Shown here: positions 1 through 64,000 of the stretch, piece by piece
Position numbering within the stretch: the stretch's first letter is position 1
Layout of the letters: every line of letters starts with the position of its first letter
DNA from: a virus
Length of the DNA stretch: 64,000 nucleotides
Virus record (IMG/VR): IMGVR_UViG_3300020202_000002
Coordinates: 1-64,000 of that record
Reading direction: 5' to 3' (one strand)
Notes under the pieces: generated by a model
The model's input: only the letters and a program-made list of their open reading frames with translations
What the model was told of the DNA's origin: nothing
The model's database searches: none
Made by a program: the position numbers and the translations under genes

Positions 1-7
1 ACTGACG

Positions 8-676
8 ATGACACCGACACAACCAGAACGGAAGCCGAGCCCGGAGGAGAACCGACGCGTCTCTGAAATATGCGTAGCCCTCTTCGGCCATCGCTACATG
101 GACGATGAAGAATGGGGCAATGAGAAGCGGCTTCAGGTTCGCGACTTTATCCGTGCCGCAGAGGCTGACGCACGCCAGCCACTTGAGCAGCGCATCGCCG
201 AACTGGAAGCGTACATTGCCAAGCGGAATGGAGAACGGCCACGAGTGGAAACTGCGATAGCCCAGCGAGACGCCGCTTTGAAGGCCGTCTCTACCGCACG
301 CCAGGCGGCCCAGGATGCCGCAAGAGTGACGCCAGAGCAGCGAGCGGCCAAAGCAAGCAACGAGTGCCCAGGGCATGATCTGTGCAACGAGTGCACGGTC
401 TGCATCAACTGCGCTGCTGCCGCCATCCGCCAGGCCGAGGCTGACGCACGCCAAGCGGCCCAGGAAGAGATGCGGGAGCGCGCGGCGAAAGAGTGCCGCA
501 AGAATGCTGATCGTTGGAAAGAGTACTGCATCCATGATGCCAGTTGCGGTGACTACGAGAAAGCGGTCAAGTCCCAGCACCGTCAGAAGGCCTGCGAAGA
601 GTGCGAAACAGATATTCTTTGCTTGGATCTCACCATATCACCGCCCCCATCGTCTCCTGAGGAGGAACGGACATGA
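8..676 (+). CDS. Hypothetical coiled-coil, Cys-containing phage protein
   Basis: A 222-residue, highly charged protein with long Ala/Arg/Glu heptad-like stretches (about residues 55-115 and 140-175) that suggest coiled coil. Cys clusters sit near residues 119-135 (CPGHDLCNECTVCINC) and again near the C-terminus (CEEC), so metal binding is possible. No known family recognised. The next gene starts inside its stop codon (ATGA), placing it in a co-translated run of small phage genes. The ATG at 8 lies too close to the window edge to check for an upstream start. Confidence 0.6.
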   Translation: MTPTQPERKPSPEENRRVSEICVALFGHRYMDDEEWGNEKRLQVRDFIRAAEADARQPLEQRIAELEAYIAKRNGERPRVETAIAQRDAALKAVSTARQAAQDAARVTPEQRAAKASNECPGHDLCNECTVCINCAAAAIRQAEADARQAAQEEMRERAAKECRKNADRWKEYCIHDASCGDYEKAVKSQHRQKACEECETDILCLDLTISPPPSSPEEERT

Positions 677-1008
677 AGTATGTAGCAAAATCGGCGATCT
701 GGTTCTTCTGGTGGTCGGCCTGGCAGGTGCGCAAGTGCTTTGGGAAGCCGCACATGTTCCATGACTACATGTGGTGGACAATCAAGACATCTTTCCCGCC
801 CTGGTGGAAGTTCAGGCCATACTGCCACCACAACGAATATGGCAAGCAGTGGGAAGTATGGTTCGATAATGAAACTACGTATACAGAGTCGCGGACGATC
901 AGAGTGCAGGCGCACATTGGCATGGACTCTGGGAGGATCGTTGGCTTGACGATTTACGACGGCGCGTTGTCGTCTCCGGGTCCTGGCGCCCCAGGGAGGG
1001 AGTCGTGA
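673..1008 (+). CDS. Hypothetical aromatic-rich phage protein
   Basis: A 111-residue protein overlapping the previous stop codon by ATGA, with GGAGG just upstream (about 661-665). The N-terminal half is very rich in Trp, Phe, His and Tyr (WFFWWSAW, YMWW), which is unusual. It is not a clean transmembrane segment because Lys/Arg/His are interspersed. The C-terminal half looks like beta strands. Function unknown; the overlap and ribosome binding site make it a credible gene. Confidence 0.6.
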   Translation: MKYVAKSAIWFFWWSAWQVRKCFGKPHMFHDYMWWTIKTSFPPWWKFRPYCHHNEYGKQWEVWFDNETTYTESRTIRVQAHIGMDSGRIVGLTIYDGALSSPGPGAPGRES

Positions 1009-1166
1009 GCGAAATCGACGTTGGCGCAACCATCACTATTCACAAGCGAACCATCGTGGCCGGCTATCTGAAACTTCTTGATGGAGAATCGGCACGGACA
1101 GTCGAGTTTGTCCCTGACGTTTTGCACGCGGATTACGACGCTCAGGGCAGACTTATCGGTAGGTAG
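1005..1166 (+). CDS. DUF2283-like small protein (GTG start)
   Basis: A 53-residue ORF starting with GTG inside the previous stop codon (GTGA) and preceded by GGGAGG. Its end, DYDAQGRLIGR, matches the D-Y-D-x-x-G-R-L-I-G signature typical of DUF2283 proteins, which are common in phages and toxin-antitoxin-like neighbourhoods and have no settled function. It stops right after the signature, shorter than most members, so it may be a truncated or minimal version. Confidence 0.55.
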   Translation: MSEIDVGATITIHKRTIVAGYLKLLDGESARTVEFVPDVLHADYDAQGRLIGR

Positions 1167-1170
1167 TGCA

Positions 1171-1416
1171 ATGAGCGACCGTGAACTCGCCGTATTGGAG
1201 AAGGTCTTCGAGGCCGAGATTGCCCATGCTCTGGGCGAGGCTCCGTATCCGATCGTTCAGCTTCGCGCGGCCCAGCGACGTTTCGCTCCGAAACTGGTCA
1301 GCGACGGACTGATCGAGGAAGTGACGATCGTCGATCGCGGCTTGCACCTGAAGGGCTACGTGCTGACGCAATATGGGCGGATGGTGTACTGCCAGAATTG
1401 CAAGGAGAAACCATGA
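1171..1416 (+). CDS. Hypothetical small winged-helix-like protein
   Basis: An 81-residue protein. I chose the ATG at 1171, 4 bases after the preceding stop, over an in-frame ATG at 1078 that would overlap the DUF2283-like gene extensively. The body (ERKVF-type helices, then LVSDGLIEEV and LTQYGRMVYC) reads like a small winged helix with a C-terminal beta hairpin, ending in CQNC. That fold is inferred from pattern only. No family assigned. Confidence 0.5.
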   Translation: MSDRELAVLEKVFEAEIAHALGEAPYPIVQLRAAQRRFAPKLVSDGLIEEVTIVDRGLHLKGYVLTQYGRMVYCQNCKEKP

Positions 1417-1619
1417 GCGATTGGCCACCAACGCAATTACCGACCACCATGAACGATGCCATTGACGAAAAATGTGCGGCAGAATCCAAAATAGCCGAAC
1501 TTGAGTTGGCCATTCGTGAACTACAGCAAAGGCGACGAGCATGGCTGAAGAGATATCGAAAGTGCATGGACGTAATGATGAAGATCCATCTCGACGCTGC
1601 GTGGGGAGAAAAACCATGA
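1413..1619 (+). CDS. Hypothetical small coiled-coil protein
   Basis: A 68-residue protein whose ATG overlaps the upstream stop (ATGA) and is preceded by AAGGAG at 1402-1407. Residues 15-45 form a charged amphipathic helix with a heptad pattern (KIAELELAIRELQQR). Probably a small oligomerising phage protein; function unknown. Confidence 0.5.
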   Translation: MSDWPPTQLPTTMNDAIDEKCAAESKIAELELAIRELQQRRRAWLKRYRKCMDVMMKIHLDAAWGEKP

Positions 1620-2137
1620 ATTGCCCCCACGACATTCCGCCTGGGCTCTGCCAGGAGGACGACTGCAACGCCTGCGTGAAGTGCCTTGAACGCAAGACCG
1701 CCTTTGGCATTCCCATCGCCTCGACGCGCATGATCCTCTGTTCGACCTGTGGTAACAAGCGATGTCCGCGCGCGGCGGATCACAGGTTGGCCTGCACAGG
1801 AAGCAATGAACCTGGGCAGGTTGGTACGGCATGGGTTGACGCGATTCTTCGCATCGACCGAGAAGGAGAGCGAAAGACGGTTAGCGAACCGCCAAAACAG
1901 GACACCATCCTCGAAGAAGCCGCCAAGATCTACGGCTCTCCTGACGCGAACCTCAAGCGCATCGCTTCCATCTGGGGAGAAGTGCTGGGCCACGAGGTAT
2001 CGGTGGAACAGGTGTGCCTGATGATGATGGGGCTGAAACTGGCGCGGCTGGTGAACTCGCCGGCTCACAGGGATTCGCAGGTTGACGTGTGCGGGTATGC
2101 GAGGTTGCTGGAGATGGTGACAACGAAAGGAGCGTAG
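1616..2137 (+). CDS. Cys-rich N-terminus fused to a DUF6378-like domain
   Basis: A 173-residue protein (ATG in the upstream stop). Residues 1-65 carry Cys motifs (CPHD, CQEDDCNACVKC, CSTCGNKRC) that probably bind one or two zinc ions. The C-terminal 75 residues (ILEEAAKIYGSP...VCLMMMGLKLARL...GYARLLEM) match the DUF6378 pattern: a small all-helical phage protein with the conserved LMM.LK.ARL and GYA elements. That family lies close to nucleotide-metabolism genes in many phages but has no proven activity. The zinc-ribbon plus DUF6378 arrangement is uncommon. Confidence 0.65.
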   Translation: MNCPHDIPPGLCQEDDCNACVKCLERKTAFGIPIASTRMILCSTCGNKRCPRAADHRLACTGSNEPGQVGTAWVDAILRIDREGERKTVSEPPKQDTILEEAAKIYGSPDANLKRIASIWGEVLGHEVSVEQVCLMMMGLKLARLVNSPAHRDSQVDVCGYARLLEMVTTKGA

Positions 2138-2139
2138 AG

Positions 2140-2580
2140 ATGCAAAGTCCATATCTGGTTCAGCGCGGCACACTGAAGCCGCTCAAGGAAGTCACGGGGA
2201 TCGACGCTCTTGTGGCATTCGACTACATGGGCTCGTCCGAGTTCGAGTTTGGAGCATTGCCGAAAGCGTTAAAGAGCATCATTGGCGTCTTGCCGAAGCT
2301 TGGGTTCTTGCCGCTGCCGAATATCGAGTTTGAGGGCAAGCATCTGTGGGTGCTGTGTCTGACGGAAGACGAGGACGCGCTTCGAGAGTTTTTCGACATG
2401 ATCACGAAGGATAGGCCGGTGCGAATGAAGGAGGCCATGTACTGGGGGGACCGGCTGGGCGACAACAGAATCAACTTCTGGTGGGACCTGGAGAACAACT
2501 GGATGGCAACGTTCGGGGAGGACGAGATCCAGCAGGTTCACGATGCGCTGGTGGCCGTGAAGAAGAGAAAAGGTTGGTGA
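2140..2580 (+). CDS. Conserved phage hypothetical protein
   Basis: A 146-residue protein. The ATG at 2140 follows the previous stop by two bases with AAAGGAG upstream; the in-frame start at 2089 would overlap the previous gene. The sequence has a DYMGSSEFEFGALPKAL segment, a pattern I associate with uncharacterised phage proteins, then alternating beta strands and helices. It is soluble with no signal peptide. Function unknown. Confidence 0.6.
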   Translation: MQSPYLVQRGTLKPLKEVTGIDALVAFDYMGSSEFEFGALPKALKSIIGVLPKLGFLPLPNIEFEGKHLWVLCLTEDEDALREFFDMITKDRPVRMKEAMYWGDRLGDNRINFWWDLENNWMATFGEDEIQQVHDALVAVKKRKGW

Positions 2581-2598
2581 CAACGAAGGGAGCGTAAC

Positions 2599-2838
2599 GT
2601 GACGGATACTCAGAAACTTGCTCTGAAGATGGCGGCCGATCCTGATTTGGTTGGCAAGACGTGGGACGAGGTTGTCGGGAACCAATCGCTTGATCCTTGG
2701 GAGTTTTGCTATGCGGTTCACTCAAGCTGGATCTACGCCAATTTCGCGGCCCTGATCCTTGAGGGTGATGACGCCAAGCTACAGGAGTTTATTGAGCAAG
2801 TCGATCCGAAGCGTGTTGTGCGCGCCGGGATTGCGTGA
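2599..2838 (+). CDS. Hypothetical small acidic protein (GTG start)
   Basis: A 79-residue protein beginning with GTG; GGGAGCG upstream supplies a weak ribosome binding site. The leader (caacgaagggagcgtaacg) closely resembles the leader of the preceding gene (caacgaaaggagcgtagag), suggesting a copied translation initiation region. Largely helical and acidic. No family recognised. Confidence 0.5.
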   Translation: MTDTQKLALKMAADPDLVGKTWDEVVGNQSLDPWEFCYAVHSSWIYANFAALILEGDDAKLQEFIEQVDPKRVVRAGIA

Positions 2839-2869
2839 ACCACCACCCAGCCAAGTACAAGGAGAACTC

Positions 2870-3235
2870 ATGACCCACCCGACCAAAGCCGAACGGGACG
2901 AACTGCGGAAGCTGCTGGAGAAGGCTAGCCCGCCACCATGGGGCAAGGGCGGAAGTCGCACCATCGCTCAGGTTGACGCAGACGGAAAGCCTCTTGAGCG
3001 TGGGCAGCGATCGACGGGATCATCGTTCCCACTGGTCGGACAGGCATTCAGCTACGAGGACCGTGATCTCATTGCCGTCTCTCGCAACAGTCTCCCATCG
3101 CTCCTGGACAGCTACGAAGAGGCGCTGCGGGTGATACGGGGGCTGCGTGCGAACGCGATGACTGGTGACGACGGTTGGCATCCTGACGAAGAATGGGCTC
3201 AGGCTGCCGCCGATAAGATTCTGAAAGGCGAGTAA
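2870..3235 (+). CDS. Conserved phage hypothetical protein
   Basis: A 121-residue protein. The ATG at 2870 has AAGGAG eight bases upstream (2859-2864), which decides against the longer reading from 2759. The pattern KASPPPWGKGG...DRDLIAVSRNSLPSLLDSYEEALRVI occurs in uncharacterised proteins of many phages, where it is usually called an ead/Ea22-like or hypothetical protein. Role unknown. Confidence 0.6.
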   Translation: MTHPTKAERDELRKLLEKASPPPWGKGGSRTIAQVDADGKPLERGQRSTGSSFPLVGQAFSYEDRDLIAVSRNSLPSLLDSYEEALRVIRGLRANAMTGDDGWHPDEEWAQAAADKILKGE

Positions 3236-3237
3236 CC

Positions 3238-3432
3238 ATGCTCACGAAAGAGCGGGACTGTTACCGTCATGCAAACGAATGCCTCATCAAGGCGGTGATG
3301 GAGTGGCGAGGACGCTGGACGACATCGGAGCATCGAGGCCAGGAACTTGCTTGCCAGATTCTTCTGAAGGAAATCGAGGAGCACCGAAAGGCTGTCGATG
3401 CGTACCGTGGCGCTACGCCTCCTGCCTGGTGA
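3238..3432 (+). CDS. Hypothetical small helical protein
   Basis: A 64-residue, mostly helical charged protein starting two bases after the previous stop, with GAAAGGCGAG upstream as a ribosome binding site. Contains two Cys residues (positions 8 and 14) plus one near residue 40. Function unknown. Confidence 0.45.
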   Translation: MLTKERDCYRHANECLIKAVMEWRGRWTTSEHRGQELACQILLKEIEEHRKAVDAYRGATPPAW

Positions 3433-3502
3433 GGATAGCCAAGCGTCCAGAGCACACGCGGAGTGTCTACGAGGAACAAGGATATCACGCAAGGAGTTGC
3501 GT

Positions 3503-3736
3503 ATGGTGCTGGCATTGATCAGGAACCGGTTTCGCGTCGAGAGAACCAAGGACTCGCGAACCAGCCGAGGTGCTGCCGGACCCCTGTTCCAGATTGTGCA
3601 GACGGCAACAGGGGTCGAACTGCACCAGGTAGTTCTGAACAGCAAAGGCGATCAGGAAAAGGACACGCTGGTGGGCAACTTCGCCAGCGAAAAGGCGGCG
3701 GAAGATGAGGTCAAAAGAAGGGGAGGCCACGGATGA
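3503..3736 (+). CDS. Hypothetical DUF1508-like small protein
   Basis: A 77-residue protein. AAGGAG at 3491-3496 supports the ATG at 3503. The middle (LFQIVQTATGVELHQVVLNSKGDQ) recalls short beta-beta-alpha DUF1508/YegP-like repeats that read 'fxxxxGxxhFxlxAxNG', but the match is loose. The methyltransferase gene starts inside its stop. Confidence 0.45.
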   Translation: MVLALIRNRFRVERTKDSRTSRGAAGPLFQIVQTATGVELHQVVLNSKGDQEKDTLVGNFASEKAAEDEVKRRGGHG

Positions 3737-5118
3737 GCAAACGTAAGCAGAAACGTCCGGCACGGACGCGCAAACAGGCAGCCGAATCGGCGCAGGACAT
3801 GCCACTGCGTTTGGAGTGGCGCACACCGCAAGAATTGGCTGATAATCCCGCGAACTGGCGCACCCATCCAACGGAGCAAATCAACGCGCTGACTGGAGTT
3901 CTTGCTGAAGTCGGCTGGGCTGGCGCCTGCCTGTACAACAGCCGAACGAATCGCCTGATCGACGGCCACGCGCGGAAGAAGGTCGCCCTTGAGCAGGGCA
4001 CGGACAAGATCCCTGTCCTGGTCGGCAACTGGACCGAGGAGCAGGAAAAGACCATCCTGGCTACCCTTGATCCGCTGGCATCCATGGCCCAAGCCGACAG
4101 CGAAGCGCTAGGCAAGCTGCTGGCGCAAATCGAGACCGACAACGAGGCCATTCGGGCGATGCTGGATGATTTGGGGCGAGAGAACGGCGTGGCGGTGGAA
4201 GCGGAGCCAGTGGAAGCGCCGGAGCCGCAAATAGACCGAGCTGCGGAACTTCAGAAACGATGGCAGACGGCAACAGGGCAATTGTGGGTGATTCCGTCAA
4301 AGTCGGTGCCAGGGAAGTCGCACCGGTTACTCTGCGGGGATTCGACGAACGAGGACGACGTTGGGCATGTGATGGATGGTCAGGTTGCCGACCTGTGCTT
4401 CACATCTCCTCCCTACGGCCAGCAGCGCGATTACGGGGAGAAGGCGAAAGAGCAGGTCCAAGACTGGCTCGCCATGATGTGCGGCGTGTTCGCGAATCTG
4501 CCGATGGCCGATGATGGGCAAGTTCTGGTGAACCTCGGCCTGATTCATCGTGATGGCGAGTGGGTGCCGTATTGGAATCCATGGATCGAATGGATGCGGT
4601 CGCAGGGTTGGCGGCGGTTCGGGTGGTACGTGTGGGATCAGGGACCTGGGCTTCCCGGTGATTGGAATGGTCGCCTCGCGCCATCTCACGAATTCGTTTT
4701 CCACTTCAATCGCGAGAGTGTTCGCCCGGACAAGTGGGTGGAGAAAAAGGAGGATAGTATCACGTTGCCACATGGAACCGGCATCCGCGAGAAAGATGGC
4801 TCAATGAAGGGGTGGTCATCGGCTGAGGCCTTTCTTCAGGCCAATAAAATTCCCGATTCAGTTTTACGGATCATGCGTCACAAAGCACGCGGAGACGAGT
4901 GCGAGCATCCTGCGGTGTTTCCTGTAGAGTTGCCAGAGTTTGTGATGCGGTGTTGGCCTGGAGTATCCTTTGAGCCGTTTGCTGGAAGCGGTTCGTCGTT
5001 TTGCGCCGCCGAGCGAGTGGGAACTATATGCTGCGGAATTGAGCTGGATGATGCTTACGTCGCAATAGGGCTTCAACGTCTCTCCGACATGGGCTTGTCC
5101 CCACGTTTGGCTGACTGA
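3733..5118 (+). CDS. ParB-like domain fused to DNA methyltransferase
   Basis: A 461-residue protein. Residues about 38-117 form a ParB/Srx-like domain (NPANWRTHP, LIDGHARKK, IPVLVGNWTEEQ). After a linker comes a beta-class DNA methyltransferase: catalytic motif IV TSPPYG at 224-229 precedes the AdoMet motif FEPFAGSGS at 413-421. TSPP(Y) favours N4-cytosine methylation, though N6-adenine cannot be excluded. Such fusions are frequent beside phage terminase genes and are thought to mark phage DNA or protect it from host restriction. No partner restriction enzyme is visible. It overlaps the upstream gene by ATGA. Confidence 0.9.
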   Translation: MSKRKQKRPARTRKQAAESAQDMPLRLEWRTPQELADNPANWRTHPTEQINALTGVLAEVGWAGACLYNSRTNRLIDGHARKKVALEQGTDKIPVLVGNWTEEQEKTILATLDPLASMAQADSEALGKLLAQIETDNEAIRAMLDDLGRENGVAVEAEPVEAPEPQIDRAAELQKRWQTATGQLWVIPSKSVPGKSHRLLCGDSTNEDDVGHVMDGQVADLCFTSPPYGQQRDYGEKAKEQVQDWLAMMCGVFANLPMADDGQVLVNLGLIHRDGEWVPYWNPWIEWMRSQGWRRFGWYVWDQGPGLPGDWNGRLAPSHEFVFHFNRESVRPDKWVEKKEDSITLPHGTGIREKDGSMKGWSSAEAFLQANKIPDSVLRIMRHKARGDECEHPAVFPVELPEFVMRCWPGVSFEPFAGSGSSFCAAERVGTICCGIELDDAYVAIGLQRLSDMGLSPRLAD

Positions 5119-5158
5119 TCCGCTAGAATGCGAATAGGGAACAGACGCGAGGCAGATC

Positions 5159-5662
5159 ATGACGCAGGCAGGCAGAGAACCCAGAACAAGTGAACGTAGA
5201 CTGAAGGCGCTCGAAAAGCAGCGGCAGGCGCTCGAATTGCGCAAGGCTGGTGCCGATTTCCGGCAAATCGCCCAAAAATTGGGCTACGCCGGTCCCAGTG
5301 GCGCGCACAAGGCCGTGCTGGTGGCCATTGCCGAATCGCTCCGCGAGCCAGCCGAGGCGGTCATCGAACTGGAGGTAGCCCGTCTTGACAAGCTACTCAT
5401 GGGCGTGTGGTCTGCAGCTTGCGGTGGTGATCTGAACGCCATCGACCGCGTTCTGCAAATCGAAGGCATGCGCTGCAAGATCCTTGGAATGAACGCGCCA
5501 ACCAAGATTGCCCCAACGACTCCGGACGGCAAACCTCTTGTCTTTGCCTGGGAAAAACTATTCGCCCCTCCATCACGTCAGCACGAGATAGGCGATAGGA
5601 TAAAAGCAGTCGCGGAAAGTGGAACGACCGAGCGCAATGGAAGCGGTAGCTCCGGGCATTGA
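5159..5662 (+). CDS. Terminase small subunit-like protein
   Basis: A 167-residue protein with a charged N-terminal helix, a helix-turn-helix at about 32-56 (FRQIAQKLGYAGPSGAHKAV) and a helical oligomerisation region (EVARLDKLLMGVWSAA). Position directly before the large terminase and the HTH/oligomer layout fit the DNA-recognition subunit of the packaging motor. It overlaps the large-subunit reading frame by 26-44 bases. A TAGAAT hexamer at 5124-5129 could be the -10 of its promoter, but no convincing -35 is present. Confidence 0.75.
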   Translation: MTQAGREPRTSERRLKALEKQRQALELRKAGADFRQIAQKLGYAGPSGAHKAVLVAIAESLREPAEAVIELEVARLDKLLMGVWSAACGGDLNAIDRVLQIEGMRCKILGMNAPTKIAPTTPDGKPLVFAWEKLFAPPSRQHEIGDRIKAVAESGTTERNGSGSSGH

Positions 5663-7307
5663 CCTCTCACCAGAAACGGCCGCACGGCTGCGGGATCCGC
5701 TTCAGTTCGTCAATTTCCTCTGGCCTGACCTCCGGCTCTACGACAAGCAGTGGGACATTCTCTACTCCGTCGAGCACAACGGCGAGACGAACGTCTATTC
5801 GAGCAACATGGCCGGCAAGGACAAGGTTGCCGCGCTCGTGTGCCTGCGGGCGATCCTGTGCCACCGCGAGGCCCGCGTGGTGACGACGAGCGTTCGCGAC
5901 GACAGCATCAATCTGCTCTGGGCCGAAATCGACCAGTACATCAACGAGTCGAGTTATCCGTGGGACCGGTCCAAGACAGGCGTGCTCGATGCCGAACACG
6001 GCGGTCCACTGATTCGCAAGTACCACCACATCCGCATGGCGACGGAGATGGGCTACTCGTCGAAGAGCTATCTGATCGGCACGGTGAGCAAGAAGGGCGA
6101 GGGATTATCTGGCCACCACGCCGAGTTCACGATGCTGGTGGTAGACGAGGCGTCTGGCGTAGACGAAAAGGTGAAGATTTTCGCAGAGGGCTGGACCAAC
6201 AAACTGTTCGTGTTCGGCAACCCTAACGAGTGCAACAACTGGTGGCGCCGGGCGTACAAGGAAGGCAACATTCCTGCGGGGGAAGGCGACCTAGTGCAGT
6301 GGTGGAACGGCGAACTGGTTCAGCGCATGCATCGGTATAACATTCGGGTTCGTGCCGAGGACAGCCCCAACGTAAAGCTGGCGCTGGAGGAAATCGCCCG
6401 CGGCAAGAAGCCGTCGAACACCGTGATTCTTCCTGGGGTAATCAAGTACGAAGACGGGCTGAAGGGCTACGTCTACCGGCGCAAGCACTGGGACAAGGTT
6501 CGCCAGTGCATTGGCCTGGACGGCTCGTTTTACGAGGGGGCTGATTCGCTCCTGTTCCCTTCGGAATGGCTGGATCGGGCGGAACGGCTTGCGGACTCGC
6601 TGCGCGGCCAGCGGCGAATCGCCAAAGCGATGGGGCTGGATCCAGGGCAGGGCATTTCGAGCACGGTCTGGGCGGTTGTCGATGAGTTCGGCCTGATCGT
6701 CCTCGTGAGCATGAAGACGCCGGACACGAGTGTCATCGAAGGACGCACGCGGGCGCTGATGCACGAGTACAACGTTCATCCGTCGCGGGTTTGCATCGAC
6801 GTAGGCGGTGGTGGCAACAATATCGTGTCCCACCTGAATACGCAAAACGGTATCGGCGGTATGCAAAAACCACCGAGCGAATGGGTACGCGGCGTTTCGT
6901 TCGGCGAGTCACCGGCACTGCCACCGAAGCACGGCAGCCACACAGTCAAGCAACGGCTGACGGCAAGAGGCGAGCGGGCTGCGTACAAGAACCTTCGGCA
7001 CCAGATGTATGGCGACCTTCGTGACCTGTTGGATCCGTCACGAGAAGACGGTCGCAGTTTTGCGATTCCGGCCGAGTACACGGAACTGCGTCGGCAGATG
7101 GCCCCGATTCCGTACTGGACGGACGAGGAAGGCCGCTTGTTCGTTCCGCCGAAGCAGAGAGCATCGGACTCCAAGAACGAAAGCAAGGTTTACCTGGACA
7201 AGCTGATCGGCTGCTCTCCTGATGAGGTGGACGCCCTTGTTCTGGCGGTTCATGCCATGTTACATGCGCCAACGCAGCGGCTGGGAGGTGTGCTGTGCAC
7301 GGTGTAA
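5619..7307 (+). CDS. terL: Terminase large subunit
   Basis: A 562-residue packaging ATPase/nuclease. Residues 57-70 (TNVYSSNMAGKDKV) occupy the Walker A position but read AGKD rather than GKT/S. Walker B is MLVVDEA at 173-179. The RNase H-like nuclease supplies acidic residues at GLDPGQG (about 342), CIDVGGGG (about 395) and DEVDALVLA near the C-terminus. The product pumps DNA into proheads and cuts it. GTG 5619 gives the longest form; ATG 5637 is an equally plausible start. Both overlap the small-subunit gene, indicating translational coupling. Confidence 0.92.
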   Translation: MERPSAMEAVAPGIDLSPETAARLRDPLQFVNFLWPDLRLYDKQWDILYSVEHNGETNVYSSNMAGKDKVAALVCLRAILCHREARVVTTSVRDDSINLLWAEIDQYINESSYPWDRSKTGVLDAEHGGPLIRKYHHIRMATEMGYSSKSYLIGTVSKKGEGLSGHHAEFTMLVVDEASGVDEKVKIFAEGWTNKLFVFGNPNECNNWWRRAYKEGNIPAGEGDLVQWWNGELVQRMHRYNIRVRAEDSPNVKLALEEIARGKKPSNTVILPGVIKYEDGLKGYVYRRKHWDKVRQCIGLDGSFYEGADSLLFPSEWLDRAERLADSLRGQRRIAKAMGLDPGQGISSTVWAVVDEFGLIVLVSMKTPDTSVIEGRTRALMHEYNVHPSRVCIDVGGGGNNIVSHLNTQNGIGGMQKPPSEWVRGVSFGESPALPPKHGSHTVKQRLTARGERAAYKNLRHQMYGDLRDLLDPSREDGRSFAIPAEYTELRRQMAPIPYWTDEEGRLFVPPKQRASDSKNESKVYLDKLIGCSPDEVDALVLAVHAMLHAPTQRLGGVLCTV

Positions 7308-7495
7308 ATGTCACAATTCAGCGGGCTGAATTTGTCGTAAACGACGCACAGATGGCAAAGATTCAAGAGTTAGTCGCTGGCATCGTCTGGGAAGAAGTCA
7401 CGATCATCAACCCGCAGACGTTGCAGAGAATCCTTGAGGCGGAAGTGCAGCCGGACGTTGTTGTCACTGGTCCTGTTCGGGAGAATCTTCGATGA
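7295..7495 (+). CDS. Hypothetical small protein
   Basis: A 66-residue protein starting with GTG 13 bases before the terminase stop, with GGGAGG upstream at about 7285. It is beta-rich with many Val/Ile residues and no transmembrane segment. Its ATGA junction with the next gene supports reality. Function unknown. Confidence 0.5.
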   Translation: MHGVNVTIQRAEFVVNDAQMAKIQELVAGIVWEEVTIINPQTLQRILEAEVQPDVVVTGPVRENLR

Positions 7496-7797
7496 CCCAC
7501 ACCCGCCTAAAATTGCCCAACGCAGACGAGTTCGGCAACTACTGGTTCGGCGGCGCGCCCGGCAAGCTGCCGGCGATCCTGCCTCAGAAGGATCTCGTCA
7601 TCACCTACCAGAACCAGCAATCGCCAACGCGAGACGTGGTGTACACGGGACGGTTCAGCGTGCTGGTGTCGGAGGACGAAGGGTTTCTGACGACCGAGCG
7701 AGGCCAGCGAGAGCTGTTCGACGACGTGAAGCGGGCGTTGCGGGCGCTGAACGACCATCTGGACACCGCAACAAGGATTGGTTTGATGGGAGGGTGA
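7492..7797 (+). CDS. Hypothetical phage protein
   Basis: A 101-residue soluble protein, ATG overlapping the previous stop. It contains a GRFSVLVSEDEGFLTTERGQRELFDDVKRAL stretch (two beta strands then a helix). It sits between terminase and portal, a common place for uncharacterised packaging accessory proteins, but no family is recognised. Confidence 0.5.
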   Translation: MTHTRLKLPNADEFGNYWFGGAPGKLPAILPQKDLVITYQNQQSPTRDVVYTGRFSVLVSEDEGFLTTERGQRELFDDVKRALRALNDHLDTATRIGLMGG

Positions 7798-8205
7798 ATG
7801 ATGCCGAGGAGCAACGAACACCGGCGTTTGGTTCCGTTCATGAACACCGTCGTCATGGAGCCGCGCACCGACGAGGAGTGTCTTGTCGGGGCCGACTATA
7901 CGGACGAGGAGAGAGAGTTTCTTCTGGCAGTGGACACCTACAAGCGGCGTGTCAATCCGAGGCCGTCGTGGGCGGAAGTTCTGCGCCTCGCGAAGGCGCT
8001 GGGCTATCGTAGGGTGGCCGAACGCTCTCCGGCCATTCCTGACGGGCACAGGCGCTGTCGGGGGTGCGGCGAGGACAAGCCGGCGACCACGGAGCACTTC
8101 TATCGGAACACCAAGGTGCCCGATGGCTGGAGTACACATTGCAAGGTCTGCGATTCCGAACGAACGTTGCTCTGGAAACAGCGGAGGCGAAATGTTCCAC
8201 GCTGA
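7798..8205 (+). CDS. Zinc-ribbon protein (endonuclease VII-type ribbon)
   Basis: A 135-residue protein starting right after the previous stop, with GGGAGGG upstream. The C-terminal 45 residues hold a CRGCGEDKP...FYRN...CKVC ribbon, the four-Cys module found at the front of phage endonuclease VII and HNH proteins. The nuclease part that normally follows is absent, so it may be a stand-alone DNA- or protein-binding ribbon. The N-terminal 80 residues are helical and unassigned. Confidence 0.6.
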   Translation: MMPRSNEHRRLVPFMNTVVMEPRTDEECLVGADYTDEEREFLLAVDTYKRRVNPRPSWAEVLRLAKALGYRRVAERSPAIPDGHRRCRGCGEDKPATTEHFYRNTKVPDGWSTHCKVCDSERTLLWKQRRRNVPR

Positions 8206-8368
8206 ATTGCTCGAACGCCACCTGTTGCCTGAGGAATCTGAGAAGGTCCTGCGCGATCGCACCGGCAGCGATGAAGCGTCCGAAGGCGCGTTCGTATTCC
8301 TGCTGCTTTACCTAGTCGCTGCTGGTGGCTTTGTGGCCTGGGGGTGCGTGAAAACTTTGGCCCAGTGA
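8192..8368 (+). CDS. Small single-span membrane protein
   Basis: A 58-residue protein. GCGGAGG at 8181-8187 supports the ATG at 8192, which overlaps the previous gene by 14 bases. Residues about 35-55 form one hydrophobic helix (AFVFLLLYLVAAGGFVAWG) after a charged N-terminus. Could be a small phage membrane protein; function unknown. Confidence 0.55.
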   Translation: MFHAELLERHLLPEESEKVLRDRTGSDEASEGAFVFLLLYLVAAGGFVAWGCVKTLAQ

Positions 8369-8391
8369 TAAGATAACGATACGTCGCAGAA
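8367..8391 (+). promoter_or_regulatory. Candidate promoter element before the portal gene
   Basis: GATAAGATA at 8367-8375 is followed after six bases by CGTCGCAGAA at 8382-8391, 15 bases before the portal start. Nearly the same pair (GATAGGATA, seven bases, CGTCGCAGAA) lies at 38225-38250 before the first glycosyltransferase. TAAGAT at 8369-8374 could be a -10 box. No clear -35 is seen. Two matching copies ahead of module-start genes suggest a shared regulatory element. Confidence 0.35.
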
Positions 8392-8406
8392 CAGGAACGG
8401 CACCGC

Positions 8407-10767
8407 ATGTCCACGAACCCCGCGACGCCAGCCACCAACGGCACGGCCAACGGCCATACTACGCCCCACGACCCCTACAGTGCCTTTCGCACACCGGCGC
8501 CGGACCCGCGCACCATCCAGGCCGTCCTCGATCGGCTGAGCACCAACGCCTACAGCATGCGGCGCGAGATCCTGAACCGTCTCATCGACCCGCGCCGCAA
8601 TATCGAAGCGGAATGCGGTTATCCGCAAAACGGCGACTGGATTCCTCCCCAGCTCTACCAGAATCTCTACGACCGTGAACCCATCGCAGCCCGCGTGGTC
8701 GACGTGTTCCCGAAAGAAGCCTGGCAGACCACACCCAGCGTGTTCGAGTCCGAGAAAAAAGGCAAGACCCCGTTCGACCAGGCGTGGAAGGAACTGAGCA
8801 AGCAACTGCGCGGCGAGAAGTGTTTTTATCAGGACGAAATTGGTTCGCCGGTGTGGGATTACCTGAAGCGGGCCAACATTCTCTCCGGCATCGGCAGCTT
8901 CGGAATCATCTTGCTGGGGTTGGACGACGGCGGCAGTCTGGACCAGCCGGTCATTTCTGCGGAACTAGCTGCGCAGGCAGCCAACCAAAAGCGGAAGACT
9001 AAGCGAAAGATTAGCTGGCAGGCCATGATGGCGCTGAACAAGCAGGTGGCAATGGAGAGGCCACAGACCGTCATGTTCAAGCCGGTGAAGTTGAAGGGGC
9101 GTGACCTCGAAGGCGTTGAGGTCGAACGCGAGATCGTCACAAACGAGCAGGCAAGCGCGCGGAACGCACATTTGGTGGCCGCGGCGAAACTCTGGGCCAA
9201 GAAAGACAAAACGCTGACAGCGAACGCCGTGGACAGCGTGGCGCCGGCGGTGATTCAGCCTGGCTACGGCCGGGGTGTGCCCGCTGACGACGACTGGGTG
9301 ATGCGGCAGTACGCCGAAGTTGGGACCGAGGCCCTGTACCAGCCAGCTGGTTTCAGCCCGCTCGGTCCAGGCGAGGAGCACAAGTCCGGCCCGCCAAAAC
9401 TGTTGTTCCTGCGAGTCTTTCCGGAGTCGCTTGTCCAGATCGTGCAGTACGAGTCCAACAGCCGCAGCCCGCGCTTTGGGCAACCCGTCCGCTACCTGGT
9501 CACGCTGAACGACCCTCGGGACCAGCACGCCGGCATCGGTCTGGCTCTCGCCACGGTCTATGTGCATTGGACTCGCATCATCCACATCGCGGACAACCTG
9601 GAGTCGTCCGAGGCGATCGGCGTCCCGCGCATGCGGCCTGTGCTCAACCGCCTCATCGATCTGCAGAAGCTGTACGGCGGTTCGGCCGAGATGTATTGGC
9701 GCGGGGCGTTTCCCGGCCTGGTGGCCGAATCGCAGCCCGGCTCGGATATCGTCACCGACATGGCGGACATGCGCAACCAGTTGGAAAACTGGACCAACAG
9801 TTTGCAGCGTGCCATGGCCACGGCTGGCTGGACCTTCCGGATGCTGTCGCCCACGGTGGTGGATCCGGGCTCACAGATCAACGTGCAGCTCGAAGCCATC
9901 TGCATCAAGATGGGCATCCCAAAGCGCGTCTTCATGGGGTCGGAGCGCGGCGAACTGGCCAGTAGCCAGGACGATAGCGCCTGGAACGACCGCCTGCGCG
10001 AGTACCGCGACAACTACATCACGCCCCGGATTATCACCCCGTTCGTGGACCGTTTGATAGCTGTCGGCGTGCTCCCCGAGCCCAAGGGGTACAGCATCAA
10101 GTGGGAGGATCTCGAAAGTCACGACGAGCAGACGAAGGCGCAGATTGCCGCAACCACGGTCGGTACGCTCGCGTCCTACGCAAACGGTGGCGTGGAGACT
10201 GTTCTACCTCTGCGCCGGCTGTACACGGACGTGCTGAAGATGGAGGACTCCCAGGCCGACGCCATCATTGACGAATTGGTGAAGTCTCAGGAGCAGGGCA
10301 TGATGACGCCTAGCGCCGACCAGCAGCAGACCGAGGCTGCAACCGCGAAACTACAGGCCGAGCAGATGCAGGCCGAAGGGCAGCCTGTCGAAGCAACGCC
10401 GGAGGAACAAGCGGCGCAGGCAAGCGAGCAGACGATGATTCAGGACCAGGCATCGCAATCGTCCTTGCAAACGATGCTCATGGAAGAGGAGGTCAAGCAG
10501 GCGCAGATTCAGACCAAGCAGATGGCGAAGGGACCGCCAGCCCAGAAGAAGCCAGCCGCCAACGCTCGCAAGAAATCGAACAAACAGGGCACCTTCGTCC
10601 AGAATCCCTTCAAGAGCAAGGCCCAGCGCCGGTTCATGTACGCGACCGATCCCGAGTTGGCCAAGGAGTTCGAGAAGAAGACCAAGGGCAAGAAGCTACC
10701 AGAGCGGGTGAGAAACGTCCTCGAAAAGATCCTGGCTTACCGCGCGAAAGAGAAGCAATCCGCATGA
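8407..10767 (+). CDS. Phage portal protein (DUF1073-like)
   Basis: A 786-residue protein. The core (about 55-610) has the DUF1073/phage_portal_3 pattern: a helical N-terminus (RREILNRLIDPRRN), ARVVDVFPKEAWQ, and a region with long helices near EVYWRGAFPGL-type sequence followed by FMGSERGELASSQDD. It forms the dodecameric portal at one capsid vertex. Residues about 630-720 are an unusual Gln/Glu/Ala-rich helix. The last 60 residues hold an NPFKSKAQRRFMYA motif found at the C-termini of many portal and MuF-type proteins. An ATGA overlap couples it to the sigma gene. Confidence 0.88.
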   Translation: MSTNPATPATNGTANGHTTPHDPYSAFRTPAPDPRTIQAVLDRLSTNAYSMRREILNRLIDPRRNIEAECGYPQNGDWIPPQLYQNLYDREPIAARVVDVFPKEAWQTTPSVFESEKKGKTPFDQAWKELSKQLRGEKCFYQDEIGSPVWDYLKRANILSGIGSFGIILLGLDDGGSLDQPVISAELAAQAANQKRKTKRKISWQAMMALNKQVAMERPQTVMFKPVKLKGRDLEGVEVEREIVTNEQASARNAHLVAAAKLWAKKDKTLTANAVDSVAPAVIQPGYGRGVPADDDWVMRQYAEVGTEALYQPAGFSPLGPGEEHKSGPPKLLFLRVFPESLVQIVQYESNSRSPRFGQPVRYLVTLNDPRDQHAGIGLALATVYVHWTRIIHIADNLESSEAIGVPRMRPVLNRLIDLQKLYGGSAEMYWRGAFPGLVAESQPGSDIVTDMADMRNQLENWTNSLQRAMATAGWTFRMLSPTVVDPGSQINVQLEAICIKMGIPKRVFMGSERGELASSQDDSAWNDRLREYRDNYITPRIITPFVDRLIAVGVLPEPKGYSIKWEDLESHDEQTKAQIAATTVGTLASYANGGVETVLPLRRLYTDVLKMEDSQADAIIDELVKSQEQGMMTPSADQQQTEAATAKLQAEQMQAEGQPVEATPEEQAAQASEQTMIQDQASQSSLQTMLMEEEVKQAQIQTKQMAKGPPAQKKPAANARKKSNKQGTFVQNPFKSKAQRRFMYATDPELAKEFEKKTKGKKLPERVRNVLEKILAYRAKEKQSA

Positions 10768-11408
10768 GTGCAGTCCGCGATGGCACCGTGGGCTACGATC
10801 GCCGGCTGCAACGCCTGGAGCGCGTGCGCGACGATGAGGCTCGCAACGAGTTGGCCGAAAAGAACTGGAACCTCGTGCGTGCTGTCTGCAAGCGCCTCAT
10901 GTACCGCATCGAGGCGGCTCGCGTCGACCCGGACGATGTGATTGGTGCAGGATGGTTCGGCCTGTTGCGTGCCGCAGAGCTATATGAAGAGATTCAGCCT
11001 GACGGCCGGCGGATTCGCTTCTCGACCTACGCGAACTACTGGATCGAGCAATACATGGTTCGCGAGATGAACAGCCTAGCCCATTGCAATCTGGGCGTGA
11101 GCATTGACGCCGTGCTGCCGGAGAGACGTAGCTGGCAATCCAGGAACAAGACGCTCGCCGATTGCGTCGAGGAAGAGGACGGCGAAACGAACGTCCACGT
11201 TCCCTCGTCTGATTTGCGCGATTTGTTGTGTTCTCTGAAACCGCGCTATCGCCATGCTCTCGAATGCCGATTCGTCCTGAACATGGCCTTGCACGAGACG
11301 GGCCGCGAGCTGGGCGTCAGTAGGGAGCGAGCGAGGCAAATCATCGAGCAGGCGTTGAAGCTGGTGCGCAAGCGGGCGCAGGAAATTGGGCTGGATGCCA
11401 TAGCGTGA
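10764..11408 (+). CDS. RNA polymerase sigma-70 family factor
   Basis: A 214-residue sigma factor. Region 2 is at about 55-100 (DPDDVIGAGWFGLLRAAELYEE, FSTYANYWIEQYMVREM), with the aromatic-rich melting segment kept. Region 4 is at about 160-200 (RYRHALECRF, then the HTH ELGVSRERARQIIEQALKL). Region 1 is absent and region 3 is short, like small group 3/4 or phage sigma factors. It should redirect host RNA polymerase. It lies inside the head operon, ATGA-coupled to the portal gene, so it would be made late and could amplify late transcription. Confidence 0.88.
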   Translation: MSAVRDGTVGYDRRLQRLERVRDDEARNELAEKNWNLVRAVCKRLMYRIEAARVDPDDVIGAGWFGLLRAAELYEEIQPDGRRIRFSTYANYWIEQYMVREMNSLAHCNLGVSIDAVLPERRSWQSRNKTLADCVEEEDGETNVHVPSSDLRDLLCSLKPRYRHALECRFVLNMALHETGRELGVSRERARQIIEQALKLVRKRAQEIGLDAIA

Positions 11409-11419
11409 CCACAGAAGGC

Positions 11420-11443
11420 GGGGTGAATTGCTTGGTTCACTCC
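11420..11443 (+). other. Stem-loop after the sigma gene
   Basis: GGGGTGAA (11420-11427) pairs with TTCACTCC (11436-11443), eight pairs with one G-U, around an 8-base loop. No T-run follows, so it is not a typical intrinsic terminator. It sits 12 bases after the sigma stop. Confidence 0.35.
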
Positions 11444-11508
11444 AAACTCAGCCGCTGGCCCGCCGGTGCCAGATGTGGAAAACCGGCAACAACACGAGAG
11501 GACCGTGG

Positions 11509-11724
11509 ATGCCCAAGCGTCGCACCCGCGAACAGCGCCGCATCGTTGCTGACCTGATCGCCAGGTTCGACGCCTTGCTCTGCCCCTTCTGTCGGGAGTT
11601 CTTGCATGTCTGCGACTGTTTCCCCCAGGATCAACCCGCTGCGGCTCGACCCGCAAAGGCTTGCTACCCTGCGCCGGCACATGACGGCCAACCTGCAAAA
11701 CCTCAAAGGAAACGCCCTGCTTAA
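11509..11724 (+). CDS. Possible small zinc-binding protein overlapping the MuF gene
   Basis: A 71-residue frame with a CPFC...CDC cluster, basic at both ends and Pro/Ala-rich at the C-terminus. It overlaps the MuF-like gene by 119 bases in another frame. AGAGGACC upstream is a weak ribosome binding site. The MuF gene might start later (for example ATG 11681), which would shorten the overlap. Could be a real nested gene or chance. Confidence 0.35.
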   Translation: MPKRRTREQRRIVADLIARFDALLCPFCREFLHVCDCFPQDQPAAARPAKACYPAPAHDGQPAKPQRKRPA

Positions 11725-12370
11725 GCACTGGTTCACATGCGTCCTGCGCGGCTACAGGACAGGTGTCGAACGCGGCTACGACGACGTGCACCGGCGAAAG
11801 CGAGCCATCCTGCGAACCCCGGTCGAGGTGGCCCGCTACGAAGCCTTGAAAGCAGACACGACGCGCCGCGTGCTCGTCGAAAAAGCCGTGCGCCGAGGTT
11901 ACGCCGATCTGACAGCCAACAGCATAACCCAGGCTGTATTGGACTTCATCGCTGGTCTTGACCTGACCGTTCTCATCGGCATCACGACAGCCATGGCGGC
12001 GCAAATCGTGGCGGCTCTGTATGACGGCGTGTTCTGGGGCAAGTCGCTGTCGCAGATCGTCCTCGACATTTACCAAGCCGGCGTCGACATGAACCGGGCG
12101 CGAGTGATTGCCGAGACGGAACTGACCCGTGCCTACGCTGAGGGGCAATTGGACGTGATCCAGCAGACCAGCCCGCTCGGCCCCAACGCACCTGTGACGG
12201 CCCTCGTCGAATACACGACCGCTGGCGACGGCAACGTCTGTCCGCAGTGTGCGAGTTTGCAGGGGCAGATTTTCACGGTGGCGTCGGCGCGCGGAGTGAT
12301 TCCAAGGCACCCGCGCTGCAGGTGTACCTGGAAAACTGCCTCGATTGTTCCCAAGCCGAAAGCCGCGTAG
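11606..12370 (+). CDS. MuF-like head morphogenesis protein
   Basis: A 254-residue protein with the phage Mu F/SPP1 gp7 C-terminal signature: ARVIAETELTRAY, then CPQCASLQGQIF (Cys 212 and 215) and IPRHPRCRCTW (His 235, Cys 238 and 240). The conserved Cys/His set is thought to bind zinc. MuF proteins enter the prohead with the portal and assist DNA packaging or ejection. The order portal, (sigma), MuF, protease/scaffold, capsid matches the family. ATG 11606 is the longest start; shorter ones exist. Confidence 0.85.
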   Translation: MSATVSPRINPLRLDPQRLATLRRHMTANLQNLKGNALLKHWFTCVLRGYRTGVERGYDDVHRRKRAILRTPVEVARYEALKADTTRRVLVEKAVRRGYADLTANSITQAVLDFIAGLDLTVLIGITTAMAAQIVAALYDGVFWGKSLSQIVLDIYQAGVDMNRARVIAETELTRAYAEGQLDVIQQTSPLGPNAPVTALVEYTTAGDGNVCPQCASLQGQIFTVASARGVIPRHPRCRCTWKTASIVPKPKAA

Positions 12371-12378
12371 GAGCACTC

Positions 12379-12630
12379 ATGCCGATGGCCGCAAGGAAAG
12401 CGTTCACCGAGACGGAACAGAAGATGCTTGATGTTCTCGCGGATGGCGAGCCGCACACCTACAAGGAACTGCAGGGCTGTCTTTACGACGAGCAGGGCAC
12501 GTACCGCAACGTCGCCCGCCACATGTCCCGCATTCGCAAGCGTCTCAAGAAGAAGGGCGAAACGATCGTGTGCGTCTGGCATAAGCGGAAGCACTGCTAC
12601 CAACACGTTGCCTTCAAGCGCAAATCTTAG
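12379..12630 (+). CDS. Winged-helix DNA-binding protein
   Basis: An 83-residue basic protein. GTAGGAGC upstream supports the ATG at 12379. FTETEQKMLDVLADGEPHTYKEL resembles the opening of trans_reg_C/OmpR-type winged helices, followed by a recognition-like helix (NVARHMSRIRKRLKKKG) and a two-strand wing (ETIVCVWHKRKHCYQHV). Small phage proteins of this type usually act as local transcription regulators. Paired palindromes start just 13 bases after its stop (12643-12679), so it may regulate the next promoter. Confidence 0.6.
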   Translation: MPMAARKAFTETEQKMLDVLADGEPHTYKELQGCLYDEQGTYRNVARHMSRIRKRLKKKGETIVCVWHKRKHCYQHVAFKRKS

Positions 12631-12642
12631 CCTCAAATCTTA

Positions 12643-12679
12643 GTCACATCTTACTGTGACAATGCCACACCTTACTGTG
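12643..12679 (+). promoter_or_regulatory. Two tandem palindromic operator-like sites
   Basis: CACATCTTACTGTG (12645-12658) and CACACCTTACTGTG (12666-12679) differ at one base. Each is a CACA-N6-TGTG palindrome, and their starts are 21 bases apart, two helical turns. The first extends to GTCACA-N6-TGTGAC (12643-12660). Just upstream a 10-base direct repeat CAAATCTTAG occurs at 12621-12630 and 12634-12643. Phasing and palindromy suggest cooperative binding of a dimeric regulator. Confidence 0.5.
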
Positions 12680-12697
12680 TAATCTGTTGCGCCGTCA

Positions 12698-12725
12698 TTG
12701 GTTGCGTCAACCATAGCGTTAGAGT
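12698..12725 (+). promoter_or_regulatory. Candidate promoter for the DUF2213 gene
   Basis: TTGGTT (12698-12703) and TAGAGT (12720-12725) are spaced by 16 bases. The predicted start of transcription falls at or beside the ATG at 12732, and no clear Shine-Dalgarno sequence precedes that ATG, so the message could be leaderless. The tandem palindromes end 18 bases upstream of the -35, a position suited to regulation. Confidence 0.3.
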
Positions 12726-12731
12726 AAACGC

Positions 12732-14636
12732 ATGGAGTTGATCACATCCAATGATCTCGGCAAGGTGCGTCGCGAGTGGTCTAAGGGCCGCGAATACCTC
12801 GTCGCGCCAATGACGATGATCGTCGGGAATACGGTACTTTCTGGAAGTAAGGGAAGTTTACTATACCCGGCCGAAGAAGTCTCACGCGACGCGCACACCT
12901 GGAACGGCGTGCCCCTTCTGCTCAATCACCCGATGACGCCGGATGGTCGCCACATCAGCGGGCGTGACCCTGCTGTCTTGGAACGCCAACAGATCGGCCA
13001 CGTCTTCAACGCCTACTCCGACGGCAAGGATCTCAATGCCGAGGCGTGGTTCGACGTGAAGTGGTGCGAGGAGCTTGATCGCCGGGTGCTGATCGCGCTG
13101 CAGGAAGGTCGCCCGATCGAGCTGTCCACCGGACTGTTCACGGACGATACGCCTTCGCGAGGTGTAGCGAACGGTCGCCAGTATACGCACATCGCCCGGA
13201 ACTACAGGCCGGACCATCTGGCGATTTTGCTGACGCAGGCTGGGGCGTGCTCGGTGCCGGATGGGTGCGGGGTGCTGGTGAACCAGGAATACAAGCGCGA
13301 CGTGTGGGAGAAACTGGGAGAGGCGCTGGGGGTGATTGGAAACGGCGCGAATGATGTGACAACCGTCGAGAGCGACGACGATTTCTTCAAGCGCACCGGT
13401 GGCAAGGGAGAAAAGCTCATTCGCCGGATGTCGCAAGCCCAGTACGACCAAGAGCAGAAAGCAAAGAAGGCAGCCGAGAAGAAAACGACTGGCAAGAAGA
13501 AAACATCGTATCCATCACTAGCTGATCGTCTGGCGAAGGTCCAGGAAAAGGACGCAAAGGCCAGAGATCTTGCCAACCGCACTGTTGGTGGCCCACGCCC
13601 ACTGAGAACAGCGGCGCCGACCGGAGGGGTTTCGCCAAAGGCATCAGGTCCGAAAACGCCGGCGCCAGCGGCCAAGAAGCCAGCTGGCGCCACCCCCAAA
13701 CCACCCATCGCCAAGCCCAAGAAAAACGCCTTCGAGCAACTGATGGCTCGTCTGCCCGGCATGTCGCAGTCGCGCAACTTCGGCAAGTTCGGCCCGGTTA
13801 CCGGCGGCTACGGTTCGGGTCCGGTGCATCGCGCCAGCCAGAAGGGATTCGGCAGCGTGCAAGAGGTGTTCGCGCAGAACGCGCTGAACACGTTGGGCGA
13901 GGAGTTGCTGGGGAGGATTTTGGTCAATGCGGTGGAGAACGACGCCTCTGATGACGCCTTCGAGAAGGGGCTTAAATCGACAAAGTTCTACGAGCGCGTC
14001 AGTGGAAAAGATGTCGAGGTGACCGGCGCAAAGCGTGACGCTCGGCTGCAACAGGCGCGTTCTGAACGTCAAGAAAGAATCAAGAAGTTCGGAAAGTCGA
14101 AACCCCCACCTACGCCCCCGAAGCAGAAACCGACGCCGTACACAGGACCGAGCGGCAGTGGTGCCGAAACGACCGCCCAGGTGATGGCCCGCAAACGTCG
14201 CGAGAGCATGGGCATTTCCGACCCGAAGCCAACGGCAAAGAAGCCCGCAGGCCCCAAGCCCAAACCGCCCATCAAAAAGAACGCCTTCGAGCAACTCCTG
14301 GACCGCATGCGCGAAAACGCCGCGGCCATGAAGACGCCTGCCCAAATCACCACCGAACGCAACGCCAAGGCCAAAGCCGCTCGGGCGCAGATGGCGACGA
14401 AAACGACCGCTGACAAAGCCAAACGGGCGCAGGCTCGCACGGCCCAGAAAGCCGCCGTCACCAAGTCGCAGACAGCGCAGAAGGCCAAGGTCGCCACCGA
14501 TGTCACCGCTCGCACGCAGAAGCATGCCGCAGGCGTGGCAGCGACCAAAGCGAAGATGGCAGCCAAGCCAAAACTACCAGCAGCCGTCGCCACCAAGATC
14601 AAGCACAACCTCGCCGCCTTGTGTGCGGCCATTTAA
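12732..14636 (+). CDS. DUF2213 prohead protease-like protein with basic C-terminal tail
   Basis: A 634-residue protein. Residues 1-190 match DUF2213, a phage prohead protease-like domain (NGVPLLLNHP, GHVFNAYSDGKDLNAEAWFDV, IELSTGLFTDD, DHLAILLTQAGACSVPDGCGV); His in NHP and Ser in ELSTG are the likely catalytic residues. The remaining 440 residues are low-complexity Lys/Ala/Pro-rich, resembling a DNA-binding or scaffold tail. A duplicated block (KKPAG, KPPI, KKNAFEQL) appears near 315-340 and 520-545. The layout fits a maturation protease joined to an internal scaffold. Confidence 0.75.
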   Translation: MELITSNDLGKVRREWSKGREYLVAPMTMIVGNTVLSGSKGSLLYPAEEVSRDAHTWNGVPLLLNHPMTPDGRHISGRDPAVLERQQIGHVFNAYSDGKDLNAEAWFDVKWCEELDRRVLIALQEGRPIELSTGLFTDDTPSRGVANGRQYTHIARNYRPDHLAILLTQAGACSVPDGCGVLVNQEYKRDVWEKLGEALGVIGNGANDVTTVESDDDFFKRTGGKGEKLIRRMSQAQYDQEQKAKKAAEKKTTGKKKTSYPSLADRLAKVQEKDAKARDLANRTVGGPRPLRTAAPTGGVSPKASGPKTPAPAAKKPAGATPKPPIAKPKKNAFEQLMARLPGMSQSRNFGKFGPVTGGYGSGPVHRASQKGFGSVQEVFAQNALNTLGEELLGRILVNAVENDASDDAFEKGLKSTKFYERVSGKDVEVTGAKRDARLQQARSERQERIKKFGKSKPPPTPPKQKPTPYTGPSGSGAETTAQVMARKRRESMGISDPKPTAKKPAGPKPKPPIKKNAFEQLLDRMRENAAAMKTPAQITTERNAKAKAARAQMATKTTADKAKRAQARTAQKAAVTKSQTAQKAKVATDVTARTQKHAAGVAATKAKMAAKPKLPAAVATKIKHNLAALCAAI

Positions 14637-14651
14637 CCACGGAGCAAGACC

Positions 14652-15554
14652 ATGGGATTCCGACTGACCGACAAGGAACGCGAGGATGTCATCGACTTCC
14701 TGGCAGCCAACTGCGGCGATTGCGGCGGCAAGGAAGGACTCGCCACCCTGGACGATCACCAGCTGTCGCTCATCGTCGCCGACGAATACGGCGACCTCGA
14801 CCCCATCGTCTCCAACGAGGCCGACGACACCGAGAACGAGGAAGTCGACAACGAGGAGACGGCCGAAAACGACGACGAAAGCGCCGAGAACGAGGAGGGC
14901 GCGGCGGAAAACGAGGAAGTCGAGAACGAAGAGGACGCCGCCGAGAACGAGGAAGAGGTCGACAACGAGGAGCACTGCAACGCCGCCAGCATGGCCAAGG
15001 CCAAGGCGGACGCGGCGCTCGACAAGGTAGCCACGCCCAAGAAGAAGACCAGCATCCCGCCCGGCCACAAGACGCCCACCAAGAAGCAACCAAAGGCGAA
15101 GAAGCAGCCGAAGGCCAAGATCGCTACGGGCGGCGGTCTGCCCCCCGGCAAGGTGTACAAGGCCAACGTCGCCCTCGAAGAGTGGCTCGCCAATCCCGAT
15201 GGTCCGGCCCCGGACGAGGCCATCGAAGCCGTTCGCAACGCGCTCGCCATCAACCAGCAAGCCAAGATGGGCGTCATTCGCGACCTCGTGGTCAACGTCC
15301 ATGGGGACGCGCGTCTCGCCGTCATTTCGCGCCTGTCCAAGCTCGACCTCGACAACCCCGAAAGTGAACTCCCCACGCTGAAAGACCTGGCCCTCATGTT
15401 CGGCATCGACTCGCGGCGAGCGCGCCTTGACGTACCGGTCTTTCTCGGCAAGGGCGCACCTGTCGGCAACGCGGCCATGGATGACGACGACGGCAACGAG
15501 GCACCGTTGCGAATCCCGCAAACCTGTGGCGGCGAAGACGAATCCGCAGCCTGA
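14652..15554 (+). CDS. Acidic-repeat scaffold-like protein
   Basis: A 300-residue protein with three zones. Residues 1-50 are a small helical domain with a CGDCGG motif. Residues 55-107 are an acidic repeat built on NEE (NEEVDNEET, ENEEGAAENEE). Residues 115-160 are a basic Lys/Pro segment (KKKTSIPPGHKTPTKKQPK). A folded C-terminal domain ends the protein. GGAGCAAG upstream supports the ATG. Its place between the DUF2213 protease and the decoration/capsid genes suggests a scaffold or internal head protein. No family recognised. Confidence 0.65.
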   Translation: MGFRLTDKEREDVIDFLAANCGDCGGKEGLATLDDHQLSLIVADEYGDLDPIVSNEADDTENEEVDNEETAENDDESAENEEGAAENEEVENEEDAAENEEEVDNEEHCNAASMAKAKADAALDKVATPKKKTSIPPGHKTPTKKQPKAKKQPKAKIATGGGLPPGKVYKANVALEEWLANPDGPAPDEAIEAVRNALAINQQAKMGVIRDLVVNVHGDARLAVISRLSKLDLDNPESELPTLKDLALMFGIDSRRARLDVPVFLGKGAPVGNAAMDDDDGNEAPLRIPQTCGGEDESAA

Positions 15555-15580
15555 ACGACGACCGGGGCCGGCTGACGCAA

Positions 15581-15619
15581 CCCCGCGGCTAGCTGGCCAA
15601 CCGGATCGGAAGCGCGGGG
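15581..15619 (+). other. GC-rich stem-loop between head genes
   Basis: CCCCGC(G)GCT at 15581-15590 pairs with AGCGCGGGG at 15611-15619 with one bulge. No T-run follows. Similar GC-rich stem-loops follow several other capsid-module genes; they may stabilise or process the message, or cause partial termination. Confidence 0.4.
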
Positions 15620-15645
15620 CGCTAACGCGAACAGGAGAAGAAACC

Positions 15646-16116
15646 ATGGCCGGAAGAGGTGCAGGAATCATCGTCAGCGCCGACCCTCAGGGCAAGTTCC
15701 TTGAGGGCATCATCGACGGCACGCCCAAGCCGGGCCAGGCCGTCAGTGTCAAAGCCGCCACCGAACCAGTCGGCGGCGCATTCACCTGGGAGCCGTGGGC
15801 GCTCGGCGACGGCGCGTACGGCATCACGGCGATTCTTCTGCCCGACCACATGCAGGGCAAGCTGGCGACCGACGCCTACGTCGATGCGGATCGCTGCTTC
15901 ATTTACGCCCCGATCGCGGGTGAGTTGATGAACATCTTGCTGGAGAACCAGTCCGGTACGGCCGACTCGTTCGCCATCGGTGATCTGCTCAGCCCGAAGT
16001 CGACCAACGGCAAGTTCATCGCCAACACCAGCGACGAGAAGCCGGCGTTCACGTGCATGCAGACCAAGGCGGCTCTCACGGCCGATGACCTCTGCTTGGC
16101 GATGTACAACGGCTGA
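15646..16116 (+). CDS. Capsid decoration/head-fibre-like protein
   Basis: A 156-residue, mostly beta protein. ACAGGAG at 15631-15637 supports the ATG at 15646 over a longer in-frame reading through the stem-loop. The order protease/scaffold, small beta protein, major capsid protein is the usual place of the decoration (gpD/DUF2190-like) protein that stabilises the mature head. The sequence (GTPKPGQAVSVKA, ADRCFIYAPIAGELMNILL, DSFAIGDLLSP) fits such a barrel. Assignment rests on position and fold pattern. Confidence 0.6.
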   Translation: MAGRGAGIIVSADPQGKFLEGIIDGTPKPGQAVSVKAATEPVGGAFTWEPWALGDGAYGITAILLPDHMQGKLATDAYVDADRCFIYAPIAGELMNILLENQSGTADSFAIGDLLSPKSTNGKFIANTSDEKPAFTCMQTKAALTADDLCLAMYNG

Positions 16117-16146
16117 TCCGAGCGGACGCAAGCATCAAGGTCGCAA

Positions 16147-16171
16147 GCCGCCCGACCTCGAACCCGGCGGC
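16147..16171 (+). other. GC-rich stem-loop before the major capsid gene
   Basis: GCCGCC (16147-16152) pairs with GGCGGC (16166-16171) around a 13-base loop in the leader of the capsid gene. No T-run follows. Confidence 0.35.
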
Positions 16172-16202
16172 GGCTCGATCACGGAACAGGGAGAAACGGC
16201 AC

Positions 16203-17444
16203 ATGTACGCATTCACGGATTACGTTCAGAACGGCCGGGGCTTCGGCGAGGTCGGACAGATGCTGCAGGGCGTCCACTACGACCCCAACCTTCTGCGTCC
16301 CTACTGGCACAAGGGCAAGCAGATGGTCACCTACAACACCGGCCGGCGCGTGGCCAACGGCGGCAAGGACGACGGCGCATGGATCCTCAAGGAAGCCCCT
16401 ATCGCCGATCTTCGCGCCCGCTATGGCTGGAACCCTCCGGTGTGGAACGCCACGTCGCTCCGCAAGGAAGACTGGATTCACCTCGACACCACGGTCCGGC
16501 AAGCAGCCCGCCCGCGGCTCAAAGCGTGGAACGATCTCGCCAGCCGCTGCTCGGTGTCGGTTCCCAACGCCATGGGCAAGACCGTCTACGAATACGAAAC
16601 CTCCAGCGACCCCGGCTTCGCGCTGGTCGACATGGACGGCGTGAAGGAAGCGTGGGGCGATGACGAGCAGTTCCAGCTGCAGGCCGTGCCCCTGCCGATC
16701 ACGCACGCAGGGTTCCAGTGCACGGCCCGCCATCTTGCCGCGAGCAAAGGCAGCGGAGGCAGCTTCGATACCCGCATGGGCGAGAAGGCCGGCCGTCGCG
16801 TCGGCGAAGCCATCGAGCGGACCCTGATCGGCGTGCAAACGGGACTCGCGTTCGGCGGCACAGGACGATACGACTCCGGCATGGCCTATGGCCGCGCCTC
16901 GCAGGTCTACGGCTACACCAACTTCCCGCAGCGCCTCACCAAGACCAACCTGGTCAGCCCGACCGGTGGCTCCTGGACGCCCGACGACACCGTGAACGAT
17001 GTGCTGGCGATGATCGACCAGCTCACGGCCAACTTCTTCTACGGCCCGTTCATGGTGTACCACAGCAACGACTGGGACCGCTACATGAACGGCGACTACT
17101 ACGTGTCGTCCGGCGCTGGTCTCGTCGCCCCGTCCAAGACTCTCCGCCAGCGACTGAAGGACATCGAGGATGTCGTCGACGTGAAGCGCCTTGACTTCCT
17201 CACGTCGGCCGCACTTGGCGTCACCTCGCCGTACGGTCCGACCACGGCCAACCCGTTCACGCTAATCATGGTGCAGATGACGAAGGAAGTCGTGTGTGCC
17301 ATTAACGGCATGGACATCACGACCATCCAGTGGGAGGAGAAGGGCGGCATGCTCTTGAAGTTCAAGACGCTCGCCATCCAAGTGCCGCTGATTCAGGCGG
17401 ACTTTTACAACAACTGTGGGCTACTCCACGCCACTACGTCCTAA
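16203..17444 (+). CDS. Major capsid protein (HK97-fold candidate)
   Basis: A 413-residue protein with a strong ribosome binding site (CAGGGAGAAA). Size, the mixed alpha/beta sequence, lack of signals and place right after the decoration gene mark it as the major head protein. Segments such as GEKAGRRVGEAIERTLIGVQTG, MVYHSNDWDRYMNGDYY and TKEVVCAINGMDITTIQWEEKGG fit the E-loop/P-domain pattern of encapsulin-like HK97 capsid proteins. No cleavable delta domain is obvious, consistent with a separate scaffold. Confidence 0.8.
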   Translation: MYAFTDYVQNGRGFGEVGQMLQGVHYDPNLLRPYWHKGKQMVTYNTGRRVANGGKDDGAWILKEAPIADLRARYGWNPPVWNATSLRKEDWIHLDTTVRQAARPRLKAWNDLASRCSVSVPNAMGKTVYEYETSSDPGFALVDMDGVKEAWGDDEQFQLQAVPLPITHAGFQCTARHLAASKGSGGSFDTRMGEKAGRRVGEAIERTLIGVQTGLAFGGTGRYDSGMAYGRASQVYGYTNFPQRLTKTNLVSPTGGSWTPDDTVNDVLAMIDQLTANFFYGPFMVYHSNDWDRYMNGDYYVSSGAGLVAPSKTLRQRLKDIEDVVDVKRLDFLTSAALGVTSPYGPTTANPFTLIMVQMTKEVVCAINGMDITTIQWEEKGGMLLKFKTLAIQVPLIQADFYNNCGLLHATTS

Positions 17445-17466
17445 TGCCTATGACCACCGCAGCGCC

Positions 17467-17502
17467 GGGGCGGGTTGTCTGCAATGACGCGGCACCCGCC
17501 CC
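17467..17502 (+). other. Strong stem-loop after the major capsid gene
   Basis: GGGGCGGGT (17467-17475) pairs perfectly with ACCCGCCCC (17494-17502) around an 18-base loop, 23 bases after the capsid stop. It lacks a T-run, so it is more likely an RNA-stabilising or partial-termination structure than a full intrinsic terminator. Confidence 0.5.
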
Positions 17503-17531
17503 ATGCAGTCCCAAAACCGAGGAGAAAGCAG

Positions 17532-18041
17532 ATGAAGTTTCGGATTTTGATCGGTCGCCACATCGACGAGCAGGGACGCCTCTACGAAGGCCCCTTGCCA
17601 CCGCGCGGAGTTCCTGGCTCGCCGGACTACAGGCCAGGCAAAGAAGGCGATGTGATCGACACCACGCTTGATCTCGTTACCCGCTTCAACCAACCCAATT
17701 CGATCAAATTCGCCCAGGTCGACGAACTGACTCCGGCGAAGTACGAGGACCCGGCAAAGACCGGTGCCAACGAAGCGGCCTACCTGGAGAAGCAACTGGC
17801 TTCCGTGCAGGAGCGTCTCAACGCCGCCAGGGCTCGCGCAACGCCCGCACCTGTTCCCGATGCGGCGATTACCGACGCTGGCAGCACGGCTACGGCGGTC
17901 GCGGATCGTCCCAAGGTGCACGACAACATGAGCCTGAACGATCTTCGCCGCATGGCGCAAGCCGAGGAGATCGACGTGCCGGCCGACTGCGCCAACGACC
18001 GGAAGAAGTTGCTTGCGCATTTGCGATCGAAGGGCTTCTGA
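17532..18041 (+). CDS. Head-module protein with SAP/Rho_N-like C-terminus
   Basis: A 169-residue protein; GAGGAGAAAG upstream decides the ATG at 17532. Residues 1-60 are beta-rich, 75-105 form an Ala/Arg coiled helix, and the last 38 residues (SLNDLRRMAQAEEIDVPADCANDRKKLLAHL) match the helix-extended-helix of SAP or Rho N-terminal domains, which bind nucleic acid. Proteins of this layout are often found after phage capsid genes as connector or head-completion candidates. Exact role unknown. Confidence 0.6.
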   Translation: MKFRILIGRHIDEQGRLYEGPLPPRGVPGSPDYRPGKEGDVIDTTLDLVTRFNQPNSIKFAQVDELTPAKYEDPAKTGANEAAYLEKQLASVQERLNAARARATPAPVPDAAITDAGSTATAVADRPKVHDNMSLNDLRRMAQAEEIDVPADCANDRKKLLAHLRSKGF

Positions 18042-18045
18042 TCCA

Positions 18046-18088
18046 CAGTGGTGGCCGCAGCTCGCCCCAGCGTCCGGCTGCCACACTG
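18046..18088 (+). other. Stem-loop at the boundary of the head module and inserted cassette
   Basis: CAGT(G)GTGG(CCG)CAGC at 18046-18061 pairs with GCTGCCACACTG at 18077-18088: 12 pairs with two left-side bulges. It lies five bases after the SAP-like gene stop and marks the junction with the cytochrome cassette. No T-run follows. Confidence 0.4.
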
Positions 18089-18098
18089 AGGATGGGTG

Positions 18099-18392
18099 AT
18101 GAATGAACACGTCTACGAGCAAATCAGCTGGATCGGTGCCATCATCGTTGCGCTAGGTGGGGGTACCGGCGTAGGCGCAATCATCAAAACCGTATGGGAC
18201 AAGTGGCGTGACTCGAACCGCGACGCCCACAAAGCGAAACGAGAAAACCGCGATGCCGTGATCAAGGAATGGGAGCGGCTGACGGACAGGTTGGGAGAGC
18301 GGATTCAAGAACTTGAAGCGCAACTGGAGCGGGCGCAGGACAAGATCACCGCCATCATCCTGGAGAACGCTCGGCTGAAAGGTGACGAATGA
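18099..18392 (+). CDS. Membrane-anchored coiled-coil protein
   Basis: A 97-residue protein with one N-terminal transmembrane helix (about 10-30, ISWIGAIIVALGGGTGVGAII) and a long charged coiled coil (40-95). ATG 18099 and GTG 18096 are both possible; GAGGATGG precedes. The layout resembles phage XhlA/holin-like or membrane-tethered signalling accessory proteins. It is the first gene of the atypical cassette and overlaps the receiver gene by ATGA, so membrane localisation of a signalling partner is conceivable. Confidence 0.6.
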   Translation: MNEHVYEQISWIGAIIVALGGGTGVGAIIKTVWDKWRDSNRDAHKAKRENRDAVIKEWERLTDRLGERIQELEAQLERAQDKITAIILENARLKGDE

Positions 18393-18865
18393 CTCGGAAG
18401 CTGGACCGAGTTCTGGTCGTGGAAGACGAGAAGGAGGCAGCCGTCCTTCTCCGCGAGGTCATGGCCGAGGCTTACGAAGTCGCGACCGCCGGCACCATTG
18501 CCGAGGGTTTGACCAAGATGGAAGGAGTTCACGCCATCTTGCTTGACCTCAGGCTTCCCAATGGTCAAGGCTGTGCCGTCATCAGAAGTTTCCACGAACC
18601 CCACCCGAACGTTCCCATCGTTGTTCTGACCGGCTGCGATGTGAACGAGCCTGAGGCGAAAGCTGCCGGCGCTCGACGTATCCTGCGAAAGCCTCAAGAG
18701 TCGCTGGCGGTGATTGGCGCTCTGCACATGGCCATCGCTGGTCCGCAGGCTGCAGAGTCGGCCGCGCGGAAGGCCAAAGAGATGATGGAGCCCGCGCTGG
18801 CAACCGTGCAGGAAATCAAGTCCACGCAGGAATCGCTGGCCAGCACGGGGAAAGAGGGAAAGTAA
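18389..18865 (+). CDS. Stand-alone response-regulator receiver domain
   Basis: A 158-residue CheY-like receiver. Acidic residues VVEDE (12-14), phosphoacceptor D53 (LLDLRLP), switch T81 (VVLTG) and K101 (LRKP) are all in place, so it should be phosphorylatable. No DNA-binding or enzymatic output follows; residues 103-158 are a helical tail. Receiver domains are rare in phages and here no kinase is visible, so a host histidine kinase would be the donor. Its start overlaps the preceding stop and its stop overlaps the cytochrome start, tying all three together. Confidence 0.85.
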   Translation: MTRKLDRVLVVEDEKEAAVLLREVMAEAYEVATAGTIAEGLTKMEGVHAILLDLRLPNGQGCAVIRSFHEPHPNVPIVVLTGCDVNEPEAKAAGARRILRKPQESLAVIGALHMAIAGPQAAESAARKAKEMMEPALATVQEIKSTQESLASTGKEGK

Positions 18866-20649
18866 TGCGTGGCGTCGTCGCGGCAATCTGTTCGCTCATC
18901 TTCGCTGCGCCTCTTCTGGCGCAGGAACCCGTTAAGATCACGCGCCTACCCGGTCCGAATGAGGCCCTTGCGCTGGCCAAGGCCGACGCCGACACGCTGC
19001 CGCGCGAAATCTGCTGGTGCGCGCGCTACATCTGGATAACCTCAGGCGATATCGACGACGCCCGCGCCATCTCGGACGCCATCAACCGCGTGTCGCGCTC
19101 GGCGCGCATCTACCGGCCGGTTTTGATCGGTAAAGACAAGCTGCTGGTGGCTCGTGTCGAACTGCACAAGTATGCCCTGACCGACAGCGATTTGCAGGAA
19201 CTGACTGCGCTCTGGGAGGAGCTGCAATTCGATCCGGCGCTGAGCTTCTTCATCACGAAGGGCATGATCCGCCTGGCGCTCGAGCGTGAGTTGCCGCTGA
19301 AGGGTCACGGCACGGTCAAGCGGTGGATGGAGATTGCCGGCAAGAAACGGCTGATCAAAAAACGAGAGGCGTTCGACATCACCATTGACGCCGAGAACAT
19401 CGAACTGATCCGCACGCCTGATCCTGAACTGGACCCGGACCTGCTGGCGTCTCTCGTGGAACTGACTGGCTCGAATGCGCCGCTGGTGACGGACCGATAC
19501 TTCCTGGCCCGCGTCATGGCGACGATCCAGGGCAAACAGACGACATACAAGGAAATCTTCGGTGGGCTGTACTACCAGTTCGCGGGAATCAAGCGCGGCT
19601 TCAAGAAGGGAACGGATGAGGACAACTTCCTCGAATCGCTGGGCATCGGCAACGTCGCTCAGGGTGTGACGGCCAAGCAGGTTTTCGACAAGATCCCGTC
19701 GAACCAGAAAGTCGGCGTGGCTCACTCCCGTTTGCACGGCCGCCCGCGCATCGTGGAATACTTGCCCACGATCGCCGCTGAAGTCGGGCAGGCGGAAGGC
19801 TTGGCCGTGTTCACGCTGGACGGGTTCGACGAGGACATAGACGTTGACGAGAACCCGCTCGACAACCTGGCCAACTTCAAGGCCCGCGCGAAGGAGTGCA
19901 TCTACATCCGGTTGAACGGTATGCACGGCTACGCCCTGTTCGACGAGCAAGGAGCACTGGCCGACGAAGTGCCGTTCAACGTTGCGAACGACAGGAACAT
20001 CACGCAGCCGCGCACGATGCGATTGCAAGCGGCGGTTTCCTGCATCGGCTGCCATGAGGCCATGGGACAAGATGGCTGGCACCCGATCACCAACGACGTG
20101 GCGAAACTCGACGCGATCGGCCTGTTCCCGTTCGGCATCTCGCGGCTGAGCCGCCAAGAGCGCGAGAAACTGCGAGCCCAGTTCACCGGCAACCCTGAGC
20201 GGGCGCTGCAGAGGTCGCGGGACGACTTCAGTCTCTCGGTATTCCGCTGTACCACCGGCGAAGGGTATGGCCTGTGGAAGCAGTCGAAGACGCAGACCGA
20301 CGTGGTGAAGCTGAGCGCCGAACGCATCGCCAACGGCTGGCGGTCGTACTTCTACGACGCCGTGGGCGCACGGCAGGCGCTGTTGGAGTGCCGCATCCGA
20401 GTCGAAGCCAAGGACGCCGACGAAGAGGCAAAGAAGGCGCAGGCTCTCGTCAAGCAACTGATGGAAGCCACGATCCCGCCGATTACGCCCCTGCACCACC
20501 TGGGCGACCTGGTTGTCCAGGAAAGCAGGCCGATCGCGCATCTGGTGGCGGGAACGCCGATCACGCGAACCGATTGGGCGCTGGCGCGTCCGGTGTTTGC
20601 GGAGCGCGTGCGCAGGGCCATGAAGGTGATGTTCAAGGAGAGCAAATGA
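18865..20649 (+). CDS. Large secreted c-type cytochrome-like protein
   Basis: A 594-residue protein with an N-terminal signal peptide (cleavage near AAPLLAQ, about residue 20). One haem c site CIGCH lies at Cys393, Cys396 and His397. The 370 residues before it are unrecognised alpha/beta sequence; the C-terminal 100 include a coiled segment. Export and haem attachment would need host cytochrome maturation. The family looks like uncharacterised planctomycete extracytoplasmic proteins. ATG overlaps the receiver stop by one base. Electron transfer is the likely general role; partner unknown. Confidence 0.75.
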   Translation: MRGVVAAICSLIFAAPLLAQEPVKITRLPGPNEALALAKADADTLPREICWCARYIWITSGDIDDARAISDAINRVSRSARIYRPVLIGKDKLLVARVELHKYALTDSDLQELTALWEELQFDPALSFFITKGMIRLALERELPLKGHGTVKRWMEIAGKKRLIKKREAFDITIDAENIELIRTPDPELDPDLLASLVELTGSNAPLVTDRYFLARVMATIQGKQTTYKEIFGGLYYQFAGIKRGFKKGTDEDNFLESLGIGNVAQGVTAKQVFDKIPSNQKVGVAHSRLHGRPRIVEYLPTIAAEVGQAEGLAVFTLDGFDEDIDVDENPLDNLANFKARAKECIYIRLNGMHGYALFDEQGALADEVPFNVANDRNITQPRTMRLQAAVSCIGCHEAMGQDGWHPITNDVAKLDAIGLFPFGISRLSRQEREKLRAQFTGNPERALQRSRDDFSLSVFRCTTGEGYGLWKQSKTQTDVVKLSAERIANGWRSYFYDAVGARQALLECRIRVEAKDADEEAKKAQALVKQLMEATIPPITPLHHLGDLVVQESRPIAHLVAGTPITRTDWALARPVFAERVRRAMKVMFKESK

Positions 20650-20879
20650 CTTCGATTCTGCTGACAGTCCTCGGCACTGTCGTCATCGCAATGCTGGCCC
20701 GCGGATTGGCCAGCCTTGACGGTGCCGATTGGGGTGCAGTGGTTCTGGTCGCCGCCATTGGTCTGGTGGCGGTGCTGGTCGGCATGGCGTGGCTGGACAA
20801 CAACGTGGATGGCCTTCGTGCGGCTGGCGACCAAGGCGGGGTGGACAGCCGCTCGGCCTATATTCACGACAGTCGGTGA
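20646..20879 (+). CDS. Small two-span membrane protein
   Basis: A 77-residue protein whose ATG overlaps the cytochrome stop (ATGA), with AAGGAGAGC just upstream. Two hydrophobic segments (about 4-20 and 29-47) separated by a short charged loop; C-terminal tail soluble. Such small two-span proteins can be holins or cassette-specific anchors. No lysis gene stands beside it, so holin is only a possibility. Confidence 0.5.
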   Translation: MTSILLTVLGTVVIAMLARGLASLDGADWGAVVLVAAIGLVAVLVGMAWLDNNVDGLRAAGDQGGVDSRSAYIHDSR

Positions 20880-20895
20880 TGTTCAAGGAGAAGAG

Positions 20896-21192
20896 ATGAC
20901 TAAGTTCCGCAAGAAACCTGTTGTGATCGAAGCTGTGCGTTGGACGGGGCGAGAAGCCGATTTGCCGTCCGTGCTTTCTCTTGTGAACTTCGACAAACTC
21001 CCGAACAATGGCCCCGAGATCAAGCCTGGCATTGGCTTCACGCCGCCACTTGGAACACTCGACATCCCCACCCTCGAAGGGACGATGACGGCTCAGCCTG
21101 GCGACTGGATCATTCGCGGTGTGAAGGGCGAGATTTACCCGTGCAAGCCCGACATTTTCGAGGCGACCTACGAGCCAGTGGAGACACCGTGA
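20896..21192 (+). CDS. Conserved phage protein (FRKKPVVIEAV family)
   Basis: A 98-residue protein; CAAGGAGAAG upstream fixes the ATG at 20896. It carries the hallmark start FRKKPVVIEAVRW, then GTLEGTMTAQPGDWIIRG and a YPCKPDIFEATYEPV ending that recur in small proteins of very many phages. Biochemical role unproven. Its presence inside this cassette shows that phage genes are interleaved with the cytochrome genes, arguing against host contamination. Confidence 0.8.
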   Translation: MTKFRKKPVVIEAVRWTGREADLPSVLSLVNFDKLPNNGPEIKPGIGFTPPLGTLDIPTLEGTMTAQPGDWIIRGVKGEIYPCKPDIFEATYEPVETP

Positions 21193-21287
21193 CCCCGCTA
21201 GTCATCCAAATTGCCTGGGGAGTATTCGCCGCAGTCGTCGTTGGCTGTGTGATCGAGCTGCTGCTGTATCTGGGAGAATCGAAATGA
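21189..21287 (+). CDS. Single-span membrane micropeptide
   Basis: A 32-residue GTG-started peptide overlapping both neighbours by four bases (GTGA at the start, ATGA at the end). Almost all of it is one hydrophobic helix (VIQIAWGVFAAVVVGCVIEL) followed by a short charged tail. The double overlap suggests a genuine, translationally coupled membrane micropeptide ahead of the second cytochrome. Confidence 0.5.
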   Translation: MTPLVIQIAWGVFAAVVVGCVIELLLYLGESK

Positions 21288-22222
21288 GGACGTTCGCCTC
21301 GATCCTGCTCTTGTTCGCGGCCGGTGTCGCTTTCGCCGACGACGGTTACGTCCCCGTGGGCAACGGCATCTACCGCTACGGCAACGGGTCCGGCTACTAC
21401 AGGCGCAGCTACGTTCAGCCGTGCTACACCTGTGGACGGTATACCCCAGGCTACTTTCTCTACCAGCAGGTTGACTACACGCCGCCCGCTGCGAAGCCGC
21501 CCGAGCCCACGGACGACGACTTCGACACGAAGGTCATCGATTACCTGAGCCTCGAAGCGAAGCTGGCCCAACGTGCTGAGGTGATCAAAGCGCTCGCCTC
21601 GCGCCTGCCCGCGCGATCGCCGGTTCAATACGGGTACAACCTGACCGGCCAGAGCACGACGTACTACGGCGCTGTCCACGCCTACCAGCCGCCGCAAGCC
21701 CAACTGATCAACCCGAACGAGGCTTTGCACCAGTACGGGCGCATCGTGGAGAACGTGCAGACGGCGGGACGCGAAGCCGTGCAGGGTTTCGCCGGCGTCA
21801 CGGCCAACGTCACTGCGGAATCGACGAAGGCGGCACAGATCGCAGCGGCGCTGCACGGCGCGGCTCAGGTGGTCAAAGCCACGCAGGAAACCAAGGTACG
21901 AACGGAGCAGTTCCAGCTTCAGAGCGGTCCGGCCGATTTGCCACCGAAGCAGTTCGGACAAGGGAACGCCTGGGCCGCGAGCGCCCAGCGGTGCATCGCG
22001 TGTCACAGCGGAGCGAAGAAGGAAGGCGGCTTCGACGTGTCGACGTTCCCGACGATGGATGCGGAAGGCCAGCTAGGGGTGTTCAGGCGTCTCATGGAAA
22101 ACAAGCCTGGCAAACCGCGAATGCCGCTAAACGCAGATCGTTCGCCTGGGCAACTGCCCCCCAACGAACTGCACCTATGGATTCCCAAGCAGCCGGATGC
22201 CCAGCAGGCACCGGCGAAGTGA
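21284..22222 (+). CDS. Secreted monohaem c-type cytochrome
   Basis: A 312-residue protein with a clear signal peptide (cleavage near AGVAFA, about residue 18). Residues 25-60 are Gly/Tyr-rich with a CYTCG pair; 160-215 are helical and Ala-rich. The C-terminal domain has CIACH (Cys237, Cys240, His241) and a candidate axial Met280 in KPRMP, 39 residues later, as in class I cytochromes c. Phage coding is supported by the ATGA overlap with the micropeptide. Likely an electron carrier in the periplasm-like space. Confidence 0.8.
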   Translation: MRTFASILLLFAAGVAFADDGYVPVGNGIYRYGNGSGYYRRSYVQPCYTCGRYTPGYFLYQQVDYTPPAAKPPEPTDDDFDTKVIDYLSLEAKLAQRAEVIKALASRLPARSPVQYGYNLTGQSTTYYGAVHAYQPPQAQLINPNEALHQYGRIVENVQTAGREAVQGFAGVTANVTAESTKAAQIAAALHGAAQVVKATQETKVRTEQFQLQSGPADLPPKQFGQGNAWAASAQRCIACHSGAKKEGGFDVSTFPTMDAEGQLGVFRRLMENKPGKPRMPLNADRSPGQLPPNELHLWIPKQPDAQQAPAK

Positions 22223-22371
22223 ATGGTGCGACCGGGAATAAGGGGCTCCAGTACCGCACGCGAAGAGTGACCCTGAAAGACCCACAGGTGTAAGAGCGAA
22301 AGCCAAACACCGGTTGAAGCTCATAAGCGTGCCTTGGGTCGTACCTGGCTTTCTTTAACAAGGAGTTCGAC

Positions 22372-22539
22372 ATGAAGAAGTTTCTCGCTCTCGTTCTTGG
22401 CCTTGGCCTGCTCGCCGTATGCAGCGGTGACGCTGACGCCCGCGTGCGACGTGCCAAGGTGGTGGTCCGCCAGCAGGTGGTTCGCCAGGCCGTTGTGGTC
22501 GCGCCGGCCCGCACGGTGGTTCGCATCCGCACTCGCTGA
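22372..22539 (+). CDS. Small secreted basic protein
   Basis: A 55-residue protein with AAGGAG ten bases upstream. Signal peptide (LALVLGLGLLAVC, cleavage near ADA), mature part very basic and Val-rich (RVRRAKVVVRQQVVRQAVVV). Resembles small exported basic proteins often seen in planctomycetes. Function unknown. The 22223-22371 stretch before it holds no other gene that I can support. Confidence 0.6.
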   Translation: MKKFLALVLGLGLLAVCSGDADARVRRAKVVVRQQVVRQAVVVAPARTVVRIRTR

Positions 22540-22558
22540 GACAGGCAAGGCGATCGGC

Positions 22559-22633
22559 GTGGGGCTGATCGTCGTCTCGGTTCTCTGGCTCTGGCTCACT
22601 GCTGAGCCGTTCGTTTACTCGGAGGAACCATGA
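22559..22633 (+). CDS. Possible hydrophobic micropeptide
   Basis: A 24-residue GTG-started frame whose stop overlaps the next ATG (ATGA). The body is one hydrophobic stretch (LIVVSVLWLWLTA). AAGG at 22547-22550 could serve as ribosome binding site. Very short, so the call rests on the overlap and hydrophobicity only. Confidence 0.25.
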   Translation: MGLIVVSVLWLWLTAEPFVYSEEP

Positions 22634-22944
22634 AGAGGCTGATTCTCGCCGCTCTGCTGTGCCTGGCATTCGCGGGCAACGCATCGGCTCAGTTCGTTGA
22701 CGTGAGCGTGGGACGGCGGGTCTTCGCACCCCGCGTGTTCGTTCCTCGCGTCTTCGCCCCGCGCGTATTCGCGCCGCCGATCTACTCGGCCCCCGTGTTC
22801 TCCGCGCCCGTCTACTCGGCTCCGACGTTCGCCGATCCGTGCAGTGTGCCCCTGGGCACCTACAGCACGTTCTCGGTCCCGGTGTACTCCGCGCCGGCTT
22901 TCGTGCCGTTCCGCGCGTTCGGCACCACGATCATCGTGCGCTAG
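22630..22944 (+). CDS. Small secreted repeat protein (FAPRVF/YSAP repeats)
   Basis: A 104-residue protein with a signal peptide (cleavage near GNASAQ, residue 21). The mature part is tandem hydrophobic-Pro repeats: RVFAP/RVFVP units, then IYSAP, VFSAP, VYSAP units. CGGAGG before the ATG is a good ribosome binding site. Repeats of this type occur in planctomycete secreted proteins; function unknown. A strong intrinsic terminator follows. Confidence 0.65.
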   Translation: MKRLILAALLCLAFAGNASAQFVDVSVGRRVFAPRVFVPRVFAPRVFAPPIYSAPVFSAPVYSAPTFADPCSVPLGTYSTFSVPVYSAPAFVPFRAFGTTIIVR

Positions 22945-22978
22945 CGGCCTCAGACCACCCCAAGGCCGCTACCTGGGC

Positions 22979-23012
22979 CTCCCCGGCTGGCTTTCGTCAG
23001 TCGGGGAGTTTT
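22979..23012 (+). terminator. Intrinsic terminator of the cytochrome cassette
   Basis: CTCCCCGGCTG (22979-22989) pairs with CAGTCGGGGAG (22998-23008): 11 pairs including one G-U, 8-base loop, followed by TTTT. It lies 35 bases after the repeat-protein stop and should end or reduce transcription of the cassette. Confidence 0.85.
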
Positions 23013-23023
23013 AAGGAACAGAG

Positions 23024-23947
23024 ATGGCGAAGCGACGACAATTCATTCCCTGCACCGCGAAGGACACGCTTCCGACACCGGAACTGCGACTGCTCGCCGC
23101 CCAAAAGGCAGTCGAGGTCAACCCGGCCAACGCCGCGCCTGAGTTCGGCCTGCAACGCGCCATGGGACTTACGATGTCGGCCCTTGGCGCCGTCACCGAA
23201 CATGTGGCAGCGACCGCCGAACATTTGGCTCTCATAACCTCGAAGTGGTGGGGGCCGAAGGTGCGCCTCACCGTGTCGTTCATGGACACGAACGACCAAG
23301 CTCTCATCCAAATGATCCTGTCGCACCTGAATGCCTGGGGGCAGTACGGCGACATCGTGTTCTCCTGGACTCAACGCAATGGACAGGTGCGGATCGCTCG
23401 CGACCGACCGGAGAACTGGTCATTCATGGGGACGGACATCCTCGCGATCCCTCCGAACCAACCAACGATGATGCTGGGTGGTATGACGCTGAAAACGCCT
23501 GAGAGAGAACGAAGGCGAGTGATACGTCACGAAGCTGGTCACACCCTCGCATTCCCCCACGAACACTGTTTGCCGGAGATCATCGCCAAGATCGACCCGG
23601 CCAAAGCCATCCCCAAATTCATGCGGGAACAAGGATGGACGGCTCAGGAAGTTAAGAATCAAGTGCTCACGCCGCCCGATCCTCGCCACCTGCGAATGAC
23701 GGTGCACGCGAACCAGAACGGCATAATGTGCTACCGCATTACGGGAGACATCACATACGACGGCAAAGACATTCCAGGTGGCGAGGATATCGACGCCATC
23801 GACGGAGAGTTTTGCGGCAAGCAGTACCCGCTGACCGTGCCGCCATCGCCGCCAGTTTCCCTTGACGGCATCACGTTCGCCATAGCCACCGACCTTATCA
23901 CCGTCACGGCCCCGGCCAAGTACAAGACGAAACGAATCACAACCTGA
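23024..23947 (+). CDS. Metzincin-type zinc metalloprotease
   Basis: A 307-residue protein with the zinc motif HEAGHTLAFPH (His169, Glu170, His173, His179) and a Met-turn NGIMCY (Met235), the combination that defines metzincins; Ala replaces the usual Gly at position 176. No signal peptide is present, so it acts in the cytosol, leaves by lysis, or rides on the virion. The N-terminal 75 residues are helical. It sits alone with one small gene between two terminators. Possible roles: virion protein processing or host-surface digestion. Confidence 0.85.
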   Translation: MAKRRQFIPCTAKDTLPTPELRLLAAQKAVEVNPANAAPEFGLQRAMGLTMSALGAVTEHVAATAEHLALITSKWWGPKVRLTVSFMDTNDQALIQMILSHLNAWGQYGDIVFSWTQRNGQVRIARDRPENWSFMGTDILAIPPNQPTMMLGGMTLKTPERERRRVIRHEAGHTLAFPHEHCLPEIIAKIDPAKAIPKFMREQGWTAQEVKNQVLTPPDPRHLRMTVHANQNGIMCYRITGDITYDGKDIPGGEDIDAIDGEFCGKQYPLTVPPSPPVSLDGITFAIATDLITVTAPAKYKTKRITT

Positions 23948-23958
23948 AAGGATTGATC

Positions 23959-24264
23959 ATGAACCAAGAAGCCCTCAACATCTGCGCCCACGAGCTGGAA
24001 GAACTGCACGCCCACTTCCAGCCCCCCGAAGGAGCGCAGGCCGCGCCCGACGTATTCGGCTTGCTGAAGTTCATCCGCGACCTGACCGCTGCCATCAAGG
24101 CCGGCGACTACTGGGCCATCTTCGAAGCCGTGTACGAGATCATGGGCCAGTTCCGCAGAAAGCCCGAAACGGATGGGGGTGTTGCGTTCGCTCTGGGTGA
24201 TGGGACCTTGCGAAAGAAGCTGCTGGCGATCATCGCCAAGATCCTGGCCAGCCTGGGAGAGTAA
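23959..24264 (+). CDS. Hypothetical helical protein
   Basis: A 101-residue, mostly helical protein; AAAGGA upstream supports ATG 23959 (TTG 23953 is an alternative). Amphipathic C-terminal helix (RKKLLAIIAKILASL). Co-transcribed with the metalloprotease and followed by a terminator, so possibly its partner. No family recognised. Confidence 0.5.
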   Translation: MNQEALNICAHELEELHAHFQPPEGAQAAPDVFGLLKFIRDLTAAIKAGDYWAIFEAVYEIMGQFRRKPETDGGVAFALGDGTLRKKLLAIIAKILASLGE

Positions 24265-24275
24265 GCCAGCCTCGG

Positions 24276-24330
24276 TCCCCCGGCCGAGTCCCTGCTTTCC
24301 GCGACGCGCATACTCGGTTCGGGGGATTTT
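24276..24330 (+). terminator. Intrinsic terminator before the connector genes
   Basis: TCCCCCG(G)CCGAG at 24276-24288 pairs with CTCGG(TT)CGGGGGA at 24313-24326, followed by TTTT. It closes the metalloprotease unit; with the terminator at 22979 it isolates that unit from flanking operons. Confidence 0.75.
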
Positions 24331-24353
24331 AGCACAAACGAGCGGAGAACACG

Positions 24354-24773
24354 ATGGCGGTCCGAACGACGGCAAATGCGGTCAAGAGTCTTCTGGAGGG
24401 CGACTACGACAAGAAGAACTCACCCAGCCTGACCCGCCACATTTTGTCCGCCTCGAAGATTATCGATCAGGTCGTGATATGCGCCACAAGGAAGGGACAG
24501 TCACACGACGATGAGACGCTTGAGAACTTGGAATGCTGGCTCGCTGCCTACTTCTACACGAAAGTGGACCGCATCCGCTCCAGCCAAAACACCGGCGGAG
24601 CAGGCGGGGCCATCATCCAGGGGACGACGGACCCCGAGCCTTACAAAGCTGCAGTAATGGAACTCGACACGACCGGCTGTCTGGCCGCGCTGCTCAAGGG
24701 TCAGCGCGGCAGCATCGTGTGGCTCGGCAAGACAGCTGGCGAACAACTGACCTACGACCAGAGGAATCCCTGA
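24354..24773 (+). CDS. Head-tail connector protein
   Basis: A 139-residue helical protein right before other neck proteins. Helical pairs with NLECWLAAYFYTKVDRIRSSQNTGGAGG and a C-terminal YKAAVMELDTTGCLAALLKG are typical of gp6/gp15-like adaptor proteins that sit below the portal. GCGGAG upstream. Assigned by pattern and gene order. Confidence 0.6.
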   Translation: MAVRTTANAVKSLLEGDYDKKNSPSLTRHILSASKIIDQVVICATRKGQSHDDETLENLECWLAAYFYTKVDRIRSSQNTGGAGGAIIQGTTDPEPYKAAVMELDTTGCLAALLKGQRGSIVWLGKTAGEQLTYDQRNP

Positions 24774-25162
24774 TGCCACCGATCGAGCGTGACAGTCGGG
24801 CCTGGGAGAAGGTGGTGCTCTGGCCGGTCAAGCCAGGAGAGATGACGGAAGACGGCAAACCGGTGCTTGGTGACCCGATCGAGATCGATTGCCAGTGGCA
24901 CGAGGGGCGGAGCGAATCGGGCAGCCCACAACTTGATGGGACCATCGTCGTCGACGCCTGGGGTCTGGTCGATGTGCCAATCGAAATTGGCAGCGGCATC
25001 TGGCGCGGCGAGTTGACCGACTGGCACGGCACTGGACCAGCGGCTGACTCGAATCAGGCCATGCGGGTTTGTGGGTTCCGAGAAACGTGGGACTCGAAAG
25101 GTCGCGAAGCGGAGCGACGTGTCGACATGCGGAGGGCGAACGACCTATGGCCTTCAGCCTGA
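24773..25162 (+). CDS. Head closure-like protein
   Basis: A 129-residue, beta-rich protein one base from the connector stop (overlapping TGATG). Between a connector and an HK97 gp10-like protein, this is the usual position of the head closure/stopper protein. No sequence motif proves it. Confidence 0.45.
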   Translation: MPPIERDSRAWEKVVLWPVKPGEMTEDGKPVLGDPIEIDCQWHEGRSESGSPQLDGTIVVDAWGLVDVPIEIGSGIWRGELTDWHGTGPAADSNQAMRVCGFRETWDSKGREAERRVDMRRANDLWPSA

Positions 25163-25515
25163 AGTTCGACAGGGCGAGCGTCGAACGGCTTCGCGCCAAG
25201 CTGTTCAACGACGCCAAGAAGTACCGCGACTGTCCCGCGATCTTCGTCGAGTACACGGCCCCTTATGCGATTTGGGTGCACGAGAAGACCTGGGTGCAGC
25301 ATCGCATCGGGCAGGCAAAGTTCCTTGAGGCGGCGGCCAAGCGTTCGCGCGAGCGCATGAAAAATGCCATCGCGGAGGACTTGAAGGCGGGCAAGAGTTT
25401 TCGGCAGGCCAACCGCAGGGCCGCGCAGATCTTGCTGTACGACAGTTCCCGGCTGGTGCCAGTGGACACAGGCGAGTTGCGGCGAAGCGGACGGGTCCGG
25501 GTGGAGGAAGTCTGA
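25147..25515 (+). CDS. HK97 gp10-like tail completion protein
   Basis: A 122-residue protein. The pattern YAIWVHEKTW, then FLEAAAKRSRERM and LLYDSSRLVPVDTGELRRSGRV is the standard HK97 gp10 signature (V.VDTG.L..S near the C-terminus). The family closes the tail-proximal neck. ATG 25147 overlaps the preceding gene by 16 bases. Confidence 0.8.
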   Translation: MAFSLKFDRASVERLRAKLFNDAKKYRDCPAIFVEYTAPYAIWVHEKTWVQHRIGQAKFLEAAAKRSRERMKNAIAEDLKAGKSFRQANRRAAQILLYDSSRLVPVDTGELRRSGRVRVEEV

Positions 25516-25979
25516 TGCTGCTCAAGAAGGATACAGCCCGAACACGGGTGTTCAGTTTTGCGAGCGTGACCGGCACGTTGGCCGTCACTGTCTCCAAAGC
25601 TGGAGCCGCATTCGCTTCTCCGTCCGGGACCCTGACGCAGATAACCGGCACCTACTACGCGCTGGCCCTGGCTGCGGGCGACACCAATACGCTCGGCGAT
25701 CTCGCGTACAAGTTCACCGACAACAGCGGCACGATCTTTCCCCACGGCGACACGGTTGACGAGGTGGTGACCGGCATAGTCGGCGAAGGGGCGACCGGGG
25801 CGCTGGAAACCGGCTACAGTTCGGCGGACCTGCTGAAGCTGATATCGGCGGCAACCTTGGGTCGCGTGAGCATCAGTAACAACATCGTGACGATCCGCGA
25901 CGTGAACAACACCGCTGACCGGATTGTGGCGACAGTGGACGACGACGGGCAGCGAACATCGGTGGTGCTGACTCCATGA
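25515..25979 (+). CDS. Hypothetical beta-rich neck/tail protein
   Basis: A 154-residue, Thr/Ala/Gly-rich beta protein with an immunoglobulin-like opening (RTRVFSFASVTGTLAVTV). It overlaps the gp10-like gene by one base. Similar proteins in other phages carry 'tail protein' labels without experiment. No firm family. Confidence 0.5.
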   Translation: MLLKKDTARTRVFSFASVTGTLAVTVSKAGAAFASPSGTLTQITGTYYALALAAGDTNTLGDLAYKFTDNSGTIFPHGDTVDEVVTGIVGEGATGALETGYSSADLLKLISAATLGRVSISNNIVTIRDVNNTADRIVATVDDDGQRTSVVLTP

Positions 25980-26131
25980 TGCGCGGCAACTACTGGTATC
26001 TGGGCTACTGGAACCGCAGCTACTTCGGCGGTACGTGGCTACGCGCTGGCAGCGCGTTTGGCCCTGCACAACTGGTGTTCGGTATCGGCTATGTTCCCGG
26101 CCTGAAACTGGGGGTGGTGCGTGCCGATTGA
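25976..26131 (+). CDS. Small aromatic-rich protein
   Basis: A 51-residue protein with ATG in the upstream stop (ATGA). Rich in Tyr/Trp/Gly (NYWYLGYWNRSYFGG); not clearly transmembrane. The next gene begins at a GTG inside it. Probably a small virion component; unproven. Confidence 0.45.
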   Translation: MMRGNYWYLGYWNRSYFGGTWLRAGSAFGPAQLVFGIGYVPGLKLGVVRAD

Positions 26132-26534
26132 TTTCGTCGAATGCCGCTGGCGCGAAAACGGCTCGGCGACCGTCTACGGACTCCTCGTGTCGCGCGACGG
26201 ATCCGGCGCAACCGTCGACGGGCAAGGCCGCTACCTGAAGCGAGCGGACATCTCGTCCATCACCTACGCCGTGTGGGACGACGACAACCTGACGACAGCA
26301 GTGGCGACGGGGATAGTGACCATCAGCAGCAGCGTGTTCGATACGCCCCAGACGAACAGCGACGACCCGATCTGGAAATACAGCCATGGATTCAATTTTC
26401 GCCACGACCTGGGGCCATCTAATTTTCCGACCGGGGACCACACGTACACGGTGGAGTACAAGATCACGGGCGCAGGCGGAACAATCTCGTGGGCGAGGTT
26501 TCGCGGGGTAGCGGCAGAGGTTCTGACGGAGTGA
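26121..26534 (+). CDS. Hypothetical beta-sandwich tail protein
   Basis: A 137-residue GTG-started protein overlapping the previous gene by 11 bases (GGGGGTG upstream). The alternating pattern (SSITYAVWDDD, HTYTVEYKITGAGG) suggests an immunoglobulin-like sandwich with an SITY.V.D motif known from phage tail-associated proteins. Function unproven. Confidence 0.5.
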   Translation: MPIDFVECRWRENGSATVYGLLVSRDGSGATVDGQGRYLKRADISSITYAVWDDDNLTTAVATGIVTISSSVFDTPQTNSDDPIWKYSHGFNFRHDLGPSNFPTGDHTYTVEYKITGAGGTISWARFRGVAAEVLTE

Positions 26535-26540
26535 TGATGA

Positions 26541-27014
26541 GTGTCCAACAGGCTTTATCACTCGCCGGCGCACATCATGCGGCCCATCGTGCAGGGCATC
26601 CAGGAGGCGCCCTTCTGGGTGGTGACAGTGTTGCGCCAGCCCGACATGAAAGCCGGGACCAATGCCGTGACGGTGTTCAACGCGCCGGGGCTCGGGCAAG
26701 AGCATTTGATGATCGGCGAACGCATGGAGCAAAGCGGCGTGCAGGTGATGGTCAGGGCCAGCGACTACAACACGGGCTTTCGCAAGGCGGATGCCATCGC
26801 CAAGGCCCTGGACGACCAATGGCTGACCAGCGTGGTGTTGCGGAACCAGAACGGCGAAGCCGTGATCTACCAGCTATGGAGTTTCGAGAGGACGACGAAT
26901 GTGATCTGCTTGCCGGTCACCAAGATTACCGGCGGCTACGTCGACGAAAAACATGCGGATGACCAGATTCACTTCGTCGTCAACGGGCTGGCGACGTTGA
27001 GCGTGATTGACTGA
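26541..27014 (+). CDS. Tail terminator-like protein
   Basis: A 157-residue GTG-started protein. The order gp10-like, this gene, major tail protein fits the tail terminator. The mixed alpha/beta sequence with GERMEQSGVQVMVRASDYNTGFRKADAIAKAL resembles the minor-capsid/terminator family (G-x-Q-V.VR..dy..g..ka..i...L). It caps the tail tube for joining to the head. Confidence 0.6.
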   Translation: MSNRLYHSPAHIMRPIVQGIQEAPFWVVTVLRQPDMKAGTNAVTVFNAPGLGQEHLMIGERMEQSGVQVMVRASDYNTGFRKADAIAKALDDQWLTSVVLRNQNGEAVIYQLWSFERTTNVICLPVTKITGGYVDEKHADDQIHFVVNGLATLSVID

Positions 27015-27043
27015 CCACGGAACTTTGAGAGAGGAGCCTATCC

Positions 27044-27517
27044 ATGGCCGCACCAACCCTGACCGCTCGCCAGGCCCCGGCTGGCATCAAACTGCGCGAC
27101 GGCTTCGCCGCGTTCTACGCCTTCGCACTCGACCCGGACATTTCCATCTGGGAAACCGAGGTGCAACTACCTTCCTTCGACGGTGGCGATCCCATCGACA
27201 CGACGACGATGTGGAACGACGCGTGGATGACGAAGGCGCTTCAGCAACTCGTCGACCACGGCGAGGCGTCCGGAGTCTGCGGCTACGACCCGGCCTGCCT
27301 CACGCAAATCCTGTCCATTCTGAACCGAAACGGAAGCGTGACGTGTCACCTGCCCGACACGTCGACGTACACCTTCTGGGGCGGCTTGACCAAGTTCGAG
27401 CCGGAAGCGTTCAAGAAGGGCGAATTCCCCACGGCGAACTTCACGATTGTCGTCACCAACACCGACACGTCCGGCAACGAAGCCGGCCCCGTGCTGGTCA
27501 GCGCAGCCAATACCTAA
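27044..27517 (+). CDS. Major tail protein
   Basis: A 157-residue beta-rich protein with a strong GAGAGGAG ribosome binding site, followed by a large stem-loop, as expected for an abundantly made tube subunit. Position between terminator and tail chaperone genes is diagnostic. Contains FEPEAFKKGEFPTANFTIVVTN, similar to the closing strands of phage tube proteins. Two Cys (CGYDPAC) may pair. Confidence 0.7.
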   Translation: MAAPTLTARQAPAGIKLRDGFAAFYAFALDPDISIWETEVQLPSFDGGDPIDTTTMWNDAWMTKALQQLVDHGEASGVCGYDPACLTQILSILNRNGSVTCHLPDTSTYTFWGGLTKFEPEAFKKGEFPTANFTIVVTNTDTSGNEAGPVLVSAANT

Positions 27518-27566
27518 GCCCTGCGCGGTCGTGAGGCGCACGGAACAGAGCCTCCGGCCGCAGGGC
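27518..27566 (+). other. Large stem-loop after the major tail gene
   Basis: GCCCTGCG (27518-27525) pairs with CGCAGGGC (27559-27566); an inner GAGGC/GCCTC stem adds five pairs. Followed by CTTTC rather than a long T-run, so likely a partial terminator lowering expression beyond the tail tube gene. Confidence 0.5.
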
Positions 27567-27588
27567 GCTTTCAACCGAGGAGAAAGGC

Positions 27589-28050
27589 ATGGAAGAACCG
27601 CTTGTTTTCACGGACGCCACGAAGTATCACGAAGAACCCGTCAAAGTCGACGGCGCGTTGTACACTTTGCGCGAAGCGTTTGGCGACGCCGCTATCAAGT
27701 TCAAGAGCGCACAGGCCCGTGCCATGCGCTTTGTCGACGGCAAGCCAACCCTGATCGAGGGAGCCGCCGAGGTCGAGCCATTGCTGGTTCACCTGTGCCT
27801 TTTCGAGTCCTATGGGGACCCCAACAATCCGCGCGAGCGCAACGTGTCCATGGCCACGATCAAGACGTGGAAAGCGCACGTCATCACTAAGATTTTCGAG
27901 CGCGCCAAGAAGATTAGCCGCCTGGACGAGACGCTTACCAGCGCCGATGTCCGCAAGAAGATCGCCGAGTTGCAAAAGCAACTTGAAGACATGGAAAGGG
28001 CGGAAGAGGAAAAAAACTCGCCGCCTACCGAGCTGGCTGGTTCCACCTAG
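27589..28050 (+). CDS. Tail assembly chaperone (G part)
   Basis: A 153-residue protein with CGAGGAG upstream. N-terminal half is alpha/beta (YTLREAFGDAAIKFKSAQ); the C-terminal half is a charged coiled coil (KKIAELQKQLEDMERAEEEK). It precedes the tape measure gene. Near its end an in-frame A AAA AAC heptamer allows -1 slippage into the next frame, giving a G-T fusion of about 273 residues. Chaperones of this class wrap the tape measure protein during tail assembly and are absent from the virion. Confidence 0.85.
   Translation: MEEPLVFTDATKYHEEPVKVDGALYTLREAFGDAAIKFKSAQARAMRFVDGKPTLIEGAAEVEPLLVHLCLFESYGDPNNPRERNVSMATIKTWKAHVITKIFERAKKISRLDETLTSADVRKKIAELQKQLEDMERAEEEKNSPPTELAGST
28011..28017 (+). 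promoter_or_regulatory. Programmed -1 ribosomal frameshift site (A AAA AAC)
   Basis: The heptamer A AAA AAC at 28011-28017 is in the exact reading frame required (gaA AAA AAC, within E-K-N of the chaperone). After a -1 slip the frame is open without a stop through 28409. The usual G/GT arrangement before the tape measure gene makes this a classic site. No upstream internal Shine-Dalgarno is needed but GGAAAGG at 27993-27999 could stimulate slipping. Confidence 0.9.
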
Positions 28051-28409
28051 CTCGGGAATTCGGCCTTGACCCGTTCGAGATGCAGAGAACGTGGACCAAC
28101 CGGCAATACATGGAGGCCATGGCATGGCTTGTGGAGCAGCGCAACCATCCGACCGTCGATCAGCAGTACCAGATGCAAATCGCCATGCTGGTGGACAGCA
28201 TCGTACCGCGGATCTTCGGCAGGACGTATCAGGGCAAGCTGCAAGACAAGAAGCTCGTGTGGAGAACGGAAGAGGACGACGACCCGCAATCGCTGGAAGA
28301 GCGCAAACGGGTCTTCAGCCAGATGATGCTGGCGCGCTGGAGGGCGGTGGCCGAAGGTGGCGGTAAACGAGCAAGAAGTCGGACGGATGGTCGTACGATT
28401 GCTGGGTGA
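28017..28409 (+). CDS. Tail assembly chaperone T extension (via -1 frameshift)
   Basis: The -1 frame from 28017 encodes about 130 residues appended to the G part: LAAYRAGWFHLAREFGLDPFE, then WTNRQYMEAMAWL, a typical T-domain helix set. A free-standing start at ATG 28080 exists, but the upstream open frame carries conserved-looking sequence and the slip site, so the fusion is the main product. It overlaps the tape measure start by 53 bases. Confidence 0.8.
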   Translation, partial: LAAYRAGWFHLAREFGLDPFEMQRTWTNRQYMEAMAWLVEQRNHPTVDQQYQMQIAMLVDSIVPRIFGRTYQGKLQDKKLVWRTEEDDDPQSLEERKRVFSQMMLARWRAVAEGGGKRARSRTDGRTIAG

Positions 28410-31035
28410 CTCCAGCAGTTATGAGGCCATGATGCGCCAAGCGGCCGCCACCACACGCGCCGCCGTCGCCTCCATGGGAACCGCCATGACGGCTGGCATA
28501 ACCGCTCCGTTCGCTGGCGCTGGCGTGATGGCCGTCAGCGCTGCCGCGCAGATGGAACAGGCTCAAGTCCAGTTTTCGACCATGCTGCAGTCCGAAGCCA
28601 AGGGCATGCAGATGGTCAAGGACCTCATCCAATTCGCGGCTGCCACCCCGCTGACGACGCCGGAAGTGACGACGGCGGCTCGCACGCTGCTGCAGTTCGG
28701 CGTTGAGGGCGAAAGGGTCATCGAAACGTTGCGCATGCTCGGCGACGCTGCCGGCGGCGACTCCCAGCGCTTCCAGTCCATGTCGCTGGCGTTCGGGCAG
28801 ATGTCCGCGGCCGGCCGGCTGATGGGGCAAGACTTGCTGCAAATGATCAATGCCGGTTTCAACCCGCTTCAGGAGATTTCACGGACAACCGGCAAGTCGA
28901 TGGGGCAACTGAAAAAGGAGATGGAGGATGGCAAGATTTCGGCGGCGATGGTGACGGCAGCGTTTCGCTCGGCCACGAGTCAAGGCGGGCGATTCTTCAA
29001 CATGATGGAGAAGCAGTCGCAGACGGTCACTGGCCTGTGGTCCACGATGCGCGACAACGCCAGCCTCTTCCTGGTCACGCTGGGCGACATGATCATCAAG
29101 CAGCTTCACGTCAAGGACGCCATCAAGGCCGTATCTGCCGCCGCAGGGGACGTTGGCAACTGGCTCAAGTCGCTGAGCCCGATGGCTCAGAAAGCAATGT
29201 TGGCCGTGGCGCTGATCGCATCAACCCTGGGGCCGCTGCTGATCGTCCTTTCGGCCGTTGGCCCGGCTGTCGTCGCCGGCTTCGGCTTGTTCATGTCGAC
29301 TGTCCTGCCCATCGTTGGTGTCGTCGGCGTGGCGGTCGCTGCGGTCGCTCTCTGGGTTCGCTCAGTGGGTGGCCTGGGGCCAGCGTGGGCGCTCGTAGCG
29401 GAGAAGGCAGGGGCGGCGTGGGCGTTGATTAAGGACGCGGCCATGTCGGCATGGACGTGGATCACCACCAACTTCGGCAGCATTGCTTCGTGGATTGCGC
29501 CCCTGTTTGCGGGCGCTGGAATAGAGATACTCGCCACGATCACGCTGATAATCGCGGCAGTGAAGGCAGTCGGAGCAATCTTCACGTACCTCAAGGGTGT
29601 TTTCTTCGAGAACTACGATGCCATCAAGGCAGTCAGCGATGGCTACTTGACACTCGCTGGGCGCGTGCTGATGGCTATCGGCATCACCAAACTGTTCCTG
29701 TTCGCGGCTGGCCTCGTCATTGGGGTTCTTAAGGCTCTCGGCATCGTCCAGTTGGCCACGAACATTCTGTGGGTCGGCTGGGCTATCAGTTTGGCGACCG
29801 TCAAGGGACTCGTCGCCATAGTCACAGGCGTCATGCTGGTTGCTCAGGCGGCGACGTGGCTGTGGAACGGCGCTCTGACGGTCATGAACATACTGCTCTC
29901 GCCGGTCGCCATTCTTGGAGTGGTTGCGGCGATCGGCGTACTGGTGGCGATTCTCGCTGTCGCCGGCTCGGCGCTCTACGGGCTGTACAGCGCTGGCCAG
30001 CAGCTTATCGGCACGCTCACAGGGCTCAGTAACACCACGCTCGGCACGCACCTGTCTTCCGTCTTCGGCGAGTGGAAGACGATCCTCACGGATGTGTTCA
30101 ACCTCGCCAAGTCGGGCGACTTCTCCGGCGCGTTCGAGATGCTGAAACTCGGCGCGGACCTGGCGATCAACCAGGTGAAGGACCTGTGGCCGCCCTTGTG
30201 GAACTTTATCAGAGATGGTTTCGGGCATTTGTGGACCATCGTCTCGACGACGTTCATGGTGGAAATGCAGCGTGCGCTGATCAACGTCAGCAACAGGACA
30301 CTTGACTTCCTGACAAGTTGGGACAAGACAGGGATGCTCACGAGTGGCCTGCGATCCGGTGTCGGCACACTGCTCAATAGTTGGAACGCCGGTCTGTCGC
30401 AAAGCGAGAACAACGTCAACCGGTCCACCTTCGCGCTGGGCCAGATGGCAAATCAGTTTCAGGCGGTCGAATCAGCCGCAACTCAAGCCTCGCGAGCGAA
30501 CGTCGAGGTGGCCAATCTCGAACGTGAGTACGCGAACTTCTTCCGCGATCGCGACGCCGCTGACGACATGAATCACTGGGTCGTCAACGCCACGGAACAG
30601 TTCGACGAGTTCGGCAATGTCGTCGCCAGTTCGGACGCAGCAAGCCAAGCCAGCCGTCTCGGCGCGCAAACCGGCGAAGCACTCGCCACCGGGGTCAAGA
30701 AGCATGCCGGCCATGCAATGGACAGTTTTCAGGCTGCAGCAGTCGGCAGTGCCGAAGCCATCGCCCGCATGAATGCCTACCGGGACACCTTCCGGCAGAT
30801 GGGTTTCTCCGCGAACGCCCTGGCAGGCGGGACGACGCCAGCGACAACTCTGGCGGGAGCGAGCACAGCCGCCAGCCCCACGACATTAGCTAACGTGGTA
30901 TCGCCTCCGGGACGAACCGACAACACCCAAGAACACCTCGCTGTTCTCAAGGATATCCTGCATCAAGCCAAGCTGCAGACCGCCATCATGCAGCGCGAAA
31001 CCGGTGTGATTCTGGAGGAAGTGGACCTGGAATGA
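28357..31035 (+). CDS. Tape measure protein
   Basis: An 892-residue protein with GTG start. The opening (VVRLLGDSSSYEAMMRQA, helical) and TTPEVTTAARTLLQFGV, MLGDAAGGDSQRFQSMSLAFGQMSAAGRLMGQDLLQMINAGFNPLQ are standard tape-measure motifs. Residues about 285-560 hold many long hydrophobic helices, expected for a protein inserted into the host membrane during DNA entry. No peptidase or lytic domain is evident. Length predicts a tail of medium size (about 1.5 angstrom per residue, roughly 130 nm). Confidence 0.9.
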   Translation: MAVNEQEVGRMVVRLLGDSSSYEAMMRQAAATTRAAVASMGTAMTAGITAPFAGAGVMAVSAAAQMEQAQVQFSTMLQSEAKGMQMVKDLIQFAAATPLTTPEVTTAARTLLQFGVEGERVIETLRMLGDAAGGDSQRFQSMSLAFGQMSAAGRLMGQDLLQMINAGFNPLQEISRTTGKSMGQLKKEMEDGKISAAMVTAAFRSATSQGGRFFNMMEKQSQTVTGLWSTMRDNASLFLVTLGDMIIKQLHVKDAIKAVSAAAGDVGNWLKSLSPMAQKAMLAVALIASTLGPLLIVLSAVGPAVVAGFGLFMSTVLPIVGVVGVAVAAVALWVRSVGGLGPAWALVAEKAGAAWALIKDAAMSAWTWITTNFGSIASWIAPLFAGAGIEILATITLIIAAVKAVGAIFTYLKGVFFENYDAIKAVSDGYLTLAGRVLMAIGITKLFLFAAGLVIGVLKALGIVQLATNILWVGWAISLATVKGLVAIVTGVMLVAQAATWLWNGALTVMNILLSPVAILGVVAAIGVLVAILAVAGSALYGLYSAGQQLIGTLTGLSNTTLGTHLSSVFGEWKTILTDVFNLAKSGDFSGAFEMLKLGADLAINQVKDLWPPLWNFIRDGFGHLWTIVSTTFMVEMQRALINVSNRTLDFLTSWDKTGMLTSGLRSGVGTLLNSWNAGLSQSENNVNRSTFALGQMANQFQAVESAATQASRANVEVANLEREYANFFRDRDAADDMNHWVVNATEQFDEFGNVVASSDAASQASRLGAQTGEALATGVKKHAGHAMDSFQAAAVGSAEAIARMNAYRDTFRQMGFSANALAGGTTPATTLAGASTAASPTTLANVVSPPGRTDNTQEHLAVLKDILHQAKLQTAIMQRETGVILEEVDLE

Positions 31036-32438
31036 GCGGCACGTACCGAGGACCGTTCGGCATCAGCGGCTCGATCGACGCCGAAGGCTACCGCACGTAC
31101 AAGGTCAAGCACAGGGTGGAATTAGAACCGGGCGAATCCGCCCTGACGGCGCTGCTGACTCCGGGCTTGCCGCTGCCTGGGGCTATCTTCTCTCTTGCCT
31201 CCATGGGCGTGGCGTCGTCGGAAGTCGACCCGTGGGTCTGGTGTCTCCCCGAGATGGAAGCCAGCAAACTCGGCCGTGATACCGAAACCGGCGGTATATG
31301 GGTCGTTGAACAGACGTTCTCGAACAAGCCACCCAAGCGTTGCGCCTCGTTCCAGTTCGACAATCCTCTGCTTGAGCCGCAGAAGGTATCCGGCGACTAT
31401 CGCATGAACCGGGTCGAGGCCACGCACGACATTTACGGTGACCCCATCACCAACAGCGCCCACGAGCAGATTCGCGGCCCGCAAGTCGAGTTTGACGACG
31501 GCTCGCCCACCATCAAGATCGAACAGAACGTCGCCATTCTTGATCTGCCACTACTCACGCAGATGCAGAACGCCGTGAACGCCTTTCCGATGTGGGGGCT
31601 GCCGGCGCGGACGATTAAGATATCGAAGATCTCCTGGGAGCGAAAATTCCATGGGGCCTGCTTCGTCTACTTCACGCGCAAGTTCGAGTTCGACTGTTCC
31701 GAGAGAAAACAGCAGCGAATTAAGGGTGCTCCGGCCACGTCATCGTTCGACCGCGAGGTGGTGGACGAAGGTACGAAGGCACTCCGGGGAAAGTGGGCCT
31801 CAAACGGCACATGGGAACTGATCAACATCAATGGTCAACCACCGGACCCGTCGAATCCATCGCACTTCGACCGCTACAAGGATAAAAACGGCGAGAACGC
31901 GAAGGTCATCCTTGACGGCCACGGCAAGCCCTACATCCCCGAAATCGAATACGTCCCCGGCAGCGGCAACTGCTCCGAATGCACGTCGACCCCCAAGTAT
32001 TTCGTCGTGCGCGGCTTCACCGATTTCGAGGCGCGAAACAGCAGTGCCGTCACGACAAGCATTCGCGGGACACTGTGGAACGACGTGCAGCTGGAATACG
32101 TCAGCGGTTGTGATTGGGTGGCCACCGTCGACATGGGTAACAGCCAGACGGCTAACCTGCAAATCAGCGTCTCGGGCGACACGGCGACGCTGACGATCAG
32201 TTTCGCCGGCTACACCTTCGAGTTCGAGGGCGACTTCTCCTGCACCGGCCAATTTGCCCTGGACGACATCACGAGCGAGAGCCAGTTCTTGTTGAACGAC
32301 GTGCCAGACAATTTGCCGACGACGGTGCAGATTTCCTCCCCCGGCGGCGATCCGCCCGGATCGATCAGCGTGCAGTATTACCAGGAAGCCGACTTCAGCC
32401 TGCTACGGATTCCGATGGACCTGCAGGTGCAGATTTAG
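31032..32438 (+). CDS. Distal tail/hub-associated protein
   Basis: A 468-residue protein, ATGA-coupled to the tape measure. Position matches distal tail or hub proteins. First half alpha/beta with several Trp; residues about 270-310 include ELININGQPPDPSNPSHFDRYKD, seen in phage structural proteins; the last 150 residues are Thr/Ser/Asp-rich beta with a CSECTSTP pair. No recognised enzymatic motif. Confidence 0.55.
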   Translation: MSGTYRGPFGISGSIDAEGYRTYKVKHRVELEPGESALTALLTPGLPLPGAIFSLASMGVASSEVDPWVWCLPEMEASKLGRDTETGGIWVVEQTFSNKPPKRCASFQFDNPLLEPQKVSGDYRMNRVEATHDIYGDPITNSAHEQIRGPQVEFDDGSPTIKIEQNVAILDLPLLTQMQNAVNAFPMWGLPARTIKISKISWERKFHGACFVYFTRKFEFDCSERKQQRIKGAPATSSFDREVVDEGTKALRGKWASNGTWELININGQPPDPSNPSHFDRYKDKNGENAKVILDGHGKPYIPEIEYVPGSGNCSECTSTPKYFVVRGFTDFEARNSSAVTTSIRGTLWNDVQLEYVSGCDWVATVDMGNSQTANLQISVSGDTATLTISFAGYTFEFEGDFSCTGQFALDDITSESQFLLNDVPDNLPTTVQISSPGGDPPGSISVQYYQEADFSLLRIPMDLQVQI

Positions 32439-32445
32439 GTGAGCC

Positions 32446-32871
32446 ATGGCCAATGAGATTCAGGCGCGCGTAAGCCTCTTCGTCAGTGCCGACAACGTGC
32501 GCTATCAGTCTCCGCAGCAAGCCTTCAATGTGACGATGACGGGACGCAAGGGGCCGACTCCTGCCCTCGTCGAGGCCACCACGAACGGCACCGACGTGAA
32601 TCTGAGTTTGCTTGACACTCCCGGTATGTGCGAGGTCATCAACCAGGACTCGTCGAACTACATCACGCTGGGGCGCTGGGATTCGACCACCAGCACGTTC
32701 TACCCCTTCATGGAGGTCGGGCCTGGCGAAAACTACATCTGGAAGCTGCCGCGCGATATCAACGACGAATACTCCGGGACAGGTACAGGAACAGGCAGCA
32801 ACACAAGCACGCTTCGCATCAAGGCTGCCAATGCGCCGTGCAGCGTACTGCTGAACGCCTTCGAGCGCTGA
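32446..32871 (+). CDS. Virion protein with Gly-Thr linker
   Basis: A 141-residue beta-rich protein with a GTGTGTGSNTS linker at about residue 110 followed by a short strand pair. The same Gly-Thr linker recurs in the products of 33505 and 35047, marking a set of related tail-tip proteins. GTGAGCC upstream is a weak ribosome binding site. Confidence 0.55.
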   Translation: MANEIQARVSLFVSADNVRYQSPQQAFNVTMTGRKGPTPALVEATTNGTDVNLSLLDTPGMCEVINQDSSNYITLGRWDSTTSTFYPFMEVGPGENYIWKLPRDINDEYSGTGTGTGSNTSTLRIKAANAPCSVLLNAFER

Positions 32872-32878
32872 GGACATT

Positions 32879-33295
32879 ATGCCGCGCCTGATCGAAACCG
32901 AGGCTATCTATCTCGAAGGCGTGCAGGATGCGCAGCCCGTCGAGCACGTCGGCATTTACCAGGTGACCAGCAGCGAACAACTATTCGGCCCGCGGCACAT
33001 CGTCGTCCTGCAAACGAAGACGGCGCTGCTGGAATTGACCGGTGGCTGCTGGGTCAAGGATGCGGCAACGTTGCGGATCGCCAACAACACAGGCACGAAC
33101 CTGCAGGTGCGACCAACAGCGGAAGAGCGCGCCCGTCTCGACGCAGCCGTTGTCGAGGTGTTTCTGGGTGACGAACTGCTCGGCTACGTTCGCCCTGGCC
33201 GTTCGCTGCGATATGAACCGAGTGACTTGTCCCGGCTGTCGTTGCGGTGCCAGAAGGGCGGCGCGCGCTGTGTCGTGGTCGTCTACCCACGGTGA
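32879..33295 (+). CDS. Hypothetical tail-tip protein
   Basis: A 138-residue beta-rich protein with Gly/Val-rich ending (GARCVVVVYPR). TGAGGAC upstream. No family recognised; context among adhesion genes suggests a virion component. Confidence 0.45.
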   Translation: MPRLIETEAIYLEGVQDAQPVEHVGIYQVTSSEQLFGPRHIVVLQTKTALLELTGGCWVKDAATLRIANNTGTNLQVRPTAEERARLDAAVVEVFLGDELLGYVRPGRSLRYEPSDLSRLSLRCQKGGARCVVVVYPR

Positions 33296-33298
33296 CCC

Positions 33299-33508
33299 AT
33301 GGGCAGGAAAAGGCGGCCCCGAAAAGTCCGGATATGGGTGCGCTGCCTGGGTCCAGGACCGGAACACACGTTTGTGACGAGCGACCCGATAGGCCACCGC
33401 ATCTGCCGCGACTGCAAGAAGGCAATCGAGGCGAAGCGGATCTGTGACCGGTACGAGCCCTACCTGCGGGCGCAGGACGTGCGGAACGGATTCTTCAAGG
33501 AAACGTGA
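33299..33508 (+). CDS. Small basic zinc-ribbon protein
   Basis: A 69-residue basic protein. CLGPGPEHTF...CRDCKK offers Cys/His ligands for one zinc. GRKRR and KVRIW near the start suggest nucleic acid contact. ATGA overlap with the next gene. Unusual within a tail-fibre region. Confidence 0.45.
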   Translation: MGRKRRPRKVRIWVRCLGPGPEHTFVTSDPIGHRICRDCKKAIEAKRICDRYEPYLRAQDVRNGFFKET

Positions 33509-34302
33509 TGGTGCGGGTACTCACGAGAGCGGACATCGGCAAGCTGGGGCGCTTTGTGCGCGACCAGCGAACCAGCCGCCCGCGCATGCGCCCGCGTCAT
33601 CCCGAAGTGCTCGGCTCGTCGCCCGACCGCTACATTGTCGGCACCGGGGAAGGTATCACGAGCTGTCGCGGTACGGCGGATTGCCAGGTGTACCGGCTCA
33701 ACGATGGGACGCTGGAGGCTGTTGACGGGCTGACGGTGCTCGTCACGAACCCGGACGGAACGGATATTCCGGCGAGCAGCTACGCCTTGGCCGTGCGTGA
33801 CAAGTTCGGGCAGTGGGTGACGAAGAAGGTGTTCGAGTGCCCGCAGTGGTATTGCGTGGAGGCACCGGAAAGTACAGGGACAGGTACGGACATCGACTGT
33901 GGCAGTCCGACTTGTTGGGTGTTCGTGCTCAGTAGCGACCTTCACAACGGCGAGTCGTTTCCCGGCGATTTCCAGTGCGGCAGCGATCCGAATATACCTG
34001 GTATCCTCAAGTTCGTCAGCACATGTCGCTGGGGCGGTGGTGGCGTCTGCCTTCCCTGCAACCAGGTTGGCGGCAGCAATGCGAACCTCCAATACAACTT
34101 TGCGGAACTGGTTTGGGAGTTCCAAATCGACACGCTGGTGTACAGGTTCAGCGGAGAACTGTCGCGATCCACGCAAAACGTATTCACGCTATACTCGACG
34201 GGCGTCCCATATAACACGAATCCTGGCGCTTTGGTTCCTAATTTCGTAACGGTTTATGACGGCGACACCTACCTTGGCAGCAACTGGTGTTCATCTTGTT
34301 AG
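33505..34302 (+). CDS. Tail-tip protein with CQVYRL domain
   Basis: A 265-residue protein. Residues about 60-110 (CQVYRLNDGTLEAVDGL...RDKFGQWV) form a domain shared with the next protein. An ESTGTGTD linker near 130 leads to a Cys-rich C-terminal domain (CGSPTCW, CRWGGGGVCLPC, NWCSSC) likely stabilised by disulfides or metal. Probably an adhesin or baseplate-associated virion protein. Confidence 0.55.
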   Translation: MMVRVLTRADIGKLGRFVRDQRTSRPRMRPRHPEVLGSSPDRYIVGTGEGITSCRGTADCQVYRLNDGTLEAVDGLTVLVTNPDGTDIPASSYALAVRDKFGQWVTKKVFECPQWYCVEAPESTGTGTDIDCGSPTCWVFVLSSDLHNGESFPGDFQCGSDPNIPGILKFVSTCRWGGGGVCLPCNQVGGSNANLQYNFAELVWEFQIDTLVYRFSGELSRSTQNVFTLYSTGVPYNTNPGALVPNFVTVYDGDTYLGSNWCSSC

Positions 34303-34311
34303 TGGAACACG

Positions 34312-34821
34312 ATGGCCAAAAAGATTCCCGTCCTTACTGACGACGCCGCGGCAAAACTGCAGGACGCCTACGACCAGTGGGCCAAGTCGCCACCACCGAA
34401 CATCAACCGCCGAGATCCGGGTTGGGATGATCAGGACCTCCAGGCACCCGAAGAATATCTGGCCATCACGCAGACGGCGCTCGTCGCCGCGGAAGACTGC
34501 GATACCGGGTTCGACAGTGCCGAATGCCAAGTTTACCGGCTGGTGGACGGCGATCTGGAAGCCGTCGACGGCTTGGAGATTACCGCATGGAACCTGCTCT
34601 CGGAGGCAATCGCGTCTGGTACGCTCGTGCTCATCAGCCGCGACAAGTTCGGCTCCTGGGTCATCTCCGCAGTGTATGGCGAATGCGACACCGGAGCTGG
34701 CACTGCTACGGCTACCGCCACCAGCACCGATGACGGCTTGGACGCCGAAGGCGCGTGGTGGGCCGCGACACCTCCGAGCGGCGGTCAGTCTGGTGGGGCG
34801 TGGTGGGCGGGGACACCGTGA
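34312..34821 (+). CDS. Tail-tip protein, CQVYRL domain plus WWAATPPSGG tag
   Basis: A 169-residue protein. The middle (CQVYRLVDGDLEAVDGL...SRDKFGSWV) is paralogous to the upstream product. It ends with a Thr/Ala linker (GTATATATSTDD) and a Trp/Gly-rich tag (GLDAEGAWWAATPPSGG, then AWWAG). The same 33-residue tag ends the next protein. ATGA/TGATG coupling to the next gene. Confidence 0.55.
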   Translation: MAKKIPVLTDDAAAKLQDAYDQWAKSPPPNINRRDPGWDDQDLQAPEEYLAITQTALVAAEDCDTGFDSAECQVYRLVDGDLEAVDGLEITAWNLLSEAIASGTLVLISRDKFGSWVISAVYGECDTGAGTATATATSTDDGLDAEGAWWAATPPSGGQSGGAWWAGTP

Positions 34822-35042
34822 TGGAGTGTCGACGGCTGACGATAGCGGAGAAGAATGCGCTGGTTGCCGATGGGTACACCGTGCTGGGTGGCCCCTACGA
34901 CTCGGAAGACCTTTGCACGGCAGCATGTGCAGCAGGCACGGCGACCTCGACGGACGATGGCCTAGACGCCGAAGGGTCCTGGTGGGCTGCAACGCCGCCA
35001 TCGGGTGGACAAACGGGCGGCGCGTGGTGGGCAGGAGAGGAT
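34720..35042 (+). repeat. Duplicated C-terminal Trp/Gly-rich tag (34720-34818 and 34944-35042)
   Basis: The last 33 codons of two consecutive genes encode nearly the same peptide (29 of 33 residues identical), both immediately before the stop. At DNA level many codons differ by synonymous changes, including Ser AGC versus TCG and Leu TTG versus CTA. The duplication is therefore old and protein sequence has been kept by selection. Confidence 0.8.
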
Positions 35043-35045
35043 TGA
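34821..35045 (+). CDS. Small tail-tip protein with GPYDSEDLC module and Trp tag
   Basis: A 74-residue protein overlapping the previous stop (TGATG). Residues 1-36 (LTIAEKNALVADGYTVLGGPYDSEDLC) match the N-terminus of the following large fibre (LGWTFVGPYESEDAC). The rest is an ATATS-type linker and the duplicated 33-residue tag. Suggests mix-and-match building blocks within the tip. Confidence 0.55.
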   Translation: MECRRLTIAEKNALVADGYTVLGGPYDSEDLCTAACAAGTATSTDDGLDAEGSWWAATPPSGGQTGGAWWAGED

Positions 35046-35046
35046 T

Positions 35047-36858
35047 ATGGCAGAGTGCCTATTTCTGACGGATCAAGCGAAGGCCGATCTGGAATCTCTG
35101 GGCTGGACCTTCGTGGGACCTTACGAATCCGAAGACGCCTGCGTGAGCCAGAACCAGGAAACCGGCACTGGCACGTCCACTGGCACAGGGCACGTGTACG
35201 TCGACCTCACCTGTCCGGGCGAGCAACTGACCGGCGACCAGGAGGTAACGTTCGCCATCGGCGTCAGTGCCCCACACGTCACGACCCTGGAGGTGGATCT
35301 CGTCAGTACCGGCTGCTTCAGCATCACCTTCGCGACCACGACTGGGATCTCGTGGAGCGTCGGCGCGAACGGCGGGACGATCCAGTCCTTTCAGGGCAGC
35401 GTGTCGGCTGTCGCGAATGCGCTTGCGAGTATCACGGTGGTGACGACCACGCCATCGGCTACCGTCGACTTCACGGTCGCCGACATCGAGAACAGCAGCT
35501 ACGCCTTCGACGAATGCAACGTCGTCATCACGGCGACCGACACGGGGACGGGAACTGGCACTGGCACTAGTACTGGTAGCCCGTCGTCGGGATGCGGATC
35601 GCCAACGGAGCTACCGGCACCACCATTCAGCTACGAAGACAATAACATCGACGCGCAGAAGTGGTACCACGTCGAATTGGACCCTGGTACGACGTATGCG
35701 CTTTCGCTCATTGCAATAGCAGGTCACGACACCGTACGGCTGGAACTGTACACCGGCTGTGACGGCCACGGACGAGGAACAGGGTTTTTTGGCGCTGTAG
35801 ACACTGAATTCTCTGGACCCAACGAGTTCAGCTGCGGGGAGATAACTGGTATCTCCGACCTATGGATGCTGGCGGTCACTGTTGGAGCTACGTATCGCAT
35901 CGACATGGATCCTGGCACTTGCGGCAGCCAGACGGGGACAGGAACTGGCACGCTCACTGGTTGTGAAGAAGCGACCTCACTCACTCTCGGTGCTATCCAA
36001 GCTGGCAGCATCACTGGCACGTCGGAGCGTGACTGGTACGTCATGACAGGCCTGGACCCTGATACGCAGTACAGCATCAACCTGTGGACACAGGGCACAC
36101 CAGCTGGCGTTCTGACAGGGGCGCTGTACACGACATGCGAGCGCACCGGCGAAGGCTCAGGCGTGGGTGGGGTTCCCCAAATTCTGACGGCCGACAGCAG
36201 CGACTACGGCCAATGCTCGAACATCGTCGTGGGCGTGACGACGCTGTACATCGAGGTGCAGTACAACAACGCCGGCTCTGCGGATTACGAGCTGGCGGTT
36301 TACGAGGGGCTTTGCACGGATACCGGGACGGGAACAGGAACGGGGAGTGATGGGGGTGGCGCTGAGAGCCCACAGGGTCCACTGTTCCCAGGTACTGGCG
36401 CTAGCGATGCGTCGGTCGGCGTCACTGCGTGGACCAATCCTGGGAATATATCCGCTGATGATGGAGTGTACGCGACGTGTACGTCCAATTCGCCGCAATA
36501 CCTCAAAGCTACCAACTTCGGCTTCTCCATTCCCGATGGCGCGACAATCGACGGTATCGAGGTCAAGATTCAGCTGTTCAGGACCGGACCGCGCGTGCAC
36601 ACCGTGAGCAACGTTCGCATGGTTAAGGCGGACGGATCGATATCGACGACCAATCGCGCCTCCGACAACACGGTGATCAACACCACAGAAACTGAGAACA
36701 CGTACGGCGGCGACTCGATCCTGTGGGGGGAGACATGGACGGCGGCGGACATCAACGACGCTGACTTCGGAGTCGTTTTCAACTCCGCGCCCGGTGGAGG
36801 CAAGGGCATTCCCACGATCAGCGTGGATTGCATCACTGTGAAAGTTTGGTTCCATTGA
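35047..36858 (+). CDS. Modular tail fibre/adhesin with Gly-Thr linkers
   Basis: A 603-residue protein (ATG 35047; GAGGATT upstream). Four Gly-Thr linkers (about 38-49, 166-184, 296-307, 421-435) divide it into a small GPYESEDAC module, an Ig-like domain, two PPC-like beta domains (QKWYHVELDPGTTYAL..., DWYVMTGLDPDTQYSI...), and a C-terminal jelly roll (YLKATNFGFSIPDGATIDGI...YGGDSILWGETWTAADIN) typical of carbohydrate-binding ends of phage fibres. Likely receptor-binding protein. The linkers could be O-glycosylated (inference). The sulfotransferase gene starts right after it. Confidence 0.75.
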   Translation: MAECLFLTDQAKADLESLGWTFVGPYESEDACVSQNQETGTGTSTGTGHVYVDLTCPGEQLTGDQEVTFAIGVSAPHVTTLEVDLVSTGCFSITFATTTGISWSVGANGGTIQSFQGSVSAVANALASITVVTTTPSATVDFTVADIENSSYAFDECNVVITATDTGTGTGTGTSTGSPSSGCGSPTELPAPPFSYEDNNIDAQKWYHVELDPGTTYALSLIAIAGHDTVRLELYTGCDGHGRGTGFFGAVDTEFSGPNEFSCGEITGISDLWMLAVTVGATYRIDMDPGTCGSQTGTGTGTLTGCEEATSLTLGAIQAGSITGTSERDWYVMTGLDPDTQYSINLWTQGTPAGVLTGALYTTCERTGEGSGVGGVPQILTADSSDYGQCSNIVVGVTTLYIEVQYNNAGSADYELAVYEGLCTDTGTGTGTGSDGGGAESPQGPLFPGTGASDASVGVTAWTNPGNISADDGVYATCTSNSPQYLKATNFGFSIPDGATIDGIEVKIQLFRTGPRVHTVSNVRMVKADGSISTTNRASDNTVINTTETENTYGGDSILWGETWTAADINDADFGVVFNSAPGGGKGIPTISVDCITVKVWFH

Positions 36859-36859
36859 G

Positions 36860-37495
36860 ATGGGAGTCGTCGTACCAGTCGTAGGACCGATGAGGAGCGG
36901 CACAAGCCTCGTCAGCAGCATCGTCCATGTTCTCGGCGTCTGCATGGGCGAGCGGTGGATAACCGAAGACCCAGAGTGGTGCAGGGACGGCTTCTGGTGC
37001 GATGACGAGTTCCACGAGCTATTTGTCGAGGTGCTCGGAGGATATCCCGGCCACTTCACCGTCGACACGTTCAACCGCGATGCGCTACCCAAGTTGAAGG
37101 ACCAGGTAGCCAAGAGGGAGGGGACCTACGTTCGCTGGGGCGTCAAGAGTCACCTGCTGTCCTTCGTCTGGCCTCACTGGTGGCCGCTGTGCTCGCACGA
37201 GATTCGAGCTATCTTCCCGTGCAGACCGCCCGCCGAGTCGATTGCGTCACTGGCGGCTAGAACCGGACACACCGAAGAATGGGCTGCGGACTACCTGCAA
37301 CCCTTCTTCGCGTCAGTGGCAGAAGCCAAGAGATTCCACGGGGAAAAGCTGTTCGTCGACTACGACACGCTCTTGGCTGACCCGGTAGCCGAGGTGGGCC
37401 GCATAGCGGAGTTCCTTGGCGTCAGCGTGACGCAGTACGCCATCGCCAGAGTCAAGCCGGAGTTGAGGCGATTCAATCAGCGCCTTCACATTTGA
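36860..37495 (+). CDS. Sulfotransferase family protein
   Basis: A 211-residue protein. The PAPS 5'-phosphosulfate loop VVGPMRSGTSLV is at about 7-18, and the C-terminal part (KLFVDYDTLLADPVAEVGRIAEFLGV) is the 3'-phosphate/core region of the family. It would transfer sulfate from PAPS to a sugar or Tyr hydroxyl; no signal or membrane anchor, so cytosolic. It is the first gene of the carbohydrate cassette and starts just after the fibre stop, pointing to fibre or glycan as substrate. Confidence 0.85.
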   Translation: MGVVVPVVGPMRSGTSLVSSIVHVLGVCMGERWITEDPEWCRDGFWCDDEFHELFVEVLGGYPGHFTVDTFNRDALPKLKDQVAKREGTYVRWGVKSHLLSFVWPHWWPLCSHEIRAIFPCRPPAESIASLAARTGHTEEWAADYLQPFFASVAEAKRFHGEKLFVDYDTLLADPVAEVGRIAEFLGVSVTQYAIARVKPELRRFNQRLHI

Positions 37496-37664
37496 CGACG
37501 ATCGTGCTGCCGCCGGACGCGCGAGACACCTCGAAACCGTCGACGATCACGACAACGTCCTTCTTGCGCGATCCGGACGCCTCCGCGATCACCATAAACG
37601 TGAAGCACGCGAAAGCGAGCAAAAGAGAGATCCACCAGGATTCGGCTTTCAGATAGGTGAGCAT
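37473..37664 (-). CDS. Small membrane protein on the opposite strand
   Basis: A 63-residue protein read right to left. GGAGG with a 4-base gap precedes the ATG at 37664; an alternative ATG at 37697 adds 11 residues. One hydrophobic helix (ISLLLAFACFTFMVIAEA) and a soluble beta-like C-terminus (VVVIVDGFEVSR). It overlaps the sulfotransferase end by 23 bases in convergent orientation. Rare minus-strand gene within the late region, possibly a separately expressed moron. Confidence 0.55.
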   Translation of the reverse strand: MLTYLKAESWWISLLLAFACFTFMVIAEASGSRKKDVVVIVDGFEVSRASGGSTIVVKCEGAD

Positions 37665-37812
37665 AGATCCTCCAAGTCGGGCAAGTGTGTTCGGCATGGT
37701 GACTTCCTAAGTGAATCATTCGAACGTTTCAGACCGGCATTTGCCCGATGTGGGTTTTCTTGCGGCGCACCGAATCGCGGTCTGTGGCAGAGGCCGAGCG
37801 GCGAAAGATTGA

Positions 37813-37841
37813 TTGCATGCCTAGCAGCCGCTAGCCATAAT
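37813..37841 (+). promoter_or_regulatory. Candidate sigma-70-type promoter
   Basis: TTGCAT (37813-37818), 17-base spacer, CATAAT (37836-37841). Predicted start of transcription coincides with ATG 37848, which lacks a Shine-Dalgarno, so the message may be leaderless. The rest of 37496-37847 holds only the minus-strand gene and its leader. Confidence 0.4.
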
Positions 37842-37847
37842 TGGCTC

Positions 37848-38141
37848 ATGGAATCATGGCTCGCAAATCCAGAGTGCGAATGGTATCCGCAGAAGTGGAT
37901 CGGATGCCTTCGCTGTGAATGCCGCTACCCCGAGGATCTCGTTGTCTCCGAGTTGTGTGCGGTGTGCCGATATATTGCCTTGAAACACTCTGGATATCGA
38001 TTTGGGGCCAATGACAACCGTCTACTTGCCGAGGCTGCGGACATGATGCGTCACTATCGCGACAACTCTCCTAACAACAAAGCCGTTCGACTCGCCGAAA
38101 TACTCGCCGACATGGAGGAAGCCTTCCGCGTAATCAACTGA
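37848..38141 (+). CDS. Cys-rich small protein
   Basis: A 97-residue protein. Five Cys in the first 45 residues (CEWYPQKWIGCLRCECRYP, CAVCRY) suggest a zinc knuckle; the rest is helical (LLAEAADMMRHY, VRLAEILADMEEAF). ATG 37848 is favoured because it follows a promoter-like sequence; no ribosome binding site. Function unknown. Confidence 0.5.
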   Translation: MESWLANPECEWYPQKWIGCLRCECRYPEDLVVSELCAVCRYIALKHSGYRFGANDNRLLAEAADMMRHYRDNSPNNKAVRLAEILADMEEAFRVIN

Positions 38142-38201
38142 TGTGCGTTTGTGTCGTTTGGTGTGGTGGCCATCGCATTTCGACAAATTCGAAAAATCGT
38201 C

Positions 38202-38250
38202 CCTGACGCCAGCTGCACGCGCCCGATAGGATAGAGTCAGCGTCGCAGAA
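38202..38250 (+). promoter_or_regulatory. Candidate promoter of the glycan cassette
   Basis: CTGACG (38202-38207) and TAGGAT (38227-38232) are spaced by 19 bases (18 if read as TGACGC). The GATAGGATA...CGTCGCAGAA pair (38225-38250) matches the element before the portal gene. It is the only sizable non-coding gap (38142-38263) ahead of the 20-kb run of co-directional genes. Confidence 0.4.
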
Positions 38251-38263
38251 TGGATTTCTGCAA

Positions 38264-39034
38264 ATGAAGTGGTCCTACGGCATCACCACCGTCCCGACAC
38301 GACGGCTGGACCTCTTGCCGCGCACGCTCGCCTCTCTCGCCGCCGCAGGGTTCGATAGACCACGCCTCTTCGTCGATGGTGGACTTCCCGGAAGCCAGCT
38401 CTACCGCGATCTCGGATTGCCGACCACCATCCGGGACCGCATCTCACGTGAAGTCAACGACCGCCCAAACACCACGGCCTATGGTCATCCGTTCGGCAAC
38501 TGGATGCTGGGGCTGCTCGAACTGTACGTCCGCGAGCCGCACGCCGATCGCTACGCGATGTTCCAGGACGATATTGTCGCCTGCCGCAATCTGCGGTCAT
38601 TCCTTGAGGCGTCCCCGTATCCGGACCGCGCCTATCTGAACCTGTACACGGTCCACTTTAACTACCGATTTTGCCCCAAGGATTCCCAGAAGTTGCCCCA
38701 GCGCGGCTGGTTCGTCACCTCGCAGCGCGGCCTGGGGGCAGTGGCAACCGTGTTCAGCCGAGATGCGTTGCTGGCGCTCTTCTCGAACGACCACATGGTC
38801 CGCCGGCCGATCGACAAGGGCCGCGGGCACAAGGCGGTCGACGGGGGAATCGTCGAGTCGATGAAGAAGGCGGGCTGGCGCGAATACTGCCATCACCCAA
38901 GCCTCGTGCAGCACATCGGCGACAAGAGCGCCATCGGCAACAACCTGAAGAACGACGACCCGGACAAGCACCACGCGACCTCGCCGACGTTTCCTGGCGA
39001 GAGCCACGATGCCCTGGAATTCCTCAGGGGGTGA
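38264..39034 (+). CDS. Glycosyltransferase, GT-A type (paralog A)
   Basis: A 256-residue protein. Opening MKWSYGITTVPTRR...LPRTLASLAAAGF and the metal-binding-like triad QDD at 101-103 (RYAMFQDDIVACRNLR) are the pattern of phage and bacterial GT-A enzymes that use nucleotide sugars. C-terminal PSLVQHIG motif is shared. No membrane segment. The gene at 39295 is a clear paralog with the same opening, QDD and HxGPSLVQH-type ending, showing duplication of the transferase. Confidence 0.75.
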   Translation: MKWSYGITTVPTRRLDLLPRTLASLAAAGFDRPRLFVDGGLPGSQLYRDLGLPTTIRDRISREVNDRPNTTAYGHPFGNWMLGLLELYVREPHADRYAMFQDDIVACRNLRSFLEASPYPDRAYLNLYTVHFNYRFCPKDSQKLPQRGWFVTSQRGLGAVATVFSRDALLALFSNDHMVRRPIDKGRGHKAVDGGIVESMKKAGWREYCHHPSLVQHIGDKSAIGNNLKNDDPDKHHATSPTFPGESHDALEFLRG

Positions 39035-39037
39035 GCC

Positions 39038-39298
39038 ATGGCGTGGAAGTGGGGCGACAAACTGAAGTCGGCATTCGAGCTGGTGGGCATCACCGAGGAT
39101 CGCGCCGCGAAGTTTCTGGGCGAGCATTGCAACTGCCCGAAGCGCCGAGAGGCTCTGAACGCCTTCAGCGACTGGGCCGAACGACTGGCAAGCCGCCTGA
39201 TGGGCGCGAAAGAGGAGCACGAAAAGGAAATCGTCAAGGATCAGGGCTTGCAGGAGCTGGAAGTCCTGATGGACCGACCACCGAGGAGCAACAAATGA
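39038..39298 (+). CDS. Small CNCPKRREALN protein
   Basis: An 86-residue protein. GITEDRAAKFLGEHCNCPKRREALNAFSDW is a short Cys-containing helical motif recurring in small phage proteins (G-C-x-x-R-x-x-x-L-N). It lies between the two paralogous transferases and overlaps the second by ATGA. Might be a partner protein; unproven. Confidence 0.55.
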   Translation: MAWKWGDKLKSAFELVGITEDRAAKFLGEHCNCPKRREALNAFSDWAERLASRLMGAKEEHEKEIVKDQGLQELEVLMDRPPRSNK

Positions 39299-39981
39299 AG
39301 TGGGCCTACGGTGTGACCACTGTGCCCGAGCGTCGCAAGGATCTTCTGCCGCGAACGCTGGCCAGCCTTGAGAAAGCAGGATTTCCGGCCCCGCGGTTGT
39401 TTGTTGACGGGGCCACGTCTGGCGTCGAGTGGTCCGGACTGTTCGGTCTGGAAATCACGTTTCGCCACCCGAGGATGCACGCCTTCGGCAACTGGTTGCT
39501 CAGCCTACAGGAGCTTCTCATCCGCGAGCCGGCAGCAGATCGCTACGCCATGTTCCAGGACGATCTTGAGGCGTGCCGGGGGCTGAGGAGTTATCTGGAA
39601 AAGACCAGCATGGAAGGGCCGGTGTACCTGAACTGCTTCACGACGGCAGCAAGCGCCAACGGCGACGGCTGGCATCCATCCAAGCGTCCGGGAACCGGAG
39701 CTGTCGCCCTGGTGTTCAATCGTGAGACGGTAACGACTCTCCTTCAGCAGTCCTGGCTGCACGGTCAGCCGCTCGATGGCATCCGCCGCAAGGCTTACAT
39801 CGACGACTGCGTGAGGCGCTGCCTGCAACCGCTGTTCTACGTCGAAATGGTGCACGGCCCGAGCCTGGTGCAGCACACCGGTGCTTTGTGCTCCACAGTC
39901 GGCAGCAGTATGCAGCTGGTAGCGGATGGATGGAGCGAGAACGTGTTGGACGGCGCTGGCGCTTTGGTAGGACAAACATAG
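39295..39981 (+). CDS. Glycosyltransferase, GT-A type (paralog B)
   Basis: A 228-residue protein; ATG 39295 overlaps the previous stop and aligns with the start of paralog A (MKWAYGVTTVPERRKDLLPRTLASL). QDD at 88-90 (RYAMFQDDLEACRGLR). The open frame runs far upstream but only this start fits. Compared with A it lost about 30 residues around position 50-70. Probably adds a different sugar or acts on a different acceptor. Confidence 0.75.
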   Translation: MKWAYGVTTVPERRKDLLPRTLASLEKAGFPAPRLFVDGATSGVEWSGLFGLEITFRHPRMHAFGNWLLSLQELLIREPAADRYAMFQDDLEACRGLRSYLEKTSMEGPVYLNCFTTAASANGDGWHPSKRPGTGAVALVFNRETVTTLLQQSWLHGQPLDGIRRKAYIDDCVRRCLQPLFYVEMVHGPSLVQHTGALCSTVGSSMQLVADGWSENVLDGAGALVGQT

Positions 39982-40006
39982 GGGGCCGGAACGCAAGGAG
40001 TCGCGG

Positions 40007-40804
40007 ATGAGGCTTGGGGTTGTTGGTGGGGGCGTAGTCGGCCACGCTATGGCGCGGGCGTTCATGGAGCATTCCGAAGGTGGCACTCGTGTCTACGACG
40101 TGGTGCCGGAGCGATGCACGCACTCACTTGAAGATGTTCTTTCCTGCGACCTGATCTTCGTCTGTCTGCCGACACCGGCGAATGAAGACGGGTCGTGCAA
40201 GACTTCGTTTGTCGAACAATTCTTTCGGGACGTTGGCACGTCCGCTTTCGCCGATCGCAACTTTGTGCTGCGGTCCACGGTGCCGGTCGGCACAACCAAG
40301 AAGCTGGGCGAACGCTACGGCGTCAAGAATCTGGTGCACTCGCCTGAGTTTCTGACGGCGCGATGTTCGGTGGCCGATGCGCAGGTACCGGCGCGGAACA
40401 TCGTGGGCATACCGCACCCCAGCGCGGCAACCAGCCTTCTCGCAGAGTTGTACAAGCGGCGCTTCCCAGGCATTCCCGTCCACATCACGACGAGCGACGA
40501 GAGCGAGGCCGTGAAGCTCATGCAAAACAGCTTTTTCCTTACGAAAATCGCCATTTTCAACGAGTTCTACCAGTTTGCCCAGGCGCGAGGGATGAACTGG
40601 TCTCGCGTACTGGCTGGGCTACTCAGCGACGGGCGGATTGCGCACGCCCACACTCAGGTTCCTGGTGTGGACGGCTTATTTGGCGCGGGCGGAGCCTGTT
40701 TGCCAAAGGACATCGCGAACCTCGTGCACTGCATGGGTGACGAAGCTGTCGTCATCCGCGCGGCGATGGAGAGGAATAAGCGGGACAGGGAGAGGGTGGC
40801 ATGA
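40007..40804 (+). CDS. UDP-glucose/GDP-mannose 6-dehydrogenase-like, short form
   Basis: A 265-residue NAD-dependent dehydrogenase. N-terminal Rossmann GVVGGGVVG (4-12). Catalytic set present: Glu114 (SPEFL), Lys170 and Asn174 (KLMQNSF), Cys231 and Asp235 (GGACLPKD). It lacks the C-terminal nucleotide-binding domain of full-length (about 400+) enzymes, a form seen in phages. Expected to oxidise a nucleotide sugar to the uronic acid, although missing the last domain may change substrate. Confidence 0.8.
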   Translation: MRLGVVGGGVVGHAMARAFMEHSEGGTRVYDVVPERCTHSLEDVLSCDLIFVCLPTPANEDGSCKTSFVEQFFRDVGTSAFADRNFVLRSTVPVGTTKKLGERYGVKNLVHSPEFLTARCSVADAQVPARNIVGIPHPSAATSLLAELYKRRFPGIPVHITTSDESEAVKLMQNSFFLTKIAIFNEFYQFAQARGMNWSRVLAGLLSDGRIAHAHTQVPGVDGLFGAGGACLPKDIANLVHCMGDEAVVIRAAMERNKRDRERVA

Positions 40805-40980
40805 CGCTTGAAAATCGCATCGACGACATCCCATACGGTGGTGGCTGGTGGAAGTCGGCAGGTCGTGACATGTTCCTTGAACTTGCTCGCGAGATGATGC
40901 GCAAAGGTCTGACAGAGGAGGATGCCATTGGCATCCTCACATCGGCTTACTGCACAGTGGCAGCGGAGTTTGGCAATTGA
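40801..40980 (+). CDS. Small hypothetical protein
   Basis: A 59-residue protein, ATG in the dehydrogenase stop and stop overlapping the next TTG start. Helical with a motif GGWWKSAGRDMFLELAREMMRKGLTEEDAI resembling an EF/UBA-like helical hairpin. Real by double overlap; function unknown. Confidence 0.5.
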   Translation: MTLENRIDDIPYGGGWWKSAGRDMFLELAREMMRKGLTEEDAIGILTSAYCTVAAEFGN

Positions 40981-42248
40981 ACATCATCACCCACACAACC
41001 TGCCGCTGCTGCGGCTCCGAGAACATGACGCCCCTGTTTTCGCTGGGCGAGCATTTCGTGTCGGATTTCGTGGACCGCGAGCACATCTACGACGGTACCG
41101 AGTGCCCGATCGATCTGGAACAATGCCGCGATTGCACGCTGGTGCAGATGAAGCACACCGCGCCCCAGGAGTTGCTCTACAGCGGCCACTACTGGTACGT
41201 GTCGGGCCGGACGCAAACCATGCGAGATGCCCTGCGCGACGTTGCCGCAGCAGCCGAGCGCGTGGCCAACCTCAAGGCTGGTGACGTGGTGCTCGACATC
41301 GGCTCCAACGACGGAACGTTTCTGCGATCCTACGAAGTTTCCGGACTGATCAAGGTAGGCGTTGAACCGGCCAAGAACCTCGCTGAAGAAGGGGCGAAGG
41401 GCGTCGGCTACTTCTTCCAGGAGTTCTGGCCTCTGTCCGAGAGGACGCTGGAGAACATGCGTCTGGGCGGCGTCGATCTCTCCGGGGAGCGGAAGGCCAA
41501 GGTCATCACGGCGCTGGGGATGCTTTACGATGCCGAGGACCCGAATGCCTTCGTCGCTGGTGTTGCCAGGTGCCTAGCGAAAGACGGGGTCTTCATCGCG
41601 CAACTGATGTGCGCCAAGAACATGCTGGCCGTGGCTGACGTTGGCAACCTGTGCCACGAGCACCTGCTTTTCTTTTCATTGAGATCCCTCGAATCTCTCT
41701 TCGCCAAGCACGGGCTGGAAATCTTCGACATCGAGACGAATGCGGTCAACGGCGAAAGCTACCGTCTGTACGTTCGGCACAAGGATTCATGGATCGGCGC
41801 ATCGCCAGAAGCGTCCAACAGGTGGATAGACGCTTTCAACGCCGAGGCCAGCATTGGACTGAACGGTCCGGACGCGATGATGTTCTTCTACCGGCGCGCG
41901 TGCGAGAACCGACAAGCCGTCGTGGACTGCGTGCGCTCGGCTGTAGCGGACGGAAAGACCGTGGCAGTGCTTGGCGCGAGCACCAAAGGTAACACTTTGT
42001 TGCAGTGGTGGAGCTTCGATTCGTCCGTCATCTCGTTCGCAGCGGAGCGCTCGCCGGAGAAGCACGGCAAGTTCACGATCGGCACAGGCATCCCCATCGT
42101 CAGCGAAGAGGAGTTTCGGCGACGGCAGCCGGATTTCGCTTTGATACTCCCATACGCTTTTGAGGCAGAGATTCGCGAGCGCGAGCGCGAATGGCACGAG
42201 CGGGGAGGCAGGTTTATCTTACCCCTACCAGAAGTGAGGATCACATGA
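40977..42248 (+). CDS. Sugar C-methyltransferase-like (zinc, AdoMet, C-terminal domain)
   Basis: A 423-residue TTG-started protein (TTGA overlap). Three parts typical of NDP-sugar C-methyltransferases (TylCIII/Tcab9 class): N-terminal zinc site CRCCGSENM...CRDC; class I AdoMet domain VLDIGSNDGTFL (about 102-113) with the HEHLLFFSLRSLESLF motif; C-terminal domain VAVLGASTKGNTLLQ. These enzymes add a branch methyl to a keto-deoxysugar, or act on sugar side chains. Fits a dedicated deoxysugar pathway with the neighbouring dehydratases and aminotransferase. Confidence 0.85.
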   Translation: MNIITHTTCRCCGSENMTPLFSLGEHFVSDFVDREHIYDGTECPIDLEQCRDCTLVQMKHTAPQELLYSGHYWYVSGRTQTMRDALRDVAAAAERVANLKAGDVVLDIGSNDGTFLRSYEVSGLIKVGVEPAKNLAEEGAKGVGYFFQEFWPLSERTLENMRLGGVDLSGERKAKVITALGMLYDAEDPNAFVAGVARCLAKDGVFIAQLMCAKNMLAVADVGNLCHEHLLFFSLRSLESLFAKHGLEIFDIETNAVNGESYRLYVRHKDSWIGASPEASNRWIDAFNAEASIGLNGPDAMMFFYRRACENRQAVVDCVRSAVADGKTVAVLGASTKGNTLLQWWSFDSSVISFAAERSPEKHGKFTIGTGIPIVSEEEFRRRQPDFALILPYAFEAEIREREREWHERGGRFILPLPEVRIT

Positions 42249-42403
42249 TGAGAACCGTGTGCGCGGCGTTTGCCGGTGTCCTACTAGCTAGCCTTTTCGG
42301 GTGGCCTAGTGTGCTCGTTCTCATCGTGTTCGTGCTGTGGGATATGCACAACGAGCTCTCCGCCACTGCGAAACCGACGCGACGGGAGCCGTTGCGTGAC
42401 TGA
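42245..42403 (+). CDS. Small membrane protein
   Basis: A 52-residue protein, ATG overlapping the methyltransferase stop. Two adjacent hydrophobic stretches ([23 protein letters not shown]) then a soluble tail. Could anchor sugar enzymes at the membrane; unproven. Confidence 0.5.
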
Positions 42404-42584
42404 CGCCAGCAACTACGCCTTGGCGCTTAGCAAGGCTCAGCGAGCCGTCAAACGCTTGTCCAACTTCAAGCCACCAGTTCGCAGGGGCCGGTCGTTGCGA
42501 ATGATGCAGCGAATCGGGCGTAACGATCCGTGCCCCTGCGGCAGTGGGGTGAAGTTCAAGCGGTGCCACGGAGCAAGGGAATGA
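42396..42584 (+). CDS. SEC-C motif zinc-binding protein
   Basis: A 62-residue GTG-started protein. The C-terminus [19 protein letters not shown] is the SEC-C zinc motif (CPC...C-H) known from SecA and many small proteins. The N-terminal 40 residues are basic helix. Probably binds zinc and a protein or nucleic acid partner. Overlaps both neighbours by 4-8 bases. Confidence 0.8.
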
Positions 42585-43573
42585 CGCAACGTGCGCTAAT
42601 AACCGGATGCGGTGGCCAGGACGGATCGTTCCTGTGTGACCTACTGTTGGAACGCGGCTATGAGGTCCACGGCATCGTCCGCCGTTCGTCCCTGGACAAC
42701 CTCGCCCGCATCGCCCACTGCCGCGACAAGATCATCCTGCACCAAGGCGACGTGACGGACGCCAGCTGCCTCGAAGGCATCATTGCTGACGTATCCCCGC
42801 ATGAGGTCTACCACGAAGCGGACCAGGACTCCGTAGGCTGGTCGCACGTCACCCCCGCGTACCAGGTCGAGGTCACCGTCAAGGCCACGGTGCATCTGCT
42901 CGAAGCCTGCCGCGTTCAGTGCCGCGAGGCGAGAATCTTCCTGCCATGCTCAGCCATGATGTTCGGCGACCCGGCATTTACCGACCTCACGGGCATGCAA
43001 GACGAGCAATCGCCGTTGAACCCGCAGAGCCCGTACGGCGTGGCGAAATGCCACGTCTTTTACATGGGGCGCATGTATCGCCAGCGGCACGACATGTTCG
43101 TGGCCAACGGGATCCTGTTCAACCACGACAGCGAGCGTCGTTCCGAGCACTACCTTCTGCACAAGATCTGCCGCGGCGTGAAACGCATCGCCGCCGGCCA
43201 GCAGCACACACTCGCTCTGGGCAACCTCGACGGCCGCGTGGACGTGGGCTATGCCCGCGATTACATGGAAGCTGCCATCGCCATGTTGCAGTTCAAGAAG
43301 CCCGACGACTTCGTGATCGCCACGGCGCAGGCGCATTCGGTGGAGGACATGGTGCACTTCGCCTTCCAGCGGGCGGGCATGAAGATCGGGCCGCGCGATC
43401 TGAGCAACTACATCACCGTGGATCCGCAGTTTTACTACCAGGCAAGGGGCATTCTGCGAGGCAATCCGGAGAAGGCGTGGAACTGCCTCAACTGGCGGGC
43501 GACAACGCACATCAAGGACCTCATCGGCATCATCATGGACGGCGAGAGGGCGGAAGGGGGCAAGGCAGCATGA
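42581..43573 (+). CDS. GDP-mannose 4,6-dehydratase-like SDR lacking the catalytic Glu
   Basis: A 330-residue extended [13 protein letters not shown] (9-18), [12 protein letters not shown] and the overall order match GDP-mannose 4,6-dehydratase. Tyr152 and Lys156 (YGVAK) are intact. The Ser/Thr-x-Glu motif of true dehydratases (STSELYG type) reads SAMMFG at 124-129, so Met stands where the proton-shuttling Glu should be. It may be an epimerase, reductase or inactive homolog rather than a normal dehydratase. ATGA overlaps on both sides. Confidence 0.8.
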
Positions 43574-43848
43574 GTGTTACCCACATCGCGGGGCGACCCG
43601 TTGCTCTCCGCGGGCATCTGAACCGTGTCATCCAGCGGTGCGCCCTGTGCGGAGCGATGATGGACGACCGCAGCATCGGACTGATGATCGTGAAGGCGGG
43701 GCATGCGGGCCTGACGCCGTACCCCGAGGGCCACCTGATCCGGTTCAAGACGGAAGAGGGGCCGACCGTTCGCAGCGACCTGGGGCCGATCAATCAGCGG
43801 AACGAGTTGCCGGCCGACTTCTGCCTGAGGGATGTGGACAAGCAATGA
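43570..43848 (+). CDS. Small phage protein with CxxC
   Basis: A 92-residue protein, ATGA-coupled to both neighbours. RCALCGAMM is the only ligand-like motif; the later sequence (EGHLIRFKTEEGPTVRSDLG, ELPADFCLRDVD) is common in small phage proteins of unknown role. Confidence 0.55.
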   Translation: MSVTHIAGRPVALRGHLNRVIQRCALCGAMMDDRSIGLMIVKAGHAGLTPYPEGHLIRFKTEEGPTVRSDLGPINQRNELPADFCLRDVDKQ

Positions 43849-44636
43849 GAGCACTATCGTGTCCGAAGATTATAGTTGATGGTCGCCAAGCAGAAGACTT
43901 GAGAGGCCGCGTATTCAACAGATTGACAGTGGAATCGCTGGGAGAAAGAGACCGACAGGGCAGGCTGCAATGGAAGTCTCGTTGTACGTGCGGCAATGTT
44001 GTCGTTTGTCGCCGTGATCATCTTACGTCAGGAAACACGCAAAGCTGCGGGTGTTTGCAGTACGAAATGTTTGTTAGGCGTATCACCACTCATGGTATGT
44101 CTGGAGGCAGGCGCGGCAGGATTCCCGAATACATAGTCTGGAACAACATGCACCAGCGTTGCTTCAATCCGGACAACCCGCGATGGCCACACTACGGTGG
44201 CCGCGGCATCTCTGTGTGCGATCGTTGGCAATCATTCTCGGCGTTCTTGGCTGACATGGGGCGAAGACCTGGCAAGGAGTATCAAATAGAACGCAAGGAT
44301 AATAACTCTGGATATTCGCCAGACAACTGCATTTGGGCAACATCGCACAAGCAAACCAGAAACACGCGGCGAAATCTGTTTCTCTCATTTGCTGGCAGAA
44401 CAATGTGCTTGACGGATTGGGCTAGCGAAATGTCATTGAGACCTGGATGCATACGCAAGCGACTTGCTCTAGGCTGGCCCATTGGTGACGCTTTGACATT
44501 GCCAGCCAAGCAAGCCGGTCCCCACTGGGAGCAATCGAAACTCAAGATTGGTGCAGCACATCGTGGTCGACAGTTAACCATTCGCCACCGAGCAAAACTT
44601 CGAGCCTCATGGTTAAGACGTAAAGGAGGCCAGTAA
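43845..44636 (+). CDS. HNH-like homing endonuclease (YGGRGI family)
   Basis: A 263-residue basic protein. Zinc ribbon CTCGN...CGC at about 47-70, then the widespread phage nuclease pattern: YIVWNNMHQRCFNP, YGGRGISVCDRW, FSAFLADMG, and ERKDNNSGYSPDNCIWATSHKQ. The C-terminus has an HTH-like DNA-binding segment (TDWASEMSLRPGCIRKRL). Likely a free-standing mobile endonuclease inserted in the glycan cassette. It uses less GC-rich codons than its neighbours, supporting recent arrival. Confidence 0.8.
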   Translation: MRALSCPKIIVDGRQAEDLRGRVFNRLTVESLGERDRQGRLQWKSRCTCGNVVVCRRDHLTSGNTQSCGCLQYEMFVRRITTHGMSGGRRGRIPEYIVWNNMHQRCFNPDNPRWPHYGGRGISVCDRWQSFSAFLADMGRRPGKEYQIERKDNNSGYSPDNCIWATSHKQTRNTRRNLFLSFAGRTMCLTDWASEMSLRPGCIRKRLALGWPIGDALTLPAKQAGPHWEQSKLKIGAAHRGRQLTIRHRAKLRASWLRRKGGQ

Positions 44637-45679
44637 TGCTTCGCGTGGGGTCCGTGTCATACGCCTGCGAGCAAGGTTTAGGGCGTCTCATGAAGTCGTT
44701 CTACGCCGCTGGCATCGTCGACGATGTGATGGTCTACCGCCACACGAGTCCGAGCCGACCTACCCTCATGTCTTGGTATCCGCCAAGCACATTGGAGCTG
44801 GTTAACCGCCCGTTCAACGGTCCGACGGTCGACGCCTTCCTGAAGACAGTGGACGTGATGCTGTTCTGGGAGACGCCGTTCGACTGGGGCTTCATGGACT
44901 ACTGCCGGGCTCGCGGTGTGCGCACGGCTCTTGTGCCCATGAGCGAGTGGACCCCCCGGCGCCCACCCGCATGGTTCGATATCGTCATCAGCCCCAGCCT
45001 GGAGGACCACGACTACTTCAAGGACGGTCGGTTTGCCGGCTTCACGTTCCGCGAATGCTTCCTACCGATACCCGTTGACCCGTCGACCTGGCGTCAGCGA
45101 ACCGTGGCGAAGAGGTTTCTGCACAATGCCGGCCACCTGGGACACGGAGAGCACAAGGGTACGCGGCAGCTGCTTGAAGCCATGAAGCACGTCAAGAGCG
45201 ACCTGACGCTGACGGTTCGTGGTCAGCACGACAGCGGGCTACAGAACGTGCTGCGTCAGGTGTTCGGTGGCAACGGCACGCATCCGAAGGTCGAGGTCGT
45301 GGCGCGAGAGATCCCGTACGAGGAGTTGTTCACCGAGCACGACGTGTACGTGGCCCCGGAGAAGTGGAATCCGATTAGCCTACCGTTGCAAGAGGCGCGC
45401 GCTGCAGGAATGCTGGTGCTGACCACCGATCGGTATCCGATGAATACATGGCTGCCCAAGGAAGGCTTGATACCTGCCGAGACGATTCGAAGGGGCTGCG
45501 TGAGCCGGAATTACCTGGAAGTGTGCGAGGCAGTCGTGCGTCCTGAGGCGATCGCCGCCAAGATGGACGCCTGCTACGGCACCGATATCACCGCCTATTC
45601 GCAATCGGGCAAGGCGTGGGCCGAAGAACATTCGTGGGCGAACATGGCCCCGAAGTGGAGAGCATCACTGGAACTATGA
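44636..45679 (+). CDS. Glycosyltransferase, GT-B (family 4-like)
   Basis: A 347-residue protein overlapping the endonuclease stop by one base. N-terminal half Rossmann-like; C-terminal half has KRFLHNAGHLGHGEHKGTRQLLEA, then YEELFTEHDVYVAPEKWNPISLPLQEARAAGMLVLTTD, the acceptor/donor signature E-x7-E of GT4 enzymes (here PLQEARAAG). Cytosolic. Expected to transfer a hexose-type unit from a nucleotide sugar. Confidence 0.85.
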   Translation: MLRVGSVSYACEQGLGRLMKSFYAAGIVDDVMVYRHTSPSRPTLMSWYPPSTLELVNRPFNGPTVDAFLKTVDVMLFWETPFDWGFMDYCRARGVRTALVPMSEWTPRRPPAWFDIVISPSLEDHDYFKDGRFAGFTFRECFLPIPVDPSTWRQRTVAKRFLHNAGHLGHGEHKGTRQLLEAMKHVKSDLTLTVRGQHDSGLQNVLRQVFGGNGTHPKVEVVAREIPYEELFTEHDVYVAPEKWNPISLPLQEARAAGMLVLTTDRYPMNTWLPKEGLIPAETIRRGCVSRNYLEVCEAVVRPEAIAAKMDACYGTDITAYSQSGKAWAEEHSWANMAPKWRASLEL

Positions 45680-45693
45680 CCATGGAGCGTGCG

Positions 45694-46044
45694 ATGAGCA
45701 AGGAACTAGATCTTCTCGCGTCAGGACCTCAGGGAGACTACCAGCAATGGTTCGACAGTCTCGCAAAGGCCCATCTTGAAGATCATCCGCCGAGAACCAG
45801 AGCGGAAGAGGCCAGCGAAACATACGCAAAGGTGCTTCGCTACATCGCCTCTCTCCCGTGGTACAGGTGCCTGAGAATACCGTCCATCGTGGACCTAGTG
45901 ATTCGACGACGGGAGATATTCGACAAGGCTTCCAAGAAGGGGTCAGGATCTTACTTGGCGTACCTCGAGCTGGCGGCGAAGGGCTACGACAAGTGTCGGT
46001 TGACAAAGGAAGAAGCCGACGCCCTGAAGGGGTGTCTGTCATGA
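45694..46044 (+). CDS. Hypothetical helical protein
   Basis: A 116-residue helical protein. GGAG at 45685-45688 supports ATG 45694; ATG 45676 overlapping the transferase stop is an alternative. Segments such as RRREIFDKASKKGSGSYLAYLELAAKGYDKCRLTKEE suggest a compact helical bundle. No family known. Confidence 0.5.
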   Translation: MSKELDLLASGPQGDYQQWFDSLAKAHLEDHPPRTRAEEASETYAKVLRYIASLPWYRCLRIPSIVDLVIRRREIFDKASKKGSGSYLAYLELAAKGYDKCRLTKEEADALKGCLS

Positions 46045-46313
46045 CACCAACAGAAGTCCACGTTCGCAGCACCATGTACACGGCCATCCTGGGATACGTC
46101 GCATCGCTCTGTCACGGCGTCAACGCCGCAGTTTATTGGAAGTTTGGACAAGACGGTGCACTTGCAGGCATATGGCTCGCTGGCTGCATTGCCTGGGGGC
46201 CGTCCGCAATCATCAATACGTCGTCCTGGCGTTTCCAGCAAAAATGGAGAAACGATGACTACATGGCGCAAGTGGCGTCGAAAGTCAACCACATCAAGGT
46301 GCATCGGCAATGA
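46041..46313 (+). CDS. Small membrane protein
   Basis: A 90-residue protein, ATGA overlaps at both ends. Two hydrophobic segments (YTAILGYVASLCHGVNAAVYW and ALAGIWLAGCIAWGPSAII) then a basic soluble tail. Sits right before a GT-D-type transferase, so it may place that enzyme at the membrane (inference). Confidence 0.5.
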   Translation: MTPTEVHVRSTMYTAILGYVASLCHGVNAAVYWKFGQDGALAGIWLAGCIAWGPSAIINTSSWRFQQKWRNDDYMAQVASKVNHIKVHRQ

Positions 46314-47062
46314 AACCCCTCACCGTCTCCGAACAACTTCGCCTGATGACCAGCTGGCTCAAGGAGGGCCGTCCGTTCTTCCACACGCGCTACAACGACG
46401 GTGAAGCAACCGCCATGTTCGGGCTGAAGGGCGAGAACGACGTGAACACGGACGGGCACCGGTACTTCCGTGACATGGGGAGACGGCTAACGCAGACGTA
46501 TCATCGCGTCTGCTGCGCCTCCGCTTGGAAGGACAATATCATTGTCGGCTCATGGTGGCCGGAGGATCCTACTCATGAAGCCGCCGAACTACTGCAAGCT
46601 GTGGACGCGGCCATATATGTTCGTTGGTGCCACAGCGACCTCTGGTTCGACGAGCAGGCCGAAGCGATAGGGGAGTGCGCTGGCGAGGAGTTGATGGAGT
46701 TCTTGGGCGCTTTGCTGACGCGTCCGCTCGTAGTCGTCGGTTGCGAAGCGTTGTTCGGCCACGCGGAGCACGTGCCAACTGAGGCTGACAATGCGTGGGA
46801 CGAACACAACACGATAATCAGAGAGGCTATGCAGGCCGCTAACGGCACCTACAACAACGTATTCTTGTGGGCCTGCGGTTTCACTGGCAAAGTAGCGTCC
46901 GAAGCGGTATGGAACGCTTACCCGAACACGACCCACATCGACGTTGGGGCGTTGCTCTCAGCGCTGGCGGGCAACCCGATCCGCGACTGGATGAAGAAAC
47001 CCAACGGCACGCACTGGCGTTATCTGCAAGACGTGGTGGTGCCGAAACTGAGGAGCGTGTAA
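46310..47062 (+). CDS. GT-D-like glycosyltransferase (DUF1792 type)
   Basis: A 250-residue protein. RYNDGE at 27-32 is the metal/nucleotide-sugar motif of GT-D fold transferases (R-x-x-D-G-E), and the later HIDVGALLS element matches the closing IDxGxxLD segment. GT-D enzymes add glucose during serine-rich adhesin glycosylation in Gram-positive bacteria, so a protein-glycosylation role is attractive here. ATGA coupling upstream; one-base overlap downstream. Confidence 0.7.
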   Translation: MKPLTVSEQLRLMTSWLKEGRPFFHTRYNDGEATAMFGLKGENDVNTDGHRYFRDMGRRLTQTYHRVCCASAWKDNIIVGSWWPEDPTHEAAELLQAVDAAIYVRWCHSDLWFDEQAEAIGECAGEELMEFLGALLTRPLVVVGCEALFGHAEHVPTEADNAWDEHNTIIREAMQAANGTYNNVFLWACGFTGKVASEAVWNAYPNTTHIDVGALLSALAGNPIRDWMKKPNGTHWRYLQDVVVPKLRSV

Positions 47063-47421
47063 TGACTATTGTAAGAATCAGCGATGATCTAAAACTCGAA
47101 AACACCATAGTGTCGGTAAAAGGTGTCGAGAGCACCAGAAAGGAGATTTGCAAAGGTTCTGGTAGTCGGCAGTTACGATATGATGTGTGGCGAGTTTACG
47201 GACCTACGATATCGACGGGATGGTTCATTTTCAAATCTTACATAATTCATGCGTTGGCTGAAGTCCACATGCATCCAACCGACAAGGAAATCTGGTGCTA
47301 CGGACGACAACACATTCCTTTATGCCAAAAACTGGCCGAGGCATTACGAGACTACGGGGACTTTCAGGTTGTGCTTGTCACAGAAGACGAGCATAAGTGG
47401 ACGCCAGCAATGCGAGACTGA
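47062..47421 (+). CDS. Hypothetical protein
   Basis: A 119-residue alpha/beta protein; ATG overlaps the previous TAA by one base, with TGAGGAG upstream. Lower GC than its neighbours. Central ALAEVHMHPTDKEIWCYGRQHIPLCQKL. Function unknown. Confidence 0.5.
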   Translation: MTIVRISDDLKLENTIVSVKGVESTRKEICKGSGSRQLRYDVWRVYGPTISTGWFIFKSYIIHALAEVHMHPTDKEIWCYGRQHIPLCQKLAEALRDYGDFQVVLVTEDEHKWTPAMRD

Positions 47422-47454
47422 AACATCGTTTTCCGAAACTGAGGAGTATGTGAC

Positions 47455-47700
47455 ATGAAACTATGGAACATGTGGTCGGCGTTCTTTGTTGTCATGTTCG
47501 TCCCGATGATGCTATGCGCGTTATTTGTGGCTGGGTGCTCCAACAACAGAGTAACTGATCAAGACTTCGTCGGCGCAGACACCGAGGTTAAGCTAATCTC
47601 AGAGTTTGACGGCGTTAAGTTGTATCGCGTCAAACAGACTAAACCATACGTGCACTTTTGGTACATCGTGAAAACGGAAAACGGCGTGGCGCTACGATAG
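47455..47700 (+). CDS. Putative lipoprotein (DUF4884-like)
   Basis: An 81-residue protein with a hydrophobic N-terminus ending in a lipobox-like LFVAGC (Cys 28), so it may be lipid-anchored. The rest (ISEFDGVKLYRVKQ...YVHFWYIVKTENG) matches the small DUF4884-like phage pattern D-G-V-K-x-Y. TGAGGAG upstream. Possibly a superinfection-related surface lipoprotein; unproven. Less GC-rich than flanking genes. Confidence 0.6.
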   Translation: MKLWNMWSAFFVVMFVPMMLCALFVAGCSNNRVTDQDFVGADTEVKLISEFDGVKLYRVKQTKPYVHFWYIVKTENGVALR

Positions 47701-47708
47701 AGAAACAC

Positions 47709-48434
47709 ATGATTCACCGCGAAGGCCTATCGTTCTATCTCGACAAGCTCCGCTCCGGCGAGCCGTTCAGCTCATATCTCTGGGGCGACGGCGAGTTCGC
47801 AGTTGCCGCGCGCCAGCGTACTGGCCGCACGATGCAGAACGGCGAGGTGGTCACCATCCAGCTGGAAGACGAGCTACGCGCCGCCCTGGCCATCGACGAG
47901 CCCAACGTCCTGCACGCCACGGACCCATTCCTTGCCGAGCCGTGGACGTACGCCGGCAACGACAAGCATTCGGTCAACAGCATCGCCGCCATGGTGCCAC
48001 CGCATCGCGACTGGTACGACGGAACGATCTGGGACACGGCGTCAAGGGAGGGGACGCTGGGGCCGCTACTGAAGGTGCTCAACGAACGAAAAGTTGTTTT
48101 TATCGGGAACAATGCACTCTTGAAAGCGCGGCCATTCGAGTACGGCGTATGGATCCGCGTGCCAGACACTAACGCTTGTTCACATAACTTTGAGCCGCCA
48201 TTCAAGTGGGACTGCTTTCAAAACGACTTGGTGTTTGTTGCTTGCATGGGAATCAGCGCCATCCCAACTCTTGCCAGGATACGCAGGTTGCGCCCAGGCT
48301 GTACCTTCCTCGACCTCGGCTCCACCTTCGACGTGTTCGCCAAGATCGGGGCTGAACGCGGCTGGAGGCAGGAATTGTACCGGGACGAACAGCGCTGGCA
48401 GGAACTGATCGCCAAGCACCGGGAGGGCGCATGA
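47709..48434 (+). CDS. GT-D-like glycosyltransferase-related protein
   Basis: A 241-residue protein. WGDGEF at 25-30 and FLDLGSTFDVF near residue 213 reproduce the D-G-E ... D-x-G-x-x-x-D-x-F frame of the DUF1792/GT-D group. Central KVVFIGNNALL is a Rossmann-like strand-turn. Distant paralog of the 46310 product. ATGA overlap with the next gene. Confidence 0.65.
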   Translation: MIHREGLSFYLDKLRSGEPFSSYLWGDGEFAVAARQRTGRTMQNGEVVTIQLEDELRAALAIDEPNVLHATDPFLAEPWTYAGNDKHSVNSIAAMVPPHRDWYDGTIWDTASREGTLGPLLKVLNERKVVFIGNNALLKARPFEYGVWIRVPDTNACSHNFEPPFKWDCFQNDLVFVACMGISAIPTLARIRRLRPGCTFLDLGSTFDVFAKIGAERGWRQELYRDEQRWQELIAKHREGA

Positions 48435-48640
48435 TCGACTTTCTAACCAAGAGCGATGCCGACAAGCTGTACGCACCAAGTAAAGCGTGGATTGGCGATT
48501 TCGTGTGCATCTATGCGCCACTGTTAGTCGTTCTGTTTGCAAGTATCGCTAAGCTTGAAAAGAGCGTCCAAGACATCGAAGAGCGTATCGAGAAACTGTC
48601 AGCGGAGGTGGCTAAGTCGCCACAAAGGGAGGGCAAGTGA
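48431..48640 (+). CDS. Small membrane coiled-coil protein
   Basis: A 69-residue protein, ATGA-coupled upstream and overlapping the next GTG start. One transmembrane helix (IGDFVCIYAPLLVVLFASIA, about 21-40) then a charged coiled coil (LEKSVQDIEERIEKL). Similar in layout to the 18099 product. Possible membrane scaffold. Confidence 0.55.
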   Translation: MIDFLTKSDADKLYAPSKAWIGDFVCIYAPLLVVLFASIAKLEKSVQDIEERIEKLSAEVAKSPQREGK

Positions 48641-49332
48641 TGCCCATGGTTCGTATGCTCGACGGCAGCACGATGGACACCATGGATCCTGTTTTCGACC
48701 CGAACAACGCGGATCCGTCGCAGTTCGACCCGTCTCCTGAAGATCCGCTGGGCGTGCTGGCACCGTTCCTGACGCATTCGCCGAAGTGGGTCATTATGGC
48801 CGGCCTGGGTGATGTGGACGAAATCGGCCCGGCGCGAAAACGGTGGCCGCGGGCAAGGTATCTGGGCATCGAGCCGGACCCGCGAGCGATCACCTGGCAG
48901 CGCGAGCGCAGCTGGCCACCGGAGCAGCCCATCGTCTGCGCGGCTCTGTCCGGCAAGATAGGCACAGCGACCATCCGCATGGACTCGATTTGCTGCCCAA
49001 GCATGCACCCGGAAAACATCGCTGCCGCGCCGCCGGAGCAGTTGCAGACGGTGACCACGACGACACTGGACACATTGGACCGCGAATATGGTCCGTTCGT
49101 TCGCGCCATTCTCTGGCTCGACTGCGAAGGCTGGGACTACACGGCACTCTTGGGAGCAAAGAACCTGCTCGCGTCCGGGCGCGTCGACATGGTGAACGTG
49201 GAGATCTGGTATCGCCAACCAGAGACGAACGAGAAGATGCGACGGCTGCTGGCTGACGCTGGGTATGTGCGGGTGTTGACGTGGTTCCGCCAGTGGTGGG
49301 GGTGCAACGAAGCGTATCGGAGGGTGCCGTGA
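48637..49332 (+). CDS. FkbM-family methyltransferase
   Basis: A 231-residue GTG-started (or ATG 48640) protein. The signature TTTLDTLDREYG...ILWLDCEGWDYTALLGAKNLL...VNVEIWY is that of FkbM/methyltransf_21 enzymes, which O-methylate sugars or polyketides. The early PKWVIMAGLGDVDEIG replaces the usual ID-G-A-G AdoMet start. Likely caps a sugar hydroxyl in the phage glycan. Confidence 0.8.
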   Translation: MMPMVRMLDGSTMDTMDPVFDPNNADPSQFDPSPEDPLGVLAPFLTHSPKWVIMAGLGDVDEIGPARKRWPRARYLGIEPDPRAITWQRERSWPPEQPIVCAALSGKIGTATIRMDSICCPSMHPENIAAAPPEQLQTVTTTTLDTLDREYGPFVRAILWLDCEGWDYTALLGAKNLLASGRVDMVNVEIWYRQPETNEKMRRLLADAGYVRVLTWFRQWWGCNEAYRRVP

Positions 49333-49802
49333 TGGACCGGTGGACAGTCGGGTTCTGGCACGAACGAATTCGCGCTGCCATGCAAGGCGGCAAGGGACTG
49401 CGCGAGGCGATCAGCGATTGCGGATCGGATGTCAACTACTGGAAGCGCATTGACGGACAGGCACAGGCGATTCTTGCGGAACACGTCCAGCCCGGAGACA
49501 AGGTTCTCGATGTCGGCTGCGGCCTGGGCGACTTGTCGGCGCTGTTGCCTCCTGACGTGGTGTATGTGGGCGTGGATTTTGTCCCTGAGTTCGTGGCCGA
49601 GGCCGAGCGGAGATTCCCGAGCAGAGAGTTTGTTGGCGGCGACCTTCACGACTTGAGCAGGTTTGCTGACCGCTCGTTTGACTGGGTCATCGCCAGAGGA
49701 GGCACCAGCGAAGTCAACCCCGAGATGCGACGGGTGGCTTGTGGAGCAGTCCTGATGTCGTTTTCGGATCCGGTGCAAGCTGATGTGGCCAGGTGGGGGT
49801 GA
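49332..49802 (+). CDS. Class I AdoMet methyltransferase (paralog 1)
   Basis: A 156-residue protein, start in the FkbM stop. VLDVGCGLGDLSALLP is motif I, VGVDFVPEFV follows, then SFDWVIARGG. N-terminus WTVGFWHERIRAAM matches the start of the 51879 product (VEFWLDRIRAAV), so the two are paralogs. Shorter than its paralog by about 35 residues at the C-terminus. Substrate unknown, probably a sugar. Confidence 0.75.
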   Translation: MDRWTVGFWHERIRAAMQGGKGLREAISDCGSDVNYWKRIDGQAQAILAEHVQPGDKVLDVGCGLGDLSALLPPDVVYVGVDFVPEFVAEAERRFPSREFVGGDLHDLSRFADRSFDWVIARGGTSEVNPEMRRVACGAVLMSFSDPVQADVARWG

Positions 49803-49805
49803 CGG

Positions 49806-50456
49806 ATGCTGAACGGAATCAAAAAAGCCGCCGCCTTCTTCTGCCACCAGGACGACGAAATGGTGGCGGCTGGCACGCTTCATCGCCTTGCCAGCGCCGG
49901 CTGCGAGGTGCATGTCGTATCGTTCTCGCCATGCGCCACGATTAATGACCGCATGGGAACCGAAGTATCGTCTCGTCTTGTTCTGCCGGAATGGCACCTA
50001 TCGATGGACCTGATCGGCGTAGGGCAGGAGCAACGGCACTTTCTCAACTACACGCCAAGCGTGAGCATTGCTGATCGTCGTCAGGACGTGGCCAACTATG
50101 TATTCGACTTCTGCGAGCGCGAGCGGCCGGACGTGGCGTTCGTCTTGTCGCCAGAGGATGAAAACACGGCGCATGCAGTGGTCGGCGTCGAGTGTGAGCG
50201 GGTCATGCGCGGCCGCGTTCCCATGGTGGTTCGGTGTAACTTCGCGTGGAACTATTCCATCGGCAGGCCGAACCTGTTCGTGGCGCTCTCGGACAAGGAC
50301 CTGGACATCAAGCGGCGCGTGATCAATGCCTACCAATCGCAGAAATTTAGGTACGACTACGGTGCCATGTTGATGGCGTACTGCATCGGCGATGGCAAGA
50401 GCGTCAAGGTCGCGGCGGCGGAGCGTTTCGAGATCATCAGGAGCGTCGTTACATGA
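49806..50456 (+). CDS. PIG-L/LmbE-like deacetylase
   Basis: A 216-residue protein. HQDDE at 14-18 is the zinc motif (normally HPDDE), and SPEDENTAHAV near residue 115 supplies the second H-x-D-x-x-H-like element with Asn/Thr in place of one His. The family removes N-acetyl from GlcNAc-containing substrates. Starts three bases after the methyltransferase; ATGA to the SDR. Could unmask an amine that a GNAT or acyltransferase re-acylates. Confidence 0.8.
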   Translation: MLNGIKKAAAFFCHQDDEMVAAGTLHRLASAGCEVHVVSFSPCATINDRMGTEVSSRLVLPEWHLSMDLIGVGQEQRHFLNYTPSVSIADRRQDVANYVFDFCERERPDVAFVLSPEDENTAHAVVGVECERVMRGRVPMVVRCNFAWNYSIGRPNLFVALSDKDLDIKRRVINAYQSQKFRYDYGAMLMAYCIGDGKSVKVAAAERFEIIRSVVT

Positions 50457-51112
50457 GCCACATCGTCATTGCCGGCGCATCCGGGGCCATCGGCACGGCT
50501 CTCGTTCGGAAGTATCTGGACGAAGGGCATGTGGTGACGGCACTGATCAATAGAAGCTACCTTGAATTCGGACACAAGCATTTGCACGAGAGGCTTATCA
50601 ACACTGACGAGATTGACGTGCCCCAAAAGGTAGACGCTCTGATAACGCTGACTGCCGACACGAGGAACAAGAAACTTGGCAAGATGGACATCAACGAGTG
50701 GGAATCGGTGCTACGCTCGACTCTGACATCACCGTTTCAGTGCATAAACGCGCTGGCGTCAACGTTGGTAACCGGCGCGTCCATTGTCGTCGTCGGTTCT
50801 ATTGTCGGCAGCCTTGGGGGGTACGGCTGCGCGAACTACGCCGCGGCCAAGGCCGGACTCGTGGGCCTTGTCCGCGCGGCTGCAAACGAGCTGGCCGGCC
50901 GCAAGATCCGCGTGAACCTGCTTGAGTTGGGCTACGTCAACGCCGGCATGGGCGAGCGTCTGTCGGACGACATCAAGGCCAAGGTGACCGAGACGATTCC
51001 GCTGAAGCGGTTTGCTGAGGTTGACGAGGTGTTGCACGCGATCGAGTTCTTGAGGACGGCCACGTACATGACTGGCAACACGCTAACTGTAGCAGGAGGG
51101 CTAAGGGCATGA
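50453..51112 (+). CDS. Short-chain dehydrogenase/reductase
   Basis: A 219-residue classical SDR. GASGAIG at 8-14 binds NAD(P); catalytic Ser116 (VVGSIVGS), Tyr129 and Lys133 (YAAAKAG). C-terminal MTGNTLTVAGG is the family hallmark. Near FabG, but in this context likely reduces or oxidises a sugar intermediate. ATGA overlaps on both sides. Confidence 0.85.
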   Translation: MSHIVIAGASGAIGTALVRKYLDEGHVVTALINRSYLEFGHKHLHERLINTDEIDVPQKVDALITLTADTRNKKLGKMDINEWESVLRSTLTSPFQCINALASTLVTGASIVVVGSIVGSLGGYGCANYAAAKAGLVGLVRAAANELAGRKIRVNLLELGYVNAGMGERLSDDIKAKVTETIPLKRFAEVDEVLHAIEFLRTATYMTGNTLTVAGGLRA

Positions 51113-51540
51113 AGGTATATGTAGCAACCGAGGGATCGTATGCGGATTATCACATCAGCGCCATCTTCTCTTCGCGGGAGAAGGCGGAAGAGTACATGGG
51201 CAACATGCCCGACCGGTTCAACGAGATCGAAGAGTATGAGCTGGACTCTGAGCCGCCGCGAGTGTTCGGTCAACAGTGGGTTGCGGCATTGAAACTGGAT
51301 GGGAGCGTTGATGCGCACTACACGCATATGTATATCACGGACGTTCCGGTTGAACACAGACAAGGCGAGCGGGGCTGGGGTGAGACGAAGGATTATGGGT
51401 TTATGAAGGCTGACCGGTTTAACTATGCGTGGTTCAGCGGACGTTCGTTCGTCAGCGCTGAGCACGCCCACAAGCTTGCCGTCGAGCAGCGACAGAAAGC
51501 CCTGGTGGAGCATCCGGAATGGTTCGAGGGTGTCAAGTAG
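51109..51540 (+). CDS. Conserved phage hypothetical protein (MKVYVxTEGSYxDYHI)
   Basis: A 143-residue protein, ATGA-coupled. It opens with VYVATEGSYADYHISAIFSSREKAEEYM, a pattern I know from uncharacterised phage proteins (DUF7336-like). No enzyme motif. Confidence 0.6.
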   Translation: MKVYVATEGSYADYHISAIFSSREKAEEYMGNMPDRFNEIEEYELDSEPPRVFGQQWVAALKLDGSVDAHYTHMYITDVPVEHRQGERGWGETKDYGFMKADRFNYAWFSGRSFVSAEHAHKLAVEQRQKALVEHPEWFEGVK

Positions 51541-51576
51541 ATGACCTCCCCCACCACCTTAGGTAAAGGAGCAGCC

Positions 51577-51882
51577 ATGAATAAAAAACCGACAACTAAG
51601 CCTCTGAATGTCACCATAAAAGGCAAGACGTTCAAGATGTCGGCTGTGAAGAATGTTTACAACACAACCAGGGACTGGTGGGAATGCGCACCGTTCTCGG
51701 TGACGCGGTGGTTAGACACGCGAAAGTCCGGCTTACCGCCATGGGAAATAACCATGTCCGGACCCTGGTACGGCGACAGCGATCCGCAAGGCATGGGAGC
51801 TACATTGGAAGAGGCTGTCTCAAACTTTGAAGATGCCATCGACCGTTGGGTCAGCTATTTGCAGACATTAGGCCAGAAATGA
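51577..51882 (+). CDS. Hypothetical protein
   Basis: A 101-residue protein; AAAGGAG at 51565-51571 selects ATG 51577 over the in-frame 51541. Alpha/beta with several Trp, ending in a helix (AVSNFEDAIDRWVSYLQ) reminiscent of HicB-like or DUF1902-like folds but without firm match. Confidence 0.5.
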   Translation: MNKKPTTKPLNVTIKGKTFKMSAVKNVYNTTRDWWECAPFSVTRWLDTRKSGLPPWEITMSGPWYGDSDPQGMGATLEEAVSNFEDAIDRWVSYLQTLGQK

Positions 51883-52460
51883 ACAGCCCAGCCACCGTCG
51901 AATTCTGGCTAGACCGCATCCGCGCGGCCGTCGCTGAAGACCGCCACGACCCCGTACGTGCCGCGCTGGGCTACGCTGGTGCTGCCGAGACGCTGCGCAA
52001 CGTCAAGAACAGCATTCGCATCCTGGACCGCTACGTTCGCCATGGGGACCGCGTTCTCGAAATCGGCTGCGGCTGCGGTGACCTGTATCCGCTCATGCCA
52101 GAAGGCGTGGACTACTGGGGCATCGATCTTGTGCCGGACTTCATCGAGGAAGCGAGGAAAGCCTACGTCGAGCCACGATCGCTGCACATGCGCGACTCGT
52201 GCCGGTTCGACGTAATCGACATCGTGAAGGACCACTGGGACTTTCGCGACAACCTGAACAGCCACAATTGGGACGTGGTTGTCGGCAAGATGGTGGAGGC
52301 AACCATCGGCGGGTCAGTCGGCAAAGATACGTGGCACGAGGTCATGACGACGCTAGTCTGCGTCGGCAGAAAGGTGATCTTGTGGTCCAGCCATCACACG
52401 GTTCCCAGCGTGTTCGTCGCGGCCGGCGGCAAGCCGATTCAGACGCAGGAGGCGAAATGA
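51879..52460 (+). CDS. Class I AdoMet methyltransferase (paralog 2)
   Basis: A 193-residue protein, ATG in the previous stop. Motif I VLEIGCGCGDLYPLMP, then WGIDLVPDFIEEARKA, and WDVVVGKMVEATIGG. Paralog of the 49332 product across the whole core. Two copies flanking deacetylase and SDR genes suggest methylation at two positions or on two sugars. Confidence 0.75.
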   Translation: MNSPATVEFWLDRIRAAVAEDRHDPVRAALGYAGAAETLRNVKNSIRILDRYVRHGDRVLEIGCGCGDLYPLMPEGVDYWGIDLVPDFIEEARKAYVEPRSLHMRDSCRFDVIDIVKDHWDFRDNLNSHNWDVVVGKMVEATIGGSVGKDTWHEVMTTLVCVGRKVILWSSHHTVPSVFVAAGGKPIQTQEAK

Positions 52461-53341
52461 CGACGGAGCATTATCCCGGCATGGCCATCTCGCCCGGCAG
52501 CGTTCGCACCGTCTACCGCCCGCAGGTTCGCTCGGGCAAGTTCCACGCCGGCAAGGATTGCACCATCGGCGAGAACGTGGTGGTCGACGTGGCGGAAGAG
52601 TGCGTCATCGGGGACCGCTGCGTCATTCCGGACAACGCCTACCTGTGCGGGCGGCGAATCGAAATAGGCAACGATTTTTTCGGCTACACCCACTGGAACC
52701 GTCGTCTCGAAGTCGGTCTGGGGCGGCGCGACGACGAGTTTGCCATTCTCAAGGTCGGCTCACGATGTACGTTCCATGACAACCGAATCGACCTGGCCCG
52801 CGAAGTGACCATCGGCGATGACGTTGGGCTGTCGCCCGAAGTGACTCTGTATACGCATTTTTATTGGCTCTCGGAATTGGAAGGGTTTCCGGTTGGCTAT
52901 GCCCCAATCGAGGTTAAGTCCGGGGCCATCATCGGCTATAGGTCAACTTTGCTGCCAGGCTGCGTTGTGGGCATGAAGTGCGTCGTGGGTGCAGGCAGTA
53001 TTGTCAAAGGGCACCTTGCCGACGAAACAGTCAACGCTGGAAACCCGGCACAATACATTCGGCACATCGACACTCCGGACCTTGGCTGGCAGAAAGCCAC
53101 GATGATGAGGATTCTCGACGAATATAAAGCCTCGTGCGAATATAGGAAATGCGGCCACCATGTGCAGATGGACGAATGGCCGATCGTCAAGTCCGGTGCG
53201 GCGTCGTTCGATGTTAAGGCATGCAAGATCGTGAGCGGTCACGAAAACGACCTTACGGATGATCTTCGCGACTGGCTGTTTCGGCATGGAATTAGGATAT
53301 ACACACAACGACCTTTTCGGAAACTATCAAAGGTGTCATGA
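52457..53341 (+). CDS. Left-handed beta-helix acyltransferase
   Basis: A 294-residue protein; ATG in the previous stop, AGGAGG upstream. Hexapeptide repeats run through about residues 30-200 (IGENVVVDVAEECVIGDRCVI, VTIGDDVGLSPEVTLYTHF, VKSGAIIGYRSTLLPGCVVG, VVGAGSIVKG) and end in NAGNPAQYI, as in sugar O-acetyltransferases. His in LYTHF is the probable catalytic base. The last 80 residues are an extra domain. Likely O- or N-acetylates a sugar. Confidence 0.85.
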   Translation: MTTEHYPGMAISPGSVRTVYRPQVRSGKFHAGKDCTIGENVVVDVAEECVIGDRCVIPDNAYLCGRRIEIGNDFFGYTHWNRRLEVGLGRRDDEFAILKVGSRCTFHDNRIDLAREVTIGDDVGLSPEVTLYTHFYWLSELEGFPVGYAPIEVKSGAIIGYRSTLLPGCVVGMKCVVGAGSIVKGHLADETVNAGNPAQYIRHIDTPDLGWQKATMMRILDEYKASCEYRKCGHHVQMDEWPIVKSGAASFDVKACKIVSGHENDLTDDLRDWLFRHGIRIYTQRPFRKLSKVS

Positions 53342-54090
53342 TGGTAGCTTTTAAGGAAGCAAATGGATTCCCCGGATATCGTGTCGGTGACGATGGCAGC
53401 GTGTGGACGTGCTGGAAAACTAATGGCCAAAAACCATCTGTGATGTCGAATGCATGGAAGCGAATGCGTCCTGGTCATCTCAAGAACGGATACCTGCAAG
53501 TGGCGCTTTCCAGAGGCGGCAAGAGGTTTCAAAAGAAGGTCCACCATCTTGTTTTGGAGGCGTTCGTCGGCGTTCGCGCCCATGGGCAGGAAACGCGGCA
53601 CAAGAATGGCATCCCAAGCGACAATCGATTGGACAATTTGTGCTGGGGCACGCATTCCGAAAACTACCAGGATCGTGTTCGACATGGCACCGACAATAGA
53701 GGCGACAGAAACGGTCCATCTATACTGACGGACGATGATGTGAAGGACATCGTGGCGCTTCTTAGAACCACAGACCAATCTCAAGAACAAATAGCCAAGA
53801 CGTTTGGTGTGACGCAAGGAACCATCGCTCATATCAACAATGGCAGAAGTTGGGGCCATCTCACCGGAGCGTCTCGCGGGCCACTCGTGAGTCGACGGAG
53901 GCCTCTTGGCACTGGAGTCGTGGCAAAAATGCTGGGCGTCGGTTCCACCGCAGTGCAACGGTGGATGGACACGGGAATACTTCAGTCATGGCGTGTCAAC
54001 TCTCATCGGAGAACGTCGCTAGATCACGTTCGGGCGTTTGCCAAACAGCGAGGCATCGTGATCCAGGAGGGCGCGTTGTGCCGCGTGTGA
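53338..54090 (+). CDS. HNH homing endonuclease with HTH and excisionase-like C-terminus
   Basis: A 250-residue protein. NUMOD4-like start (GFPGYRVGDDGSVWTCW), HNH core (KVHHLVLEAFVG, RHKNGIPSDNRLDNLCWGTHSEN), an HTH (SQEQIAKTFGVTQGTIAHINNG) and a MerR/excisionase-like winged HTH (VAKMLGVGSTAVQRWMDTGILQSWR). A mobile nuclease inside the glycan cassette; the extra excisionase-like domain is unusual. Lower GC than neighbours. ATGA-coupled upstream, overlapping the next gene by 13 bases. Confidence 0.85.
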   Translation: MMVAFKEANGFPGYRVGDDGSVWTCWKTNGQKPSVMSNAWKRMRPGHLKNGYLQVALSRGGKRFQKKVHHLVLEAFVGVRAHGQETRHKNGIPSDNRLDNLCWGTHSENYQDRVRHGTDNRGDRNGPSILTDDDVKDIVALLRTTDQSQEQIAKTFGVTQGTIAHINNGRSWGHLTGASRGPLVSRRRPLGTGVVAKMLGVGSTAVQRWMDTGILQSWRVNSHRRTSLDHVRAFAKQRGIVIQEGALCRV

Positions 54091-54950
54091 TGCTAGCTAC
54101 GCTCTGTCTAAACGAGATGGAGTTTTTGCGTGTTTTGGTCGAACAACATCGCGACTGGCCGGGCCTTAGCCGCTGGATCTTCGTAGAAGCCTGCGACGGC
54201 GCGTACGGGAGCGCCAACCCCGACATGGTGACCAACGCTGGCCTATCGGTCGACGGTACGTCGGAGTTCCTCGCCGACCTCGCTGCGAAAGACTCGCGCG
54301 TGACCTACATCCCGTACGGTTACAGCCACAGCTTCGCGTTTCCCGGCGAACCGGAGAAGGGTAAGTGCGGGGCGCGGCAGGCGTATCTTGACGTGGCGGA
54401 AACCATCCGGCCGGATTACGTCATCAGCATCGACGCCGACGAATTTTACACTCGCGACCACCAGCACCGCATCATCGAGGTGATGGATGCCCACCGGGAC
54501 TACGATTCGTTCATCTTCAACCGCCGCGAGATTTGGCGACCGCCGCTATGCTCCGAAATGGCCCTGTTCAGCTACGAGGTCGTGGGTGGCTTCTGGTCGA
54601 TCCCATGCTGTCACTGGTGGCGCTGGCAGCCTGGCATGCACCATCGCACCTGCCACAACACCCCGCACACGGCAGACGGCAAGCCGATGAACGACCGCAT
54701 CTTCGACGCGCGCGAGCATCCGGGCATGCCCGAGATGATCCACATGGGATTCGCGGCGTCTGCGCGAACCAGGCTGGCGAAGAATAACTACTACGCCCAG
54801 CGCGGAGAGTCTGCGGATCCCAAACGACGCTGGTACGTGGAGAGCCGCGCGGCGTGGGCACGCTGGCACGCGGGGAAGACGCTGCCGCGGGATGCGAAGG
54901 TTTTGCCGTTTGTGGGCGATATCCCGGAATGTTTTAGAGGAATCGCCTGA
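54078..54950 (+). CDS. Glycosyltransferase, GT-A (family 2-like)
   Basis: A 290-residue protein. AGGAGG at 54065-54070 fits the GTG at 54078, so translation starts inside the endonuclease gene. N-terminal LATLCLNEMEFLRVLVEQHRDW is typical of GT2/GT92 (nucleotide-binding CLNE), and D-A-D at 119-121 (ISIDADEF) is the metal motif. C-terminal GMHHRTCHNTPH, EMIHMGFA complete the family look. Cytosolic. Confidence 0.8.
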   Translation: MPRVMLATLCLNEMEFLRVLVEQHRDWPGLSRWIFVEACDGAYGSANPDMVTNAGLSVDGTSEFLADLAAKDSRVTYIPYGYSHSFAFPGEPEKGKCGARQAYLDVAETIRPDYVISIDADEFYTRDHQHRIIEVMDAHRDYDSFIFNRREIWRPPLCSEMALFSYEVVGGFWSIPCCHWWRWQPGMHHRTCHNTPHTADGKPMNDRIFDAREHPGMPEMIHMGFAASARTRLAKNNYYAQRGESADPKRRWYVESRAAWARWHAGKTLPRDAKVLPFVGDIPECFRGIA

Positions 54951-54983
54951 TTCCAGAGTGTTGTCTGGCAAGGGAGATAGCAC

Positions 54984-55364
54984 ATGGCCAAGTTGCTTCT
55001 GATGTTTGGGTTCTGCGCCACGATGGTCGTAATGTGGAGGCATAGAGAATACAAGGACGAGTTTTACACAACGGAGTTGTCCCACAAGGTTGTGTCTCTT
55101 ATGAAACAGCCTGGGTGGAAGCTCGACGGAGACATTTGCCGCAACGCCTCCATTGGAATGTCGGTCGTGGCATCGCCAACTCGATTCTGGAATTTCGAAC
55201 AAGGAACGCTTTACGCCGTAACCGTAACTGTCGACGGCCAGGCGGAGATCAACCTTGTCGACGGCAGAGCTGCCGACAGCAGAGCCATTCTCAAAGAGTA
55301 CAAACGCTTGGTTCGCGAACTGCAGCAGGACGCTATCAACAAACTCCACGGCGAGCCAGAATGA
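54984..55364 (+). CDS. Membrane-anchored hypothetical protein
   Basis: A 126-residue protein with GGGAG upstream. One N-terminal hydrophobic helix (LLLMFGFCATMVVMW) not followed by a cleavage site, so probably an anchor; soluble alpha/beta domain outside or inside. ATGA-coupled to the next transferase. Confidence 0.5.
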   Translation: MAKLLLMFGFCATMVVMWRHREYKDEFYTTELSHKVVSLMKQPGWKLDGDICRNASIGMSVVASPTRFWNFEQGTLYAVTVTVDGQAEINLVDGRAADSRAILKEYKRLVRELQQDAINKLHGEPE

Positions 55365-56275
55365 GAGTTTTCTTCCCCCGCTACCTGATCGAATCCCACC
55401 GCGAGCCGTGGCAATCGGCCAAGCTGGTCTGCGAACTGGCCAAGCTCGACGTGCATTGCCTGCTCGAAATGGACCGCTCGATCGACGTGGTGTTCTGCGG
55501 GGGCATCTCCGTCGTCGAAGATGCAGCCAACGGGTTCAAGAAGGATCCCTACGGACGACTGGTTCCCGGATATCGCGATTTCCCCAAGGTGCCGGTAGTG
55601 CACTACTGCTGGGACCTGTACCCGTGGGTGGTGACAAACAAGGACTACCCCGACCATCGGCGCTGGGTCCACTACATGCGGGAACTGCGGCGGGCCAAAG
55701 AGGTCTGGGTGCCGACCACGCCGGTAGTGAAGCGCGTCGAGCAGTTCCTGAAGCGTGACGCGCACGTGGTCAAGTGCCCGGTGCCGTTCTGGGATCCTGA
55801 CGAGCCAGCCCGAGACGGCGGTTACGTTGTCGACGTGATGAGGCGATACCCGAAAGAACCGAATGTGGGCCTGGTGACCAAGGTGTGCGCCGAACTGGGC
55901 ATACCGCACGCCGAGACGGGGGCCTCGCTTTCCTGGGACGACTACCGCCGCACGATCGCCAACGCGAGGCTGCTGGTGTCGTCGTACTACGAGGCGTCAA
56001 CGGGGAGCCTGGCGCTGCTCGAAGGCTACCGGCTGGGGAAACCGGTGCTGCTGTCGGATTCGCCATGGCATGGGGGGCGGGACTTGTTCGGGGACCGGGC
56101 GACGTATTTCCGGTGGGATGACGAGCAGGAGTTCGCCGCGACGCTCAACATCGTGTACCAGGCTGGCGTCACAGCGCCCGAGGACTCTGCCTACTGGGCT
56201 GAAGCAACCTACGGCGAGACGGCTTTCGCGCACCGGATGGCGGAGAGGCTGCGGGAGGTGGTAGGTGGACGGTGA
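55361..56275 (+). CDS. Glycosyltransferase, GT-B (family 4-like)
   Basis: A 304-residue protein. VPVVHYCWDLYPWVV and AKEVWVPTTPVVKRVEQFL in the acceptor half; ARLLVSSYYEASTGSLALLEGYRLGKPVLLSD in the donor half gives the E-x7-E-like signature (E-A-S...L-L-E-G). Transfers sugar from a nucleotide donor. Overlaps the GNAT start by 11 bases. Confidence 0.85.
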   Translation: MRVFFPRYLIESHREPWQSAKLVCELAKLDVHCLLEMDRSIDVVFCGGISVVEDAANGFKKDPYGRLVPGYRDFPKVPVVHYCWDLYPWVVTNKDYPDHRRWVHYMRELRRAKEVWVPTTPVVKRVEQFLKRDAHVVKCPVPFWDPDEPARDGGYVVDVMRRYPKEPNVGLVTKVCAELGIPHAETGASLSWDDYRRTIANARLLVSSYYEASTGSLALLEGYRLGKPVLLSDSPWHGGRDLFGDRATYFRWDDEQEFAATLNIVYQAGVTAPEDSAYWAEATYGETAFAHRMAERLREVVGGR

Positions 56276-56756
56276 GGAAGTTCCTCTGATTGGCTGCAAA
56301 AGGCATGGAGGATTCTGGCTGAAGTTCGCGCCAGCGGTCAAGATCAATGGCAACTGGCAATGCTCGCTGTGCCCGGAAGTCCTCTTTACCAAGGTCGAAC
56401 CTTATGAGGGCTGCGACTTCATCAATGATGTGCGCGGCTACATCGTCTGGCGGCGCGGCACTGGCGACAACACCGAGCTGCTGCACATCAAGACGACGGA
56501 ACACGGCAAAGGTTACGGCCGGCAACTGGTGTACGGGATGCTCGACAAGCTGCGCGAGCGTCCCCCTTACCACTCTGTCTACGGCTTCACGCGCGTCAGC
56601 AACACGGAGGCCCAGGCGTTCTACGGGGCACTGGGGTTCAGTTTGCAGGAGATTCAAGGCGTCTACGCCGACGGCCGGGCCGTGCTGTTCTGGGCGGCGT
56701 ACAAGGACCTGCTGGCGAAGCGAGAGGAATGGGAGAATGAGCAGCGACGATCTTGA
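56265..56756 (+). CDS. GNAT acetyltransferase
   Basis: A 163-residue GTG-started protein. N-terminal CKRHGGF...CSLCPEV looks like a small zinc ribbon. The GNAT core has HIKTTEHGKGYGRQLVYGML (acetyl-CoA loop G-K-G-Y-G) and VSNTEAQAFYGALGFSLQ. Could N-acetylate an aminosugar made by the downstream aminotransferase. The ribbon-GNAT joining is unusual. Confidence 0.8.
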   Translation: MDGEEVPLIGCKRHGGFWLKFAPAVKINGNWQCSLCPEVLFTKVEPYEGCDFINDVRGYIVWRRGTGDNTELLHIKTTEHGKGYGRQLVYGMLDKLRERPPYHSVYGFTRVSNTEAQAFYGALGFSLQEIQGVYADGRAVLFWAAYKDLLAKREEWENEQRRS

Positions 56757-56910
56757 GCCAGGTGACATCGTTGCCCTTCGCTCTGGCGGTCCGGACATGA
56801 CCGTCATGGAGATTTACCAGGATGGCACGGTTCGCTGTTTCTGGATGAACGATGAAGGCGAAACGGACCACGATGTGTTTGCCGTGGCGTGCTTGGAGAA
56901 AAGCGAATGA
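56737..56910 (+). CDS. YodC/DUF2158-like small protein
   Basis: A 57-residue protein. DLEPGDIVALRSGGPDMTVMEI...VRCFWMNDEG is the DUF2158 pattern (G-D-x-V-x-L-K-S-G-G-P-x-M-T-V). Function of the family unknown. It overlaps the GNAT by 20 bases and the next gene by ATGA. Confidence 0.75.
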   Translation: MSSDDLEPGDIVALRSGGPDMTVMEIYQDGTVRCFWMNDEGETDHDVFAVACLEKSE

Positions 56911-57824
56911 CACCTCTCCGCATCGTCTACATTGGGCGCCATGGGCAGGTCGGCTCAAGTAACGACGACGAGGGCGCTGTCGCCTACGCCCTTCGGCAGC
57001 TGGGGCACGAGGTCGTCTGCGTTCCAGAGCAGCCCGCCCGCAAGGTGTTCGACGGGCCACCAGCAGACCTATGCCTGTTCAACAAATGGTCCGACTGGGA
57101 GGCGATACGGCAGATTCAGTGCCCCAAGGTCTTCTGGTACTGGGACCTCGTGGACTACCCGAAAGACCCCTCGCTCGCCCGGCGCTGCGCCCAGCGTCGT
57201 TCCTGGATGCAACAGGCCACAGCGATCGCAGACCTTGGCTTCTGCACTGATGGCGACTGGGTTGCCAAGGACACGACCGGCAAGCTGCACTGGCTCATGC
57301 AGGGCTTCGATGAGCGGCTGCAACCTGCGGAGCGGACCACGGAGGACATTGATATCCTGCTGCCGTGCAGCGTCATCAAGTGCGGCGAGGGCAGGGCACG
57401 CTTCGTGGCGGCGATGAAGGAACGCTGGGGGCCGAGGGTGCACCATGTCGAGGGCGGGGTGCACGGCAAAAGACTGGCCGAACTGGTGGCGCGGAGCAAG
57501 GTGGTGGTTTGTCCGGATGAGCCACATGGGGCGCGATACTGGAGCAACAGACTGTATTTGATGTCTGGCCTTGGTGGCGTGATTGTGCATCCGTTATGTG
57601 TCGGGTTTTGGCCTATGTCGCCCGATGCACTCTTCGCCGTGCAAGGTGTCTCCTACTACATTCCTGGCAGCAATATTCGCGACGACATCGCGCACCTGCT
57701 TGAGTATCACGACGCTCGCATTGAAGGTGGGCAAATCGCCAGAAAAGACGTGCTGGCTCACCACCTTTACCGCCATCGCTGCGAGCAACTGATTCAGACA
57801 GTCCGGGACAGGCTCAAGATTTGA
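56907..57824 (+). CDS. Glycosyltransferase-like protein, GT-B
   Basis: A 305-residue protein, ATG in the previous stop. IVYIGRHGQVGSSNDDEGAVAYAL opens a Rossmann fold; PKVFWYWDLVDYP parallels VVHYCWDLYPW of the 55361 enzyme; GGVHGKRLAELVARSKVVVCPD and YWSNRLYLMSGLGGVIVHP match GT4-like donor domains. Likely paralogous in part to the 55361 product. Confidence 0.7.
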   Translation: MTPLRIVYIGRHGQVGSSNDDEGAVAYALRQLGHEVVCVPEQPARKVFDGPPADLCLFNKWSDWEAIRQIQCPKVFWYWDLVDYPKDPSLARRCAQRRSWMQQATAIADLGFCTDGDWVAKDTTGKLHWLMQGFDERLQPAERTTEDIDILLPCSVIKCGEGRARFVAAMKERWGPRVHHVEGGVHGKRLAELVARSKVVVCPDEPHGARYWSNRLYLMSGLGGVIVHPLCVGFWPMSPDALFAVQGVSYYIPGSNIRDDIAHLLEYHDARIEGGQIARKDVLAHHLYRHRCEQLIQTVRDRLKI

Positions 57825-57835
57825 GGAGGATACGG

Positions 57836-58966
57836 ATGAGGACGATTCAGGGAGCGGCGTGCTGCATCGTGGGTGGTGCTGGATTTTTAGGCAGCCATGT
57901 TGTCAACCATTTGGTGAACGACAGGTCCTGCAAAGTTCTCGTCATCGACAACCTGGTGGCCGGTCGGCGTGAATTCGTGCACCCCAAGGCAACGTTCAAG
58001 CACGCCGACATCACCGCGAGCGAGGAGTACCTTCGTCAGTTGTTCGAGCAGCACAAGATCAAGTATGTCCTGAACTACGCCGCTTGGCCGTACGTCGTTG
58101 ATTCATTCTCGCGGCCGCTGCACGTTTTCAACGTGAATGCGACCGGAGCGCTCAAGATCATCAACGCAGCGCAGGCGGCCGGGTGCAAGGGCATCCTCCA
58201 GATCAGCAGTGCGGAGATCTACGGTGATGCTGGACAAGTTCGCCACGCCACTATGCGTGGCAACCCGTTGGACCCTGACTCGTGCGAAATCGTTGGATAT
58301 AAGTACGAAGGCATCAAGATAGGCGAGACATCTCGCGTTGCGCCCCACAGCAGCTACGGCGCAGCCAAAGCCGCCATTGATGCCATGGTCCAAGTTCGCT
58401 GGCGAGAAGCGAAGACGCCCTGCATTGCGCTCCGCCAGTTTAACGCAGTGGGGGAGCGCGAGACGCACGAGTACGTGGTGCCAGAGATAATCCGGCAACT
58501 CGATAAGCAGCGTCGACTCATAAGGTACACAAGTGCGCGCGCTGGCAAAAACAGATTCGCAACGCCAGAGAACGCCACCGTCAACCTTGGCAATGACAGT
58601 CTTCGTGACTTCATTTACGCCGGCGACCAGGCCCGCATGGCGGTCGAACTGCTCGAAAAGGGCCAGTTCGGCGAGGTCTACAACCTGGGAAGCGAAACCG
58701 GCATCAAGATCTACGACCTCGCGAAACTTATCGGCAAACTGATGGGCTTCGAGAACGTGACGGTTGAGAAGGATCCCTCCCGCGTGCGACCCTGGGAAAT
58801 CTGGCATCTCCAGAGCGACAACAGCAAGATTCACAGCGTCATCGACGCGCGGCCGCAGGTGGACCTTGAGGAAGCGCTGCGCCGGACGATCGCGTGGTAT
58901 GAGAGCAACGGCCGACGATGGCCATGGGAAGCAAGGAGCGCGGATGGAATCCTATCAGCGTCTTGA
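57836..58966 (+). CDS. NAD-dependent epimerase/dehydratase
   Basis: A 376-residue extended SDR. GAGGATACGG upstream selects ATG 57836 (TTG 57821 is less likely). GGAGFLG (13-19) binds NAD; SSAEIYG (124-130) keeps Glu127; Tyr174 and Lys178 (YGAAK) complete the active site, so 4,6-dehydratase or related activity is plausible. RDFIYAGDQARM and YNLGSE are standard. With the following aminotransferase it forms a typical keto-sugar/aminosugar pair. Overlaps that gene by 23 bases. Confidence 0.85.
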   Translation: MRTIQGAACCIVGGAGFLGSHVVNHLVNDRSCKVLVIDNLVAGRREFVHPKATFKHADITASEEYLRQLFEQHKIKYVLNYAAWPYVVDSFSRPLHVFNVNATGALKIINAAQAAGCKGILQISSAEIYGDAGQVRHATMRGNPLDPDSCEIVGYKYEGIKIGETSRVAPHSSYGAAKAAIDAMVQVRWREAKTPCIALRQFNAVGERETHEYVVPEIIRQLDKQRRLIRYTSARAGKNRFATPENATVNLGNDSLRDFIYAGDQARMAVELLEKGQFGEVYNLGSETGIKIYDLAKLIGKLMGFENVTVEKDPSRVRPWEIWHLQSDNSKIHSVIDARPQVDLEEALRRTIAWYESNGRRWPWEARSADGILSAS

Positions 58967-59993
58967 GCGCGCTTTCGCCGAGTGGAACAACCTCGATCCA
59001 GTCGGCATGGTCGCCTGCAGCTCGGGTTCGAGCGCGCTCCACCTCGCCCTCGAATCACTCCGCCTGCCCAACGGCTGCGAAGTCCTGACGAGCGACTTCA
59101 ATATGATCGCCGTGCCGCGCGCCTGCACTCTGGCCGGTCTGACTCCGGTGCTCGTTGATTGCACTGACGATTTGCTGATAAGCACGGAATTGATGGTACA
59201 AGCCCTCACCGAGGGAGGGTCCAACTGGGATCGCGACATCCGCAGCACTGGATTCGGGCTCCCTCGCAAGCAGGCCATTGGGGCAATCGTGCTTGTCCAT
59301 ATTTATGGTCGACGGTACGAATGGCAGCGACTCACGTCCGAGTTGCCGTTTTACGGGCCACGCATCATCGAAGACCTCGCCGAAGCCCACGGCGTGCGCC
59401 CGCACCCGGAAACCGACGCGGCCTGTTGGTCGTTCTTCAAAAACAAGATCATCGCCGGACATGAAGGCGGGGCCGTCTGGTTCAAGAACCACGAGCACGC
59501 CGCGCTCGCCCGCCAGCTCCGCTGCCTGGGTTTCACGGACAAGCACGATTTCATGCATGTTCCAAGAGGGCACAACTACCGCATGTCGAACGCCCACGCC
59601 GAACTGATCCTGGATTCGCTGGCCAAGGTCGACGAAAACGTGGCCCGACGGCGCGAAGCCGAAAGCTGGTACGACGCGGAGTGCCCGGACCAGTGGAAGA
59701 TGCCCGCCCGTACGTCGCCTTGGGTGTACGACCTCAGAATCCCCGGCATGACAGCCGAGCAGCAGGACCACGCCGTTCGGCTCTTGCAAGAGCACGGCAT
59801 CCAGGCGAGGCACGCCTTTCGGCCCATGTCTTGGCAGGAAGAGTACCGCAACGGCCGATTGGTGCGCGGCCCAGAGCACGTTGCCGCACGCATGGGGCGC
59901 GAGGTGATCTACCTGCCGCTGATGGGGGTTATCGAGGAAGACGCGAAATTGGCTTTCCAGATATTGCGTGGGTTGCTCGGTTCACTAGAATAA
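58944..59993 (+). CDS. DegT/DnrJ/EryC1-type sugar aminotransferase
   Basis: A 349-residue PLP enzyme. SSGSSALHLAL (26-36) binds phosphate; EDLAEAHG (143-150) holds the pyridine-N Asp; SFFKNKIIAGHEGG contains the PLP Lys168 (family SF..NK...G-E-G-G). HGIQARHAFRPM is the C-terminal substrate segment. It should aminate a keto-sugar from the upstream dehydratase. AAGGAGCG upstream. Last gene of the glycan cassette. Confidence 0.88.
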   Translation: MESYQRLERAFAEWNNLDPVGMVACSSGSSALHLALESLRLPNGCEVLTSDFNMIAVPRACTLAGLTPVLVDCTDDLLISTELMVQALTEGGSNWDRDIRSTGFGLPRKQAIGAIVLVHIYGRRYEWQRLTSELPFYGPRIIEDLAEAHGVRPHPETDAACWSFFKNKIIAGHEGGAVWFKNHEHAALARQLRCLGFTDKHDFMHVPRGHNYRMSNAHAELILDSLAKVDENVARRREAESWYDAECPDQWKMPARTSPWVYDLRIPGMTAEQQDHAVRLLQEHGIQARHAFRPMSWQEEYRNGRLVRGPEHVAARMGREVIYLPLMGVIEEDAKLAFQILRGLLGSLE

Positions 59994-60267
59994 CGGTGAA
60001 GAAGCCGTGCCATCTGGGCCGTAAGCTCTACGTGCAGGATGGCTGGTTTCGGCAAGACACTCCGAATTGGGCCAGCCGCAGTTAGCACGAGCCCTGCCGC
60101 TGACCAGCACCTTGTCTTCCCATTTCTTCGTGGGCCTCTGCCCGACGGTGGAGGTTCCATTCGCGCAGCTAGTTACGAGCCAAAAGGCAAACGCTTTACA
60201 GCCGTGGTTCTTTTCATGCGTTTCCTGCCCGGCTCGCTACGTCAGCGCCCAAACGCGCGCTGAGGGT
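59994..60267. other. Non-coding gap at the end of the late operon
   Basis: Between the aminotransferase stop and the minus-strand operon I see no supportable gene. A GTG-started 29-residue frame (59996-60085) exists but has no ribosome binding site. Other frames here look like chance. No hairpin plus T-run terminator is evident on either strand although the two operons converge. Confidence 0.4.
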
Positions 60268-60495
60268 TCACGAGGGAAACGGCCTCGCCAGCCGTCGATT
60301 TGCCGGAAGCGAACGCATTTGAATCTCGGGCAACGTCCCACCGTGACGACCCGGCCTCACGAATGCTTCCGGACCGGCCATGCTCGCCATGGTTTGAACT
60401 GCGCGGAGAACTGCGAAAGCGAGTGCCCTTTTCGGCTTAGCCCATTCTTTTGGCTGAGGTGAGGGTAGACGGGGGCGGTGCGCCTTAGGCGTCAT
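60268..60495 (-). CDS. Possible small basic protein (minus strand)
   Basis: A 75-residue, Pro/Arg-rich frame whose ATG overlaps the stop of the next upstream minus-strand gene (ATGA), the usual coupling in this genome. Composition is odd (many Arg, Pro, Ala) and no family is recognisable, so this could be chance. Confidence 0.35.
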   Translation of the reverse strand: MTPKAHRPRLPSPQPKEWAKPKRALAFAVLRAVQTMASMAGPEAFVRPGRHGGTLPEIQMRSLPANRRLARPFPS

Positions 60496-60785
60496 GGTAC
60501 GATCTCGACGCCAAGACGTGCCAGATCGGCCTCGTCAGCTTCGCCGTGCCAGTCAATTTCCCAGCCGTCTAGACCGGACGGCTTGAATCCCCAGCCAAGA
60601 ACGTGACAGATGCGCTCGACATTGGGCCTCGTACCGCACCCGTAGCCGATGTCCTGGCCGGTCAGAGCGAAGAACAACCCACGGATCCGGCCTTCACGGT
60701 GTGCGATCTGTGCCTCAGTCGGTCCGACCTTGGTCAGAAGGAGTGAGGCGAGATGGGTTTTCAGAATGCTCGCTGGGGGTGTCAT
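60492..60785 (-). CDS. Hypothetical protein of the minus-strand early operon
   Basis: A 97-residue protein; start overlaps the upstream gene's stop (ATGA). First half helical (LASLLLTKVGPTEAQIAHREGRI), then a GQDIGYGCGTRPNVERICHVLGW helical turn. No family recognised. Confidence 0.6.
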   Translation of the reverse strand: MTPPASILKTHLASLLLTKVGPTEAQIAHREGRIRGLFFALTGQDIGYGCGTRPNVERICHVLGWGFKPSGLDGWEIDWHGEADEADLARLGVEIVP

Positions 60786-61057
60786 CGGCTGTCCTCGTTG
60801 TTGACGACGTGCTCGACCAATTCCAGGACTTCCCCGTCAGCCGTGATGGTCTTGTCGAATCCGATCGACAAATCGTAGGTGCCACTCGGCTCGAAAACAC
60901 ACGCTGATCGGTTTACGTTGAGGCCGCACCATACGTGCCCTGGGGAAACGCATTTTTGGTTGACGGCAGTAACGATGCCAAGCTCGCCACTGGCGCGGTG
61001 GCGAACCTTGTCGCCGGTCGTAAACGTGGCGCTCGTGGTGCGTTCGGGTTCGGTCAT
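60782..61057 (-). CDS. Hypothetical SH3-like/KOW-like protein
   Basis: A 91-residue beta-rich protein overlapping its neighbours by 4 bases at each end. TFTTGDKVRHRASGELGIVTAVNQ resembles small SH3-like barrels (G-D-x-V-x-h-x-x-x-G-x-x-G-x-V). Two Cys. Function unknown. Confidence 0.6.
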   Translation of the reverse strand: MTEPERTTSATFTTGDKVRHRASGELGIVTAVNQKCVSPGHVWCGLNVNRSACVFEPSGTYDLSIGFDKTITADGEVLELVEHVVNNEDSR

Positions 61058-61245
61058 GTCTTTTTCCTCTTCGGATCGTCTTGCTCGGCCGCTTTCTCAA
61101 GCATGAGCCTGGCGTATTCCGACACGCTTGACGCGCCAGCTGCGAGCGAGGCCCGCGTAAGGCTATCAAGCCATTCCAGCGACGGAATGCGGATCTCAAG
61201 TCTCAGATACTTCTTCTTCTTGCCCGGCTTTCGCGATGCTGGCAT
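61054..61245 (-). CDS. Ribbon-helix-helix-like regulator
   Basis: A 63-residue very basic protein. On the minus strand GGAGGAACT precedes ATG 61245, so the longer reading from 61377 is rejected. KKYLRLEIRIPSLEWLDSLTRASLAAGASSVSEYARLMLEKAAEQ has the beta-strand, helix, helix pattern of RHH repressors (x-R-x-x-I-P...S-x-S-E-Y-A-R). First gene of the minus operon, next to TTGTACG-containing operators, so probably an autoregulating early repressor. Confidence 0.65.
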   Translation of the reverse strand: MPASRKPGKKKKYLRLEIRIPSLEWLDSLTRASLAAGASSVSEYARLMLEKAAEQDDPKRKKT

Positions 61246-61260
61246 AGTTCCTCCACACGA

Positions 61261-61353
61261 ATTGTAGCCGCAAGTGCTTGTACGGACAAGAGAAAATATT
61301 TCTGGGAAAACCACCGCTTTTCTATTGACTTTGTACGTACACCATGCGATACT
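61261..61353. promoter_or_regulatory. Divergent early promoters with twin operators
   Basis: Minus-strand promoter: -35 TTGTCC (complement of 61284-61289), 17-base spacer, -10 TACAAT (complement of 61261-61266). Plus-strand promoter: TTGACT (61325-61330), 17-base spacer, GATACT (61348-61353). The inverted repeat CTTGT-ACGG-ACAAG at 61277-61290 overlays the first, and TTGTACGTAC (61331-61340, containing palindrome GTACGTAC) fills the spacer of the second. The shared TTGTACG-K-AC motif recurs 52 bases apart, suggesting one repressor controls both. Confidence 0.65.
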
Positions 61354-61395
61354 AGAAGCATGAAGAACAACGAACACAACAACGGAGCGACGAAC

Positions 61396-61515
61396 ATGAC
61401 CAGCACGACGATTCGCGAGCAGATCGAAAACGGGACGTTCATCGCGGTCGACCTGATCTACCGCGTGGTCTGTGCGGTGGTCGTGATCAGCTTCGTGTGC
61501 TGGATTCTTGGCTAA
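61396..61515 (+). CDS. Small membrane protein
   Basis: A 39-residue protein with CGGAGCG eight bases upstream of ATG 61396; an in-frame ATG at 61360 adds 12 residues and would be leaderless. One C-terminal hydrophobic helix (VVCAVVVISFVCWILG). First gene of the rightward early transcript. Confidence 0.5.
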   Translation: MTSTTIREQIENGTFIAVDLIYRVVCAVVVISFVCWILG

Positions 61516-61527
61516 CGAGAAAATGTT

Positions 61528-61559
61528 GGGCTCGGCGCGACTGGTACTCGCCCGAGCCC
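61528..61559 (+). other. Leader stem-loop before the 61588 gene
   Basis: GGGCTCGG (61528-61535) pairs with CCGAGCCC (61552-61559). An alternative pairing GTTGGG (61525-61530) with CCCAAC (61564-61569) is mutually exclusive, which would suit attenuation or translational control. No T-run. Confidence 0.35.
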
Positions 61560-61587
61560 TGGTCCCAACTGGTAAGGAGTCAGGACA

Positions 61588-62043
61588 ATGACCATGTTAT
61601 CGACGATCCCGGTGGACGTGAAGGACCTGGTGGCCGTGGCGATGACGAAGAAGCTCGACACCGAACCGCTGCCCGCGGGAGAATACACGATTCAGGGCGT
61701 GGCTCTGGTGAAAGTGGACGTTACGATCAAGAAGGCCCCAGCGACCACCTACCGGCCGACGTGTCACCTGCCGCTGAAGGCCGTTCTGGCGGTTGCTCTC
61801 CGCAAGGCCGGCGTCCAGGCGGGGAACATCGCTGCGGTGATCGCGGAGGCAGCACAGGAAGCCCTGGCGCTCGGCGAGAAGGTTGGCGAGGAGCTGGAGG
61901 CGACCGAAGCGGCCATCAAGCAGGTCGAGGCGATGCTGGACAAGTTGCCGCCGCAGAAGCGGGAAGGGGCTACGCGGGTCGAGGGCAGCGTGCAGGTGGT
62001 CGGGATGGTCGATGCGGACAGCGATGTGCGGCAGGTGGCGTGA
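61588..62043 (+). CDS. Hypothetical early protein with coiled coil
   Basis: A 151-residue protein; TAAGGAGTCAGG upstream. N-terminal beta-rich domain (AGEYTIQGVALVKVDVTIKK), then an Ala/Glu helix (AAQEALALGEKVGEELEATEAAIKQVEAML) likely coiled coil. Pattern similar to small phage early proteins of unknown role. Confidence 0.6.
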   Translation: MTMLSTIPVDVKDLVAVAMTKKLDTEPLPAGEYTIQGVALVKVDVTIKKAPATTYRPTCHLPLKAVLAVALRKAGVQAGNIAAVIAEAAQEALALGEKVGEELEATEAAIKQVEAMLDKLPPQKREGATRVEGSVQVVGMVDADSDVRQVA

Positions 62044-62125
62044 TGAGCCGTCGCAGAATGACGCTTGACGCGGAATAGCTAGTGCGTGGCCGGCGCGTTA
62101 CAAAATCTCTTTGGAGGGTAGGACA

Positions 62126-62335
62126 ATGGCAAAGCGGAGAACATGGCGGGTGAGCGGAACAAGGCGAGGCGAGCGCGTTACTGTTGACGTTGAGGCGACG
62201 GACTGCAATGAAGCCACCAAACTCGGCAGCCACGCTCCGCATATGCTGGTCATCGACGAGGTTGTACTGCTGACCAGCGGGCACACCGAAACATTCTTCG
62301 GCCTCACGATACCTGCAGAGCAAGCTGACGTTTAG
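62126..62335 (+). CDS. Small early protein
   Basis: A 69-residue protein; TTTGGAGGG nine bases upstream of ATG 62126. Beta-alpha-beta (TWRVSGTRRGERVTVDVEATDCNEATKLG) resembles small domain-swapped phage proteins. Function unknown. Confidence 0.55.
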   Translation: MAKRRTWRVSGTRRGERVTVDVEATDCNEATKLGSHAPHMLVIDEVVLLTSGHTETFFGLTIPAEQADV

Positions 62336-62428
62336 GCGAAACGCTTTTATGGCCAGCGCGTTACACTGGCCGAACCCGACCCGCCTCGGGTGTTGTAGGC
62401 GGGAGGACGCTTTTTCGGAGATAGGACC

Positions 62429-62620
62429 ATGGCTCAAGACATCATCATCAAAGCTCGTGCGAAGGCTTTCAGCGGCGAGAACATCCGCCAGCACAAATTT
62501 GCCGTGGCCAGCGACGGGACCGTCCGCGTGTGGGATTCGATCGCGGGCCATTACACGACCTGCCACTCGATGACGCCTGCCACGCAACGGCGCATCCGCA
62601 AATTGGCATCGGCCAAGTGA
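62429..62620 (+). CDS. Small early protein
   Basis: A 63-residue protein; TCGGAGATAGG upstream. FAVASDGTVRVWDSIAGHYTTCHSMTPATQRRIRKLA is a pattern of uncharacterised phage early proteins. Basic C-terminus suggests nucleic acid binding. Confidence 0.5.
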   Translation: MAQDIIIKARAKAFSGENIRQHKFAVASDGTVRVWDSIAGHYTTCHSMTPATQRRIRKLASAK

Positions 62621-62720
62621 TACTTGCCGACTGATCTCCGAAGTTCCGCGCCACCGGCCCCGTCCAGGAGCGGGCCAGCGCAAGCAGCTCGGCGGGGGCG
62701 TCCTTTGGAGGGCCAGCACA

Positions 62721-62915
62721 ATGGCACAGCAATTTCAGGCTGGCGACGTGGTGAAGTGCCTGGACGACAACAACCATGCGTGGTTTCTCAAGGTTGGCAA
62801 GCTATTCACCGTCGAATCGACGCAACTCGACTCGCACGGCAATCTGCGGCTCAATCTCGTGGGCATGGCGCGAGCGTGGGAAGCTGAGAGATTCGTGCTT
62901 GTGCGCGAGGCGTGA
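62721..62915 (+). CDS. Small SH3-like early protein
   Basis: A 64-residue protein; TTTGGAGGG upstream as in the 62126 gene. QAGDVVKCLDDNNHAWFLKVGKLFTVE...LNLVG...RFVLV is typical of small SH3-like barrels. Role unknown. Confidence 0.55.
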   Translation: MAQQFQAGDVVKCLDDNNHAWFLKVGKLFTVESTQLDSHGNLRLNLVGMARAWEAERFVLVREA

Positions 62916-62974
62916 TACGGGCCAGCGTATGGCCTGGGGGTTTCTCTAGCGAGCGAGGGGGAGGACAGTGAACC

Positions 62975-63223
62975 ATGGACACGTTTATCGACCCAGACAA
63001 GGTCCCGAAGATGCCTACGATGGACGAGTTGCTTGAGACGGCTCGCAAAGGCCGCGAACTGGCCGATCATCACCGGATGGAGATGGCTCGCGCGTTGCTG
63101 ATGGGCGGCATCCAGTTGATCCCGAGCGACTTGCTCAATGACAACCAATTTATGGTGTCGACAGCCATCTACGAAGCGGCGAAGAAACTGCCGTCCGCGC
63201 ATGTGGCACACAAAACTGCATAG
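62975..63223 (+). CDS. Hypothetical early protein
   Basis: An 82-residue helical protein; GGGGGAGGACAG is about 12 bases upstream. Last gene of the early + strand unit; a hairpin CCCGGT-N9-ACCGGG follows at 63236-63256 without T-run. Function unknown. Confidence 0.5.
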   Translation: MDTFIDPDKVPKMPTMDELLETARKGRELADHHRMEMARALLMGGIQLIPSDLLNDNQFMVSTAIYEAAKKLPSAHVAHKTA

Positions 63224-63323
63224 CTCTTCGTTGCGCCCGGTCTGCGCCGTACCGGGAAGTAAGCACACGGCCCGCGCGCCGCTCCGAAAAGTGTGGCGCA
63301 TCACCATCGGCAGTCACTCCTGA

Positions 63324-63551
63324 ACATTTCCCCCGCATTTCTCCCGACATTTCAAATTCGACGTAAGTCATTACCCCCGACAGGACTCGAACCTGTGACC
63401 GACGGTTTAGAAAACCGATTCGGCACGCGACAAACGTTCAGAGCGCACAAGTGAGCACTTCATTTTACCCATGTTTTTTGGGGTGAATGCGCTTGCCAAG
63501 CATCCGCTCGCGCGGCATTATCAACCAAAACATTTCCCCGCGCATTTCCCC
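63324..63551. other. attP-like attachment region with integrase arm-type repeats
   Basis: Direct repeats of RCATTTC followed by C-rich sequence lie at 63324, 63335 and 63347 on the left and at 63530 and 63542 on the right, spaced 11-12 bases within each arm and all in one orientation. They flank a core made of the 3' half of a tRNA-Arg gene (63372-63418). This matches the arm/core/arm layout of a phage attP bound by a tyrosine integrase, whose gene begins 12 bases after the last repeat. Confidence 0.75.
63372..63418 (-). pseudogene. Truncated tRNA-Arg(UCU), 3' half only
   Basis: On the minus strand the anticodon arm (loop TTTCTAA, anticodon TCT; 4 of 5 stem pairs), a 5-base variable loop, a perfect T-arm (ACAGG/CCTGT with TTCGAGT loop) and the 3' acceptor strand CGGGGGT plus discriminator A are present, no CCA. 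The D-arm and 5' acceptor strand are absent in the expected place. That is the segment usually copied into attP, restoring the host tRNA after integration. Confidence 0.8.
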
Positions 63552-63562
63552 GGTGAAGCAGG

Positions 63563-64000
63563 ATGTCGAACCGACTCGCGTTCACGCAATCGAATATCGC
63601 AGCAATCAAACCGCCCGAAACTGGGCGCGCGTTCGCCTACGACGCGAAGACGCCTGGACTGGCGCTCGTCACGACCAGTGGTGGCGTCAAGAGCTTCTAC
63701 TTCATCCGGTGGGTTCAGGGGCGATCGCTCAAGCTCTTTCTCGGCCACTTCCCAGCCATGACGATCTCGGCCGCACGCAAAACCGCCACATCCATGCTCG
63801 ACCAGGCGAACCGCGGGCAGGTTCCGAAGAAGATCGGGGCCGGCCAGCTGACGCTCGGCCAGCTGTGGGCCACGTTCGAGAAACACTGGATGCCCTACCT
63901 CCGCGAACGCACGCGCAAGACCGACACCGACCGCTACAACGCCTGCCTGAAGTCCTTGGAAAGAAAGAGGCTGAGCGCTATCACTCGTGAGCATGTGGTC
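63563..64000 (+). CDS. Tyrosine integrase, N-terminal part (runs off the window)
   Basis: 146 codons open to the window end. Residues 1-90 (IAAIKPPETGRAFAYDAKTPGLALVTTSGGVKSFYF, RSLKLFLGHFPAMTISAARKTA) are the DUF4102-type arm-binding domain; 98-146 (TLGQLWATFEKHWMPYLRERTRKTDTDRY) start the SAM-like core-binding domain. The catalytic domain lies beyond the window. P4/DUF4102-type integrases commonly target tRNA genes, agreeing with the adjacent tRNA fragment. GAAGCAGG upstream is a weak ribosome binding site. Confidence 0.88.
   Translation, partial: MSNRLAFTQSNIAAIKPPETGRAFAYDAKTPGLALVTTSGGVKSFYFIRWVQGRSLKLFLGHFPAMTISAARKTATSMLDQANRGQVPKKIGAGQLTLGQLWATFEKHWMPYLRERTRKTDTDRYNACLKSLERKRLSAITREHVV

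Follow-up and report, generated by a model that had tools for sequence, protein, structure and literature searches.

An exchangeable phage module is described here that has a fixed core of two genes, cyt594 and cyt312, for exported c-type haem proteins and, as its third component, a protease whose family varies. The module lies in the late structural region of its phages, and in the window (the 64,000-nucleotide stretch analysed, positions 1 to 64,000 of IMG/VR virus record IMGVR_UViG_3300020202_000002) it occupies a cargo site between the genes for the major capsid protein (MCP) and the head connector. No known counterpart of the gene set was found, in line with the earlier note on this DNA, which knew of no described phage system of this kind. 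We tentatively infer that the module serves envelope takeover or egress late in infection, a function that is predicted.

The cargo site and the spread of the module

The record is an 88,746-bp contig (~88.7 kb) of viral, not host, DNA. The genes and hairpins of this site that are given below lie on the plus strand. An intact gene set of ~6.3 kb is placed between the MCP gene (16203..17444), whose relatives in phage contigs and cultured phages are annotated as MCP, and a head-tail connector-like gene (24354..24773), whose position after the MCP gene is conserved in most relatives. On its left is a small conserved gene (17532..18041) that follows the MCP gene, is found in most short-gap relatives and is ancestral content of the MCP-connector gap; on its right is the connector-like gene. 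The coordinates and parts that had been reported for it were verified. Also, the baseline of little DNA between MCP and connector holds: the gap was ≤800 bp, with a median of 515 bp, in 27 of 60 distinct MCP relatives, and measured 484 and 548 bp in the cultured relatives Brevundimonas phage StAshley and Halorubrum phage Hardycor1. It exceeded 1.5 kb in 31 of the 60, with cyt594 in 9 of these 31. Across the 60 relatives, this one site either carried cargo or was cleanly empty, as in morons; the proposed synteny check in related phages found the genes either cleanly missing or intact, and no decayed copy was seen. In the relative L005, the cargo was 37 to 48% identical to that of the window and the flanking genes about 75 to 86%. 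The contig also encodes an integrase arm domain.

The genes cyt594 and cyt312 occur together in 18 phage contigs. The order MCP - cyt594 - cyt312 - connector was repeated in independent contigs (MCP identity, 41 to 86%), which bears out the view that this is an integrated phage unit and no assembly error. The pair follows an MCP related to that of the window in 10 of the 18 contigs, and 7 belong to phages without recognisable relation to this MCP. It lies inside the late operon in most members, and in L029 (near the tape measure gene) and L078 the module sits outside the head genes. Capsid similarity and cyt594 similarity were uncorrelated and, therefore, the module has been exchanged among phages. 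Since the MCP relatives in genome contigs were all on contigs of metagenome-assembled genomes from unrelated phyla, no host can be named from prophages; the host of the cassette phage is probably a member of the Planctomycetota.

The exported haem proteins and their protease partner

The product of cyt594 (18865..20649) is a predicted exported c-type protein with a single haem; it has a signal peptide and one CxxCH motif and represents a new family. This motif, via which the protein is predicted to bind haem, was invariant in 18 of 18 homologues, and the N-terminus was signal-like in every member checked. A conserved distal His or Met as second haem ligand was not found. The AlphaFold model was confident (pLDDT, 86.7; pTM, 0.87) and had no structural match in the PDB or among viral models. 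Furthermore, cyt594 had no Pfam, NCBIfam or confident PHROG match, no relatives in cultured phages or plasmids and none in 84,980 genomes at the sensitivity of the pattern scan. The pattern scans were run with a four-member alignment; whole-family alignments were too divergent for them. With genomes, plasmids, Pfam and NCBIfam negative, cyt594 lacks the homology to a host metabolic gene by which auxiliary metabolic genes are recognised.

The product of cyt312 (21284..22222) is exported as well and has a Tyr/Gly-rich N-terminus, of which Tyr makes up 11 to 36% across members, and a C-terminal class I cytochrome c domain. This is the only known domain in the haem pair: it matched PSCyt1, "Planctomycete cytochrome C" (PF07635), above the curated cut-off at the haem-binding segment, and there were weak profile matches to cytochromes c in the PDB. 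The gene accompanied cyt594 in 18 of 18 loci, with CxxCH conserved in all 18 and the Met of the MP motif in 17. Thus, the export signal, CxxCH and distal Met of a c-type cytochrome are all there. The model of the full protein was poor (pLDDT, 55), and the fold search gave nothing informative. Single-sequence queries against viral contigs and, with the L028 form, against plasmids found nothing, because the N-terminus is of low complexity. Both c-type genes are under strong constraint. By sequence, the two secreted c-type proteins claimed earlier are indeed real.

The gene at 23024..23947 encodes a myroilysin-like astacin (M12A) metalloprotease without a signal peptide. The zinc motif HExxHxxxxxHE, conserved in 5 phages, places it in M12A, and Cys10 is invariant. 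The A9 profile matched myroilysin (5gwd) at 1.5e-36 and the window protease matched 5zjk at 2.8e-15; its closest relatives pass the Pfam Astacin cut-off. The earlier designation as a metalloprotease thus stands and can be narrowed, by sequence, to a myroilysin-like enzyme. Other phages have a kumamolisin-like S53, a subtilisin (S8) or a papain-like protease instead. In the S53 group, the acidic motif ExxxD was read in L009 and L004 and the serine motif GTSA in all five members; the L009 protease aligned with mature kumamolisin only, and the prodomain is missing. An S8/S53 or astacin protease was encoded by 7 of 9 large contigs with cyt594 but by only 1 of 26 without it (n = 35; P = 4e-5). No protease was found nearby at 4 of the 18 cyt594 loci (L006, L022, L063 and L078). 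All cytochromes tested had signal-like N-termini, whereas only 1 of 13 proteases did.

Accessory genes, hairpins and lysis functions

The cassette opens with an optional gene (18099..18392) for a single-TM membrane protein; hydropathy agrees with the transmembrane segment and coiled coil described before, and PHROG and Pfam matches were weak. The protein is a candidate holin- or spanin-like element, and TM plus coiled-coil genes were found in the equivalent position in L009, L004, L014, L007 and L094. It is followed by a stand-alone receiver domain, also optional (18389..18865; Pfam Response_reg PF00072, 3.1e-13), in which the acidic pair, phospho-Asp, Thr and Lys are all there. A homologue lies immediately 5' of cyt594 in L014, with the catalytic residues intact in both copies, and L094 has a PAS protein. 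Of the proposed redox/signalling cassette, the receiver domain is therefore real, but the signalling part is optional, and what stays constant is the haem pair and a protease, of whichever family. A LuxR-type HTH is encoded at 72.9 kb and would form, with the receiver domain, a candidate split response regulator.

Between the two cytochrome genes lie a gene for a 77-aa membrane protein, by hydropathy (20646..20879), the phage gene noticed earlier at 20896 (20896..21192; phrog_419, 1.7e-35) and a 32-aa TM peptide (21189..21287) that overlaps each neighbour by 4 nt. Two copies of a 27-nt direct repeat (20625-20651 and 20875-20901; 89% identity) flank the 77-aa gene, a layout that suggests insertion by recombination. 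After cyt312 follow a 55-aa secreted basic peptide (22372..22539), an open frame with a signal-like N-terminus and a Shine-Dalgarno-like sequence, and a 104-aa secreted Ala/Pro/Val repeat protein (22630..22944) with a signal-like N-terminus and a homologue in L005; many relatives have small low-complexity secreted genes resembling the latter 3' of cyt312. A 101-aa protein is encoded after the protease (23959..24264), with a homologue (38%) at the matching position in L005. Overlaps of 1 to 4 bases, claimed for the whole cassette, apply from 18389 to 21287 with one 16-nt gap, but not from cyt312 on, where spacing is mostly about 80 to 150 nt. Strong, terminator-like, T-tailed hairpins lie on each side of the protease unit: one 5' of the protease gene (22978..23011; 13-bp stem, then TTTT; fold of 22965-23018, -30 kcal/mol), which a stricter scanner did not flag, and one before the connector gene (24276..24325; 14-pair stem, then TTTT), at a site where L014 and L094 also have hairpins. 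A scan for sigma-70-like promoters found none, fewer than chance, and therefore no promoter is claimed.

A lytic protein has been reported for 97.4% of dsDNA bacteriophages (PMC12596118). Peptidoglycan does occur in planctomycetes (PMC4432640), a point against the egress reading. No endolysin was seen among the Pfam matches of the window phage. Of the five common endolysin families searched for, Amidase_2, M15_4, phage lysozyme (GH24) and SLT were found in 0 of 35 large contigs, and CHAP in none of the 35 above the cut-off. These five families were equally missing from contigs with and without the cassette, and so their absence bears on the whole phage group, not on the cassette. Small TM genes lie 5' of or among the cytochrome genes in many members. 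The TM proteins of the cassette had no significant holin match; at the equivalent site of L017 there was a weak holin-like match (phrog_1129, E = 0.0063).

Proposed role, alternatives and known systems

In the egress reading, the Sec pathway would export both cyt594 and cyt312, and the host cytochrome c maturation system would supply their haem. The His/Met class I protein cyt312 may pass electrons to or from cyt594; for the latter, the lack of a conserved second haem ligand makes a role as haem enzyme likelier than one as carrier. Lacking a signal peptide, the protease would remain in the cytoplasm and may be latent there through its conserved N-terminal cysteine (a cysteine switch, as in myroilysin). 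Small membrane proteins would then breach the inner membrane and release the protease, which would cut envelope proteins and take the role that other phages leave to endolysins. In some members, the timing would be tuned by REC and PAS genes. The full form of this proposal, a virus-only transferable system for egress or envelope takeover in which an exported haem pair (one of new fold) is joined to an unexported, interchangeable protease replacing the endolysin, is possible but doubtful. The egress reading offers no reason for cytochromes in lysis.

The same two Sec-exported c-type proteins, one a class I cytochrome with a conserved Met, together with the REC and PAS sensor genes of some members, would also fit a periplasmic redox module, the idea of the earlier note. 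During infection, such a module would reroute or maintain electron flow in the host, or render oxidants harmless, while the protease removes competing host envelope proteins. We consider this rather unlikely, though a serious rival: cyt594 showed no relationship to known respiratory proteins, and neither the persistent association with proteases from four families nor their missing export signals would be explained. Since the protease is unexported and the five common endolysin families searched for are missing group-wide, envelope attack or egress is at least as well indicated as respiration. In a further alternative, superinfection exclusion or lysogenic conversion, the secreted Tyr/Gly-rich haem proteins and small secreted proteins would coat or cross-link the cell surface and block other phages. 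In its favour are the hypervariable site with clean empty versions, cargo diverging faster than its flanks in L005, the integrase arm domain and the Tyr content of the cyt312 N-terminus. However, the pair is inside the late operon in most members, the scan gave no sign of the promoters of their own that conversion genes should have and the protease fits poorly, so that this explanation is improbable. Packaging of the haem proteins or protease in or on the virion, for delivery at entry, would agree with the location among head genes and with a protease lacking a signal peptide, but signal peptides send both haem proteins out of the cytoplasm, where heads are assembled, and in L029 and L078 the module is not among head genes; we regard it as very unlikely. 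The likelihood that a chimeric assembly or a host fragment lies in the contig is negligible: unusual gene content is the sole point in its favour, the genome scan, at its sensitivity, found no relative, and the recurrent synteny rules it out.

Reports of c-type cytochromes encoded by phages are rare, and such genes are usually taken for host metabolism that the phage has borrowed. The haem-protein pair found here is phage-owned, has intact haem motifs and moves between unrelated phages with a protease of four unrelated families; this recurrent pairing opens the way to a direct test. According to the textbook rule, peptidoglycan hydrolases are the lysis route of tailed phages. If the module opens the envelope, this rule changes, and if the egress reading is true, tailed phages would have a second, redox-linked proteolytic route through the bacterial envelope. 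If the module acts on respiration, it would be a novel way for a virus to control the periplasm. In addition, the module offers an entry to the phages of a host group that is poorly known and probably the Planctomycetota; a 2017 paper stated that reports of an isolated Gemmata phage were lacking (PMC5707555).

The module resembles the holin-endolysin-spanin cassettes of dsDNA phages in being a late gene cluster that combines small membrane proteins with a hydrolase that is not exported, and in both, unrelated enzymes substitute for the hydrolase at one site. In contrast to these cassettes, its hydrolases are secreted-type proteases (astacin, S53, S8 and C1), not peptidoglycan hydrolases, its constant part is two exported haem proteins and it has no proven holin or spanin. 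The phage SoxC/SoxD auxiliary metabolic genes likewise include an extracytoplasmic protein with a c-type cytochrome motif; SoxD was identified as a homologue of the host sulfane dehydrogenase (PMC8190135), whereas cyt594 and cyt312 are a phage-conserved pair with proteases, and cyt594 has no known cellular relative. PSCyt1 matches cyt312 with the first half of the model only, and the Tyr/Gly-rich N-terminus lies outside it. The S53 forms of L009 (E-value, 1e-80) and L004 share the catalytic E..D and GGTSA serine motif of kumamolisin/sedolisin but lack prodomain and signal peptide. With myroilysin (5gwd and 5zjk), a bacterial M12A astacin with a cysteine switch, the alignment covers the catalytic domain, 82-271, including the zinc motif and flanking residues; the phage family has an invariant N-terminal Cys, but the phage protein, whose activity and switch are putative, lacks a signal peptide.

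Gene content and layout of the cassette

The window spans bases 1-64000 of a virus record in IMG/VR that is 88,746 bp long. Eleven genes, all on the + strand, lie between a small gene (17532-18041) that follows the major capsid protein (MCP) gene (16203-17444) and a connector-like gene starting at 24354, and the gene set that an earlier note had observed between the MCP and connector genes is confirmed. In order, they encode a coiled-coil protein with a transmembrane segment, a receiver domain (PF00072, 3.1e-13), the predicted exported single-haem c-type protein cyt594 (18865-20649), a membrane protein of 77 aa, a phage protein matching phrog_419 (1.7e-35), a 32-aa transmembrane peptide, a second exported single-haem c-type protein, cyt312 (21284-22222; PSCyt1 match above its cut-off), a 55-aa and then a 104-aa secreted protein, a metalloprotease (23024-23947) and a 101-aa protein (23959). 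The overlaps of 1 to 4 bases described in that note hold for the first genes (1 or 4 bases), but the later genes are mostly spaced. The protease unit is flanked on both sides by a strong hairpin followed by TTTT; hairpins of the same kind are seen in L014 and L094, 5' of the connector gene, and in L023, 5' of the astacin gene (L handles denote viral contigs compared).

Sensor genes are optional parts of the cassette and may set its timing: the receiver-domain gene is found in the window and in L014, and L094 has a membrane-anchored PAS-domain gene (12063-12518) upstream of cyt594. A stand-alone receiver-domain gene was also seen directly 3' of the connector gene in L016 (10338-10766), an MCP relative without cytochromes. 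Beyond the window, three consecutive genes (contig 72098-73208; L002 8098-9208) encode CsrA, a DNA-binding protein of LexA type and a LuxR-type HTH protein of 98 aa that stands alone; this HTH and the stand-alone receiver (18389) correspond to both halves of a regulator of the NarL/FixJ type. A sigma factor of the sigma-70 family, with regions 2 and 4, is encoded between the portal and MuF-like genes (10764-11408), and another sigma factor lies downstream of cyt312 in L025 (7838-8557). A very large phage-borne surface-glycan set 3' of the tail genes (36860-59993) comprises a sulfotransferase, UDP-glucose/GDP-mannose dehydrogenase, GDP-mannose dehydratase, epimerases, several methyltransferases, glycosyltransferases and a PIG-L deacetylase; methyltransferase-like genes are present upstream of the L004 cassette, too. 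A 461-aa ORF (contig 70408-71793; L002 6408-7793) resembles, by eye, a TnpB-type transposon nuclease. Since a tyrosine-integrase-like gene with an Arm DNA-binding domain is located at 63563-64753, the phage may be temperate.

A cargo site between MCP and connector

If the cassette were an assembly artefact, its order should not recur at the same site. In fact, the nearest MCP relative found in the MCP search, L005 (86% identical MCP), has cyt594, cyt312, a 104-aa protein, a metalloprotease and a 23959-like gene there in the order of the window. MCP, connector, adaptor and tail genes of the two are mostly 66 to 86% identical, and the cargo is 37 to 49% identical. Also, cyt594 is present in the same interval of L009, L014, L022, L006, L055, L062, L063 and L094, with MCP identities of roughly 40 to 55%. 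The cassette is an integrated phage unit and no artefact of assembly.

The MCP-connector gap was measurable in 60 MCP relatives after removal of near-duplicates and fell into two groups: 27 of 60 gaps were 800 bp or less (median, 515), 31 were >1.5 kb and 2 were between. Nine relatives had cyt594 inside the gap, all nine gaps being >4 kb; in a tenth, L055, cyt594 follows the MCP and the contig ends before the connector. Cultured MCP relatives have compact gaps (484 bp in Brevundimonas phage StAshley, 548 bp in Halorubrum phage Hardycor1). This distribution and the compact cultured relatives identify the interval as a cargo site, in itself of an ordinary kind, with the cassette as one of its contents. 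Hydrolases also tend to occupy large gaps without cyt594: a papain-like protein was found in L073 (in L054 and L049, below the cut-off or by motif) and a trypsin-like protein in L011. L050, a relative without cytochromes, has another envelope-type hydrolase at the site, a class-3 lipase (12566-13327; PF01764, 1.9e-24). The gap of L047 contains a secreted protein that is thioredoxin-like by eye and has no Pfam match (12883-13449), and that of L068 a 372-aa protein with CxxCH (10279-11397), without a Pfam or cyt594/cyt312 match, which may represent another class of haem protein.

The haem pair, its proteases and their exchange

The haem pair forms the core of the cassette. The two c-type proteins are real, as the earlier note had it: CxxCH is retained in 18/18 cyt594 proteins and in 18/18 cyt312-type partners, each encoded close downstream of cyt594, and the Met of the MP motif in 17. 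A four-member cyt594 profile matched 11 viral contigs; the family comprises 18 members, counting L006, L014, L055, L062, L063, L094 and L078. Contigs L023, L004/L024, L025, L026/L030, L028, L029 and L031 have cyt594 without a recognizable relation to the window MCP. A scan of 84,980 genomes of bacteria and archaea with near-identical patterns detected no cyt594 relative, and cyt594 had no match among 72,556 plasmids and 50,697 phage records, in Pfam or NCBIfam, or, by profile, in the PDB. The AlphaFold model (pLDDT 86.7, pTM 0.87) had no PDB or viral model match at E <= 0.001 (Foldseek). The family lacks a conserved second His or Met, which suggests an open haem site in cyt594. All tested cyt594 and cyt312 proteins start with signal-like segments, and tyrosine makes up 11 to 36% of the cyt312 N-terminus. 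Because of PSCyt1 in cyt312, a host among the Planctomycetota is likely.

The protease that accompanies the haem pair differs in family from phage to phage. The enzyme in the window matches myroilysin (1.5e-36 by profile, 2.8e-15 with the single sequence) and has HExxHxxxxxHE. Relatives are encoded in L005, L014, L023, L029 and L094; S53 enzymes are found in L009, L004, L028, L031, L062 and L055 (that of L009 matches kumamolisin at 1e-80, in the mature domain only), a subtilisin in L026 and, by the motifs QGPLGSCGPC, GGHDVV and NHWEGW read by eye, a papain-like protein in L025. Among 35 large contigs, an S8/S53 or astacin enzyme was present in 7/9 with cyt594 versus 1/26 without (Fisher P = 4e-5), or in 8/9 (P = 3e-6) when the S53 enzyme of L062, detected with a profile built for this analysis, is included. 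By hydropathy, a signal-like N-terminus is missing from 12 of the 13 proteases examined. Cys10 is invariant in the short N-terminal segment of the phage astacins, and a cysteine switch is described as keeping myroilysin latent (Xu et al. 2017, cited in PMC9848320); the same latency is therefore a testable prediction for the phage enzymes.

The cyt594-cyt312-protease module moves between phages. Among MCP-family pairs, cyt594 identity was uncorrelated with MCP identity (Spearman -0.19, P = 0.16), and in the cyt594 tree, phages of the MCP family are interspersed with others. The MCP tree places L014 and L094 as sisters (99/98), but they fall into opposite major clades of the cyt594 tree (100/100). 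L078 has a short MCP gap and carries the haem pair at another place. The 77-aa membrane gene is bracketed by a direct repeat of 27 nt (20625/20875; 89% identical), which may be a local trace of insertion by exchange.

Possible action and relation to known systems

The haem proteins would act outside the cytoplasm, with electrons passing between cyt312 and cyt594 in either direction, and the small membrane proteins would release the protease late. None of the 35 large contigs had an Amidase_2, M15_4, phage-lysozyme or SLT domain, or CHAP above the cut-off, so that an unusual mode of lysis is plausible for the phage group; it is not proven for the cassette, since cassette-negative relatives were equally empty of these five endolysin families. 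The interpretation in the earlier note, an integrated unit that could alter periplasmic electron flow, is supported in part. The module is real, and the sources searched hold no precedent for it: a mainly open-access literature search found no paper on a phage system with such a set. The nearest reported phage c-type protein found in the open-access literature is phage SoxD, which is related to an enzyme of the host (PMC8190135). Phage lysis cassettes have a logic in common with the cassette but different enzymes. By the defining tests of the two nearest kinds, lysis cassettes and host-derived metabolic genes, the cassette belongs to neither.
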